This document shows positions 1-64,000 of a stretch of 64,000 bases of DNA, piece after piece. The position numbers and the translations under genes were made by a program. Within the stretch, counting starts at the first letter, position 1; every line of letters begins with the position of its first letter. The notes below the pieces were generated by a model. It made no database searches, was not told the origin of the DNA, and saw only the letters and a program-made list of their open reading frames with translations. Origin of the DNA: Cannabis sativa (taxonomy: Eukaryota; Streptophyta; Magnoliopsida; Rosales; Cannabaceae); assembly GCF_029168945.1 (NCBI RefSeq), contig NC_083607.1, positions 11,054,001 through 11,118,000 of the forward strand. Reading direction: 5' to 3'.

Positions 1-290
1 TTGGACAGTCTACCACCACGAAGGTGCAATACTTAAATGTGCTCTGGGGGGTATCCGGGCATAAGGTAACTGGGAGCCTGACTTTTCCCCTCGGGATTAG
101 CGTCGTCCCGTTAAACCCTGTGAGCTGTGATCCACTAGGCGAGAGGTCCCGGTCGGTCAACCCTATCGCAGTGAAGGCTTCTTTGAAGAGCAAGTTCACG
201 GAACTCCCATTGTCAATCAGGACCCTAGCCACAACCTTATTTGCGATGGGGGTCTCTATGACCAGCGGGTCGGGGTGAGGAAAACGCACC
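1..290 (-). pseudogene. pro: E1 aspartic protease, N-terminal part, cut by window edge
   Basis: Translated on the minus strand, this matches the start of the E2 protease frame at 37358 (core IDNGSSVNLL, the DNG/DSG active-site type of Ty3 proteases). Only this part is in the window. Two stops near 326 separate it from gag, so continuous gag-pro translation looks broken here. The plus-strand open frame over the same bases is an antisense shadow. Confidence 0.7.
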
Positions 291-299
291 GTCTTGGCG

Positions 300-2519
300 T
301 CTTCTTCCGTGAACGTTATGGGCTAGTCCATTAGCCGAGGCCTTTGAGCCGGGAGTTGAGTAACCTCCCACACCTCACTGTGTCTTGCAGCCTCGGCATA
401 TCTTTTTCGCTCCTTGCGAGTGTTTCCTCCGATATGGGGACCTCCGGAGATCATGGCTACCCGTCCATTAGGCCGGGGCGGTAGCCCGGGGATATGCTGG
501 GTGTCACTGCGGGAGCACTGGAGGCAATACTCTGCTTGTACCCCCGGCGTTCCCGGAGGCATACCCCCGCCACCGCCCGGATTAAGGTGGGGCAACCTAT
601 TTTTGATCCACTCATAGAGGTGGCCCAAACGGATCAAATTTTCAATCTCGTCTTTGAGATTTTTACACTCATTGGTGCTATGACCAATGTCGTTGTGGTA
701 CTCGCATCTTTTACTCGGATCTCTCCGGGAGCTATCTTTGTACAACGGCTGGGGCCTCCGGTAGTGTGTATTTTGCCTAGTGGCAAAATATACACGTTCC
801 TGGGAGTCCGTGAGCTCCGTGTACTGAGTATATTGGGGTGTGTACCCCTTCTTTTGGCGCTTCTCTCCCGTTCGGGTGCTGCCCTTGGAGGACCTTTTGC
901 TCCTCGACCCACAGGTAGGGCACTGTTAAGCTAGCGGTCGGGGCAGCTGTGAAGGAGTTCGTCCATTCACCCGGACGGGTTGCCGTAATGGGAAGATGCC
1001 GGTGCCAAAGCTTGACCACAGGCCGTATCCGGGAGTGGCGAGAACCGTATGCCACTTACCTGGGAGTTGCGGTCGGGACAGTACCCGAGGGCGACACTCC
1101 TGGCATGTATCCCGCTATCCCGGTGGGATAGTAGCCTCCGTAAGCCACGATCTGGGCTTCTTCGAGGTTAATATATTTTTGGACTCGCTTCTGGAAGTCC
1201 TGAAGGCTAGCAGCGCCTTCTTGCTGTAATTCGTTCCAGAAGGGAGTCCTAGTGCGGATTCCTGCTTGGAGAAGCGCAAGCTGTTGTCCGTCGTCGACCT
1301 TCTTGGTCTTCGAGGCTTCCTCTCGGAACCTCTTGATGTAATTCTTCAACGTCTAGGTGGGCAGTTGCTTGATGTTGGTCAAGGCACTAACCTCCAAGTT
1401 GACCTTCCTGGCAGCGACAAATTGTCTCCGGAAGTTGGTTTGGAGTTTGTTCCAGCAACCTACCGATCCTGGTTCCAGTTTTTTGAACCACTCCTCTGCT
1501 GATCCGCTCAGGGTGAGGGGGAAGCACAAGCATTTGGCGTCATTGCTGACCCGCATGACTGTCATGACACGGTTGAACCGTGACAAGTGATCGCTGGGGT
1601 CGGAGTTCCCAGTATATGCCGCCATTTCGGGCATCTTGAAGTTTTTAGGGAGCTCCGCCTCCAGGATATGTTTGGCACAAGGCTCCCGATCCTCACTGTC
1701 TGAGTCGGAGTCGTCTCCCTTCTGCCTCCGGGAGACTCGAGCAATATCTTTCCGAAGTATGGCAAGTTCCGCCATAATCCCTTCGTTTACAGTACCCGAG
1801 GAGACCACGGGCCTGTATCTTTTTTGGTCAAGGTGATCCCGGAGGTCACCTTGATTCCCATTGATTTGATTTCTCAGATCAATGGGAGGACATCTCTGTC
1901 CTCTTCTTCCTCTACCCCCTGGTTCCTGGTGCACGGAAACGCTTTTTCGGTCCCCTCGATCCTGAGGGCCAAGACTCCCTCTTTAGGGCTTGCCCCTCTG
2001 CGGACCTTTCCCTTTAGGGAAATCTGAGCGGACCCTTCGCGGATCCTGCACCTTTTTCTTTCGCCCAGGGGTAGAAGTAGGGTTTTTTGTTTGGTTTTCC
2101 TCAGCAGGGTGCCTTATAGGGCTAGGTTCCCTAGGTCTTTGCTGCTGGGAGTTAGGCGAAGACGTCGCTGGCTCCCCATCGAGCCCAGCGGCCATCGCCT
2201 TGGGATGCACGTGAATACCAGCTGCCTCCATGGCTTTCTGCATGGCTAGCATCACTTCCTGCATTTTTTGATTTTGCGCTTTCTGAGCTTCGATCTCAGC
2301 TTCATGATCGATAGCTTTTTGTCTAAGGAGCACCAACTCCGAGTAGCTTCCTCCGTCATAGGCATACTCGTCGAGGTGTTCCTCGTAGTTCTCGTCGGGA
2401 ACTATTTCTTCTTCTTCTTCCTCGAACTCCTCTGCTGCCCTTGAGGCTACATCTTCCTCATTGGGATCTTGAGCGTCTTCTAGAGGGCGAGGATGACGTG
2501 CAGCTCTTGTCTCCACCAT
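300..2519 (-). pseudogene. gag: E1 gag, broken by frameshifts
   Basis: Gag polyprotein of a Tat-type Ty3 element, which would form the virus-like particle. It starts at an ATG at 2519 (product MVETRAARHP...). The first piece (2519-1983) is acidic, with EEEEE runs, and then basic. The second piece (1934-1353) holds the conserved gag core, including YTGNSDPSDHLSRF and AEEWFKKL. The third piece (1349-1056) continues it. The last piece (745-323) carries a zinc-knuckle-like motif, CEYHNDIGHSTNEC, followed by a proline/glycine-rich stretch. The pieces lie in different frames, so several indels have broken it. Seen: motifs and order. Inferred: that this was one gag gene. Confidence 0.82.
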
Positions 2520-2560
2520 TGTTGTGAAGTCAAACGCTTGTTATGTAGCAGCTTTCCTCA

Positions 2561-2582
2561 GCTCTCAATGAAAGCACCAAAA
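2561..2582 (-). other. Primer-binding site region of E1
   Basis: It lies directly inside the LTR. On the minus strand it begins TTTTGGTGCTTTCATTGAGA and is the same as 37289-37310 in E2. It is not the initiator-Met type (TGGTATCAGAGC) seen in E3 and O. I did not assign the primer tRNA. Confidence 0.7.
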
Positions 2583-3363
2583 TGTTGACCGAGGTTTTCG
2601 GCAACTATTAAAATATGATTATAATAAAGAGCTGTAAGAAAGTGAGATGAAGATTTTTTACGTGGTTGGGGCGTTAATGAGCCTTAGTCCACGAGCCTCT
2701 GTTATTAATGGATGTATTTAATACAGATTCTACACTTGAGAGAATGTTTTTCTCTTAAATACAGAGAATGTTCTTGGTGAGTATTTTCTCTTCTTGCTCT
2801 TTTGCAAACCAAGATTCTCGACCCCATTAAATGAGCTTTGAGGGGGTATTTATAGTGTTTTGGTGGGGTAATCCCTAGAATTGTTCTTACACATGTGTCT
2901 GTAAGTATCCATAAAGTTGGGCATTTCCGATGAATATACCATGGGTGATGCATGGTCAAATCCCTAGGTGCTGTAGGGCTTTGATGAAGAATGTCCTTTT
3001 TGCCTTGTGATTGACGTGACTCTTCGCAGAGTAGACGTCGCTAGACTTAAATGATCATTACTGTAGCGCTGCTGTTTGGGGGTTGTGCCGTCAGACTTTA
3101 TTGCGTGTTACAGTCCCAACACGATTCCTCTCATGCAGCATTAAATGCGACTTGATTGCTCGGGAGAGACCTGACATATCCCGGAGAGCCTTCACGCTAT
3201 ACTAGCTTCCTGGAGTACCTTGTACTCCGGGTGCCTCCTCCGGGACCCATGCTAACAGCGCTTCCTTGTGGCGCATAAAGACTTATTAAATGTTTACAAG
3301 TTATCTGACCCACGTGTCCCCTCTCGACTGGTCCACGTATTTTGGGCGAATTCTGGAGCAACA
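2583..3363 (-). repeat. 5' LTR of E1
   Basis: The 781-bp block is bounded by TGTTG and CAACA, perfect 5-base inverted ends. On the minus strand a TATAAATA box (2854-2847) is the likely U3 promoter. The sequence around it (CTATAAATACCCCC) matches the same place in the LTRs of E2. The U3 start on the minus strand also resembles the E2 LTR start, with the shared run CAAAATACGTGGACCA. Other parts have diverged, so E1 and E2 are different subfamilies. Confidence 0.88.
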
Positions 3364-4420
3364 ACAATATATACATTAAGAAAACTCTTAATTTCTAAAC
3401 TTTCTCATATCAAAATCTCTAATTGATTAACAAACATCATTCACAAGATTACAACCACCAAAATTCATAAATAACAAATTTATAATAATATAAATATTTA
3501 AGGGACTATTTAACGGAATAAAACAATCAAGAAACTACAATAATACATAAGCCATAATATACTATTTTGACTATTTCAAATCTCCACAATATTATATTGT
3601 TGCTTTGTTTTGTTACTACATGTTTGGATTGTTGTTATATCTTAGCATAATACCAAAACTTTGGCCAGCTCTTATTCTCCTTCCACTTCACTACTTGACA
3701 AATAAAAAACTCATCTTTATTGTTATGAAAAGAAAACCAGAACAAAACAAAACAAACAAAGAATTCAGATAGAGAAAAAAAGAGAGTTTTTAATATGTGT
3801 GTGTGAAAGGAAATGAGGGCTCTTTCTTTCACAAATTCCTCATATTCTTTCTGAACCTATTCAAAAGACAAACCAAATCTATAATGACAAAATACAGACT
3901 CATTGTGTTTATAACTCATTGTGTTTATAACACATTCACAGCAAAAATATATTCGGAGACATTCACAGCAGAAAAAAAAAATTGTTCACAGAAAAAATCC
4001 CAATCGGCTAGAACTAGAAGAACATACATTTTTTTTACCATTGTTCACAGAAAAAAAATCTTGTTCACAGAATAAAAAAATCTTGTTCTTTAAAATCACA
4101 CTCATCACCATTCTTCATTGACCATTGTTATAAAAAATCAAGCTAACCTTCAGATATGCGCACAACTTTTGGGCGCACGGCTGGTGGCGGCCTGGGTGGG
4201 CGCACAACTGGCGCTGGTGGTTCACGTTCACGGCTGGGCAATGGGCACTGGATTTTTTCTTTTTTTGGAGAAATTGTGGCTGCTGGCTGTGCTTTACTTT
4301 GTGTGTTAGGACTTAGGGTTTGATTTGAATAGAGAGAAAAGAAAATGAAATATATATGTTTAAAGTTTTTTTATTTGGGCTGGGATGGGGCTGGCTAGTG
4401 TATATAATATTTGTATATAC
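3364..4420. other. AT-rich intergenic DNA, no gene recognised
   Basis: This begins right outside the E1 LTR. It holds A-rich runs and a short repeat of the phrase TTCACAG(A/C) near 3940-4085. The small open frames here have no recognisable domain. I see nothing to support a gene. Confidence 0.6.
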
Positions 4421-4428
4421 TTTTTTTT

Positions 4429-4631
4429 TGGGCTGGGCAGTGGGCTGAACGGTGCGGGTTGGGTTCATTGGGTTAGAAAAATACCAATCCAAAAATCAAC
4501 CCAATAGCAGCGGGTTATATTTTTATCAACCCATATGTATTTCGGCCCACAAAAAATGACCATGCTTCGACCCATTTTGGGTTGGGTTGGCCGGGTTGGT
4601 CCGCCCATTGTCAACCCATGCTCAGCCCTAT
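4429..4631. mobile_element. Possible hAT-like MITE
   Basis: The left end reads GGGCTGGGCAGTGGG. The right end, reverse-complemented, reads TAGGGCTGAGCATGGG, so the termini are an imperfect inverted repeat. Inside are several CGGGTTGGGTT-type phrases in both orientations, typical of small hAT-derived MITEs. I could not define a clean 8-bp target duplication, so the exact ends are uncertain. Confidence 0.4.
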
Positions 4632-4639
4632 GAGAAAGT

Positions 4640-7600
4640 ATGCCAAGAATTTCCAACCCTTTGCATGAAGAATTCAATGAGTATTTATACTGTTATAGAG
4701 ATCATATTAGTACCCTTTCCCCTCTAATGAAGAGTTTACAAATAATATATTGACTTTGGGCTTATCTGGTGAAGCCTGACCCATGAGGTACCTTGTGTAT
4801 GCTGACATGGAGGCCTTATCACAAAATTAGTTGTTCATTATGTATCCTATATTCATGGGTAATTAACGACAGATTAATTACATGATTTCCAATTATCCAA
4901 CTTCCCTTTTTAGCAAGATATTATTCTTTGTTTGAGATTTTCAGAAAGTAATTCATGATCTTGTGCAATTTGGTAAAAAAAAAATGGGTAACTATAGTAG
5001 TCTTCCGGAGACACGCTAAAGACCTCTTCTAGATACACAGAGATGGACCTTGCAGATGCTAACTAAGATTGACGGAACCTTGCCTGGGCGAGTTATGTTT
5101 ATTGTTCTCCTTGAAGGCATAATGGATCCTGGGCTTGGCCCAATTTATGTGCATTTGGGCTCACTGATAGGCCCTAAGCTAATATTTGGAATCCACATGT
5201 CCCTTGCCAGAAATATGGATAAAATTTACCCATAATTTTCTAGAATGTTGTGGATTGTGGAGGCTTGCTTCAAACTGTATAGATGGATAGGTGGAGGCTA
5301 AAGGTGAAATCTTTATAAATTCAAAATAGTTTCAAATGTATGGAAGACAACTTTTTATTTTTTAAATTTAAGGCAATACGTCACACTATGTTGTTTGTTT
5401 GAGAAGCATCTGTTCCTTTATGAGGCGTGTGCAATGAAGTAAGCAAATTTGAGGCTATTTACTTTGGTGCGAGTCTCGAGGATAATATTATCATTTGATT
5501 TACATTGGTCCCAAACATGGCATTAAATGCTTGACTAATGGGATTCAAAGCTGTTGGATTATTTTTGTTCTTTTGGAGAATTAATCTAACCCTTTGATCT
5601 GGGCTTCACACAAAATGCACATTCTAAGTATATATACTTTGTAATGCCATTGTTTACCACTTTTACCCAACTTTGCAAATTTCTTGAGAGTTTGCAAAGA
5701 AGATACCGAGTACGAATCGAACAAATTTAGAGCATGATATTGACTATTGCATCTATCTTCTACTTTAAATTAGGGCTCGAGAGTATACAAACGATCCACC
5801 CCCAGTGATTATGACTTCTTCACTAGAGAAATTGGTAACCCTGGATATTAATTCTGAAATCAATTCTCTCATTGACCATGCCAACGCCATTGCAAAAAGG
5901 CTCGATCATCTTGAATGTCCTTTTGTTAAAAAACTTTCTCTAAGGCCATCATTCGACGTTGGCGTGTGCACTCCTAGGCCATGTTTTCATTCAAGTCTAG
6001 TGTTATCACCCAGTTTATCACCATGTAAATTTTTCTTATTTTTTGATTTCTCAAATCTTGTTTCATGTTTGAGATTAGTGCTTGATTTAGGAACTGCATG
6101 TGATTTACTTTCTACCTGAAGAATAGGAATTTTTGGCCTATGACTGAAGTATGATTGTAGGCCAAAATAGAATGTTCTAGGTACTGTCTAGGATAGATTT
6201 AGCATCTAATAAAAACTAGACTTCTTTTTGCTTTATTATTCTGGGAAAATGCCCAAATTACTTCAGATATATGCTTGCAAACTTTCCCCTTCTTTGTTTG
6301 GAACCCTTATGGTTCCAGATGATGTTTGCATCTTCCTTTCACCTCATTCATGTTGTTCCCGATCTGGTTATTTGGAACAATTATTCTTTGAGAATTTATT
6401 CCAAATGCTAGGTCCGGTGGGAACTCTCCAAGAAATTTGAGGGAGGATTTTTCAATACCCTTACTATCTTAGTTAGTTTGGGTAATTCACTGCTTGGTGT
6501 TGTTTTTCATTTTCCAGAATCCATCGTGTCTGAAGAAGATATTGAGAAAATACCCAAAACAAGACTTTGAAAAAATTCCCTAAAAAATGGTAGGTCATTT
6601 ATCTAAAAATGGTAGGCTATTTTTCTGGGACACTGCTAGGAAAAACAGTAGATCGTTTTCTCATAAATGGTCTACCATCTTCTGCAGGAAACAAAAGTTT
6701 TGAGTTTTACACAACTCCAACCTTTCCACACTCAACCAAATCCTACCAAACTTCATAGAACATTCCTATATCATCAATCACCTATCAAAATCCACCATTA
6801 GAGCTCAAGCTTGAGTTCCATCAACTCAAACTTGAAGCTCTCAACCAAACCTACAACAAAGCACCTTAAACTACCCTCTATAACTCAAATTAAAGCTTCA
6901 AAATATAATCTAACCTATAGCCATCTATACAGAAGTAAATCCCCAAAAAGCATGTTTAACCTAACTTTACACTTAGAAAATTAAAGAGAAAAAGAAAGAG
7001 GAGCTTACCTTTAGCTGAATCTTTCTTGACCTATGAAATTTCTTGCTAAAAATCTTTAGTTTGGTCTCAAATTGAAGAAAGAAAATTTGTTTTTCTATAT
7101 GTTCTTCTTAAGTCGAAGTAAGATGGAGAGAAAGAGATATATTTAGTCTTTTTTTATTTTTTTATTTTTCTTTGTTTTAGATAATAAAAACTTACTTTAT
7201 TTAGTAAGTTTTATCTAAAAGAACTAAAGATTTATATAATAATCTCACTAATAAAATAAAGCCAAATGACACTTAAACTCTTGTACCTAACTCTTAGGAA
7301 ATCTCCAACCTAAGGGTGATTTGGTTATAATTAATTACCCAGAAATACTTCGATAAAACTAAAACCAACCAAACTTAACAAACCACTAGCACCATAAACT
7401 TATACAGCTGTGATATTTCTGGCCACTAATGAAGTCTCCACAGTTGCCAGACTTGAAAATATTTTATGTCACTAATAGCATATATTATACTCACATATTC
7501 CAATAAAGTCTTTGTAATTAATAAATTACATTTATTCATTCATTTATATTAAAAACTTTAATTTTCACATAACTGGATTAGTAAGATCATAATCTTACCC

Positions 7601-7680
7601 ATTATACCTATAACAAGTTTATTGTTTTATATTTTATAACATATGCCCTAATTATCAAAATTAGATTTTGGGGATATTAT
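4640..7680. other. Intergenic DNA without a recognised gene
   Basis: About 3 kb of ordinary AT-rich sequence. An open frame at 5805-6119 (product starting MIMTSSLEKLVTLD) has no domain I recognise and no convincing splice partners. From about 6540 to 7680 the text (ATGGTAGG phrases, then CT/CA-rich and A-rich stretches) looks like decayed retrotransposon flank or LTR, but I could not find matching ends. Confidence 0.5.
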
Positions 7681-7683
7681 AGT

Positions 7684-10600
7684 AGGATTGCTCATAGCAA
7701 CTCTTATCCTTGGGTTTGTGGAGGAGACTGGAACAAGATTTTCTCTTCTTTTAAAAAAGATGGGCGTTCTCCCTGACCAATGTATCTTATGAATAATTTC
7801 TATAAAGCTTTGTCTGATTTTTTTCTTCTTGATATGGGTTTTTCTTGTCCCAAATTTACTTGGTCTTACAAACATTATGATGCCTCGTTCAATCAAGAAA
7901 GCTTAGACAAATTTGTATGCATTTCTTCATGGTTTGATCTCTTTCCAGACTCGTGTATATCTCATCTTGGCTTTACTGCTTTGGATCATCATCCTCTTGT
8001 TTTGTCTACTATTCCAAAAATAGATGCTACCACTGATAAGTTATTCTAGTCTCATCTTCATTTTGGAAATTTGTGGGCTGACGAGGAATACTGTGTTCAA
8101 CTAATTAAGCAAGAATGGCAGCTAAAGCACACTGACCCTCTCCAAAATATCTATCAAATATTAGTGTCGTGGCTTCAAAGCTAAATTCTTGGAACAAAAC
8201 ATCCATAAACGCCATAAAAAATCCATTAATCAAAAGAAGAGGGAATCGGCTCTTGTGTATTCTAATCTTAATCATTCTAATTGTAGTGAGCATAGAAAGA
8301 TTAATAAGGAATTAGATGTGCTTAATTAAAAGGAAGAAATGTATTGGGCTTCTCAGGGTAAAAGTTCCTGGCTCAAACACAAGGACAAGAACTTCGCCTA
8401 TTTCCATAAGTGCGCCTCTAGAAAGAAAGCTCAGTATGATATTTTTTCTATCATTAATTGTAATGGTATGTTAGTGCAAGACAAGAAAGAGACAACTAAT
8501 GTATTTTGCCATGATTTTTCTTTCGTCTTTACTTTGAATCTCGCATTGGAAGATGATTTAAGTCACGTGTTATCATCAATTGAAGCTAACGTTTTGGGTT
8601 CTATAAATTCAAAACTTATGAGACCTTTTTTTTACGATTGATGTTAAACATGCTTTGTTCTAAATGGATCCCTCTAAAATCACTGGTGAGGATTGGATGA
8701 ATGCTGATTTTTATGAAAAGAATTGGGAAATTTTCGGTGTTGATGTTACAAGTGCAACTCTTAATTTTCTCAATTGTGATTTTTCTCTAAAAGGTATTAA
8801 TCTTACTCTCATCTATTTGATTTTTAAAATTAATTCCCCTACGAAGCCTTCTAAGTTTAGACCTATTAGCTTATGTAATTTGCTTTACAAGATTATTACT
8901 AAAGTCATGACTAATTGGATGAGAGAATTTTCGGGAGTGATTGTTGCTGAAGAGAAAAGTGTCTTTCTTCCAAGTCATTTGAAAACTGATAATGCACTTA
9001 TTAGGTTTGACTGTATCAATGCTTTAAAAAAGAAGAAGAAAGGCAAAGATAGTTTTTTGCTATCAAACTTGACATGTCTAAGGCATATGACAGAGTTGAG
9101 TGGAGATTCCTTGCCTGTGTTATGGATAAACTCAGTTTTCACACGAATTGGATTGCTAAAGTTATCAATTATATTTTCACAGTGGAGTATTCTATTCTTC
9201 TTAATAGTGAGTGGCATGGGTGCATTATTCCACAAAGAGGTCTTAGACAAAGAGATCCCGTATCCTCATATGTTTTTCTTCTTTATGCCAAGGGTCTTTC
9301 TTCTTTTGTCAAAAGAGATTGCTCCAATGATATTTTGTGTGCTTTATCTTGTGGAAGGCCAGGTCCTAAAATCTCTCATCTTTTATTTGCTGACGATAGT
9401 CTTTTCTTCTTTGAAGCTTCTCTTGCTCATTGTCTCTATTTTCAGATGTTTCTTAATTGGTATGGGAAAGCTTCTGCTTAGTTAGTTAATTTTGACAAGC
9501 CAACGGTTTTTTTCACCTCTAATGTGGACTTGGGTGCCAGGTGTGATTTGGTGGCTTTTCTTGGTGTGAATGAGGTCAGTTATCATGAGAATTATTTGGG
9601 GCTTCCAAGCTTTGTAGGTCATAACAAAAGTGGGCTTTTTAATTTAGTTTGTGATAGAATTTGGAAGTGGCTTAATAATTGAAAACCTAATTTGTTCTCT
9701 ATGGCTGGTAGAGAATTCTTAATTAAAGTTGTTATCCAATCCGTTTCCACATATACTATGAATCTCTTCCAACATCCAATGAATTTTATTAATGATATTC
9801 ATAGTGTGTGTGATAGATTCTGGTGGGGTGGTTCAAATGTTAAAAAGAAAATGCACCAGTGTACCTGGGATCAACTTTGTAAACATAAGAATGAAGGTGG
9901 TATGGGGTTCCGCAATCTTCCTCTCTTTCAAAGCTTTATTAGCAAAACAAGTAAGACGCCTTTACAATTTTCTTAATTCTCTTGCAGCTCGTGTCATTAG
10001 AAGGCTTTTATCACTGCAACAAGAATTTAGGAAAGTCATCTCAACAAAAAGAGGGACTAGTTGCTAATGAAAACACTATATTTATTTTTAAGGACAAATG
10101 GTTTCCTTTGAACTCAAGCCTCATTCATTCTACTCTGAGTCTGATTGGTAATGTTGCCTCTATTTCAGAGCTTTGTTATGCTAATGGAGGTTGCTATTCT
10201 TCTCTTGTTCAATAGGTCTATTCTGTGGAGGCATCTTTCGTTATCCTCTCTATTCCATGGCCTTTGCGAGGTATTCCTGAAACATTTGTTTAGAGATTCC
10301 AAAAGCATGGTTTCTACACTATTAAAATTGGTTATTAGCTTGAAATTTGTGATGTTACGGAATCTATGGCTTCCACTTCCAATGGTGTTTCCCATTGATG
10401 GCAAACTTTATGGAACTTAAATTTACTTCCCAAGGTAAAACGTTTTGCTTGGAGATTGTCGTCTAATTGGATTCCTACAAAGATTAATCTTTAAAGACAT
10501 GGAATTCTCAACGACAATTTTTGTCCAATTTGTACTAGTGATCCGAAGACTACTCATCATGCTCTTTGAGGATGTAACAAACTCGTCTCAGTTCGAAAGC

Positions 10601-10765
10601 TATGTGCTTTTAAGATGTGATCCAAACATGATTGTAAGTGATATTTATGGTTTCATTTGTCTTTATATTCTGCAACTTCTTCAAAGTAAGAAAGATTGAT
10701 CATGGTAACATGGGGCGTATTTGGTACAGACAAAATAAACACATTAACCACAGAATTTAGTGAGC
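7684..10765 (+). pseudogene. L1-type LINE, endonuclease to zinc-finger region, decayed
   Basis: Non-LTR retrotransposon ORF2 remnant, 5' truncated. In order: the C-terminal half of an AP endonuclease (7690-8049, with FTWSY, a WFDLFPDS-like segment and DHHPL), a linker (8339-8641), reverse transcriptase (about 8660-9480), then a segment with WWGG and GGMGFRN (9690-9976) and the C-terminal zinc-finger region (about 10200-10600, with PKVKRFAWRL and CPIC). Reverse transcriptase signs are SKAYDRVEW (about 9077), QRGLRQRDPVS and the catalytic LLFADD box (about 9380). Many stops and shifts break the frame, so it cannot be active. The host copies such elements by target-primed reverse transcription. 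Confidence 0.88.
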
Positions 10766-10779
10766 GGTGCCAAATCTTT

Positions 10780-11360
10780 CTATAGATTGCTTCTTCTGCC
10801 TCTTTTGCTGTCAAAGTACCTATGGTACCGGTTCATATTTGGTTACCCGAAGCTCATGTAGAGGCAACTACGGCAGGATCCGTCATCTTGGTAGGAATTC
10901 CATCAAAATTGGGAACCCACGAGTTTTTAAGATTTTCAATACTCATGTTTCCCAAAGTGACACTTTGTTTCACTCCTTTCATTTATACTCCAAGCGCGAT
11001 TGCTATAATATATACTTCCTTGACCACTTCAAGACAGATCGATCTTAAAAAGATCATTGCTTACTCCTTAGTAGCCCATATGAATCTGGTGACTATTGGT
11101 ATGTTTAGTCGGGCAGTGACCGTTAGGTCACCTATTTTGAGTTATGGACACACAAGGCCAAAACATGTGTGTCGGGCGTGTGACCCATCAACCTACTAGC
11201 AATGGGGGGGGGGGGGAGAGTTCATGAACAATCTACTATACTGTCGAAGATTATTAGGCCTTTGGCTGCGGACTTCTTGTGCTCTTACCAGAGAGAAGGC
11301 TGACAAGACTCCAACATCATATCTGGTCGTGTAGTTGCGACATTACCTCCCCATTGGCTT
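10780..11360 (+). pseudogene. nad4: Mitochondrial nad4 fragment in nuclear DNA (NUMT)
   Basis: The frame at about 10790-11108 reads as plant NADH dehydrogenase subunit 4, a membrane subunit of respiratory complex I. Telling segments are VPMVPVHIWLPEAHVEA, KLGTH, DLKKIIAYS and AHMNLVTIGMFS. Coding similarity stops after GMFS, where, as I remember it, the first nad4 group II intron begins. The sequence then continues with intron-like text and a G run (11206-11215). So this is a DNA-level copy spanning an exon-intron junction, not a copy of spliced RNA. Several changes from the protein I remember are C-to-T or G-to-A. It is flanked on both sides by LINE sequence. Confidence 0.85.
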
Positions 11361-11414
11361 CGTCCTCTGCTAGTTTTTTTTAAAAAAAAATAAATACATA
11401 TACTGCCAATGATT

Positions 11415-11880
11415 CTCTTAATGCTCATTGTGGACTCGACATGGTTATAATGGATTCCAACAGCAAAATTGTTCCTTCAACTGCTTGGAAAATGAAAGAA
11501 AATATCATTCTAGAATGGGCAAAAGCACTAGTAATCCAAAAAGCTATGACTCAATGCATCTCCTACTGTATTCTCAATGTTCAGTTCAAATTTGATGGTC
11601 AAGGCTTGGTTCATGAACTCCATCATTCTTTAGTTTTAGATTTTTGGTTGGGTTTAATTCTTGATGATATTAAAAATTTATGTTCCAAATTTATTTTTGC
11701 GAGTTTTAATTTTTGCCCTAGATTTGTTAATGTACAATCTGGTGGCCTGGCTACCCTTCATGCATTTGGAACTCCATCTTGACTAGTACCAATTATTAAT
11801 GAATTTTTTAGCTTTCAGTCCCCTTCAGTGTTTTGTTGTTAAGTGGTATTCTATGAAGTTATTTCCTAAAAAAAAGATAA
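11415..11880 (+). pseudogene. LINE 3' end with RNase H-like domain
   Basis: The frame 11441-11782 resembles the RNase H domain found at the C-terminus of many plant L1 elements. It reads MDSNSKIVPSTAWKMKENI, then an AKALVIQKAM helix, then FCPRFVNVQ near the end. It fits as the continuation of the LINE at 7684-10765, with the nad4 insert between them. After the stop, the tail is A-rich with short TAA repeats (about 11866-11882), as expected at a LINE 3' end. Confidence 0.68.
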
Positions 11881-12022
11881 TAATAATCTTCCTGAGTTGG
11901 TATGGAAGATCTTTGATTAACATTCCTCCTCGGATGGGTTGAAGACCATTTATTTATTTATTTATTTATTTATTGCTGAATAGCTAAGAGCGTTTATTTT
12001 TATTAATTCATAGAAAAGCTTT

Positions 12023-12453
12023 GGTGACCTTTGATAACACTTTTTTAATTAATTTTCTGTTTTTAAAATTGAAAAAGTGAAAATATTTTTTAAAAGATGT
12101 TCTATACAACTTTTTTAATTTTTTAATTTTTTAATTGAGAATCAAAATTTTAAAAACAAAAAAAAAATTATTTTCAATTTTTCTTTTGAACAGTTTTTTT
12201 TCTTAATTAATATTTTGGACTCCGACTAGACCCGGACCAAAATCCCCCCCCCCCCCTCCCACGGCTCTGGCGCTGAACTCGACCTCCGACCACACATCTA
12301 GACCCGACTTAAATAAAATCATAAAATAAAAATGAAAATAAGCTTTACAAAACACACTTTTATTTTTTGTTTTTAAAATTGAAAAATAAAAGTATTTTTT
12401 AAAAACAAATATTTTAATTTTGTTTTGTGATTAAAAAATTGCCAAACTAAACC
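12023..12453. mobile_element. Possible Harbinger-type MITE related to H2
   Basis: The left end GGTGACCTTTGATAACAC resembles the H2 terminus, which reads GGTGGCGTTTGGTAACAC in the same direction. The subterminal text (TTTTTAAAATTGAAAAA and reversals) is also shared. The right end is near GCCAAACTAAACC. It holds a run of 14 C (12243-12256) and no open frame. The match is imperfect and the TSD is not clear. Confidence 0.42.
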
Positions 12454-12931
12454 TTTATTTAGCTAATAGAATTATTGTTGAACTTTTGTCAAATGATACT
12501 TCCATCTGCACACCACAGAAATTAAATAGAAACTATCAAATAATTTAGAAATGGACTAAGGTTTTCGGACAGTAACTAACGACAGACAGTTCTAGTACAA
12601 CCGAAATCTAAACTTTACGTACAAATTAATTACAACTTTTCTTATTTACTTTTTAGTCCCTAATTTGTTGTTATTTAGAAGATGACCCATACAACAAAGC
12701 TAGCTAGCTCAGTAAATTTATTATTATTTTTTTCTTTTTCCTTTGTTCTGTACTCAACTATCTGATTTGAGCCCCATAGATCTTTTCTTGGGGATTTCGG
12801 CTGAAAATGGAGGAATTTGGGGTTTTGATACTCAAAATCTAGGGTTTCAGTTAGGGCATTGGTCTGGGACGTAGGGCATACTGGTTTTTTAGTTAATATA
12901 TTCATAATTTTGCTGAGCTCGATAAGAGGAG

Positions 12932-14812
12932 ATGAAGCAGTTGGTAGGGAGACCAGGTTCTGGGAGTGGCTTAGTACTCCGATTAGGGCAAGTTATTTGT
13001 GCTGCTGCTTCCATCGGAATCATGGTCTCTGCTAATGGCTTCGCTACTTTTACTGCTTTTTGGTACTTTTCTAATATTATTTAATTATTTTAATTTGTTT
13101 GAATTTATATGGTTCGGGGAAATTATCTTCTTGGGAGTTTCGGTTTTTTCTATTATGCATGTCAGTTTGGATGGAAAATTAAATTAATTGGATATGTACG
13201 CGTTGTGGGTTAATCTTCTATTCTAACTGAATTGTAGTTATATTCATGGTTGATTTCAAACGTGTTCATACACCAATGTGTTCTATTCTAAGGTGTAATG
13301 CTGAAACATTAGGACACACAATCATAGTTATAGTTGCGAAAAGTATTTTAGTTTAATTGAAATGTATTACAATTTGTTTTCACTGATTCTTACTCTATAC
13401 ATGTTCCTAGACGTCTTTTTAGTCAGGATACTGATGTTTTGAGAATTGACAGTGAAGACCCAAAATTTTAAGCATTTGTATTATCTCATCGAAGTCAGTT
13501 TTATGCTTTTGGACTCTTATTTTGGAGAGTTGAAAGTATACAAGCAGCTTTTTTCAACCTTCTTTACAAATAAGTTTAGTATTTGAGTTAATTCAGGCTG
13601 TAGATTTTTTTTTCCTTGTCATGATGGCGCTGTTAACTTGATATGTGAAAAGGTGTAAGCTGGTTCATTAAAATTGTACTTTGGCACATGCACTACCTTG
13701 ATTATTATGGGCGAGATTTTGATAATTTATATAATTTCAGGACTAGAAATACAGATATCAAAATCAAATGCTCTTATATGGTCTATTCTGCTGGTTTGAA
13801 ATCTTTATTGGATTTTTATCATTTATTTATTTTTCATGATGGATTTCTGCTACTCAGATTCAGGTTCAAATTGCTAAGTAAACTGCTCAAAGTTAAAAAA
13901 AATTCTCATAGAAATGTTAAACAATGTTCTATTGTGTATCCCCTCTAACTAGACTACCAAGAGCTTCTATGTTTATTCTTGTACTCAATTTTTTTCGTCC
14001 TTGAATTCAGCTATTTGATTGCATCAATGGGACTTCAAGTCCTGTGGAGCTTAGGACTGGCATGTCTTGATGTTTATGCTTTGAGGAGAAAGAGGGACCT
14101 CCAAAATCCAATCCTAGTCAGCCTGTTTGTTGTTGGAGATTGGGTATCTTACTCATTTCTTATATGTCATAGCATTTCTTTGCCACAAAGAAATCTCTAA
14201 TCATTATCATGTGGATCATATGCCTAATTTTTGTCTTAAATTTGAGAGATGATTTTGACTAATCTGTTAAATCCTGCTGGACTTTTTATGTTGACATTTG
14301 CTATCTCTATTGTCACAACTTTAAAATGTTGTGGTCCTTGTTTTCTTCCATTATCAGCATCTCAGTGATCATTCTTAAAAAGCTGGCATTCATATCCTCA
14401 CAGTAGATCAGACAACAATTATATAATCATTAGTGTGAATCAAATACTGGCATTTCATTTTGTTTCCCCCTCTTAGATGGATAAATTGAAACTAGCTTCC
14501 TCCTCATTGGTCTTTGTGTTATTGTTGATGTGCCACTTTTTCATTGGCTGGTTAATGAGCCTTAACACATAATAAGAAGGATAATTCTGGCTTTCACATA
14601 TGGTGCAGGTTACAGCTACATTATCACTGGCAGCTGCAAGCTCTTCAGCAGGGATTGTAGTTCTATATGCGAAAGACATGAATTTCTGCACAGCTCAATT
14701 TCATCTCCCATGCAGCAACTTTCAGATTTCAGTTGCCTTGGCTTTCCTCACATGGGCTCTTATTGCCTTATCATCTCATGTGATGTTTTGGATCTTATTA
14801 ACTTCAGTTTGA
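12932..14812 (+). CDS. CASP-like membrane protein (CASPL5B type), three exons
   Basis: Predicted exons are 12932-13062, 14011-14143 and 14609-14812, all with GT-AG borders and phases that join to 155 codons plus TGA. The product starts [13 protein letters not shown]. It then has about four hydrophobic helices: one in exon 1, one in exon 2 ([19 protein letters not shown]) and two in exon 3 ([15 protein letters not shown] and [17 protein letters not shown]). It has the short cytosolic ends and the exon 2 and 3 motifs of the CASP-like family, subfamily 5B. The usual family length is about 150-155 residues. CASP relatives are small four-helix plasma-membrane proteins; Casparian-strip CASPs build membrane scaffolds, but the 5B group has no firmly known role. 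Intron 1 is 948 bp and intron 2 is 465 bp. It appears intact. I chose the start because it is the first ATG in frame and the residues after it fit the family N-terminus. Confidence 0.88.
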
Positions 14813-15229
14813 AAGACTGTTGCGTACCTGCCTCATTATCAAGACAAGTGCTACAGTTCTATAGCAAGCAATTACTGGCTTCAACAGTCTTTGGGGATCT
14901 CTCTCATTCAGTTGCATCATCTTTGTGTGTGAGCGCAACCTTGTCCACGATCAACCTGCGCTGCACCCTCGTTTCATAGGGCTCCATCCATTTATTATTA
15001 ATCTCAAGTTTGGAGCTGATCTATCAAAAGGAGGCACATTTGGATTCAAGTTTTACTTGCTGTAGATTCTAAATTTTACATTGTTATATACTTGTGATGA
15101 ACAAAGACGGTAATGAAACAAAATTTTGTGTAACTCTCCCATATGTTTGCAGAAGTTGTATTATCTCTTGAAATGATGTGTAAGCGTCATGCAAATGAAA
15201 TGACATTGATACTTTGTCAAACTCTCACT
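14813..15229 (+). other. Likely 3' UTR and downstream flank of the CASP-like gene
   Basis: This follows the TGA directly. It is mixed-composition sequence without further coding similarity; open frames in it are in other frames of the last exon or random. It ends at a MITE. Confidence 0.5.
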
Positions 15230-15812
15230 TAGGGGTGGCGAAATTGATTTTGACATGACACACGAACACGACACGAATTGTACGGGTTAGGGTTAGGAAA
15301 ATTAGATGTAGGTTAAAAATAGGTCGACACGACTTGACACGAAATAGAAACGGGTCAAATACGATACGATTCGCTTAACTCGAATTTGATACGATTTTTT
15401 TAAAATAAAATAAAAGAAATAATTATTAAGAACAATATAATTATATATATTTAGTGATTTAATGTTAAATTATAAAATTTTAATTTTTTTTTTTTTTTAC
15501 ATAAAATTGAAAATATTTTAATTTTTTAATTTTTATTATGTATACATAACAAGTTATATATACATAAATGTATATAAATTTTTTAATAAAATCTAAATCT
15601 ACTATTTTTTTCTACAACTTCATCTTTAATAACAGAAAAATGGGTTAAAGTAGCTCAACACGAACACGACACGATTTTTTACGGCTCGATTTAGGATTGA
15701 AAAAATTAAAGACGAGTCAAAAAATAAGTCGACATGCCTGACACGAAATATAGAAATGGGTCACCTAAAATATGAGATAAACACGATACGATGACACGTC
15801 TTGTCACCCCTA
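15230..15812. mobile_element. hAT-like MITE
   Basis: The termini TAGGGGTGGC and GTCACCCCTA are near-perfect inverted repeats over 583 bp. The interior holds repeated ACACGA phrases in both halves, no coding sequence and a very AT-rich middle. Flanks are TCTCACT- and TCTCCTCT-like, so an 8-bp duplication is at best imperfect. Type and ends are inferred from the termini. Confidence 0.6.
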
Positions 15813-16421
15813 TCTCCTCTATATCATGAATGCATGGTTAATTATTAATTAGAACAAATTCTCTATTCTGAAATCGACTTATCTTATTGTAGGGCCGTTT
15901 GGATTTGACTTGCTTTAAGGTGGTAGCTGTGACTTTATGATCTAACATTAATATACACCACATTAAAGATACCCTCAATTACAAATCAGTTCCAAACATT
16001 GACATAAAAAGAATTAGACTAATTCTGAGTGGTTTCTAAAATTCCATATCATTAAGGGCTCGTTTGGATCCCTGTATAAGGGTTCTGTATTGTATTAAAT
16101 TATAAGAGTACAATGTTTGGGTAGGACCTTGTATTGTAATAGATATTACAGTCTTAATTTTTAATACAATCTATCCTGTATTATTCTATGCTGAATAAAA
16201 ACAGTGTATAAGATTGTATTGTATTATTTTGGACGGTGTTAGCCAGTACTCTCCCTCTCACCCAAACTTCTTCGTTTTCCCGTTCAGCCATCGATTCTCT
16301 GGCCGATTTAGCCTGGATTTCTCGGTGAAGAGGTTCTCCGGCAGATCGATCTCTCAGATTCATTTCTCAGTGAAAAGCAACTTCATCTTCTCTAGCATAT
16401 CAATGGCTCAGATTCATTTGG

Positions 16422-16424
<3 letters not shown>

Positions 16425-16479
<55 letters not shown>
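16425..16479 (+). repeat. (TC)n microsatellite in H1
   Basis: About 27 TC units just downstream of an ATG in the 5' part of H1. The open frame through it encodes only serine-leucine repeats and is not a gene. A similar tract lies in a comparable 5' position in H2. Confidence 0.95.
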
Positions 16480-16480
<1 letters not shown>

Positions 16481-17719
16481 ATTCTTCTGGTATGTGTGTG
16501 TATCTCTTTCCCTAATTTACCATTGTCATCATTCCCTTTTCCCCTTCATAGACCAGGTGTGCTGTCCGCTGCTAGCACTCAATTCTTCTCTGTACAACCC
16601 AGAAAGAGCCGAGGTTCTGCTATTTTGCTTTAGGTGAGTTATCAATTTTTCGTATTTGTAGTTTATTCTACTTTTGATATTTCATTGTATTAATTGTAAT
16701 GTTGTTGGGACTTGTTTCAATTTTGTTCTGGTTTTCTCTTTGACCCAAAGCCATATTATTAATTAGCCAATCTAAGCCTTAGTGGGTTTGAATTTGACTA
16801 TACTGTTCAAATTTCGTATGAATCTCAGATTTCGTAGTTTGTGAATTCATCTTCTTTTTCCTACGGTTTTGATATCTGATTTGATAGAGTTTGAAATTGA
16901 ATCCCTTTTATTTATTTATTTATTTTTTGGGAATCAAACTATTTATATGGGAGTGTCTAGAACCATAGAAATTATCTCTGTTGTCATGTTGGCTATGCTA
17001 TTAGTACACATCCTTTTGAACCTTAATTAAATAAGGTCACTCTGAGTTTGAACATATTTGTGCTAAATCTCCTGCACTGCAGTCAATCTAGAGTAAGAAT
17101 GAAAATGGTAATAATCTATTTTCCATCCAAGTAATGTGGTTTTCTAAGGGCTCAGTAATAATAACTTTATTATTTGGTGTAATTTATTTAATAGAGTTTG
17201 GGTTCTCCTATCCTGTAATAGCTAGTTGTTAATCTATTCTTTTTTGTTGTTTATTGTTTACTTCAAACAAAAGGTGGGTTGGGTTGGGCAATGCCATGTC
17301 AGTATTTGTCCCCAAAAGCTTTTTTTAGCTTTTGGTTATGGTAATTAGAGGTTAAGTTTGATCATTTTTAGAGGGTAAAATGTTGTTCCCTGGTATTTAT
17401 TGTAAAGGGGCTTACTACTGGCTTTGTAGGAGAATGAATGGGGTTATGAGAAATAGGTTAATGATTCTTTGTTTTGAGATGTGTGATGAGAAATTTGGTG
17501 TTATATCAATACCAATACCATGTTCCAATGAAGAAGAGTTTATATTGGGAGAATGGAATGAATCAGTTGTAATGTTCATGTAAGAAAAATTGAGCCTGAA
17601 AGATGTGAGCCTAAATCTCCATTGGCCATATATTCATAGATAAGTGCCAATTCGTTCCCTTCGTTGAAATAACCAACAAGGCTAGTCAAGTTTCTGTGAT
17701 AAACTTTCATAACAAGTTG

Positions 17720-18345
17720 AACCAACAATGAAAGTGGTCGATGTTGATGGTGTTTATGTCAAACCTTTTGAAACTGATGTTGTTATCATAGCCTCAGGAC
17801 AATCCACAAATGTTATTCTCAACACCAAATTTGAGTACCCAAATGCCACATTCCTCATGATTATTAGGCTATTTTCACCAGGTCACCCTTTTGACAATAC
17901 CACATCTGCAGGAATCTTAGAATATGAATTTACTAACCCAAACCTTACAATCCCATGGCAGAAACTTCAACTCATGAATCCATCAGTCTTGCATGACCAA
18001 AATGACACTTCATTCGCAACAAAATTTAGCAATAAACTTCGTAGTTTAGCCAATTCACAGTTCCCAACTAATGTACCTAAAAAAATTGATAAATATTTTC
18101 TCTTCACAGCTGGGCTTGGAACTAGTCCATGTTAACATAACAAAACATGTCAAGGCCCAAATGGGGCCAAATTTGCTTCATCAGTGAATAATATTTCTTT
18201 TGTACTCCCAACCACTACTTCACTCCTTCAAGCTCATTTTTTAGGTCAATCTAAAGGGGTTTATAGTCCTGATTTTCCTAGTGTTCCCCTTTTCCCATTT
18301 AATTATACAGGAAATCCACCAAGTACTGATGCTAAAATTGGAACA
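17720..18345 (+). pseudogene. Captured laccase exon fragment inside H1
   Basis: Laccases are secreted multicopper oxidases of the plant cell wall. The frame from 17728 matches the second-cupredoxin region: VYVKPFETDVVIIASGQ, PNATFLM, TSAGILEYEF, DTSFATKFSNKLRSLA, then a segment with FLFTAGLGTSPC. A TAA at 18133 interrupts it. It then resumes in the same frame to about 18330 with [26 protein letters not shown] and [15 protein letters not shown]. The copper-binding histidine motifs at both ends of a laccase are missing, and so is the signal peptide. It looks like one exon taken up by the transposon, then decayed. Confidence 0.85.
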
Positions 18346-18639
18346 ATACTCCTCTTTTTCTTCTCCGTATTCTCACACTTAGATGAGACACATAGATGTG
18401 GATTTTCTCCCACACTATAGATTATTATAATATTAATGTAGAAAAATTAATAATAAACTATATAGTATTGTAGTTCTAGCTCATTATTCATACACTAATG
18501 ATACATCTTATTGTTTGCTAATAAACTGTATAGTACTGTAATTTTTCATGATAATATAGTTTTTGCTTTAGTGTCTATGGTTGTTATATGACATTTTATA
18601 TGTACATGGAATGCTATTAATAGATATGGATATGCAACA

Positions 18640-18818
18640 TTAACTTGGAGTTGGCTAAGGAGTTGAAATCGATGGGACTTTCGGTTGATGATCAACTTGA
18701 TGCATTGACGTACATGTTGAAGAAGCCAGAATATGTAGCAACCTTCAAGTCAATAGATGGAGAAATTCGAGAGCCTTTTGTGACAAGAGTTCTCAGAGAA
18801 GTTAGATCAAGTCGTTGA
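18640..18818 (+). pseudogene. Possible Harbinger ORF1 (Myb/SANT-like) C-terminal remnant
   Basis: An open stretch, not starting with ATG, reads LAKELKSMGLSVDDQLDA and ends at TGA (18816-18818). The pattern of a short helix before the end resembles C-termini of the Myb/SANT-like proteins that PIF/Harbinger elements encode beside the transposase. This is a resemblance from memory only. Confidence 0.35.
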
Positions 18819-18820
18819 TA

Positions 18821-18972
18821 GAGAACTTTGGTTTTATTGGTTGAACTTTAATGTGGTCGGTTGAACTTTGATTTGGTCGGTTGAACTTTAGTTTTATTGG
18901 TTGAACTTTGATTTGGTCAGTTGAACTTTGGTTTTATTGGTTGAACTTTGATTTGGTCGGTTGAACTTTGAC
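18821..18972 (+). repeat. 20-bp minisatellite with a 40-bp higher-order pattern
   Basis: About eight 20-bp units of the form TTGAACTTTGATTTGGTCGG. Over most of the array two variants, ending GGTTTTATTGG-like or GATTTGGTCGG-like, alternate, which suggests growth in 40-bp steps. Confidence 0.88.
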
Positions 18973-19300
18973 GGTGCTACAAGGTTTATTTTAGTTATGT
19001 AAACTTTATTTTTTTAAAAAAAAAAAATTGGTTACTTTTTTATGACAATTTATTTAGAATTGACATTAATATTCGGGTTATAATCACGTTTTTTTTTTTT
19101 AAAAAAAAAGTTAATATTTTTAGTTGATTTATTTTTTTTTTTAATTTTTTTCAATATTTCAACATTTTTAATTTCTTTTTTTTTTTTTGAAAAAAATAGT
19201 GTCTTTAATTTTTTTTTAGTTATTAATTTTTTTTTTTCAGTTCTTATTTGATTTTTTTAAGTTTTGCAAAATTTTTAACTAATACAATACAATACAAATG
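18973..19300. other. Homopolymer-rich stretch of H1
   Basis: Long T and A runs (for example 19091-19108 and 19180-19189) with no coding signal. It leads into the TACAAT-rich subterminal repeat of H1. Confidence 0.6.
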
Positions 19301-19630
19301 TGATCCAAACATTGTATAATTTAATACAACACTAATACAATTCAATGCCAAACATAGTATTGTATTAAAATTATACAATCCAATCCAATGCAATACAACC
19401 CAATACATTACAATACAATACAATACGGCGTACCAAACGAGCCCTAAGTTTATTAGAAATTACATTTGCATGCTATTATCTTCTTCTATTCACCAATAAC
19501 AAATAACATAAATACATTATTCTGGTCCTGTATCTAATCCATACAGTCAAAAAGAGAAAAGGGAAACTAAAAACGTTGTTGCTACATGAAATCCATTTTG
19601 AGATGTCTATACCAAATGTCATCAGAATCG

Positions 19631-21242
19631 TCACATAACGATCTCTGGCTTCAAAATGCTTGATTTAATCTCTTTGTGTGGGAGGACAACACCTCCATTA
19701 CTATAAACTTCATCAGCTATATGAACATCTTCTCCTAAGATTGTCATGTTCTCTATCCTAGCCCACCTGCCAACAGTCGAATGCCATCCAATGATACTGC
19801 TGGAAATGCAAGCATGCTTCTTGATTCGAACTCCACGCATTACAGTACAGTTTGAGAGTCTGACACCTGGCTCGATTTCGCATCCTGGACCAATGGCTAC
19901 ATCTGGCCCAATGAGGCATCCTTCTCCAATCACAGCACTCTCATCCACCAAAACATTTCCTATAATGTGTGATCCTCTGACCAACTTAGAGGATGATTTT
20001 TTCCGCAAGGAGTCTAAGTATAGTCTTAAACCAGTTATGTAGTCCTTTGGCTGTCCAATGTCCATCCAAAACCCAGGCAGGACCATAGCATACAGCTTCT
20101 TTTCTGCTGCAATCTTAGGGAAGACCTCTTTCTCAATTGAGGTTGGTTTCAGCTCAATCCGATCAAGAACTGATGGGTTAAGCAAGTAGATTCCAGCATT
20201 AATCTTGTTGCCTACAAATATCTTCGGTTTCTCTACAAACTTTTCAACTTTCCCTGTAGTTCCATCCATAACTACCACACCATACTTGGATGGTTCATCT
20301 ACCTAAGACAAAATGGTAATTTTTCCCTTCAGTAGGAGTCAATATGCTTTATGTCAATAACTTATAGCATGTAAGTTGGATTTAAATTACCTTGGTTACC
20401 ATAATGGAAGCCTCTCCTCCGTGACTCTTGTGGAATTCGATCATTTCTTTTAACGGGTACTCGCTAATTACATCACTGTTAAGGACAAAGAAGGGCTCTC
20501 CAGAGTTATCTATCAATTTATCCCTGGCAAGAGCCAACGGACCAGCTGTGCCAAGTGGTTCAGTTTCTTGTGAGCAAGTAATCCTGATATCGAGCTTTTT
20601 CTCAAAATCTTTCAAAAAATTAAGCATAACCTGAAACAACAGTGTAAAAAGAATGTATATTTATCCTTCATAAGCATCCATAATTGTAGCAGAAAAAACT
20701 AATTCTATATCTATTTTGCTCATTGTACCTCTGGTTGATAATTGATGGCCAGAACAACTTCAGTTACTCCAATAGCTTTGAGAGCTTCAATCTTGTTACA
20801 CAAATTCAGAAAGATGATAAATGAGTTTATGTGTCACAAGGGAAGTGAATACAAGCAAGCAAACATCAGCAATTGACCCCTGCATCACACACTCGCATCT
20901 CATATTTATAAAAAGGAGACGACAAAGAAAATGTGTCTCATATTTGTAAATTGAATGACTCCATTATTATAAAGACACAGACTTTTCAACATAACCGCAT
21001 ATAATTTGGATAAGAAACAACGTTAGCTAAAGATGGTCCCCCCCTACTTTGAAAGTAACTACAACACTGCCATAATCTAACACCCCCCAACCAAAAAAAA
21101 CGAGAGGAAAATACATAATTTAAAGTAAAACCTGATGCAATATCATGGGCTTGTTGGCAAAATCAACCAGTGGCTTTGGTACACTGAGAGTTAATGGCCG
21201 CAACCGGGTCCCAAACCCTCCAACAAGAATGAGTGCCTTCAT
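19631..21242 (-). CDS. CYT1: Mannose-1-phosphate guanylyltransferase (GDP-mannose pyrophosphorylase)
   Basis: Makes GDP-mannose from mannose 1-phosphate and GTP (EC 2.7.7.13) in the cytosol, feeding ascorbate, cell-wall, N-glycan and GPI-anchor synthesis. Coding exons on the minus strand are 21242-21132, 20791-20729, 20630-20391 and 20302-19631, with GT-AG borders. All introns are phase 0 and join to 361 codons plus TGA, the usual plant length. Exon 1 carries the nucleotidyltransferase signature [11 protein letters not shown] followed by [12 protein letters not shown]. Exon 3 holds [12 protein letters not shown] and LNSDV. Exon 4 has [17 protein letters not shown] and [13 protein letters not shown], then the left-handed beta-helix repeats (about residues 250-361). 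No stops or shifts are visible, so it should be functional. CYT1/VTC1 is the Arabidopsis name; orthology is inferred from similarity. Confidence 0.95.
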
Positions 21243-21281
21243 GGATAACAGACCAAAAAAACAAAAATTCTCTTTTGCTGC

Positions 21282-21890
21282 CTGCAATGCTGCAAAAAGT
21301 GAATATCCAAGTTCCATCCATCACAGTCAACCTAAAGCAAAACCAATTTCAAACACTTGAAACCATAAAAAGAAAAAGAAGAAGAAAAATTTAACCCAAC
21401 AAAAATTAATGAAATATATGATAAAATTTCAATTGCAACCAACTCTTTATTGATAATAAAAACACACACACATACACACATTTTCCTGTCAAATCATTTT
21501 GGATTTGGATAACTGGTCACCTTAAGAATATGCAACTATGATTAGCTACAAGAAAAACAATGTAAAGAAAAACTAATTGATAATACACACTAAATTTGAT
21601 GAATAAGCTGGTGAAGAAAATGGCCCAACACTCGAATCGATCACAATGACAAATCAATATTATGGTCGAAATTCAATTTGCTGTAAGGACAATGAACAGA
21701 TCTGAGTAATACACACGGGGCGAATAACAAAAACTTACAGGCGTTAAAGCAAGAAGGTAGCTTCGATTGCAGCAAAGCAAATCTATTGAATTTTGTTACA
21801 GAAAAACAAAGCTTTTGAATGAGTCTCTTTTCAAGTTCAGAGACTCGAGACGCTCTCTTTATGTAAGTCTTAGTTTTCGTCACCTTCACA
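21282..21890 (-). promoter_or_regulatory. 5' UTR of GMPP with a probable leader intron
   Basis: On the minus strand a good donor (CT|GTAAGTTT, intron from 21738) and two candidate acceptors (TTTTTGCAG ending at 21290, or TTGCAG ending at 21282) lie upstream of the ATG at 21242. This gives a leader intron of about 450 bp and a first non-coding exon at about 21739-21890. An ATG at 21317 lies inside this intron, which argues against it as the start. The transcription start is not determined. Confidence 0.6.
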
Positions 21891-21891
21891 G

Positions 21892-21897
<6 letters not shown>

Positions 21898-21930
<33 letters not shown>
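21898..21930. repeat. Run of 33 T
   Basis: Uninterrupted poly-T just upstream of the GMPP gene, read as poly-A on the gene's strand. No LINE or SINE body could be tied to it. Confidence 0.9.
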
Positions 21931-21933
<3 letters not shown>

Positions 21934-22700
21934 TCAAGAAAAAAATAATAATACTATAAAAATAATTTTAACTCGCCGTATAAATAAATATACTTTCAAA
22001 ATATTTTTTTCTTACAAATACCACTTACACACACCTTTAACATTCATGCTTCTTAGGCAACCATCGCACAACCATGCAGCAACCCAATGCAACCGAAACA
22101 AAAATTTAACCATAAAGAAAACCATCATTAATTCCGGCAACTTTACCTGAGAAGACGACTAGAATCAATCAAAACAAGGGTTGTTTCGAATTCATGAAAA
22201 AAGTGTAAAAAAAAACTACTACGAAACTAAAATTCAACAAGAAATCCAGTTTAATTTACATAAAATTAATGTCCTGACTTTAATTTTCAGAGTCATGAAA
22301 TGTAGATCTTAAAAAGTTAAACTAGAGTTCCCAAACAATCCAACTCAAGTATAATCCAAAAAAAAATTACATCAATACTATAGTAAAATATTTATCCTGG
22401 TGTATTTTCGTTGTTTTCCAAATTTCTAATAGTAAATTTATTCATATTAAATTATGAAGAGACATGTAGATAGAGTTACGTACGTGCAAACAATGTTTTG
22501 ATTTTTAATGTTTCATAATAGTTGCATGTGTAAGTGTTTTATATGTTTGTATGTGTAAGTGTTTTTATTATTGGTACAAATTCTATAATATTTAAAACTC
22601 TTCATAGAGTTATTATTACATAAACACTAGAAATTATTTCTATGTTTATAAATAATTGTTAATTCTAAAATAATTATTAAGAATTCGTTTAATAAAAGGA
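21931..22700. other. AT-rich intergenic DNA
   Basis: Likely upstream flank of GMPP, followed by AT-rich text with no coding similarity that I recognise. Confidence 0.5.
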
Positions 22701-25700
22701 TCTTTTGATCTGATAGGGGTGAAGAAAAGTTAAGAATAATATGCAGTTCAACGATCTTTTATATCTAATGAACTCTGGATTATATTCAACTCCACAGAAT
22801 CTCTATAACACTTAGAGAATCATGATCTTTATAACCTTTAGGGGTGGATCATAATCTCTATATACTTAGGGGTGAATTTTAATCCACAGTACTCTATGTA
22901 ACACACATTTTCTTTAAACATGGAAGTAATATAATAAATTAGCTATTATCAGTATAAATCTTTGATCTTGATTATATGTTCCAGTTTAGTTTTACTGTTG
23001 TAGTAAATAATGATACAAATAAAGTTCTTTGATAATGTATGACACTACCTTAATTGAGTGGGAGAATTTTAAATTTCTTTACCCATCTTTATTTGGTTGA
23101 CACTTGTGATAGGAACTTAAGAACACTACTGAAAAGCAAATCTAACCATTCATGTTGATAGAAATAACTTATCAGAATTATGAGAATAAGATAAAAGAAT
23201 TCTTTCATAGTCTATTCGAATGACTTGAGCCAAGATTTCTAATTCTCATGGTATCTTAATTTGATTACTTAATCTCTAGCAAGTATTTTTCACTTCAAAT
23301 ACTAGTCTGCTATATTGATGATTTAGTCTTAAAAGAAACTTATAGTTTCAGACTAATACAATAAGTCTCAACTAGATAACCCTTCAAGCAATAAGAGGTT
23401 AAAAGTATTATTTAACCAGACATCTACTATTGAGTGGGAGCTATCTGAGATGTTATCAAATAAGGAACGTTAGGAGATACTCAAGAAAGATTTATGAAAG
23501 TGATCTATATATTAGATATTAAGGAACTGTAAATTAGTTATCCTTATATCTATCCCAACTCATTCAAGATTTTGAGATGGCGGTTACTCTGGGGGTGGAG
23601 GAGTTATTCTATAATAATTCGAGCTCTACCAGAGAAGATTTATAACTTTGTAAATTCGAAATTACCAGAAAGTTATTTTTACTGAAGAAAATTCTACACT
23701 GTATTATCTCAATTCCAAATTTTAAAATATGAAAGATATGTCTTCTGTTTATTCAGATGTACTTAATAAACAATAAGGATTTCAGTAACCCTTGATGAGT
23801 AAAGCATATAGTATAGGATGTTTCATAATGTTTTTATGAACTTGTTTTCAGAAGTTTGGGTGGATTCAAATATACTACACTTGGTCTAAAGATCAAGACA
23901 ACAAATTGATTAGAATGCACAATTTGTTTTATGTTAGTGCAAGTGGGAGTTTGTTGGGCTTTGTGCCCTAAATAAAACCCATTACAATCTGATTAGTTAT
24001 CAATCTAAAGAGTTTGAAGTGCTTTATGTTTGCATGAGTTTTTCATGCTTATGGTTTAATATATATGTTTAATATATGCACAAAATCAGTTAAGTCCAGA
24101 ACATATATTTATTTACAATTATAGTATTGTCAACACAGTGAAATGTGATTGTGATTACATGATTCAAAAGACTAAGTCCCTGTTTCTTCAGTCTTTTGGA
24201 TTTACACTGATGTGATGATTATACTTACACTTGGAGTAAGTGTTATGTTCTTTCCAGGACATTGGTAAAGTATACTAGTTTCGAATGTATGGAGTATACA
24301 TTGGACTGGACTGATATTGAACTTAGTCAAGATATTATAAACTTACCGTTGTATCTTTCCAAGTCAATATCAGTAGTTGATCTTAGATCAAAAGAATCGA
24401 AATCCTGATATGCTTAGGCTCAATCTCAGGAGTGTTATTCATGTTCTTTGATTTATTAGTTAAGCCTACTTTTAGGTCAGGGTGATACGTATATTTTGGG
24501 AGCATGATAGTATGATTGAGTGGGAGCGCTGAACATAAATATGGAATCTATAACTTCTACTGGTGTATAGAAGTCAAGTGATGATTCCCTTCGAGCTTAG
24601 CTAAATAGAAGTAAATGGATGAGCTCTTGTTTCAGTGACTATTTCTTAGATCACTAAAACATCATTTACAGGTAGCTAAGTGTTTTAAGGGGCCAAATAC
24701 ATTGAGGGGTGAAAACGGTAAATTTATCCCATCTCGATGTAAATTATCTATATAGAGGATCTTTGATCACATTAAGATTATAACAATGGTTAAATGAGAT
24801 AGCATATCTATATTGTGGAACATATAGAATGCTCTATATAAGTCTGAGAGTGCAATTCCAAGTTCTAAGAGTGGATTCAACAAGGAATTAATAAGTTAGG
24901 GAATTTACTTGCTAAATTCGGTTCGGCTTATTGGAAGCTCAGCATATAGATCCATGGTCCCCATTCTAGTTGAGGCCATACTGCTTGTAAGACTCAATAA
25001 TTAGTTTATAATTAATCAATTATAATTCTAAAGTTAGACTATGTGTAATTTGTGAATTTTCACTAAGCAGGGGTGAAATTGTAAGGAAAAGAGATTCTAG
25101 GTTTATTTATTAATTAAGAGACTCTATATGTCTAATTAATAATTATATTAAATGACAATATTATTTAATAATCTATTTTAGTTATTAAATAATTAGTTCT
25201 GGCATTTAAATGGTTAGAATTGGAAAATTGGCGTTTTTGAGAAAATAGAAATAAAAATTGTGAAAACTGCAAAATCCAAGTAAGGCCCATTAACACCTAT
25301 GGCCGGCCACTTGGTTAGATTTTTCCAATTAATATTTTCATTATTTTAATGCCAAATAATTGCTAACCTAAACCTAGTAGTTGTCTATAAATAGAAAGTG
25401 ATGGCTCAGTCAAAAATAAGCTTTTTGTCAGAAAATCAAAGATTGCCTTTTCAGAAAAATTGAGCCTTCCTCTTTCTATCTCTATAGCCGAACCTACCTC
25501 TCTCTCTTTTCCTCTTCACAATTTCAAACCCCCTAGTGATTGAGTAGTGCCCACACACAGCAAGTGGTACCTCAATCATAGACTGGAAGACTGTGAAGGA
25601 TCACACACAAAGAGAAAGACATTCGGGCTCAGATCTTGATAATACTCTGCGACAGAAAGGATACAAGGGTTAGATCTCTGAGTGGAAGGAGACATTATTC

Positions 25701-25830
25701 CGCTGCTACCAATGTAAGGTTTTCTTAACTTTATATGTGTTTAATTATCGTTTTAGAAAGTTTATATTTAGGGTGTTAAACAACATTACTTGTGAGTAGA
25801 TCTAAGATCCTAGTAAAATAAATTCCAACA
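22700..25830 (+). mobile_element. A1: 3' end of a copia-type element with its LTR
   Basis: The LTR is 23952-25830. The bases just before it (AAGTGGGAGTT, 23941-23951) look like a copia polypurine tract, so this is a 3' LTR on the plus strand. The preceding 1.2 kb is degenerate; a YIDD-like codon run near 23313 may be a remnant of reverse transcriptase. No 5' LTR is visible upstream, so the element is truncated. The LTR belongs to the same family as those of N and O but lies in the opposite orientation. Confidence 0.65.
23952..25830 (+). repeat. 3' LTR of A1
   Basis: 1879 bp from TGTTGGGCTTTGTGCCC to ATTCCAACA. A CTATAAATAG box near 25384 is the probable promoter. The last 250 bp are a clear reverse-complement match to the starts of N and O (25982 onward, 29897 onward, 59358 onward). 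Confidence 0.85.
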
Positions 25831-25868
25831 ATACTTATCAAGCTGATCCTCTTTTTATTGTTCAACCC

Positions 25869-25981
25869 TATTGGAATTATTTTACCAGGATCTTAGATCT
25901 ACTCACAAGTATGTTGATTAACAACCTAAATATGAACTTATAAAACGAATATAAATAAACACATATAAAGAAAGAGAAACC
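25869..25981 (-). repeat. 3' LTR of O, left piece
   Basis: 113 bp that match the start of the right-hand O LTR (59358 onward), including the stretch GTTGATTAACAACCTAAATA. It is interrupted after AAACC by element N and resumes at 31825. Confidence 0.85.
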
Positions 25982-26833
25982 TGTTGGAGATTATTTTACC
26001 AGGATCTTAGATCTACTCACAAGTATGTTATTTAAACACCCTAAATATGAACTTTCTAAAACGATAAATTAAACACATATAAAGTTAAGAAAACCTTACA
26101 TTGATGCAGCGGAATTAATGTCTCCTTCCACTCAGATCTCTAACCCTTGATTCCTTTCTGTAGCAGAGTATAATCAAGATCTGAGCCCGAATGTCCTTCT
26201 TCTTCAAGTTTGATCCTTCACAGTCTTCCAATCTATGATTGAGTTACTGCTTGCTATGTGTGGGCACTTACTCTTTCACTAGGGTCACGAAAAAGATGAA
26301 GAAGAAAAGAGAGAGGGTTTCGGCCAAGGTGTAGAAAGTGGGGAAGGCTCAGTTTTCTGAAGAGAGAAATTTCTGTCAGAAAGGCTTGTTGAAAACTTGT
26401 GTAAGCATATGTTGTGACTGAGCCATCACTTTCTATTTATAGGCAACTACTAGGTTTAGGTTAGGATTTATTTGGCATTAAAATAATGAAAATATTAATT
26501 TGAAAAACTCATCTAAGTGGCCGGCCATATGGTGTTTAATGGGCCTCACTTGATTTTGCAGTTTTATCAAATTTTATCTCTATTTTCTCAAAAACGCCAA
26601 TTTTCCAATTCTCACCTTTTAAATGCCAAAACTAATTATTTAATAACTATAATAGATTATTAAATAATATTGTCATTTAATTTAATTATTAATTAGACAT
26701 ATAAAGTCCATTAATAAATAAATAAACCTAGAAACTCTTTTCTTTACAATTTCACCCCTGCTTAGTGAAAATTCATAAAATTAGACATAGTCTAACTTTA
26801 GAATTATAATTGATCAATCACGAATCAATTAAT
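25982..26833 (-). repeat. Truncated 3' LTR of N
   Basis: 852 bp nearly identical to 29897-30751. Identity ends abruptly after CGAATCAATTAAT, so about 1068 bp including the U3 start are missing. Confidence 0.88.
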
Positions 26834-29800
26834 ATGTATTTTCTTTATTATTCTAATAAATAAATTCTCATTAAATTCGAAATTTAGAATTGAAATTCAA
26901 AAATAAGAATTTAATATAATATTTATAAAATTATACTTAGATGGTGATTGAAATAAAATTAATTATTTCCATCTTAGTAATAATCTTAAATATAAATATT
27001 AAGGAAATTAATTTAAGTTGAATTAAATAAATAATTAGCAACTTAAAAATTTCCTTTGAGAATATATTTATTGGGTTCGAAAATTTAAAGTATATAAAAA
27101 TACAATTTTTGAAAATAATAAAAATAGAAAAGAAATACTTCAAGCAAAAATATCACCTATCTAGATTTTCTTTTGACTAGTTAATTCAATTTCTAATAAT
27201 ATATATATATATATATTTTAAATTCATTTATTTTAAATTAATCAATTAAATGAAAAAATCATTGATTGTAGTTGGTCCAAGAATTAATTAAAATAAATAA
27301 TTAATTTACAACTCAATCTATTTTTTCAAAATAAAAAATTCGAAAATATTGCATAAATAAAATGCATTTTTCGAAATTGATTAAGAAAATAAAGAAAAAT
27401 ATATATATATTGAAAATTATTTAAATTTAAGTTGAAAAATTAAATTGCAACCTAAAAATAATTTCCTATTTAATTAAGTGTCATGAAAAATCAATAAATA
27501 TTTAAGTATCATGATGAAAATCAACTTAGATATTTAGATTCTTCAAGTTAATTAAATGTATTAAATTCAAGAAATAATAATTAAGTGTAGAGAAGGCTTA
27601 ATTATTAATTTCTATTTAATACTAGGAAAAATATACTTAATAAAATTGTACCAAAATTAATTATTTAAATAATTAATTTCACAAAGTATAATTTTCCTAT
27701 TTAAATATTAGAAAGAATAAGTAGTCTAGAAATTACTATCTAGAAAATATCTTATTTGACTAAGTATCTTTTCAAAAAAAATTTGAAAAATATCTAATTT
27801 AAGTTATATAGAAAAAATCTAAAACTTAAATAATTTCAAATTTAGATTTAATTAAATATCAAAAATTAAGTTGTAACCACTTAATTTGAAGATATCTTTT
27901 TAAAGTTAATATTTGAAAAGATATTAACCAAAAAATATCTAAAATATTCCATTTTAAGTTAATATTTGAAAAGATATTAACTTAAAAAATATCTTAAGAA
28001 TCTTTAATAACTAATGCCTAGGATTCCTCAACTTGATTTAAAATTTAAATCAAATATTCAAATTTAAGTTAGATAAGAAAAATCAGTTGTTACAACTAAT
28101 TTATAACTTAAATAGGAATATTTAATTAAATAAGCTCCAGAGAGAATCTTAGTTAGTTAAAATTCTATATTTAATTAAATACAAGAAAAATACAAATAGT
28201 TTGTCTAGAAATAATAACTAAACTAAAAGTGTTTTTCTTAAAAATTAACTTTAAAATATTAAAATGAAAATAAATTTCATATATTTTAAAAGTTAATTAT
28301 GTTGCTAATTCAATTTTATTAGGTCAAACTAATATAATTAACCTAGTACAGTTATTCAAATTAGGCAAATGGGCCTTCACAATTGGGGTAGTTCATGTGA
28401 GGGGGTGCTGGGTTCAGTATGTCGTACCCACTTCTATGGCTCCCAACTCTCACACAAGGGCCAAAAGAGAGGAATTTAACCTTAAAATGAATAACTGTTA
28501 TTAATTGAATAGGTCCAATAACTAAATGGACCTAAATAAAATCTATCATGGTGTGACATTTTATTTAGCAACAACCTATATGCATCTATATAATAAAATA
28601 AACACATAGGCTCACACAGGCACACTTTGGATGGATCCTATCATGTTGCTAGGTCATACACAGATGAAAGAAGATTGTAAAATTTACCTGTTACAAATTA
28701 TTAACTTGACCAAGGGAGCCATCAGATCATTAGATCTAGCAAAAGGTAACCATGGCTATTTGCAATCAAGTAATAATAGGTTTTGAAAAACTTACACACA
28801 AGTTTAAACCATATACTCCTGCAACAAGGTTAGCTGGATAGTTGGAAGTAGGATTTATTTAATTTTAAATAAATAATTTCGAAAAATAAATAATTAAATA
28901 ATTAAAAAAAATAATTTAATTTTCGAAAAATAAATAAAAAATAAATATTTATTTCGAAAATAAAAAAAATTTAAATTTCGAGATTATTTAAAAAAATATA
29001 TTTAAAATTAAACCTACTATTTTGAAAAATTAGGTTTCAACCAACCTAAATATCATTTCAAAATATGCTAACTACTTTTAAAAATTAAATGTTATTTTAA
29101 AATAAAAATTAAATAAAAAATTAGAAAAGATAAATGAAATATCTTTTCAGATTTTAAATTTAATTTAAATAAATAAAATAACAAAGTTTAAAAGTTAGCA
29201 AAATATCTTACATCTATTTAAAATTACATGATTATAAATATCTTATTTTTAAATTTAAATAAGGTCAAAATATCTAAAAAGATTTGATTTTAAAAAAATA
29301 TTTATAAAATCTGACCTTAAATTTAAAAATAAGATAAGATATAATCAAATTTAAAAATAAGATAGATTTTTAAGCAAGAAGATAGATACTAATTCTATTC
29401 AAATTCAAATTACACTAATATCTTGAATTAAATTTAAAAAATATTAAATTAATTCAAAATTATAATTAGAATTGAATTAGGAATAGTAATAGTATATATA
29501 CAAAACTATACAAAAAATCGGAAGTTAATTTCATGAAAAAGCATGAAAAATCGAAGAAAAACAAAAAAATTGTGAACTGTACGGACAGATTTGCGATCGC
29601 AGGAAAATATCAACACAGCCTCGATTTTTTCAAATCTTTAAAAAATCATAACTAATTCAAATAAAATCCAAATTAAGTTCTGTAAAAGGCTAACTTGCTT
29701 AATTTTTTCCATACTATCCAATAAAAATAATTCCAGAAACAAAATCACAATTATTTTTCACGAAAATTTTACAAACATCAATCAATCATCAAATAACACT

Positions 29801-29877
29801 CAATACAACATGATACCATCCAAAGAACATACAAACAATCGTTTTAAAGTCCAAATTTTATGTAAGTAAATCAATTA
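26834..29877 (-). other. Leader-only interior of N
   Basis: Extremely AT-rich DNA with few G or C and no usable open frame. It is related to the leader of O (35640-36540 and 57124-59338), for instance at the GC-richer block 28370-28470 and near the end (ATACAAAACTA, AAAATCGGAAGTTAATT). Confidence 0.75.
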
Positions 29878-29894
29878 CCATGGCTCTGAGGCCA
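29878..29894 (-). other. Primer-binding site of N
   Basis: On the minus strand it reads TGGCCTCAGAGCCATGG, next to the 5' LTR. This is a mutated form of the initiator-Met site TGGTATCAGAGC. Confidence 0.75.
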
Positions 29895-29896
29895 GT

Positions 29897-31819
29897 TGTT
29901 GGAGATTATTTTACCAGGATCTTAGATCTACTCACAAGTATGTTATTTAAACACCCTAAATATGAACTTTCTAAAACGATAAATTAAACACATATAAAGT
30001 TAAGAAAACCTTACATTGATGCAGCGGAATTAATGTCTCCTTCCACTCAGATCTCTAACCCTTGATTCCTTTCTGTAGCAGAGTATAATCAAGATCTGAG
30101 CCCGAATGTCCTTCTTCTTCAAGTTTGATCCTTCACAGTCTTCCAATCTATGATTGAGTTACTGCTTGCTGTGTAGTGTGGGCACTTACTCTTTCACTAG
30201 GGTCACGAAAAAGATGAAGAAGAAAAGAGAGAGGGTTTCGGCCAAGGTGTAGAAAGTGGGGAAGGCTCAGTTTTCTGAAGAGAGAAATTTCTGTCAGAAA
30301 GGCTGGTTGAAAACTTGTGTAAGCATATGTTGTGACTGAGCCATCACTTTCTATTTATAGGCAACTACTAAGTTTAGGTTAGGATTTATTTGGCATTAAA
30401 ATAATGAAAATATTAATTTGAAAAACTCATCTAAGTGGCCGGCCATATGGTGTTTAATGGGCCTCACTTGATTTTGCAATTTTATCAAATTTTATCTTTA
30501 TTTTCTCAAAAACGCCAATTTTCCAATTCTAACCTTTTAAATGCCAAAACTAATTATTTAATAACTAAAATAGATTATTAAATAATATTGTCATTTAATT
30601 TAATTATTAATTAGATATATAAAGTCCATTAATAAATAAATAAACCTAGAAACTCTTTTCTTTACAATTTCACCCCTGCTTAGTGAAAATTCATAAAATT
30701 AGACATAGTCTAACTTTAGAATTATAATTGATCAATCACGAATCAATTAATGAGTCTTACAAGCAGAATGTTCTCAACTAGAATGGGGACCATAGATCTA
30801 TATGCTGAGCTTCCAATAAGTGAACCAAATTTACCAAGTAAATTCCTACTTATTAATTCTTCGTTGAATCCACTCTTAGAACTTAGAATTGCACTCTCAG
30901 ACTTATATAGAGCATATTGTATGTTTCACGATATCAATATACTATCTCATTTAACCATTGTTATAATCTTATTGTGATTTAAAGATCCTCTATATAGATG
31001 ATCTACATCGAGATGGGATTTCTTTACCGTTCTCACCCCTCAATGTATTTTGCCCCTTAAAACACTTAGCTACCTGTAAATGGTGTTTAGTGATCTAATA
31101 ATTAGTCAGTTAAACAAGAGCTCATCCATTTACTTCTATTTGCTAAGCTCGAAGGGAATCATCACTTAACTTCTACACACCAGTAGAAGCTATAGATTCC
31201 ATATTTATGTTCAGCACTCCCACTCAATCATACTATCATGTTCCCAAAATATACGTATCACCCTGACCCGAAAGTAGGCTTAACTAATAAATCTAAGAAC
31301 ATGAATAGCACTCCTGAGTTGAGCCCAAACATATCAGGATTTAGATTCTTTTAATCTTAAGATCAACTACTGATATTGACTTGGAAAGATATGTATAACG
31401 GTAAGTTTGTAATATCTTAACTTAGTTGCAATATCGGTCCAGTCCAATGTATACTCCATACATTCGAAACTAGTATACTTTACTAATGTCCTGGAAAGAA
31501 CATAACACTTACTCCAAGTGTAAGTACACATCATCGGCGATTATCACATCGTTGTAAATCCAATAACACTGATGAAACAGGGACCAAAACTTTTGATTCA
31601 TATGATCACAATCACATTCCACTGTGTTGACGATACTGTAATTGTGAATAAACATATGATCTGGATTTAACTGATTTTGTGTGTATGAATGTAATAAACA
31701 TATTAAACATATTAAACCATTAGCATGTAAAATTCATGCAAACATCAATCACTTCAAATTTCTTATATTGATAACTAATTAGATTGTAAAGAGTTTTATT
31801 TAGGGCATAAAACCCAACA
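29897..31819 (-). repeat. 5' LTR of N
   Basis: 1923 bp, TGTTGGAG to CCCAACA. A CTATAAATAG box on the minus strand (about 30360-30351) is the probable promoter. An open frame at 30750-30977 is chance. Confidence 0.88.
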
Positions 31820-31824
31820 AAACC

Positions 31825-33576
31825 TTACATTGGGTGCAGCGGAATAATATGTCTCCTTCCACTCAGATCTCTAACCATTGTATCCTTTCTGTTGCAGAGT
31901 ATTATCAAGATCTGATCCCGAATGTCCTTATTTGTTGAAACTAGATTCTTCACAGTCTTCCTCAATATGATTGAGGTACTACTTGCTGTGTGTGGGCACT
32001 ACTCTATCACTTAGAGATTTCGAAACAAAGAAGAAGAAAGAGAGAGAGAGGTGGCGGCTCAGGAAAATTTTTGTGAAAGGAATGAGATGCAATTGTGTTG
32101 TGTGTATTTCCTGAAGCCATTACTTTCTATTTATAGAATACCACACGGGTTAGGGTTGAATTACTTGGCATTAAAATAATGAAAAAATTAAATGATAAAA
32201 GGCAATACATGTGGCCGACCATGGCAATATGGAAATAGGCCTCACATTTGCAACTTTCCTATTATATCATTTTTGTTTCCCATTTTCTCAGAAACTCCCA
32301 ATTTTCACATTCAACCATATAAATATCAATTCTAACTATTTAATAACTATAATTAATTATTAAATAATATTGGCATTTATTATATTTATAAATTAGACTA
32401 ACCAAAGTCTCTTAATTAATAAATATACCCTATAAACTCTCTCCTTACAGTTTCGCCCTTAATAAGTGATGAATTCACAAGTAGACATAGTCTAACTTGA
32501 GAATTATAATTGATTAATTAAAACCAATTAAATGAGTCTTACAAGTAGCATTGTCTCAACTAGTGTGGGGACCATGGGCCTATATATCTGAGCTTCCAAT
32601 AAGCAGATCAAGAATTTACCTCTTAAATTCACTGACTTATTAATTCTTCGTTGAGTCCACGCATAGAACTTAGAATTGCACTCTCAGCTATACATAACGC
32701 TCTATATGCTCCACCATATAGATACGCTATTAATTATCCATTGTTATAATCCTAATTTGATCAATGATCCTCAATATAGATGATCTACACTATAAAGGGA
32801 TTAAATTACTGTAACACCCTACAATGTATTTTATCCTTAAAACACTTAACCCCGTATAAATGATATTTCAGCTAAGTGAAATGAGTACTCCACCATTTAT
32901 TTTCGTTTGGTTAAGCTTGAAGGAAATCATCATTTACTTTCTATTCGCCAGATAGAAGCTATAAATTCCATATTTATGTTAGGGCTCCCACTCAATTGCA
33001 CTACCGTGTTCCCAAAATGTACGTATCACCCTGACCCAAAAGTAGGCTTAACTAACAAATCAAAGAACACGAATAATACTCTTGAGATTGAACCTAATCA
33101 TATCAGGATTAAGATCATTTGATCTAGGATCAACTAGATGATATTGAATTGAATAGATATTATGGTAAGTTTAATAAATCTATGTCAAAGTTCAATATCG
33201 GTCCATTCCAATGCATACTCCATGCATCCAACCCAAGCTTTACTTTAACCAATGCTCTGGAAAGAACATAGCATTTCTCCAAATGCAAGTAAACTCTGTT
33301 GTGGATTGTCATATCAGTAAAGCCCCAGTGTTCTGATAAATCTAGGAATCTTTAATCACATAGTCATGTTTACTTTCCACTGTGTTGACATCACAATAAA
33401 CACGATCAAGTATGTGAAAAGGGGTTTGGATGAATTTATAAATCAAATAGACAAATAATTGATAAGGTGAACCAAAACATACACAAATGAATGAAAAATA
33501 CTTCTGTTTCTTTATTGATATTGAATAATCTGGATTACATTGAAATGGAGTTTTATTTAGGGCATAAAACCCAACA
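31825..33576 (-). repeat. 3' LTR of O, right piece
   Basis: Continues the LTR interrupted by N and ends TAAAACCCAACA. It aligns with the right-hand LTR of O from about 59470. At 33160-33180 it shows the uninterrupted form of the site that H2 invaded in the other LTR. Confidence 0.87.
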
Positions 33577-33589
33577 AACACTACATAAC

Positions 33590-33850
33590 CCATGACCGCC
33601 AATGGGACTTAAGTCTTCTCCAACAACACTTTGGCCAAATTGACATCGATCGCATCCTCTCTATCTCGATTAGTCCTAACCCAGTAGATGATAGATTGAT
33701 TTGGCATCTCTCTGAAACTGGTACCTATACGGTGAAGTCGGGATATCATTTGGCCGAGACCATTGACTAGAATAACGATTCATCTACATCCTCTTCCAAT
33801 AGCAACTGGTGGAAGCATATCCCTAGTCTCTTTAGAATTTCCGACAAACA
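33590..33850 (+). pseudogene. LINE zinc-finger-region fragment inside O
   Basis: The frame reads WDLSLLQQHFGQIDIDRIL, LIWHLSETGTYTVKSGYHLA and then NWWKHIPSL, the pattern of the domain after reverse transcriptase in plant L1 elements. A TAG interrupts it once. Only about 260 bp are present. It lies between the integrase of O and its 3' LTR, in the opposite orientation. Confidence 0.8.
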
Positions 33851-33914
33851 TGCAAACTTCAGTTCGCGATTCCAGTTTGCCTTCTTTCTCTCTCAAGACA
33901 TGAGCACGACACCC

Positions 33915-34480
33915 CTAAATCCTATAATGGCGTAAACTAGGTGTACGACCATTCCATAGTTCGACAGGTGTCTTAGGGACTGCTTTAGATGGAACAACAT
34001 TTAAAATATCGTTTGCCATCTGAATAGCATATCCCCAGAAGGACGTAGACAGAGTTGAATAACTCAGCATAGACCTAACTATTTCCAAAAGAGTGTGATT
34101 TCTTCTTTCTGCAACTCCATTTTGCTGTGGAGTGCTTGGGGCAGTGTATTGGGATTCCATTCTAAGTTCATTTAAATGATCTTTGAACTGCATATCCATA
34201 TATTCTCCACCCCTATCAATTCACAAGATCTTTAATGTTTTACCTAATTGGTTTTGAGCCAAAGTGTGAAATTCCTGAAACTTTTCAAACGTTTCAGATT
34301 TCTTTTGCATTAGGTAAAGAAAACTATATCTAGAGAAATCGTCAATGAAAGTGACGAAATACTCATAACCACCTCGGGCTTTTACATTCAAAGGTCCGCA
34401 AACATCTGAATGCACTAACCCTAGGGGTTGTTTGGCACGCTCTCCCTTTGCAGAGAAAGAACGTTTGGTCATTTATCCTT
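33915..34480 (-). pseudogene. int: Copia integrase fragment of O
   Basis: The first piece (34472-34221) has LVHSDVCGPLNVKARGGYEY and FVTFIDDFSRY, with the first catalytic Asp region. After a stop at about 34220 the second piece (34199-33915) has TAPSTPQQNGVAERRNHTLL with the catalytic Glu, then FWGYAIQMANDILN. The zinc-binding part lies at about 34560-34480, with CESCLEG visible. The integrase would join the element cDNA to the genome. It is broken by stops and ends where the LINE fragment begins. Confidence 0.85.
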
Positions 34481-34691
34481 CTAGGCATGACTCGCATACT
34501 GGAAATTCACCTAAGACAACATTTTTCAATGGACCGTCCTTGGTTAGCCTATTAAGTCTATCAAAGCCTATAAGACCTAAACGTAAATTCCATAGATAAG
34601 TTTGTTCATCATTATCAATCTCTTTTCTCTTAAGGCTTCTAGGTTTAGCTACATTAAAAAGTTCAGTATCTAGTGAGATTTATGTATTCGT

Positions 34692-35030
34692 TCATAAAAC
34701 ATAAAGCCCTTGTTCCATGTGAGCAACACATATTTGAAATCCATTACGAGAAATTGAACAATAAGAACTCGAAAATTTCAATATATAAGATTGTGTTTGT
34801 AAACATGAAACACTAATCAAGTTTATACTAAAATTTGGAATAAATAAAACATTTTCTAAAAGTAAAAATTTTTGTTGAAACTTGATACGGGCTGCTCCTC
34901 TAGCTTTGACCGATACTAACTCGCCATTTCCAACTTTAAGCTTTAACTCTTCTGGAAGCAAATTTTCCCAAGTTTCAAGCAGCTGCAGTGAAGAACAAAC
35001 ATGGTTAGTAGATCTAGAATCAACAATCCA
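34692..35030 (-). pseudogene. pro: Copia protease and pre-integrase fragment of O
   Basis: The frame 34961-34692 reads LKVGNGELVSVKARGAARI, then LLLENVLFIPNFSINLISVS, the classic segment after the protease active site in copia polyproteins. Just upstream, at about 35030, is the Asp region (WIVDSRSTNH-like, with the active-site triad altered). Decayed. Confidence 0.78.
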
Positions 35031-35095
35031 TGTGGATTTGTCATTCTCTAAAACACATGATTCAAAGACAAAAGCATCACCTTCGTTTGAATTGT

Positions 35096-35624
35096 TTAGA
35101 AGCCTGGGACATCGTTATGTCCCTTTTCATTACAATTCGCACATAGAACATGATGTCTGATAATTGTATTTGAAGAAGCAGCTTTGTTAGAGCCTTCATG
35201 CTTAATCCTCTTCCTCTGATTAAAGTTTGCAATACCAGGAGGACCCATTGCAATCAAATTCCGTTCATGAGCTCGTAATTCAGCTTTGAGCTTGTCCGTG
35301 TCGGAGGAGTTAAAATTGTTGATCATGTAAGATACAACAAATTCATTATACTCCGGAGGAAGACTATTAAGAATGAATTGTACCCATTGTTCCTTTGATA
35401 ATTCAATTTGCCTTTTGGAACTTCAGATTCATCAACAATAGGTGCAAGTTAATGCAACTACCAGGATGCATTTTCACACTATAGCAATCATTTGCTAAGA
35501 TATTAGCTAGGAGTGGATCGGGGTGAGGGTTATTCATATTGGCACTACAACATATAAATAAAACAGAAGTAAGGTTTTGGTTCAATAAATTCATACACAA
35601 GTTCAGAAAATAACAAATAATCAC
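35096..35624 (-). pseudogene. gag: Copia gag fragment of O
   Basis: The piece 35326-35096 reads DKLKAELRAHERNLI and ends in a zinc knuckle CANCNEKGH, whose last Cys is lost. The bases before it (about 35400-35330) encode NEFVVSYMINNF, typical of copia gag. The N-terminal part of gag is missing or unrecognisable beyond 35560. Confidence 0.72.
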
Positions 35625-35639
35625 ATATGTTATAAAAAT

Positions 35640-36540
35640 ACTAAATTTAACATAGTTTATTTTTCAAGGTTTCCAACAAACTGATACAGTGTCTCGTTTA
35701 GGCGAGAGTCAAAGCATCATCCATTGAATAGAGTTGTCAACTCTTCTAAAATGATAAACATTCTAGCAACCTTTTATTCAATCGAAAAGAGAATCCGACG
35801 TTGTCTCGTTTAGGCGAGAGTCAAGGTCATTCTTATTTCATGAGCTCCCACCATTGTTTCATACTTTTGTAAGTCAAATACAGTCGCCACCATTAGGGTG
35901 ATCAATACTAATATAAAACATTTACAAATAATACTTATCTTTCGAGATTAAATGGCGCTAACTTGCTAATGAACGTTCCTCCATTAGGGAGGATTACTCA
36001 CTAAAACAAAAGCTATGTAAAACCAACAATGGAGATTGAATGTCTCTTGATTAAAGTTCATTATTTAAAAAATATGTATTTCATTTAATCATTTATTTTA
36101 TTCCATATTTTAATAATGAAACATTACCAATTAAAGTTGGTTTAGTTAAAAAATATTTATAAAAAAAAATCCAACTTTAATTAAATTTCAAAAATGGAAT
36201 AAATTTGAAAAATATTTAATTTAAGTTGTTTAGAAGAATCTAAAATATCTAACATAAATATTTTTCAAAAAATGATTTAATTAAATATTAAAAATTAAGT
36301 TGTAACCACTTAATTTAAAAGATATTCCATTTTAAGTTTGTCCATATTTAAAAAATATCAACTTAAAAAATTTCTAAAGAATCTTAATAACCAATTCCTA
36401 AAATTCCTCAACTTAATTTTATAATTGGAAATTCAAAAGATATTCAAATCTAAGTTGATTTGTTAGAAATAACAAATTTTCAACTTAAATAGAAATATTT
36501 AATGAAATAATAAAATAAAGCTTCAGAAAGAATCTAGTTG
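35640..36540 (-). other. Leader of O, part left of E2
   Basis: AT-rich, non-coding. It contains two near-copies of a GTCTCGTTTAGGCGAGAGTC phrase (35691-35710 and 35803-35822), about 112 bp apart. It is continuous with the sequence right of E2 at 57124. Confidence 0.7.
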
Positions 36541-36545
36541 GTTAT

Positions 36546-37288
36546 TGTTGCCCCTGATTTTGCCCAAAATACGTGGACCAACCGGATGATGACGCGTGGG
36601 TGGAAAGGATTTAGCATTTGAATAAAAAACTAAGTCTTCTTTAGCGCAGGATTACCTTAGACATGCCTCCCGGAGAAGGCATGTAAGTCTCGTATGCTCC
36701 CGGAGAGTGAGATTGCTACAAAGCCTCTCCGGGTGGTGTCAGATTCTATCTGAATAGTTATCTCGCATTTAATGCCGCATGGGAGGAGGCGTATTGAAAC
36801 TGCCATATGTAATAAAGTCTGACGACGCAACCCCCAATCTGTACCTACTAGGCTATGATCAATAAAGTCTAGTGACGGCTACTCTGTGAGGAATCACATG
36901 AGTAAAAAAGGATAAAGGACTACCCTCATCAAATCCCTACAGAACCTAGGGATTAGACCTTGCATTACCTATGATATATTCATTGGGAATGTGTGGCTTT
37001 ACTGATAGTTACAGAAATGGATGTACCTTAATTCTGGGGATCACCCTACAAAAATACTATAAATACCCCCCAAACTCATTAAAGAGGGGTCGAGAATTCT
37101 GGGTTCCATAAGAACTAGAAGAGGAAAAACTCACCAAGAACATTCTTTATAATAAATACTATCATAAATACACAGACTCGTGGACTAAGGCTCATTAACG
37201 CCCCAACCACGTAAAAATCTCTCTCTTAATTTCTTACAGCTCTCTAAATTATTGTTATTATATTGGTTGCTGAAAACCTCGGTCAATA
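36546..37288 (+). repeat. 5' LTR of E2
   Basis: Starts TGTTGCCCC. Ends TCAATA where the 3' LTR has TCAACA, so the terminal CA is mutated to TA. A TATAAATA box is at 37058-37065. I count roughly 30 differences from the 3' LTR by eye. Confidence 0.9.
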
Positions 37289-37310
37289 TTTTGGTGCTTT
37301 CATTGAGAGC
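37289..37310 (+). other. Primer-binding site region of E2
   Basis: Begins TTTTGGTGCTTTCATTGAGA right after the LTR. It is the same as in E1 and not the initiator-Met type. Confidence 0.72.
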
Positions 37311-37357
37311 TGAAGAAAGCGTCTGTAAGCACACACTACAACAATGGACATGACCCA

Positions 37358-38122
37358 TTGGTCATAGAGACCCCCATTGCCAATAAGATCGTGGCCAGAG
37401 TCCTGATCGACAATGGGAGTTCCGTGAATCTGCTGTTCAAAGAGGCCTTCACTGCAATAGGCCTAACGGACCAAAACCTTTCAACAAGTGGTTCCCAACT
37501 CACAGGGTTCAATGGAACAACACTTATCCCTATGGGAAAAGTGAGGCTTCCAGTCACCTTGTCCCCGGACACACCCCAGAGCACTTTCAAGTACTGCACG
37601 TTTGTGGTGGTAGACTGCCCAACAACTTATAACGCAATCCTCGGTCGACCGGCCTTGGTGGACTTTGGTGCAGTCACGTCAATACGACACTTGTGCCTGA
37701 AATTCCCAACCCAGGTGGCTGGGATAGGGACTGTGAGGGGAAATCAAGGAGAGGCTAGGCAGTGCTATAACGTTCCTGCCCACCTACCCGTGTTGATGGT
37801 CCGCGAAATTATTGAGCCAGAAATGGCTGGAGAAGATGAGTTAGATCCCCGTGTGGGATCCGAAAAAATTGTAGAACCAATGGAGGACGTCGAGGAACTG
37901 TCGATGTGCGACCTCGACTCCACCAAAGTACTCCGGCTAGGAAAGAGCCTAGAACCGGAGGAAAAAGAAAGAATGATAAAGATGTTGAGGGGTGCCGTTG
38001 ACGTTTTCGCATGGTGCCAAGAAGACATGGCTGGCATAAGTCCCCACGTCCCCACGTCATCACCCATATCCTCAATGTCAACCCGGACATGCCGCCGGTA
38101 TAGCAGAAACAACGTCCCCTAG
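37358..38122 (+). pseudogene. pro: E2 protease region, frameshifted
   Basis: The frame carries the aspartic protease core ARVLIDNGSSVNLL, then TYNAILGRPALVDFGAVTS, typical of Tat proteases, and a linker toward reverse transcriptase. A tandem copy of the 8-mer TCCCCACG (38041-38056) shifts the frame. After the shift, TAG at 38101 and TAA at 38125 lie in the frame of the next ORF. The old gag start codon survives at 37344 but now runs straight into this region and stops after seven codons. Confidence 0.88.
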
Positions 38123-38154
38123 ACTAAATAAAGGTCGAGGCCTTAGAAAAAGAG

Positions 38155-40248
38155 GTGGACAAAGTATTAACGAGTGGCATGATTCAAGATGTCTACTATC
38201 CGGAATGGCTAGCCAATTCGGTCCTTGTGCCAAAGCCTAACGGGACTTGGCGAGTTTGTATAGACTTCACAGATCTAAACAAAGCTAGCCCAAAGGATTG
38301 TTTCCCTCTGCCCAGGATCGACCAGATGGTAGACGCCACCTCCGGATTCAAACTACTGTCCTTCATGGACGCATACGCCAGTTACAACCAAATCAAAATG
38401 CACGTGGCGGATCAAGAGTGCACTAGCTTCAGGACCGATAATGGGGTATACTGTTACCTAGTCATGCCTTTCGGACTGAAAAACGCTAGCGCAACTTATC
38501 AAAGAATGGTGAACTGGATGTTTAACGGCCACCTGGGGCGAAATATGGAAGTGTACGTAGACGACATGCTAGTCAACTCCAAAGCATGCACTAGCCACGC
38601 GGACGACTTAGAAGAATGCTTTGAAGTAGTCCGGAGGTATGGAATGAAACTCAACCCGAAGAAGTGCCCTTACGGGGTTAAGTCAGGGAAGTTTCTGGGC
38701 TTCATTGTCAGTCAGAGGGGGATTGAGGCAAATCCAGAAAAAATTCAAGCTCTCCTGAGCATGCCATCCCCAAAGAAACACAAAGATGTGCAGAGCCTAA
38801 CCGGAAAGGTTGCTGCCCTAAGTCGTTTTATCTCCCGGTCCACAGATAAGTGCATTCCCTTCTTCAACATCTTGAAGAAGTGTCAGAAATTTGAATGGTC
38901 CGACGAGTGCAAGGAGGCATTCAAAAAACTAAAAGAGCACATTGCCAAACCTCCAATCCTGTCAAAGCCCGTTCTCGGAGAGGATTTGTTTCTGTACTTG
39001 GCCGTCTCCGAGCACGCGGTCAGCCCAGCCTTAGTCCGGGAAGAGGAGAAAACTCAGCATCCCATGTACTATGTCAGCAAGCGCATGATAGGGGTGGAGA
39101 CGCAATACCCAGTCATCAAAAAACTGGTTTTTTGCCTCCTAATGGCCTCGAGAAAATTGAGACCCTACTTCCAAGATCACCCAATCAAGGTATTGACAAA
39201 CCACCCACTCCGGCAAGTCCTGCAAAAGCCAGAGGCGTCCGGAAGGCTCCTCAAATGGGCAATGGAGCTAAGCCAATTTGACTTGCACTACATCCCCCGC
39301 ATTTCCATAAAGGGACAGGCGTTAGCAGACTTTATCACGGAGTGCAATGAAGCCGAAGCTACCGCAAACATACCCACACCATCAGTCCCAGCATGGAAAG
39401 TATTTGTAGACGGAGCTTCCAACGAGAACGGATCCGGAGCGGGGGTCGCAATGATATCTCTGAGTGGACTCCGACTCAAGGCAGCCCTACGGTTTGACTT
39501 CTCAGCTTCAAACAACGAGGCTGAATATGAAGCCTTGATAGCAGGGCTAAGACTAGCAAAAACTATAGGGGCCAAAAGAGTAGAGGTCTACAGCGACTCC
39601 CAGCTGGTAGTGAACCAGGTGTCGGGAGAGTATCAGACGCGCGGAGAAAGAATGGCCGCGTATGTAGCGATAGTCCGGGAACTGCTCCACGAGTTCGCGG
39701 ACTATAAAGTGGAAAGAATCCCCAAAGAAAAGAACGCTCATGCGGACTGTCTGGCTAAGTTAGCTTCGGACAGTAAAATTGAGAAACTCGGGGTAGTACC
39801 CGTGGAACGCTTGGCAGAGCCAAGCATCAAAGTAAAAGAGGCCATAACAACAGTTGTGCAAGAACCCAGCTGGATGGTCCCCATCATAGAATACATAACA
39901 AAAGGTGAGCTGCCCCAAGAAAGGGCACTGTCCAGAAAGATTCAGTATCAGGCTCACTATTATGTGATGATGGACAAAATTCTCTATCGAAGAGGACTCA
40001 GCATGCCTTATTTAAGGTGTGTATCGGACCCTGAAGCTAAGCAAATTATGCTAGAGGTCCACGAAGGGTTCTGTGGAGATCATACCGGAGGACCGAGTCT
40101 CTCAAAGAAAATATTGAGACAAGGGTACTTCTGGCCAACAATGAAAAAAGATTGCATAGACTATGCCCAAAAATGTGATTCGTGCCAAAGGTTCGCAAAC
40201 ATACCGAGAGCTCCCCCCAATGAGATTACCCTGATGACTAGTCCCTAG
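38155..40248 (+). pseudogene. pol: E2 reverse transcriptase, two RNase H domains and integrase zinc finger
   Basis: Reverse transcriptase has WRVCIDFTDLN, FMDAYASYNQI, MPFGLKNASATYQ and the catalytic VYVDDM box (about 38555). The gypsy RNase H (about 38950-39330) looks degenerate; its first catalytic Asp is hard to place. A second, archaeal-type RNase H follows (39391-39770) with FVDGAS, NNEAEYEALI, VYSDSQLVV and NAHADCLAKLAS, so all catalytic positions are kept. The integrase HHCC finger (about 40057-40190: VHEGFCGDHTGG, then CDSCQRF) ends the frame at TAG 40246, probably a changed Trp codon. Frame is maintained beyond it. Confidence 0.93.
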
Positions 40249-41103
40249 CCCTTCGCGGTCTGGGGGATAGATCTTATTGGGTCCCTGCCAACAGGAAAGG
40301 GAGGAGTAAAGTATGCAATAGAAGCAGTAGACTACTTCACCAAATGGACGGAGGCTGAGCCGATGAAGACTATAACTGCTAAAAAAGCACTAGACTTTGT
40401 TGTTAAAAACATACTGTGTCGCTATGGCTTGCCTCACAAAATAGTCTCTGACAATGGAAAGCAATTTGATTGCGAAGAGTTCACTGACTTCTGCAACCAA
40501 CACAGAGTTGTTAAAAGCTTCTCCGCGGTGGCAAGGCCGCAAACTAACGGACAAGTAGAAGCAGTCAACAAATTCCTAAAGGTCACCCTAACGAAAAAGG
40601 TGCTGGCCTGCAAAAACAACTGGCCTGAAGAATTGCCGAGAGTGTTATGGGCCTACCGGACGACCCCAAGAACTACGACCGACCACTCGCCTTTCTCAAT
40701 GGCGTACGGTTGTGAAGCAATGGTCCCGGTAGAAACGTTATTCCCGTCCCACAGGAGAACGACCTATGATCCAGCCACAAACCAAGCTTTGTTATAGGAA
40801 GCGCTGGATCAAGTTGAAGAGCTCCGAGACGAGTTTCAAATGCGAATGGCAGCTTATCAAAAGAAGGTGACTAAATATTTTAACTCCAAAGTTAAAAACA
40901 GAAAATTCACTATTGGTGATATGGTCTTAAGAAGAGTCTTCCCAGCCACTCAAGAACCCGAAGTGGGGGTACTTGGGCCAAATTGGGAAGGGCCATATGA
41001 AATCGAAGATGAGATCAGCTCCGGAACCTATAAGCTAAAAAGGATGGATGGAACCATTGTGCCAAGGGCCTGGAACGCCGATCATCTCTGGAAGTATTAC
41101 TAA
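40249..41103 (+). pseudogene. int: E2 integrase core and C-terminus
   Basis: Same frame as the previous piece. Catalytic positions are visible in WGIDLIGSLP (first Asp), IVSDNGKQF (second Asp) and NGQVEAVNKF (Glu). It then has ELPRVLWAYRTT, a TAG at 40795, and the C-terminal GPNWEGPYEIEDEI and MDGTIVPRAWNADHLWKYY up to the TAA at 41101-41103. No chromodomain, as expected for the Tat group. Confidence 0.9.
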
Positions 41104-41287
41104 TAGTCCAAATATGTTAACTTAGGCTTTGTTTAAAGAATTTGTACCGTCAAAATGTGTGCAACCTCTAAACTCTAAATAAAACTGAGTGCCTTAAAAA
41201 CAAAGTTTTCATGCCACTCAGGGGGGTACTAATGCATACCACACGGACAGATGTAAAATCGGCCAAAAATAAAAACAAAGTCAAAAG

Positions 41288-41470
41288 GAATATGCATCAA
41301 TATGATCATATAAAAAATATCCTGACCCAAAGGGCAGGTCCAAAAGAAACAATATGCATCAATATGATCATATAAAAAATATCATGACCCAAAGGGCAGG
41401 TCCAAAAGAAAAAATATGCATCAAAAGGATCATATATATGAAATATCCCAGCCCTAAGGGCAGGTAAAAA
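41288..41470 (+). repeat. Three tandem copies of a 62-bp unit
   Basis: Each copy has ATATGCATCAA, GATCATATA, then ACCCAAAGGGCAGGT. The spacing is 62 bp and the third copy is more diverged. It lies in the spacer between pol and the end of the antisense gene, where Tat-type elements often have tandem repeats. Confidence 0.85.
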
Positions 41471-41853
41471 AAAATATATATAATACAAAGGACCCGGGGA
41501 AAGACCATAAGTAATTGTCTCCCCTTAGAGAATAAAACAGCTACATACTTAAGATTGTCTTGAATAAAAGAAAAATAGTTGTAGAAAAAGAAAAAAAAAG
41601 AGATATAATCTTGGTAAAATGGGCTGGACTCAGCGGCCTAATCAATACGCGGAGGAAGACGAGGGCCCCGGCGTGCTTCAAGCATAGCATCAAGCCTCTT
41701 CTTCTTCTCCCAAAATTTGGCAAGAGCCTCCTCAGGCTTGGGATAAAAGTCAAGCTTAATGTTTTGGCCATTTGACTGCCAGGCCATATAGGTGCCATCG
41801 TCGAAGCATTTAACGCAGTTCTTGCAAGAAACGGGGGTCAGGCGCTCATCTCT

Positions 41854-44213
41854 TGTAACACCCCGATTTCCCGAGATGTCACATAGGATAGTCCGTATAA
41901 AACAATTTAATAAGATAAAGACAAACAAATACTTCTTTATTGAAAAATATCCAAGCATGAGATCTCATTGTTTAAAACAAAATACTTTTAGTACTGTAAA
42001 CTTAAATAAGAACTAGTTAAGTCAAAATAATAGATCCAAAATGTTTAGCAGTTAAAAAAAAAAACATTAAAAGCAAAATACTGTGCCAGCCCCCTAACAT
42101 GCGGTCCACGCCTCGAGCTCTTCATTCTCACTGCTTAGCCTTACCCTTACCTGCACACAGAGTACCTGTGAGCTAACACCCAGTAAGAAGAGCTATGTAG
42201 GACATAACCCTCCTAACTAGTTACTTGACATAATTTACTCTTTAATATTACTCAACAGTAATTCACATTCCATAAATATATCCACAACGCATGTTGTTCT
42301 CACATGCACACATCAAGTCTCATACCGCACATTATACTCACATACGATAATCAACTATTCTCTCATGTTGATCAGACATGAGGTAACCTACCCTGCCTTG
42401 TGTTATTCTCACACTTGGCATCCAACAGGGCAATTAATTACCATAAGTTGTACTCACCCATGACAATGTTATAACCTGCAAGTGTTATGCTCACACAACT
42501 GACAAGACCCTAATATTATTCTCATGCTAACGATGCTCACAAAATATAAGGAAATCACAACACAATCAAATTAAATAACAAACCAACCCAAGTTGTATGC
42601 ATAACATACACCCTGTGTACAGATGTCCACTCTTCTTACCTCAGTTGCTAAGACCACACTTGCTACCTCGAGCACCTCAACGAATTTCCTTGTTGAGAAC
42701 AAGATCCTAGACATTCATTAACACAACAATACACTCAAAATACATTCAAGTATGAATCTCTAAACTCATACAGAAACTTACGCAAAAATACGTAACACAT
42801 AGGTCCATTTCACTTGCATGACACACCATACATAAGCATTTATTATTTTGATTCACACAAACATATTGCATGGACTCAAACAAACATTCTTAACGTAAAA
42901 CATGAATTCATACAACACATTTTTACGTAAAATTTACTAAAATACTATTTATTCTTATTAAAGTCCAAATAAATAGTTAATTAATCCCAATAATTATAAT
43001 AAATACCTACAGCAACCAATAAATAATAAAACCTATTCCATTCAATATCATAGACAGTATATGGTATTTCAAAAATACATTTTACTATTTTAACAACACT
43101 TATTCATTTTTCATAATTAACTTAAGCATTAATTAAGTAAATTCATGAAAAATACCAAAATTGATTAAAAACCGAATCTAACTCTTCTAATACACTTTAT
43201 AATCTGCAATAAGTCATAAATAATTTTCTTTGAATTTTCTAAGCAACCTAGGTATTTTTCATAATTAAAATAAGAAATAACATCAATAATTCTTGAAAAA
43301 TACATAATCGCCTGAAAATTCAATCTACCAATTTTATAACAGTTTGCATATCATCGCCCATCATATAAAATAAATTTATATTTTTCTGAGCAACCTAAGT
43401 ATTTTTTATAATTAATCTAATAAATAACACAAATAATTCATGAAAAATACAAAATTAACCAAAATTTGAATCTACCAATTTTGCAATAGTTTATATCTCA
43501 TAACGAATCATATAAAATATATTTAGATTTTTCTGAGTAATCTAAGTATTTTTCTTAATTAATTTAACAAATAAACCAAATAATTCATAATAAATCAAAT
43601 AATTGCAAGAAAATTATCAAACTTCATAGTAGGCCTAAGAACACCTAGCACAAGTCAAGAACTGAAAGAAAATCGAAAAATAACCTCCAGAAACCCCTGA
43701 ACGGAGTGTCGCCGGAGTTCTCGTCGGTTTCGTCGCCGGTAAAGTGTAACTTTGTCTCCGATTGCTCTTGAAGCGTCCTTTCGATTGGGGAAGCTCTCCA
43801 CAATGCTCAGGACCTCAAAACAATCAAGAAAAGTGGTCCGAGAAGGCAGATCGGGGTTGTCTTCTTCGTTGGCGGTGTACCGTCTTTAATGGAGTCAAAA
43901 TTTTGGATTTTCGTTTTGGACGTTAAAGCTTCGTTTTCTTACGTCAAAAACAATCCTTAGGGTCCCATGCACTCAAATATAACCTCCCTTGACCCAAGAA
44001 CAAGCTTAAACACGTTCGAATTCGACTCCGTAACTAAGCCGCACCTTTGAAGCTTCAAAAATGGCGAATCTTAAAACGACGACTTCCGCCCCTTATACCA
44101 CGTTAAAAAGCTTCCTTAGGTCGTATATAAGTGATCCCAAACCCCCACGTTCACCCAGGTTGCACTCCGATTGAAGAAACAAAAATTTTCGGTATCGTAT
44201 ACGCCGTATACGT

Positions 44214-44270
<57 letters not shown>

Positions 44271-44437
44271 GGTTCTTTGTTTTGTGTGTACGAAAATAGA
44301 GCTTAAAACCTATTTTCTATCGTGTTTAAACCCAAGCAAAATATCGCATTGAACCGAAGTGGAGCGATTCCCATTCCACAAAAATAGGCATTCGGTTCGT
44401 GCATATATAGTTCGTATATAACAACAGTAACAATAAC

Positions 44438-44474
<37 letters not shown>

Positions 44475-44803
44475 TTAAATATACCCTTTAACACTATAAT
44501 AATATTTACCCATATTATTAGACCAAAATAATAATCCCAATATTATTATAAGTTAACATTCATCATTGTTATTATTCCCACACTAATAATAATATGTACC
44601 AAAATCAAACAATTCACACACCCATATAATAATAGCCAAATATATATATTTATTAGGCATTATGCACATGCCAATAATATCATATCATCACAAAGAAAAA
44701 TCTCATGCATTTTTAAATCCATAAATATGTAAAATAATAAAAAAAAATACTCTCAACTAAATAAAATTACAAAAATACCCTTTCGGAGTTAGCGGATATT
44801 ACA
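41854..44803 (-). repeat. 3' LTR of E3
   Basis: 2950 bp; on the minus strand it begins TGTAATATCC and ends GGGTGTTACA. Contains (CT)n at 44215-44267 and an AAT tract near 44436-44473. A purine-rich stretch (AGAGAGGGATAAT on the minus strand, about 44816-44804) lies just outside and is the likely polypurine tract. Confidence 0.92.
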
Positions 44804-44840
44804 ATTATCCCTCTCTAAAAGAAAATTTCGTCCCGAAATT

Positions 44841-45749
44841 TTACTCAAATAATTCTGGATATTGTTCTCGCATATCAGACTCAAGCTCCCAAGTAGCTTC
44901 CTCAACCACACTGTTTCTCCATAGGACTTTCACCAAGGTAATAGTCTTATTTCTCAAAATCCTATCTTTTTGATCAAGAATCTTTATCGGGCGTTCATTG
45001 TAAGATAAGTCTTCCTGCAAACCCAGTGTTGCATAGCTCAAAACATGTGATGGGTCTGACACATATTTCCGGAGTTGAGATACATGAAATACATTGTGCA
45101 CCCCAGATAATGATGGCGGTAAAGCTATTCTATAAGCTACACTGCCTACTCTGTCCAATATCTGAAATGGACCAACATATCTAGGACTTAGTTTCCCTTT
45201 CTTGCCAAATCTCTTCACTGAGAGTCCTTTTCGTGGTGTCACTCGAAGAAACACATGATCACCCACTTCGAACTCAATGTCCCTCCGCTTCAGGTCTGCG
45301 TAAGATTTCTGTCTGCTCTGAGCTGTGATCATTCTAGCCCTGATCTTCTGAATAGCTTCGTTGGTGTGCTGAACTGCATGTGGCCCTAGGAGTTTGTTCT
45401 CTCCCAACTCATCCCAATGCAGTGGAGACCTGCATTTTCTTCCATACAACATCTCATAGGGTGCTACCCCGATAGTAGACTGATAGCTGTTGTTGTAAGA
45501 AAATTCAATCAAAGGCAGGTATTTGCTCCATGATCCTTGGAAATCTATCACACATGCCCTCAACATATCTTCCAAGATCTGATTTGTTCTCTCAGTCTGA
45601 CCATCTGTCTCTGGATGATATGCAGTGCTGAACTTCAATCGAGTTCCCATTGCTCTCTGTAAGCTTTCCCAAAAAGATGAAGTGAACCGAGCATCTCGAT
45701 CACAAACAATAGAATACGGTGCCCCATGTAATCTCACAATCTCATTCAC
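44841..45749 (-). pseudogene. int: E3 integrase C-terminal half and chromodomain
   Basis: Starts in the integrase core at [21 protein letters not shown] (Asp) with [19 protein letters not shown] (catalytic Glu). It then has a GPF-type segment ([16 protein letters not shown]), [13 protein letters not shown] and a chromodomain at the end ([17 protein letters not shown]). Chromodomains bind histone marks and steer insertion. The frame is displaced by one base from the upstream pol piece, at about 45755-45775. Confidence 0.92.
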
Positions 45750-45756
45750 ATAAAGT

Positions 45757-47778
45757 TCAGCAAAATAAATGGTCCATGGAGTAAGTCATGCGTACTGGTA
45801 GAAAATGGGCAGATTTTGTATACCTATCGACGACTACCCAAATGGCGTCATGTTGCTTTGTAGTCTTAGGTAACCCAGTCACAAAATCCATGGAAATCTC
45901 TTCCCACTTCCATTCAGGGAGCTTCAGTGGTTGTAATAATCCCGCTGGTCTTTGATGCTCTGCTTTAACTTGTTGACGTGTTAAGCATTTGGCCACAAAT
46001 TCAACTACATCCTTTTTCATACCAGGCCACCAATACAATGCTTTTAGGTCATGGTACATTTTAGTGGTCCCGGGATGAACTGAATAAGGTGTAGTATGAC
46101 CTTCTACCAATATCCCCTTCTTGAGCTCATCATTATCGGGCACATAAATTCGTCCCTTGAACCGAATTAATCCCGTGTCTGATATTTCATAATCTTTGGC
46201 GTTACTATTCAAAATTTCTTGCTTTAGTTCACTGAGCTTTTGATCTGTCGTCTGCCCCTCCTTAATTCTTTCTAAAAAAGTGGATTGAAGTGTGACCTTT
46301 GCAAGTTGCCCTGTAATAAACTCTATACCAGCTCGTTCCATGTCTTCCACTAATTCCCTTGATACTCCTTGTAAAGTGGAAACTAGTCCGGGACCTCTAC
46401 GGCTGAGTGCATCCGCTACCACATTGGCTTTACCGGGATGGTACATTATCTCGCAGTCGTAGTCTTTGACCAACTCCAACCATCTTCTCTGCCTCATGTT
46501 TGACTCCCTCTGGGTGAAAAAGTACTTTAAACTCTTATGATCGGTGTAGATTTCACATTTCACTCCATAGAGATAATGACGCCAAATTTTTAGTGCAAAA
46601 ACCAATGCGGCTAACTCTAGGTCATGTGTCGGGTATCTCTGTTCGTATTCTTTTAATTGTCTTGAAGCGTAAGCAATTACCTTCCCTTCTTGCATTAGAA
46701 CACAACCCAACCCTTTTTTAGATGTGTCACAATATACCGCAAATTGTCCCTCTTCTGTTGGTAAACTGAGGATTGGTGCTGAAATAAGTCTATTCTTCAA
46801 CTCTTGGAAGCTTTGCTCACACTTGTCTGACCAGGAAAATTTTAGATTCTTCCTAGTTAATTCTGTTAAGGGTGTGGCTATCTTTGAGAACCCCTCAACA
46901 AACCTTCTATAATAGCCTGCTAAACCCAAAAAGCTTCGAACCTCTGAGGCGGTCTTTGGTCTAGGCCATTCTTTCACTGCAGCAACCTTAGCAGGATCTA
47001 CTTTTATTCCCCCGTTAGTGACAATGTGGCCCAAAAATGCAACCTCGGACAACCAGAACTCACATTTTGTGTACTTAGCATACAATTGATGTTCTCTCAG
47101 TCGCTGTAAGGTCAAGCGTAAGTGCTCCTCATGTTCCTCCTCTGTCTTAGAATAAATCAGTATATCATCTATGAATACAATGACAAACTGATCCAGATAT
47201 TCCTTGAAGACTCGGTTCATGAGGTCCATAAAAGCTGCTGGGGCATTTGTAAGTCCAAATGACATCACCATGAACTCGTAATGCCCGTATCTCGTTCTGA
47301 AGGCTGTCTTCGGTATGTCTTCATTTTTGATTCTTAGCTGATGGTATCCTGAACGAAGATCAATCTTAGAAAATACCTTTTTTCCTTGAAGCTGGTCAAA
47401 CAAGTCGTCAATCCTCGGTAATGGGTACCGATTCTTTATAGTCACCTTGTTCAGTTCTCGGTAATCTATGCACATTCTCATAGTACCGTCTTTCTTTTTA
47501 ACAAATAGAACTGGTGCGCCCCACGGAGAGTAGCTAGGTCTGATAAACCCTAACTTAAGCAATTCTTCCAATTGTATTTTGAGTTCTTTCAATTCAGATG
47601 GTGCCATCCTATATGGTGCGCGGGAAACTGGTGTTGTTCCGGGCACTAATTCTATCACAAATTCGATTTCTCTGTGTGGTGGTAACCCGGGTAACTCCTC
47701 TGGAAATACATCAAGAAACTCAGCAACTACCCGTGTTTCCTCCGGCTTTCTTTCAATTTTCTTGGTGTCATCAACCAC
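45757..47778 (-). pseudogene. pol: E3 reverse transcriptase, RNase H and integrase N-terminus
   Basis: Domains in order: reverse transcriptase ([45 protein letters not shown], catalytic [13 protein letters not shown]); RNase H ([41 protein letters not shown]); the integrase zinc finger (one C-x2-C Cys replaced, CLTRQQ) and the start of its core ([10 protein letters not shown]). The frame is the same as that of gag-protease, so only the TGA at 47799 separates them. It ends early through a frameshift at about 45757. Confidence 0.93.
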
Positions 47779-47796
47779 ATTAACTAGATACCCTAA

Positions 47797-49410
47797 TCAC
47801 CCACGCTGCAATAGTTGCCCAGCCTTCATTGCCGAAATAATAGGAGTGCGGGGTTTCTTTCCTACCCCCCTGAACTCGAAAGTCTCTCCATCTTCTGGTG
47901 TGAAAACAACTTTCTTTTGCTTGCAGTCAATTGATGCTCCATATTTGGTAAGAAAATCCATGCCCAAGATTACATCAAAATCAAATAAATCTAATACAAT
48001 CAGGTCTACAAATAATTCTCTACCATCTATCCTGACAGGTATACCCCTAAGCCAACTTCTAGAGATTACAACCTCCCCAGATGGTAACATGGTCCCAAAC
48101 CCCACAGTAAATAATTCACTCGGTGCATTTATATGATTTACAATTGTGCTAGCAATAAAGGAATGAGTTGCACCAGAATCAAACAAAACTTTACAAGTGG
48201 TGTTGGCCATAGGAATCTGACCTGATACAACCGAAGGACTGGCCTCAGCTTCTGCTTGAGTGATGGCAAAAACTCTAGCTGGAACATACTTGTCATCTTT
48301 CTTGGGTTTTGCTCTGTTCCCAGTCTGTCCCCACAGTGGGCAATTGCGTTTGATGTGTCCTTCTTTTCCACATTTGTAGCATGCTTTTGCGCGACACTCG
48401 CCGAGATGACGTTTGGTACATTTAGGGCATTCTGGAATGTTTCGCCCACTGCTGCCATTAAATCGTTGGTCGTTATCACTTTTGTACCTCTTGTCTTGAC
48501 TTGGCTGCCCGAACTGGTCCTGTCCCCGTTTCTTGTGGTCATTAGAATTGGCTCCACCTTTCTTAGATTCTCTCCTGGCAGCATTTTCCTTCCAAATTTT
48601 GTTTTCACTCCGCTCAGTCGTAAGAGCCATTTCGACAACTTGAGCATAACTGAATTGACCCCTTGACACAATTTCCACATCTCGAGCAACCATTGGTTTC
48701 AGGCCCTCCACAAATCGATGTGCTCGCACTCTATCAGTAGGTACCAGATCTGGAGCAAATTTCGCCAATCTATCAAATTTTTGTGCATACTCAGTCACAG
48801 TAAGACTCCCTTGGACTAACCCAGTAAATTCATCGACCTTTGCTCCTAGAACTGTTGAGTTATAATACTTCTCATTAAAGACCCTTTTGAAATCGTCCCA
48901 GTTCATGGTATCTACATCCTTTGTTTGTTCCACCACCTCCCACCAGATACGAGCATCTTTCCTCAGCATGTAAGATGCACACTTCACTCGGTCATTCCCA
49001 TCCACCCTTAGCATCTGCAAAATGCTTTCTATGCGACTTATCCACTCCTCAGCCACTACCGGGTCTATGCCTCCCTCAAACTCAGGTGGGTGTTGTTTTC
49101 GAAATCTCTCTGCTAACAACTCATGTCTAGCCTCTGTAGCAGGATATACCACTGCAGCTGGTGGGTCTCTATTTTCTGCATCTTGCCTTATTTGGACTGG
49201 CGGCTCCGGTTGACGTCTCAGCTGACGAAGTTCTTCATCCTGCCTATGAATGATTCCTTCCAGTGCGGCAATGCGCTCTTCCCATCCCTGTGGTGCTTGA
49301 GGTGGTTCATTGATCCCTCCATCATCTCGGCCTTGGCCTTGGCCTCGACCTCGACCTCGACCCACTCTAACTGACCTTCTAGGAGGCATTTCTAAACTCC
49401 TGAAACACAC
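47797..49410 (-). CDS. gag: E3 gag and aspartic protease
   Basis: Polyprotein N-terminal part that would form the particle and cut itself. The likely start is the Met of MPPRRSVRVGRGRGRGQG (about 49389); a further Met lies seven codons upstream. The gag core (EFEGGIDPVVAEEWISRIE, MLRKDARIWWE, KYYNSTVLGAKVDEF) spans about residues 90-240. A CCHC zinc knuckle, CYKCGKEGHIKRNC, is near residue 345. The protease core is VLFDSGATHSFI (about residue 410), then ILGMDFLTKYGASIDC. It ends at TGA 47799-47797; downstream pol is in the same frame, so this stop is probably a mutation within one gag-pol frame. Confidence 0.93.
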   Translation of the reverse strand: MCFRSLEMPPRRSVRVGRGRGRGQGQGRDDGGINEPPQAPQGWEERIAALEGIIHRQDEELRQLRRQPEPPVQIRQDAENRDPPAAVVYPATEARHELLAERFRKQHPPEFEGGIDPVVAEEWISRIESILQMLRVDGNDRVKCASYMLRKDARIWWEVVEQTKDVDTMNWDDFKRVFNEKYYNSTVLGAKVDEFTGLVQGSLTVTEYAQKFDRLAKFAPDLVPTDRVRAHRFVEGLKPMVARDVEIVSRGQFSYAQVVEMALTTERSENKIWKENAARRESKKGGANSNDHKKRGQDQFGQPSQDKRYKSDNDQRFNGSSGRNIPECPKCTKRHLGECRAKACYKCGKEGHIKRNCPLWGQTGNRAKPKKDDKYVPARVFAITQAEAEASPSVVSGQIPMANTTCKVLFDSGATHSFIASTIVNHINAPSELFTVGFGTMLPSGEVVISRSWLRGIPVRIDGRELFVDLIVLDLFDFDVILGMDFLTKYGASIDCKQKKVVFTPEDGETFEFRGVGKKPRTPIISAMKAGQLLQRG

Positions 49411-49594
49411 AAATCAAAACACATCAAGATCATTTTGATCATCAATTTTACATGAAAATAATGTGACCCTCTCGCATGAAGAAATTTAAGGCAACTTAAT
49501 TATAAGTAATAACCACTTACAGTACAGTGAGTCGAGCTCGTCATGGCGGTGAACTTTACATGTTAGGGCTAACCACATTCTTTAGGACCGTATT

Positions 49595-49606
49595 GCTCTG
49601 ATACCA
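49595..49606 (-). other. Initiator-Met primer-binding site of E3
   Basis: Reads TGGTATCAGAGC on the minus strand, three bases inside the 5' LTR. Confidence 0.93.
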
Positions 49607-49609
49607 TAT

Positions 49610-51968
49610 TGTAACACCCCGATTTCCCGAGATGTCACATAGGATAGTCCGTATAAAAAAATTTAATAAGATAAAGACAAACAAATACTTCTTTATTAAA
49701 AAATATCCAAGCATGAGATCTCATTGTTTAAAACAAAATACTTTTAGTACTGTAAACTTAAATAAGAACTAGTTAAGTCAAAATAATAGATCCAAAATGT
49801 TTAGCAGTTAAAAAAAAACATTAAAAGCAAAATACTGTGCCAGCCCCCTAACATGCGGTCCACGCCTCGAGCTCTTCATTCTCACTGCTTAGCCTTACCC
49901 TTACCTGCACACAGAGTACCTGTGAGCTAACACCCAGTAAGAAGAGCTATGTAGGACATAACCCTCCTAACTAGTTACTTGACATAATTTACTCTTTAAT
50001 ATTACTCAACAGTAATTCACATTCCATAAATATATCCACAACGCATGTTGTTCTCACATGCACACATCAAGTCTCATACCGCACATTATACTCACATACG
50101 ATAATCAACTATTCTCTCATGTTGATCAGACATGAGGTAACCTACCCTGCCTTGTGTTATTCTCACACTTGGCATCCAACAGGGCAATTAATTACCATAA
50201 GTTGTACTCACCCATGACAATGTTATAACCTGCAAGTGTTATGCTCACACAAGCAGCAAGACCCTAATATTATTCTCATGCTAACGATGCTCACAAAATA
50301 TAAGGAAATCACAACACAATCAAATTAAATAACAAACCAACCCAAGTTGTATGCATAACATACACCCTGTGTACAGATGTCCACTCTTCTTACCTCGATT
50401 CTTTAAGACCACACTTGCTACCTCGAGCACCTCAACGAATTTCCTTGTTGAGAACAAGATCCTAGACATTCATTAACACAACAATACACTCAAAATACAT
50501 TCAAGTATGAATCTCTAAACTCATACAGAAACTTACGTAAAAATACGTAACACATAGGTCCATTTCACTTGCATGACACACCATACATAAGCATTTATTA
50601 TTTTGATTCACACAAACATATTGCATGGACTCAAACAAACATTCTTAACGTAAAACATGAATTCATACAACACATTTTTTACGTAAAATTTACTAAAATA
50701 CTATTTATTCTTATTAAAGTCCAAATAAATAGTTAATTAATCCCAATAATTATAATAAATACCTACATCAACCAATAAATAATAAAACCTATTCCATTCA
50801 ATATCATAGACAGTAAATGGTATTTCAAAAATACATTTTACTATTTTAACAACACTTATCCATTTTTCATAATTAACTTAAACATTAATTAAGTCAATTC
50901 ATGAAAAATACCAAAATTGATTAAAAACTGAATCTAACTCTTCTAATACACTTTATAATCTGTAATAAGTCATAAATAATTTTCTTTGAATTTTCTAAGC
51001 AAACTAGGTATTTTTCATAATTAAAATAAGAAATAGCATCAATAATTCATGAAAAATACATAATCACCTGAAAATTCAATCTACCAATTTTATAACAGTT
51101 TATATATCATATCCCATCATATAAAATAAATCTAGATTTTTTTGAGTAACCTAAGTATTTTTCATAATTAATTTAATAAATAACACAAATAATTCATGAA
51201 AAATACAAAATTAACCGAAATTCGAATCTACCAATTTTGCAATAGTTTATATCTCATAACTAAGCATATAAAATATATTTAGATTTTTCTGAGTAATCTA
51301 AGTATTTTTCTTAATTAATTTAACAAATAAACCAAATAATTCATAATAAATCAAATAATTGCAAGAAAATTATCAAACTTCATAGTAGGCCTAAGAACAC
51401 CTAGCACAAGTCAAGAACTGAAAGAAAATCGAAAAATAACCTCCAGAAACCCCTGAACGGAGTGTCGCCGGAGTTCTCGTCGGATTGTCGCCGGTAAAGT
51501 GTAACTTTGTCTCCGATTGCTCTTGAAGCGTCCTTTCGATTGGGGAAGCTCTCCACAATGCTCAGGACCTCAAAACAATCAAGAAAAGTGGTCCGAGAAG
51601 GCAGATCGGGGTTGTCTTCTTCGTTGGCGGTGTACCGTCTTTAATGGAGTCAAAATTTTGGATTTTCGTTTTGGACGTTAAAGCTTCGTTTTCTTACGTC
51701 AAAAACAATCCTTAGGGTCCCATGCACTCAAATATAACCTCCCTTGACCCAAGAACAAGCTTAAACACGTTCGAATTCGAGTCCGTAACTAAGCCGCACA
51801 TTTGAAGCTTCAAAAATGGCGAATCTTAAAACGACGACTTCCGCCCCTTATACCACGTTAAAAAGCTTCCTTAGGTCGTATATAAGTGATCCCAAACCCA
51901 CACGTTCACCCAGGTTGCACTCCGCTTGAAGAAACAAAAATTTTCGGTATCGTATACGCCGTATACGT

Positions 51969-52035
<67 letters not shown>

Positions 52036-52202
52036 GGTTCTCTGTTTTGTGTGTACGAAAATAGAGCTTAAAACCTATTTTCTATCGTGTTTAAACCCAA
52101 GCAAAATATCGCATTGAACCGAAGTGGAGCGATTCCCATTCCACAAAAATAGGCATTCAGTTCGTGCATATATAGTTCGTATATAACAACAGTAACAATA
52201 AC

Positions 52203-52252
<50 letters not shown>

Positions 52253-52589
52253 TAATAATATTAAATATACCCTTTAACACTATAATAATATTTACCCATA
52301 TTATTAGACCAAAATAATAATCCCAATATTATTATAAGTTAACATTCATCATTATTATTATTCCCACACTAATAATAATATGTACCAAAATCAAACAATT
52401 CACACACCCATATAATAATAGCCAAATTTATATATTTATTAGGCATTATGCACATGCCAATAATATCATATCATCACAAAGAAAAATCTCATACATATTT
52501 AAATCCATAAATATGTAAAATAATAAAAAAAAATACTCTCAACTAAATAAAATTACAAAAATACCCTTTCGGAGTTAGCGGATATTACA
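49610..52589 (-). repeat. 5' LTR of E3
   Basis: 2980 bp, nearly identical to 41854-44803. Most of the length difference lies in longer microsatellites: (CT)n at 51970-52032 and the AAT tract at about 52203-52260. Confidence 0.92.
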
Positions 52590-53340
52590 TCTCTCTTAGC
52601 CTTCTTCAAGGCCTAGTCTCTAAAGTCCTTCAGCTCCTTCAACTCCGCGGCCAGGTTGGCCTTGGACTGCAAGTCTGCCTGGTGCAACTCTTCTAGGGAC
52701 TTCACCTTGGCATCCATTTCGTCCATGGCCTCCTTAGCCTCCCGAAGCTCACGCCGAGCCTTGGCGATGGCCTCACCCTCTGCCTTTAGCGCCTCCCGAT
52801 GCCGCGCCTCCAGCTCAGGCTCCCTCCGTTAGGCCTCCTCTCGGAGCTTCGCCTCCGCCTGGGCTTCCCTCTACTTAGCCTCCTCCTCGAGCTTCGCCTT
52901 AGCAAGGGCCTCCCTTCGATCAGCCTCCTCCTGGATCGCCCGCCTTTCAGAAGACAGGTCCCGCAGGATCCTCGCGACCTCGTCTATGCCCCCAAATTCG
53001 GACATGACGAAGCCGTGATTGACTATGGTCTTGGAAAGGCAGCTGGTCTCCGCAGTAATCTAAAAAAAGGAGACCAGAGTAAGATCGAATGCCTTAGACA
53101 AAATATCAAGGAAAGAAATAAGCCACAAATACCTACCGCAGCCATGGCGTTGCTGATGTCTTGAACCTGGTAGACGGAGTTCAAGGAGGCACAAGCGGCA
53201 TACCGTTTAGGCGGGAACTGAATCAGATGGGAGACATACTCGCTGGTCATCTCCGAGGCAAAGGGAACCAAGGTGGGCCCAAGGAAACGATTGAACCAGT
53301 CCGTCAGTGGGTCCATGTTCAGATCCCACGGATTCCGAAA

Positions 53341-53442
53341 GGCCTCCTCGTTGAGAGTGTTTTGCTGCTCCTCCCGTAAGACCCTCTTCAAGGCCTCCTC
53401 ATTGAGAGTGTTTTGCTACTCCTCCCGTAAGACCCTCTTCAA
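53341..53442 (-). repeat. 51-bp tandem duplication in the antisense gene
   Basis: Two adjacent 51-bp copies (53341-53391 and 53392-53442), 17 codons each, in frame. The second copy carries the TAG (53418) where the first has a CAG. Confidence 0.9.
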
Positions 53443-55353
53443 GGCCTCCACCTCAGCATGCCCCCGGCTGTACTCATCGAGGGCGTAATTGTATTTGGCT
53501 ATGTGGAGATTCTGCCTCTCCTCGTCACCCGGGACTGGAGTCAACACTATGCTGTGGGGCACAGTATATTCCTCCGCCTCGTAGGGAATCCCGGAGTCAT
53601 GGCTCGGGGCCGGAGTGTCCACCCTGCGGGGCCGCTTAGAAGGCTCCTCTTCCACCATCTTTCCCTTTCGCTTATGCTCGAGGGCGGCCGGCTCCTCTTC
53701 TTCACCTTCTTCAACTTGCTCAAGAACCTCCTCCTCGTCCACCATGAGAATAGTGCCCGAAGGGGCACTGGAGGAAGACCTCCCGGGAGTGACCAACTGA
53801 GAAGAAGCAGAAGGTGGGGAAGCATTAGGACTGTAGGCTCCAGCAAGAGTGGCCAAGAGTTCATCCATGGGTCTGGCTGCTGCACAATAAAATAAGTGGT
53901 AGAACATTCGCGAGAACAGTATACACTTAGCCAAAAAAGGCAATAAAGCTAATCCTACCCTGACTCTCTAATTTGGCCCTAGCAAAGTCCCGAATCATAG
54001 CACTGGCTTCATCGTCCCCGAGAAAGCTTCCCGAGGGAAGGAACCAACTAGAGGACAAATGGGCTGAATGGTCCAAGGGAATGGGCGCCGGAGGTCCAGA
54101 ACCCATCCGGGACCGACCTAAATAATGGCCTAAATGGGAGAAATAATACTCCTTGGCATGATTCCCCCACCAGGTGGAAGGCATCCTAAACCTACGGAGA
54201 CGTTCATCGAACCCTATAGGCCTAAGGCGGGTATACTCACGGACAGGAGGAACATAGTGTATTATTAAAGGGGACTTACCAGAACCCGAAGTGCTGGCAT
54301 CGGGAGCCCCAGTATTTGGTACGGGGACCACGGGCTTGGGTCTGGGGGTCCTCCGCTCCAATGGAGCCAATTCGGAGGGCCCTTCCAGCGGTCGCCTGGG
54401 CCTTAATGTAAGCCAACTCCTGTTCCCTCTTGAAGAGGTACTTCTGGTACTTATCTTCCGCCACGGCGATGATGTCATCCCGGAATACTTTCTCTGCGGC
54501 TGGAGCCCTCACATTCGGGCAAATGACTTTGGAAAGATTGTAGTCATCCACCGACTGATGCCCCAGGATCAGCTTGGCCTTCCGACAATGCTCGGTCGTG
54601 ACCAACTCTCCGACATCAAGGGCCTTCTTGTCGTATGTGGCGAAGGTCTTGGCCTGTTGAAGAAATATTTGAGTGGGTTCGGTCCGCATGTAAGGGGGGA
54701 TCCTAACCCACTTCGTGAGAAACTCTGGATGATCCGTGGCCTGGAAACCGGAGGAGAAGAAGAAGCGGTGACGGTATTCCTTCACGTGCTTCTGATAATT
54801 AAAAGGGACCGGGCCCTCATTCAAAGGATGGTCCCGGAGACCGTAAAAGCCGTCCTTAAGAGTATCTCCCTTTTTAGGGATAGAAACGAGTTCATAAAAA
54901 TATAAAATTTCTGCCGGACTAGGCGAGCGGGCAGCGTAAAAAATGAACAAGCTTGAGAGCAGGCGGTAAGCTTGAGGAATAAGTTGATATGGCGCAAGGC
55001 CGACAAATACAAGGAAGTTAATAAAATAATCTTGGAGAGGAAGCATGGCCCCGGCCATCAGGTGTGTCTGGCTCCAGGCTCCGAAGCCCCCGTAGTTATG
55101 GTTAGGCGTCTCCTCATCCCGGGGCGGCCGGAGGTAGGTCCCGGTGGTTGTAAGCTTGATGCCTGCCACCACCACGATCTGTTCCAACTGATGAGGGCAG
55201 GTCAGGGTGCAGCGAAGCTCAGCTGCTTCCCACCCGTTGGCACGGGACTTGTGCCCTTCTTGGGCCACAGGACCCTTCATGACCTCCTCCAGGGTTGTCA
55301 GACGCTTCTCTCCCTTCTTCGAAGACTTAGAACCGGATGCAGACATTTTGGTT

Positions 55354-56046
55354 CTGAAAAAGATTGAAAAAATCTAGCAGTCAAGCCCCAAACCAAACCC
55401 TAATTCACAAAGGGAATGGGGGTCCCCTAACCGTTGGAAAGAGGCCCCCTCCGGACACTTGCCAAAAAAGAAAGCCTCAAAGGATTTTCCTTGACAAGAG
55501 TTAGGTGCAAGAATCCCACAGATGGTGACATTTCGAAAAGTAAAGAGAAAAGGAAAAAAAATAATCCCAAAAAAGAAAGCCTCAAAGGATTTTCCTTGAC
55601 AAGAGTTAGGTGCAAGAATCCCACAGATGGTGACAAAGTCTACTCTAAACCTTAAAGTGTCATTACGTGGGACGAAGGTGGGTCCTCAACCAAAATATGG
55701 TGAAAAGAAGTATTCTAAACGCAAAAGAAGAAGAATCTACCGCGTTATGCAGAAACTCAAACAAAAATTCCCAGAAATTCAACATCCAACCCAGAAAAAA
55801 ATAAATAAACAGTAAAGCATGCTATATGAACAAATAGTCTAGTGTGCAAGACACGAGGGACTTACATGAAGTTTGGAAGCTGGACGTTGGTGTTGATCGC
55901 CGGTAGAAAGTTGACTGGCAACGGCGAAGGAAAACGAGCAGGAAATCTATGGTGTTTAAGGTTTCTCTTCTCTCTGGGGAACTCTGAGGAAATTTTGGCA
56001 AAAATGCTGAAAGTAACCAAATGAAGTAAGAAGGTTGGCTTTTATA
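55354..56046 (-). promoter_or_regulatory. Promoter and 5' UTR intron of the antisense gene
   Basis: On the minus strand a TATAAAAG box (56046-56039) is followed by a leader. The leader has a donor ATGTAAGT (intron from 55865) and an acceptor TTTTTCAG (to 55354), eight bases before the ATG at 55346. The leader intron is 512 bp and contains two 69-bp direct repeats (55462-55530 and 55567-55635). This arrangement looks like a cellular gene and does not depend on the LTR promoter. Confidence 0.6.
55462..55635. repeat. Pair of 69-bp direct repeats
   Basis: Two essentially identical 69-bp copies at 55462-55530 and 55567-55635, starting 105 bp apart (core AAAGCCTCAAAGGATTTTCC). They lie in the proposed leader intron of the antisense gene. 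Confidence 0.93.
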
Positions 56047-56375
56047 GGCCAGAGCATGTGTGAGACAGCTGTGATCAGCCACCATCGAACGACTTGGATA
56101 GCAATCGATTCGAATTCCATCCATCCAACGATTGGATTGAATTTTCATCCAGGCGGTAAAAACGTTTGAGTACCCGTCTGACACCCATTAATGCGTCGTA
56201 TCAATAAATGGACAAAAAACGAATCGACGCCTGCAAAAAGTGAATAACTGCAATAATGAAGGTCATTAATACACCACCATGCGCCCAAAGCACGTGCCAG
56301 GAAACTGATAAGGCAACCGAAGGCATCTAGGCAAGCCTTGTTCATTTCATAATTAAACAAGGCTTGGGGGGTAAA

Positions 56376-57118
56376 TGTTGCCCCTGATTTTGCCCAAAAT
56401 ACGTGGACCAACCGGATGATGACGCGTGGGTGGAAAGGATTTAGCATTTGGATAGAACAGCTAAGTCTTCTTTAGCACAGGATTACCTTAGACATGCCTC
56501 CCGGAGAAGGCATGTAAGTCTCGTATGCTCCTGAAGAGTGAGATTGCTACAAAGCCTCTCCGGGTGGTGTCAGATTCTATCTGAACAGTCATCTCGCATT
56601 TAATGCCGCATGAGAGGAGGCGTATTGAAACTTCATACGTAATAAAGTCTGACGGCACAACCCCCAATCTATACATACTAGGCTATGATCAATAAAGTCT
56701 AGTGACGGCTACTCTGTCAGGAATCACATCAGTGAAAAAGGATTAAGGACTGCCCTCATCAAATCCCTACAGAACCTAGGGATTAGACCTTGCATTACCT
56801 ATGATATATTCATTGGGAATATGTGGCTTTAATGATAGTTACAGAAATGCATGTACCTTAATTCTGGGGATCACCCCTCAAAAATACTATAAATACCCCC
56901 CAAACTCATTAAAGAGGGGTCGAGAATTCTGGGTTCCATAAGAACTAGAAGAGGGAAAACTCACCAAGAACATTCTCTGTAATAAATACTATCATAAATA
57001 CACAGACTCGTAGACTAAGGCTCATTAACGCCCCAACCACGTAAAAATCCCTCTCTTAATTTCTTACAGCTCTCTAAATTATTGTTATTATATTGGTTGT
57101 TGAAAACCTCGGTCAACA
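56376..57118 (+). repeat. 3' LTR of E2
   Basis: 743 bp, TGTTGCCCC to TCAACA. TATAAATA is at 56888-56895. It is preceded by the polypurine tract and followed by the GTTAT duplication. Confidence 0.92.
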
Positions 57119-57123
57119 GTTAT

Positions 57124-59338
57124 AATTCTATATTTAATTAAATACAAGAAAATACATATAATTTTTCTAGAATATTATTCATCAAACTATGTTTTCTTAA
57201 ATTAATTTGAGAAAAAAAAAAGAAATTAATTATGTTGCCAATCAATTTTATTAGGTTAAACTAATTTAATTAACCTAACACAGTTATCCAAATCAGACAA
57301 ATGGCCCTTCACAATTGGGGTAGTTCATGTGAGGGGGGCTGGGTTCAGTATGTCAAACCCACTTCTATGGCTCCCATCTCTCACACAAGGCCCAAAAGAG
57401 AGGAATTTAGCCTTAAAATGAGCAACTGTTATTAATTGAATAGGCCCAAAAACTAAATGGGCCTAAATAAAATCTATCAAGTTATGACATTTTATTTAGC
57501 AACAACAACCTACATGTGTCTATAGCAAAAGTAAACATATAGGCTCACACAGGCACACAAATTTGGATGGATCCTATCATGTTACTAGGTCATACACAAA
57601 TGAAAGAAGAATGTAAAATTTACCTGTTACAAATTATTTACTTGACCTATTGACAATTGAACCATGGGTTAAAATTAGATCATTGAATCTGTCAACAAGT
57701 TAACCATGGCAATTTAGATCAAGCAATAATAGGTTTTAGAAAAAACTTACAAACAATCTAAAATACATACTCCTGCAACAAGTTAAATTGGATAGTTGGA
57801 TGTAGGATTTATTTAATTTTAAAATAATTAAAAAAAAATCGAAAATGGTAAAAAAAAATAAATAAACCTACAATTTTTGAAAAAATTAGGTTTCAACTAA
57901 CCTAAATATCATTTCAAAAAAAAAAAAAATTGCTAACCAGCTTTTAAGTTTCATGTTATTTTATAAATTAAATGATAAATACATACCCTTTTCTGATTTT
58001 ATAATTTAATTTAAGTAAAAATAACAAAATTTAAAAGTTAGCAAAATTATCTTATTTCCTTTTTAAAATACCATGATTATAGTAATCTTATTTTAAATCT
58101 AAATAATGTCAAATTACTTAAAATAGAATATTTTATAAAAAAGAGTTTAATATCTGACCTTAGATTTAAAAATAAGATAAAATAATCAAATTAAAAAAAA
58201 TAAGAAAAGAGGTAAGCAAAAATTGATTTTTACCTATTTTCAAAATCAAATTACACTAATATCTAAAATTAATTTTTAAAAATCAAATTAATTTATTTCT
58301 GATAATTAGATTTGAAATATAAAAATTAAAAATCAAAATACAAAATACAAAACTACACAAAAAATCGGAAGTTAATTCCATGAAATAGCATGAAAAATCG
58401 AAGAAAACGAAAAAAAATAGCAGGTGGTACGGACAGTCGTAGATCGGAAAGCACCTTCTAAACCACCCCATTCATCCAAAAGAGAAGGGAAGGGGCCTAT
58501 GTATTTGCATGACCCCTGTAGATTTTACCCTATCTACACCCGGAGCCAATCTCCTATCGGTCCTGCCGCCACGCCGCAGAACGGGAGCTCGTGTGAAACC
58601 TTTTATTTCTGGCGTAACAGCGGTGGAACGTAACAAAATATTACGGTCACATAACATAAGGGCTGGAGGTATGGTAAACTCGGCCATAATATGACACCCA
58701 AAGGGCCCGACGCGCACAATCCTATCCTATCCGAGTTTACCCCTTGCACTTTGGACAACCATCCGTAGCATCATAAGATCTCTTGAGCCATTTCTTCCCT
58801 CCAACGACTAGCTTTCGTTTCTTGTTCCGATCCCACAACGGGGACGCTGCCCTTCTCCTGCCGTGGAAGGACTTCAGCCTGTGGTCCAACCCATGGTTGT
58901 TTTCTTCCTCATCCGCCCATTGCTAAGTGCTCCCTGCTGCTTCACTGGGCTTTAACCGTCCCAGGCGTGGACGCGGGCTTCTATAAGAGAATGGCGCGTG
59001 CAGGTGGGGGGAATCTGTCGAGAAAACTCGACGCAAGGCCCCCTAGCATGATTTCCGCGCGCGTGGGAAAGGTGATCACCACCCTGATTTTTTTTATTTT
59101 CAAAAATTCATAACTAATTCAAATAAAATCGAAATCGAGTTCTGTAAAAAAAAAGTAAATTGTTTAATTTTTTCCATACTATCCAATAAAAATAATTTCA
59201 GAAACGAAAATTCAATTATTTTTTTTAGAATTTCCCAAACATCAATCAATCATCAATACAACACACAAAACAACATGATACCATCCAAATCACAAACAAA
59301 TCGTTTTAAGTCCAAATTTCTTGCAAGCAAATCAATTA
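57124..59338 (-). other. Leader of O, part right of E2
   Basis: AT-rich non-coding sequence matching the interior of N, including the block at 57298-57400. It is interrupted by a GC-rich block at 58432-59083. Confidence 0.75.
58432..59083. other. GC-rich foreign block in the leader of O
   Basis: About 650 bp of balanced-to-GC-rich sequence inside very AT-rich DNA. The matching place in N (about 29580-29625) has only about 40 unrelated bases. Short open frames on both strands (58472-58717 minus; 58509-58694 plus) have no family I recognise. Composition and abrupt edges suggest inserted organellar DNA, perhaps mitochondrial, but I could not identify a gene. Confidence 0.55.
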
Positions 59339-59355
59339 CCATGGCTCTGATACGA
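59339..59355 (-). other. Primer-binding site of O
   Basis: On the minus strand it reads TCGTATCAGAGCCATGG, beside the LTR start at 59358. It is a one-base variant of the initiator-Met site. Confidence 0.82.
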
Positions 59356-61086
59356 GTTATTGGAATTATTTTACCAGGTTCTTAGATCTACTCACAAGTA
59401 TGTTGATTAACAACCTAAATAGGAACTTTTAAAACGAATATAAATAAACACATATAAAGAAAGAGAAACCTTACATTGGGTGCAGCGGAATAATATCTCT
59501 CCTTCCACTCAGATCTCTAACCCTTGTATCCTTCCTGTTGCAGAGTATTATCAAGATCTGAGCTCGAATGTCCTTCTTTTGTTGAAACTGGATTCTTCAC
59601 AGTCTTCCTCACTATGATTGAGGTACTACTTGCTGTGTGTGGGCACTACTCTATCGCTTAGAGATTTCGAAACAACGAAGAAGGAAGAGAGAGAGAGAGT
59701 AGTGGCGGCTCAGGAAAATTTCTATGAAAGGAATGAGATGCAATTGTGTTGTGTGTATTTCCTGAAGTCATTACTTTCTATTTATAGAATACCACACAGG
59801 GTTAGGGTTGAATTACTTGGCATTAAAATAATAAAAAAATTAAATGATAAAAGGCACTACATGTGGCCAGCCATGTCAATATGGAAATAGGCCTCACATT
59901 TGCAACTTTCCTATTTTATCATTTCTGTTTTCCATTTTCTCAGAAACTGCCAATTTTCACATTCAACCATATAAATGTCAATTCTAACTATTTAATAACT
60001 ATAATTAATTATTAAATAATATTATCATATATTATATTTATTAATTATACTAACCAAAGTCTCTTAATTAATAAATATACCCTATAAACTCTTTCTTTGC
60101 AGTTTCGCCCTTAATAAGTGATGAATTCACAAATAGACATAGTCTAACTTGAGAATTATAATTGATTAATTAAAACCAATTAAATGAGTCTTACAAGTAG
60201 CATTGTCTCAACTAGTGTGGGGACCATGGGCCTATATATCTGAGCTTCCAATAAGAAGATTAAGAATTTACCTCTTAAATTTACTGACTTATTAATTCTT
60301 CGTTGAATCCACGCATAGAACTTAGAATTGCACTCTCAGCTATACAGAACGCTCTATATGTTCCACCATATAGATACGCTATTAATTATCCATTATTATA
60401 ATCCTAATTTGATCAATGATCCTCTATATAGATGATCTACACTGTAAATGGATTAAATTACCGTAACACCCTACAATGTATTTTATCCTTAAAACACTTA
60501 ACCCCGTATAAATGATATTTTCAGCTAAGTGAAATGAGTACTCCACCATTTATTTTCGTTTGGTTAAGCTAGAAGGAAATCATCATTTACTTTCTATTCG
60601 CTAGATAGAAGCTATAGATTCTATATTTATGTTAGCGCTCCCACTTAATTGCACTACCGTGTTCCCAAAATGTACGTATCACCCTGACCCAAAAGTAGGC
60701 TTAACTAACAAATCAAAGAACACGAATAATACTCTTGAGATTGAACCTAATCATATCAGGATTAAGATCATTTGATCTAGGATCAACTAGATGATATTGA
60801 ATTTAATAGATATTACGGTAAGTTTAGGCCACGTTCGGTAACCATTTTAAAAATGGTTTTTTATTTTTTTAATCAAAAATTTGAAAATACAAATAGAAAT
60901 GGTGTTCGATAAAATCAATTTCACTTTTTGTTTTAAAAATTTAAAATCAAAAGGAGTAAATTTTAAAAATAGATTTTTGATGATTTTAAAATTTTTAAAA
61001 ACACTTTTTTTTTACTCTTGCTTCGCTCTCTCTCGTTAATCTTCGTTCTTCCTCAATGAGTCTTCCATGGCTTCAGCTATTCTAGG

Positions 61087-61090
<4 letters not shown>

Positions 61091-61164
<74 letters not shown>
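61091..61164 (+). repeat. (CT)n followed by (AT)n microsatellite in H2
   Basis: About 30 CT units, then about seven AT units, soon after an ATG-containing stretch (61056-61075) near the 5' end of H2. Confidence 0.95.
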
Positions 61165-62820
61165 CGCCTCTCTTTCTCCTTATTTCTCAAATTTTCTCTT
61201 ATTTCTTCACTCAGATTTGAAAATGAAAAAATGAGAATAGCATGACATGAGAATGGTTTCTTAGTGTGAAAGATATCTTTACTATTACAGGTATGATTTT
61301 TTCTTGTATTTTATTTTGATTTTAGGATTTTTGTTTGAGAAAATTTATTCTTAGCTTTTATTAGGTTTTGGGATTTAATTTTTCAAATTGGTTTTGGGTT
61401 TAATATCTGAAATGAGATTTTGTTGCTTAATTTCAAAAACAATTAGTGGGTTTTGAGTATGCTATTGATTTTTGTCATTGGTTGATTCAATTAGTTTTGT
61501 GGTAGAGAATTATTTTTTAGCTAAAATTTATCTATATGCATTGTTTTCTATGTGAACCTATCATAACTAACCATGGTTCACGACATGGTCTCGCATAACT
61601 ATATATACTTGTGGAGACGCCTACTTTGCTTGCTATTTTGTGGAGACACTTTCTATGCTTGTGTTGTTATAATCTAATCTATTAATTCTGACAAATTTGA
61701 TAGCAAATATTATTTAGAGGCCACAGTATACATTATTCTAGTTAGCAATACATTTTACCTAAATTCATCATTACAATGACTGTTGTTTTCCCACTAGATT
61801 CCAATTCTGCATTGTTATAAAATGAGCTGGTTTGTTAATTTGTTTGTAAAAGTTTTGTTGTGTGATTCGACTGGTTGAGCTCTATGAACTGAAAATGTGG
61901 TGAGAACTGAGGCATATACAATACAAGATTGATTGGTATATCCCATTGTAATAAGTCCTTATGTTGTTGTGTAATCTTTCTTGCTTAAGAAATGTATAAT
62001 TAAACTATATTTTATGGTAAAATCAACTTCCTGGTGAGATTTATTGCCTGAGAAATTTAGCTCACAGTGGAGACTCTTTTTAAGTGAATGACTTGATTTG
62101 AGTATTGTTCTTCTTAACTGTCTTGGTGAGACTAATAGAAGGTGCCAACTTTGATTTAAAGAACAATTATAAGTTGTGCTGGGTGTGGTTTGACTGGTTC
62201 AGTGAGCTCAATGAATTGGAAATGTGGTGAGAGAACTAAGAATCATATAATACAAGATTTCTTTAGTGACCAACCATGAGAATCAAAATTTGATTAGTAA
62301 GTTAATATTGGTTTCAAGATGTTCTGTTTTGTTCTTTTTCTTCTAGAAATTCAGGGTGGTTGGTGGTAGTAAGCTTAAAATTTAAAACAGAACCTTATTG
62401 GACCAACCTGAATACAGTCTTTTTGATTTGAAAACAATATTTTTATGTTTGATTTACTTGTGAAAATGATTGGATAGTATTTTGATACTGTATATTGTTT
62501 GTCAATTTTGATGCAAATTATTTACAAATTTATGACGCTTGCTAGTATTACTGTGAAGAATGTAGGTTATTTAGTTCACTTTAGCATGTAACATAGATTT
62601 TGATTAAGTGTGATGAATGTAAACTTCATGAGGATTAACCACTTATAATTGCTCTTAAAATATTCTAAATAGTATTTGACTCAGAATGGAGCTAAAGTCA
62701 TTCTCTCCAGCCATTTGGTAGTCAATTTTTGACTAAATATTATTTATTTGATTCGGGATACACAAACATGCCTGGTTTTCTTTCCCCATATTAAGAAAAA
62801 ATATACCATTTGAATCAATA
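61165..62820 (+). other. Non-coding interior of H2
   Basis: T-rich, intron-like sequence with no long frame. Two partly similar phrases (ATTGATTGGTATATCCC region near 61930 and TGGTTTGACTGG near 62185) hint at old internal duplication. No gene seen. Confidence 0.5.
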
Positions 62821-62823
62821 TGC

Positions 62824-63197
62824 AGATTGTAGTCCTTCAAGAAAAAGGGAGTTGTTCAATCATCGAGATTAGTCTTTGAGAAATGTCATCGAGCGGTGCT
62901 TTAGCGTATTGAAGGCTCATTTTCTCATTTTAAAGTAAATGCCTTCGTATGATCTGAAAATACAGAAGTACGTTGTAATTCCTGATGTGGGATTTACATT
63001 TTTATAAGGACGAATGCAAGAAGACATATTCTGATGGAGATGAAGATATTTTTGAAGTACAATGTACTACTATACAAAGGACCCATGAAACTTTGAATGA
63101 TAGTGTTGAGTTTAGCATTTCAAGAGATCAAATTCATGAAATAGCTAATGTCCGTGATGAAATTGTTGACCATATATGGAGAGCAAATCGACTATGA
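62824..63197 (+). pseudogene. PIF/Harbinger transposase C-terminal remnant in H2
   Basis: The broken frame at 62838-62960 reads LFNH, then SLRNVIERCFSVLKAHF and MPSYDLK, the conserved end of Harbinger DDE transposases with its catalytic Glu. A second frame (62985-63197) continues with DECKKTYSDGDEDIF and ends VRDEIVDHIWRANRL, also typical of this family's tail. Stops and shifts separate the pieces, and no upstream DD part is visible. It starts just after a CAG that could be a splice acceptor. Confidence 0.78.
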
Positions 63198-64000
63198 AGA
63201 TAATGAGTGAAGTTTATTAACAATTAGAACTTTTTTAATATTTTTTTTTCAAGATTGGACAATTATTAGTTTATATTTTCTTATGATTTTGTCAGTTTTC
63301 TGTTATAGATAATGAGTTTTGTGATTTCAAATTACTTATTTTTTTTAAGATGCTAATGAGTATTATTTATTTGACCTTTTTTATATAATTTTTATGTATT
63401 TATTTAAAAATAAAAATAAATGATATTCATAATTTTTTTATTTAAAAAATAAAAAATATTAAAATTTATATTTTTTTGTTTTTAAAATTGAAAAATAAAA
63501 ATAGTTATAAAACACACTTTTGTTTTTTATTTTTAAAATTATAAAACAAAAGTGGTTACAGAACACACTTTTGTTTTCTATTTTTAAAATTTAAAAACAA
63601 AAGTGGTTATAGAACATATTTTTGTTTTTTAAAAACAAAATTTTAAAAACAAAAAATTTACTTTAATTTTTCTATTTTTAAAATTGAAAAATAAAAGTGT
63701 TACCAAACGCCACCTTAATAAATCTATGTCAAAGTTCAATATCGGTCCATTCCAATGCATACTCCATGCATCCAACCCTAGCTTTACTTTAACCAATGCT
63801 TTGGAAAGAACATAGCATTTCTCCAAATGCAAGTAAACTCTGTTGTAGAATTGTCATATCAGTAAAGCCCCAGTGTTCTGATAAATCTAGGAATCTTTAA
63901 TCACATAGTCATTTTACTTTCCACTGTGTTGACAACACAATAAACACGATCAAGTATGTGAAAAGGAGTTTCGATGAATTTATAAATCAAATAGACAAAT

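Follow-up and report, generated by a model that had tools for sequence, protein, structure and literature searches.

Published descriptions of retrotransposons already place antisense genes or ORFs between pol and the 3' LTR. Gene23 of the maize element Grande was reportedly studied by Gomez-Orte et al. in 2013. Like the gene discussed here, gene23 is an antisense accessory gene located downstream of pol and ahead of the 3' LTR; it is described as being transcribed from its own promoter and encoding a nuclear protein (PMC7264820). A survey of the Retand lineage (Vicient 2025, PMC11963269) reports antisense TRP28 ORFs and also Smc-type ORFs; these were collected with ORF Finder, and the word 'intron' is absent from the main text of that survey. 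The antisense gene of element E2, found in the 64,000-nucleotide window of Cannabis sativa DNA analysed here, resembles the surveyed ORFs in its position between pol and the 3' LTR, its strand, the length class of the region and, probably, its TRP28-like region. Unlike those ORFs, however, the TRP28-like region and the coiled coil of E2 appear to be exons belonging to a single spliced gene.

Other retroelements share single features with this arrangement. Deltaretroviruses (HTLV/STLV, PMC8622228) also carry an antisense gene whose mRNA is spliced, a likeness in the way of working; E2, by contrast, has its promoter-like region within the internal region and has more than one coding exon. Introns are likewise described in the plant LTR elements Ogre and EVADE (PMC12786077, PMC6317226), but there they sit in the element's own sense transcripts, whereas those of E2 are antisense and belong to another gene. 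A search of open-licence papers gave no recognised description of introns in an antisense gene of a Retand element, nor of a multi-intron structure that links a TRP28-like region with a long coiled coil. We consider it very probable that Retand-type elements of Cannabis carry a complete antisense Pol II gene, with promoter, leader intron, three coding exons, spliced mRNA and protein.

The host element

E2 is a Tat/Retand-type Ty3 retrotransposon of Cannabis sativa with the following parts:

36541-36545 and 57119-57123: target-site duplication GTTAT
36546..37288, plus strand: 5' LTR, 743 bp, ends placed by eye
37307..38122, plus strand: protease region, weak Asp_protease_2 match under the cut-off
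38128..40248, plus strand: RT, RNase H, additional RNase H (RVT_3) and integrase zinc domain
40249..41103, plus strand: integrase core and C-terminal end of pol, broken by one stop
41289..41479, no strand: 3.1 copies of a 62-bp tandem repeat, lying between the stop of the antisense gene and the pol end
56376..57118, plus strand: 3' LTR, ends placed by eye

The two LTRs differ by 25 transitions and 7 transversions over 742 sites. The angiosperm Tat branch, Ogre/Retand, is recognised by an additional RNase H domain that separates RNase H from integrase (PMC6317226), and the pol ORF of E2 has this order, with RNase H at 257-384, RVT_3 at 427-546 and the integrase zinc domain at 635-689. Placement in Retand rather than Ogre is suggested by the antisense ORF and the length of the region. 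Indeed, the pol-to-3' LTR region, about 4.5 kb once the nested element E3 is subtracted and containing antisense coding exons, falls inside the Retand range of 2,933-6,566 bp reported together with antisense ORFs, and the 743-bp LTR falls inside the reported 315-1,194 bp (PMC11963269). The domain search found no gag domain in the ORF upstream of RT, which leaves E2 short of an autonomous element; at the gag position it has 31 bp where a related element at 1-3192 carries ~2.3 kb. GAG is described as likewise missing from seven published Retand clusters.

Structure and conservation of the antisense gene

The antisense gene occupies the region between pol and the 3' LTR, with its probable promoter just inside the latter, a 5' UTR intron of ~0.45 kb in the family and three coding exons joined by two short introns. 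Exon A covers the TRP28-like region and a linker, exon B an acidic and basic region, and exon C a long coiled coil and a CxxC tail. In E2 the features are, in the direction of the antisense strand:

56039..56046 (56046-56039), minus strand: TATAAAAG box
55354..55865, minus strand: leader (5' UTR) intron, 512 bp, GTAAGT...TTTTTCAG
53959..55346, minus strand: coding exon A from the ATG (55346), TRP28-like region, with E2's own frameshift near 54360
54192..54279, minus strand: coding part of exon A previously read as an 88-bp intron
53880..53958, minus strand: 79-bp intron, phase 1; 82 bp with the second AG of a NAGNAG acceptor
53137..53879, minus strand: coding exon B, whose single in-frame stop at 53418 falls in a local tandem duplication
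53060..53136, minus strand: 77-bp intron, phase 0, GT-AG in 34 of 40 copies
52590..53059, minus strand: first part of coding exon C, coiled coil, three in-frame stops
41854..52589, minus strand: E3, a nested Ty3 element in exon C
41849-41853 and 52590-52594: E3 target-site duplication TCTCT
41638..41848, minus strand: second part of coding exon C down to the stop, including a CxxC tail that is also conserved in relatives

Conservation was assessed with 40 other genomic copies, which together with E2 make 41 sequences. In the antisense frame the median dN/dS, taken over 720-818 pairs, was 0.144 for the first part of exon A, 0.228 and 0.203 for the rest of it, 0.196 for exon B and 0.213 for exon C, vs 0.95-1.52 over the exons in shifted frames. 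Pooled values for the three introns were 0.62-0.87 in every frame, with no frame-specific coding signal. The coding contrast is lower at the start of exon C (0.43 vs 0.76 and 0.98). Stops occur at 3.9 per 1000 codons in the antisense exon frame vs 18.0-55.7 in the remaining five frames, and indels relative to E2 are divisible by three in 153/216 cases in exons and 92/367 in introns. Integrase lies on the opposite strand in 33 of the 40 copies, none (0/40) has it on the same strand, and an E2-type LTR stands upstream of the antisense gene in 25/40. Relatives lacking conserved splice sites or open exons had been named beforehand as one of two refuting outcomes; the 40 copies show both features. 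The pattern expected of a spliced protein-coding gene, in which purifying selection acts on the exons and the GT-AG introns separating them are conserved, was found, in agreement with the proposal that this Tat-type Ty3 element harbours an antisense protein gene with introns. Judged by its copies, the antisense gene is real: its exons evolve as protein-coding sequence and are preserved by selection among element copies.

The upstream region is conserved as well. The TATAAAAG box retains TATAAA in 24 of the 28 copies covering the site. The leader intron proposed initially holds too, with the donor GT present in 30/30 covering copies and the acceptor AG in 29/31; its length is 420-467 in 29 of 30 measured copies and 1653 in the other. 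Within the 1,070 bp of the leader, the antisense strand has one TATA-type, one GTAAGT and two acceptor-type matches, and the sense strand none. The ordered triple of TATA-type, GTAAGT and acceptor matches appeared in 0 of 2000 Markov resamples. These data support the assignment of the conserved promoter-like region to the antisense gene inside E2. Speaking against a complete gene, AATAAA and six similar hexamers were absent between the antisense stop and the pol end of E2.

The E2 copy itself is degraded. E3 is a younger Ty3 element sitting in the last exon, and its insertion between the TCTCT copies, with the exon continuing to a stop ending at 41638, was described correctly at the outset; in 38/40 other copies the exon C tail is joined without E3. 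The initial annotation also gave a frame of 908 codons. Its joins yield 838 codons ahead of E3, the remaining 70 arithmetically fitting the 211 bp beyond it, and the frame is indeed in phase. It is not open, though, being interrupted at 53418, 52873, 52831 and 52615, where readable copies have sense codons in 4/4, 31/32, 32/33 and 39/39 cases, respectively; position 53418 falls in a gap in 36/40 copies. With these stops among the 908 codons and a frameshift near 54360, the gene in E2 is not intact, as had been implied, but an old, dead copy cut by E3.

Probable splicing and alternative readings

The evolutionary pattern at the two short introns points to splicing, and both of these GT-AG introns (53958-53880 and 53136-53060), as first proposed, are largely conserved. 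At the 79-bp intron the donor GT is kept in 39/40 copies and an acceptor AG at one or more of its two sites in 40/40. Lengths drift from 79 to 84 for this intron and from 72 to 96 for the 77-bp intron. Among 17 GT-AG pairs tested against 11 relatives, the 77-bp junction was the best for 9, other joins fitting better in the remaining two (P0007, P0016). The exact 79-bp pair was never the sole best of 6 pairs in five relatives (ranks 4, 2, 3 (tie), 4 and 2): three favoured the 82-bp form, one another donor and one did not discriminate. All named protein relatives are Cannabis gene models.

Two or three separate, unspliced antisense ORFs, with exon A as the TRP28-like one and the coiled coil read from an internal ATG near 53868, would be an improbable alternative. 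Gene models P0008, P0009 and P0015 do begin at that ATG, and published scans of unspliced ORFs would list exon A and the coiled coil in this way. Further, the 77-bp intron has a homologue of 93 or 81 bp in a younger subfamily. Its length there was divisible by three in all 12 copies measured, and 11 of the 12 that were translated were open; it could be translated there, making the second intron ambiguous in that subfamily. An exitron reading would fit these mostly open young copies, but the 40 other copies favour an intron by length and by coding signal. Against separate ORFs, the coding signal reaches the donor at 53958 and resumes at the acceptor, and in 13 younger copies the first intron shows all three lengths modulo 3 with GT and AG unchanged. 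Exon C starts mid-frame beside the second conserved GT-AG pair, where the length is not a multiple of three in 16/39 copies. Moreover, a conserved leader intron precedes exon A, and exons A and B are united in gene models P0020 and P0025.

A non-coding antisense RNA regulating the element, for example via double-stranded RNA, with the frame as a relic, is very improbable. Silencing may be set off by antisense transcripts from LTR elements (PMC7264820), but purifying selection is frame-specific in all exons across the 41 sequences. An RNA function may nevertheless exist beside protein coding.

The exact initial model had four coding exons, one join being an 88-bp intron at 54279-54192. In E2 itself this join has GT-AG ends and fits the phase, and GTAAGT at 54279 is retained in 37/39 readable copies and the AG at the far end in 32/38. 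However, the stretch measures exactly 88 bp in 38/39 copies, four relatives align gaplessly over it, and its pooled pN/pS is 0.34 in the exon frame vs 1.08 and 1.16 in shifted frames. A constitutive intron is refuted by this coding signal and constant length, leaving three coding exons. By arithmetic, its removal breaks the frame used by the relatives; near 54360, 36/39 copies differ from E2 by 2 modulo 3, and the intron was needed in the earlier reading because E2 carries its own frameshift there. The phase agreement across the joins had been thought unlikely by chance, but 8 of 27 GT-AG pairs (~60-150 bp) in E2 restore an open frame at the 88-bp join, so agreement at this one is weak evidence. 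We give the four-exon model almost no credence.

The conserved GTAAGT that starts the 88-bp stretch may be an alternative 5' splice site. The conserved sites at 54279 and 53958 share the same phase and are 321 nt (107 codons) apart. Tentatively, and with more doubt than belief, it can be proposed that a single ancient spliced gene, present in Retand elements throughout the flowering plants, has the antisense 'TRP28' and 'Smc-like' ORFs as its exons; this gene would yield at least two proteins by including or omitting these 107 codons in-frame through the donors 54279/53958. Its introns would be an inherited RNA-level regulatory part, surviving retrotransposition on the unpackaged strand.

Proposed mechanism, predicted protein and implications

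Sense RNA of the element would carry a copy of the antisense gene in which the splice sites run backwards and the introns would not be removed; every new insertion would therefore retain them. The logic is sound and fits the absence of intronless copies among the 39 (77-bp intron) and 40 (79-bp intron) measured and the 13 further examined. One candidate for a processed intronless copy, C10:16109480, was rejected, since the intron is still there and what is missing is the piece of exon B just before it. After insertion, the antisense promoter would produce its own mRNA; splicing and translation of this mRNA would give a protein about 900-950 residues long. We infer such transcription, splicing and translation together with a nuclear role, the protein being most likely an accessory or regulatory factor of the element.

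Pfam Transposase_28, the domain suggested initially, does match E2, but weakly (E 0.013) and at 16.1 bits vs a cut-off of 26.2. The TRP28 (PF04195) stretch was matched in E2 and 4/7 relatives (E 0.0043-0.14, all under the Pfam cut-off); 8 further relatives scanned had no TRP28 match. The AlphaFold2 model of the N-terminal region has no usable fold (pLDDT 36.6), and this region had no sequence match in the PDB. The model of relative P0009 contains a 134-residue helix, most of it at pLDDT 84-96, within a model that is low as a whole (53.6). PADLOC on one protein and an Rfam scan of 36000-58000 returned nothing, and no match was found in the viral and bacterial/archaeal contigs searched.

A widespread lineage of plant retrotransposons is characterised by antisense ORFs, and two published surveys scanned unspliced ORFs. 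If the gene is multi-exon, such surveys would have read its proteins piecemeal, counting the N-terminal domain and the coiled coil separately, and fragments of antisense genes would stand in plant genome annotation as host genes. Existing RNA-seq could then show expression through antisense split reads. The E2 family would be a natural case of introns surviving retrotransposition through their position on the antisense strand.

The antisense gene of E2 and its exon structure

Judged by sequence comparison, the gene lying antisense to pol in E2, a Tat/Retand-type Ty3 element, is real, is under selection and bears introns, in an element of a known kind. The E2 copy itself is dead, and one intron that the initial annotation gave it, of 88 bp, is wrong. 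The window lies on contig C7 of an assembly of 770.7 Mb, and the features concerned are as follows.

Features of E2, its antisense gene and the nested element E3
36546-37288 and 56376-57118: E2 LTRs (Ty3 element), 743 bp, target duplication GTTAT; ends and duplication placed by eye
41854-52589: E3, a Ty3 element inserted later than E2, within exon C; LTR-LTR K = 0.0165
55865-55354, minus strand: leader intron, in the 5' UTR
54279-54192, minus strand: 88-bp stretch in exon A
53958-53880, minus strand: first coding-region intron, 79 bp
53136-53060, minus strand: second coding-region intron, 77 bp

The E2 LTRs differ by K = 0.045; assuming 1.3e-8 substitutions per site per year, this corresponds to ~1.7 million years. 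E2 lacks gag. Its pol domains run in the order RT, RNase H, additional RNase H and integrase, an order described for Ogre and Retand, Tat branches of angiosperms (PMC6317226). The LTRs of E3 are ~2.95 kb long, 97.2% alike and contain repeats at 147-bp spacing; its minus strand has long gag-protease and RT ORFs. A minus-strand part of a related Tat element occupies 1-3192, with an LTR ~73% like that of E2 and, between LTR and protease, ~2.3 kb missing from E2, whose ORFs may be gag. The stretches 23950-33456 and 57118-64000 are dense in repeats belonging to other elements, direct as well as inverted, with up to 98.7% similarity.

Every signal named in the initial annotation was found where it had been placed. 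Its frame of 908 codons is indeed in phase, with 838 codons before E3 and the other 70 fitting 211 bp beyond it, and is not open, as four stops fall in the 838. Protein relatives match the E2 minus strand one exon at a time. Over the supposed 88-bp intron, P0002, P0006, P0020 and P0025 align gap-free, while the alignments of P0021 and P0016 reach 54197 and 54218, respectively; the P0007 gene model departs near the donor at 54279. Near 54360, E2 and 36 of 39 copies differ in length by 2 modulo 3, which shifts the E2 frame. The 77-bp intron ranks best among 17 GT-AG pairs for 9 of the 11 relatives tested; in P0007 and P0016 parts of its flanks are missing and other joins fit slightly better. For the first intron (5 relatives, 6 GT-AG pairs), P0025, P0006 and P0007 favour an 82-bp intron ending at the second AG in a NAGNAG acceptor, P0020 favours a neighbouring donor and P0002 gives no preference. 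Collectively, the alignments, the join tests and the E2 frame shift lead to a model in which three coding exons are separated by two introns and preceded by the leader intron.

Splice sites and selection across related copies

The first 40 exon-B matches in listed order, from at least 221, were oriented and mapped onto E2 coordinates. All 40 were kept (L009 was first mapped in part and later in full), and counts refer to copies covering each feature. Integrase coding lies downstream on the opposite strand in 33/40 and on the same strand in 0/40, and an E2-type LTR lies upstream in 25/40, where an absence of either can be truncation because the stretches stop ~1.5 kb past exon B. The E2 tail sequence is present in 40/40; in 38 it joins up within 60 nt, with no E3 between. 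Some copies are rearranged or interrupted.

The splice sites proposed for the leader intron proved conserved among these copies (donor GT 30/30, acceptor AG 29/31), as did TATAAA (24/28) and the ATG (24/31). The first intron retains its donor GT in 39/40 and, in 40/40, an AG at its first acceptor site, its second or both; the second retains GT-AG in 34/40. Of 30 leader introns, 29 span 420-467 bp and one 1653 bp; the first intron measures 79-84 bp and the second 72-96 bp, whereas the 88-bp stretch is 88 in 38/39. Lengths are divisible by three in 7/40 first and 23/39 second introns. Measured in 30 (leader), 40 (first) and 39 (second) copies, the introns were present in every case. The E2 leader intron, at 512 bp, exceeds the length found in 29/30 copies, and a duplication of ~70 bp was seen by eye within it (55460-55640). 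The segment running from the TATA box to the 3' LTR (56060-56375) is 83.6% conserved relative to E2, compared with 82.5-86.5% for the exons and 76.4% for the 5' UTR exon; it is a possible promoter region.

The coding nature of the exons was likewise borne out. By the Nei-Gojobori method, with 720-818 usable pairs among 41 sequences, median dN/dS over five exon segments was 0.144, 0.228, 0.203, 0.196 and 0.213; these figures are descriptions rather than probabilities, since pairs of related copies are non-independent, and the contrast between frames serves as their control. Shifting the exon columns by one or two bases gave 0.95-1.52. In the introns, pooled pN/pS was 0.62-0.87 over all three frames, none strongly favoured. 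The 88-bp stretch gave 0.34 in the exon frame versus 1.08 and 1.16 shifted, and the start of exon C 0.43 versus 0.76 and 0.98, both being noisier estimates from short sub-stretches. The gene frame held 3.9 stops per 1000 codons, against 18.0 for the sense frame that faces it and 40-56 for the remaining four; in-frame stops were zero in 3/41 sequences and 1 to 7 in the others. Indels relative to E2 were divisible by three in 153/216 cases in exons versus 92/367 in introns.

Possible variant splicing and a younger subfamily

GTAAGT at 54279 (54274-54279, minus strand) is retained in 37/39 copies. As it falls within a Gly-Lys-Ser stretch, coding alone may account for this conservation; the third positions of its first two codons are invariant, a level reached by 29 of 291 comparable third positions. 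The site lies 321 nt upstream of the donor at 53958, in the same phase, and is seemingly used in the P0007 gene model. It is a lead towards an alternative 5' splice site, which would skip 107 codons in frame.

A search with P0009 returned at least 177 matches, many with exons B and C in a single open frame. Thirteen younger copies (L049-L061) were read over this region, the second intron being measured in all but L058. In the 13 copies, the first-intron homologue is 78, 79, 80, 82, 83 or 84 bp long, contains a T run whose length varies, and is spread over three frames (5, 5 and 3 copies), so read-through translation cannot occur in every copy; this length pattern is evidence for its splicing, at the level of sequence. 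The second-intron homologue starts with GTAAG, is T-rich, measures 93 bp in 11/12 and 81 bp in 1/12, and is open in 11/12 copies translated. Being in frame and mostly open, it is exitron-like, and its splicing in this subfamily is ambiguous.

Relatives, known elements and the predicted product

The exon A protein search yielded 7 relatives, of which 6 are labelled Cannabis; those with P0007 and a profile listed 13 (P0007 included) and 12, every named one being Cannabis, with scoring in all three limited to candidates having short words in common with the query. P0013 and RefSeq LOC133 models are pieces of the antisense transposon gene annotated as host genes, one reading 'inactive protein RESTRICTED TEV MOVEMENT 2-like'.

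All the recently active Retand elements in one survey are reported to have antisense coding sequence in the region from pol to the 3' LTR, and 97% of its clusters to carry the Transposase_28 domain (TRP28, PF04195) (PMC11963269). Gene23 of Grande is reported to have its own promoter (PMC7264820), and antisense retroviral genes with spliced mRNAs are known (PMC8622228). In two plant surveys (one being PMC11963269), the ORFs were predicted by ORF finders. Literature searches within an open-licence library, which does not include the Grande gene23 paper, turned up no description of introns in the Retand antisense gene.

The exon A region matches Transposase_28, a domain with predicted DNA binding (PMC11963269), below threshold in E2 and 4/7 relatives. 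The exon B product combines an acidic stretch with an RKRK run (6 relatives). For exon C of P0009, a helix of 134 residues is predicted, mostly at pLDDT 84-96, within a model of poor overall quality; the CxxC tail of this exon is present in 7 relatives. The Grande protein is reported as nuclear (PMC7264820). We infer that the antisense product may be a nuclear, oligomeric accessory protein linked to nucleic acid.
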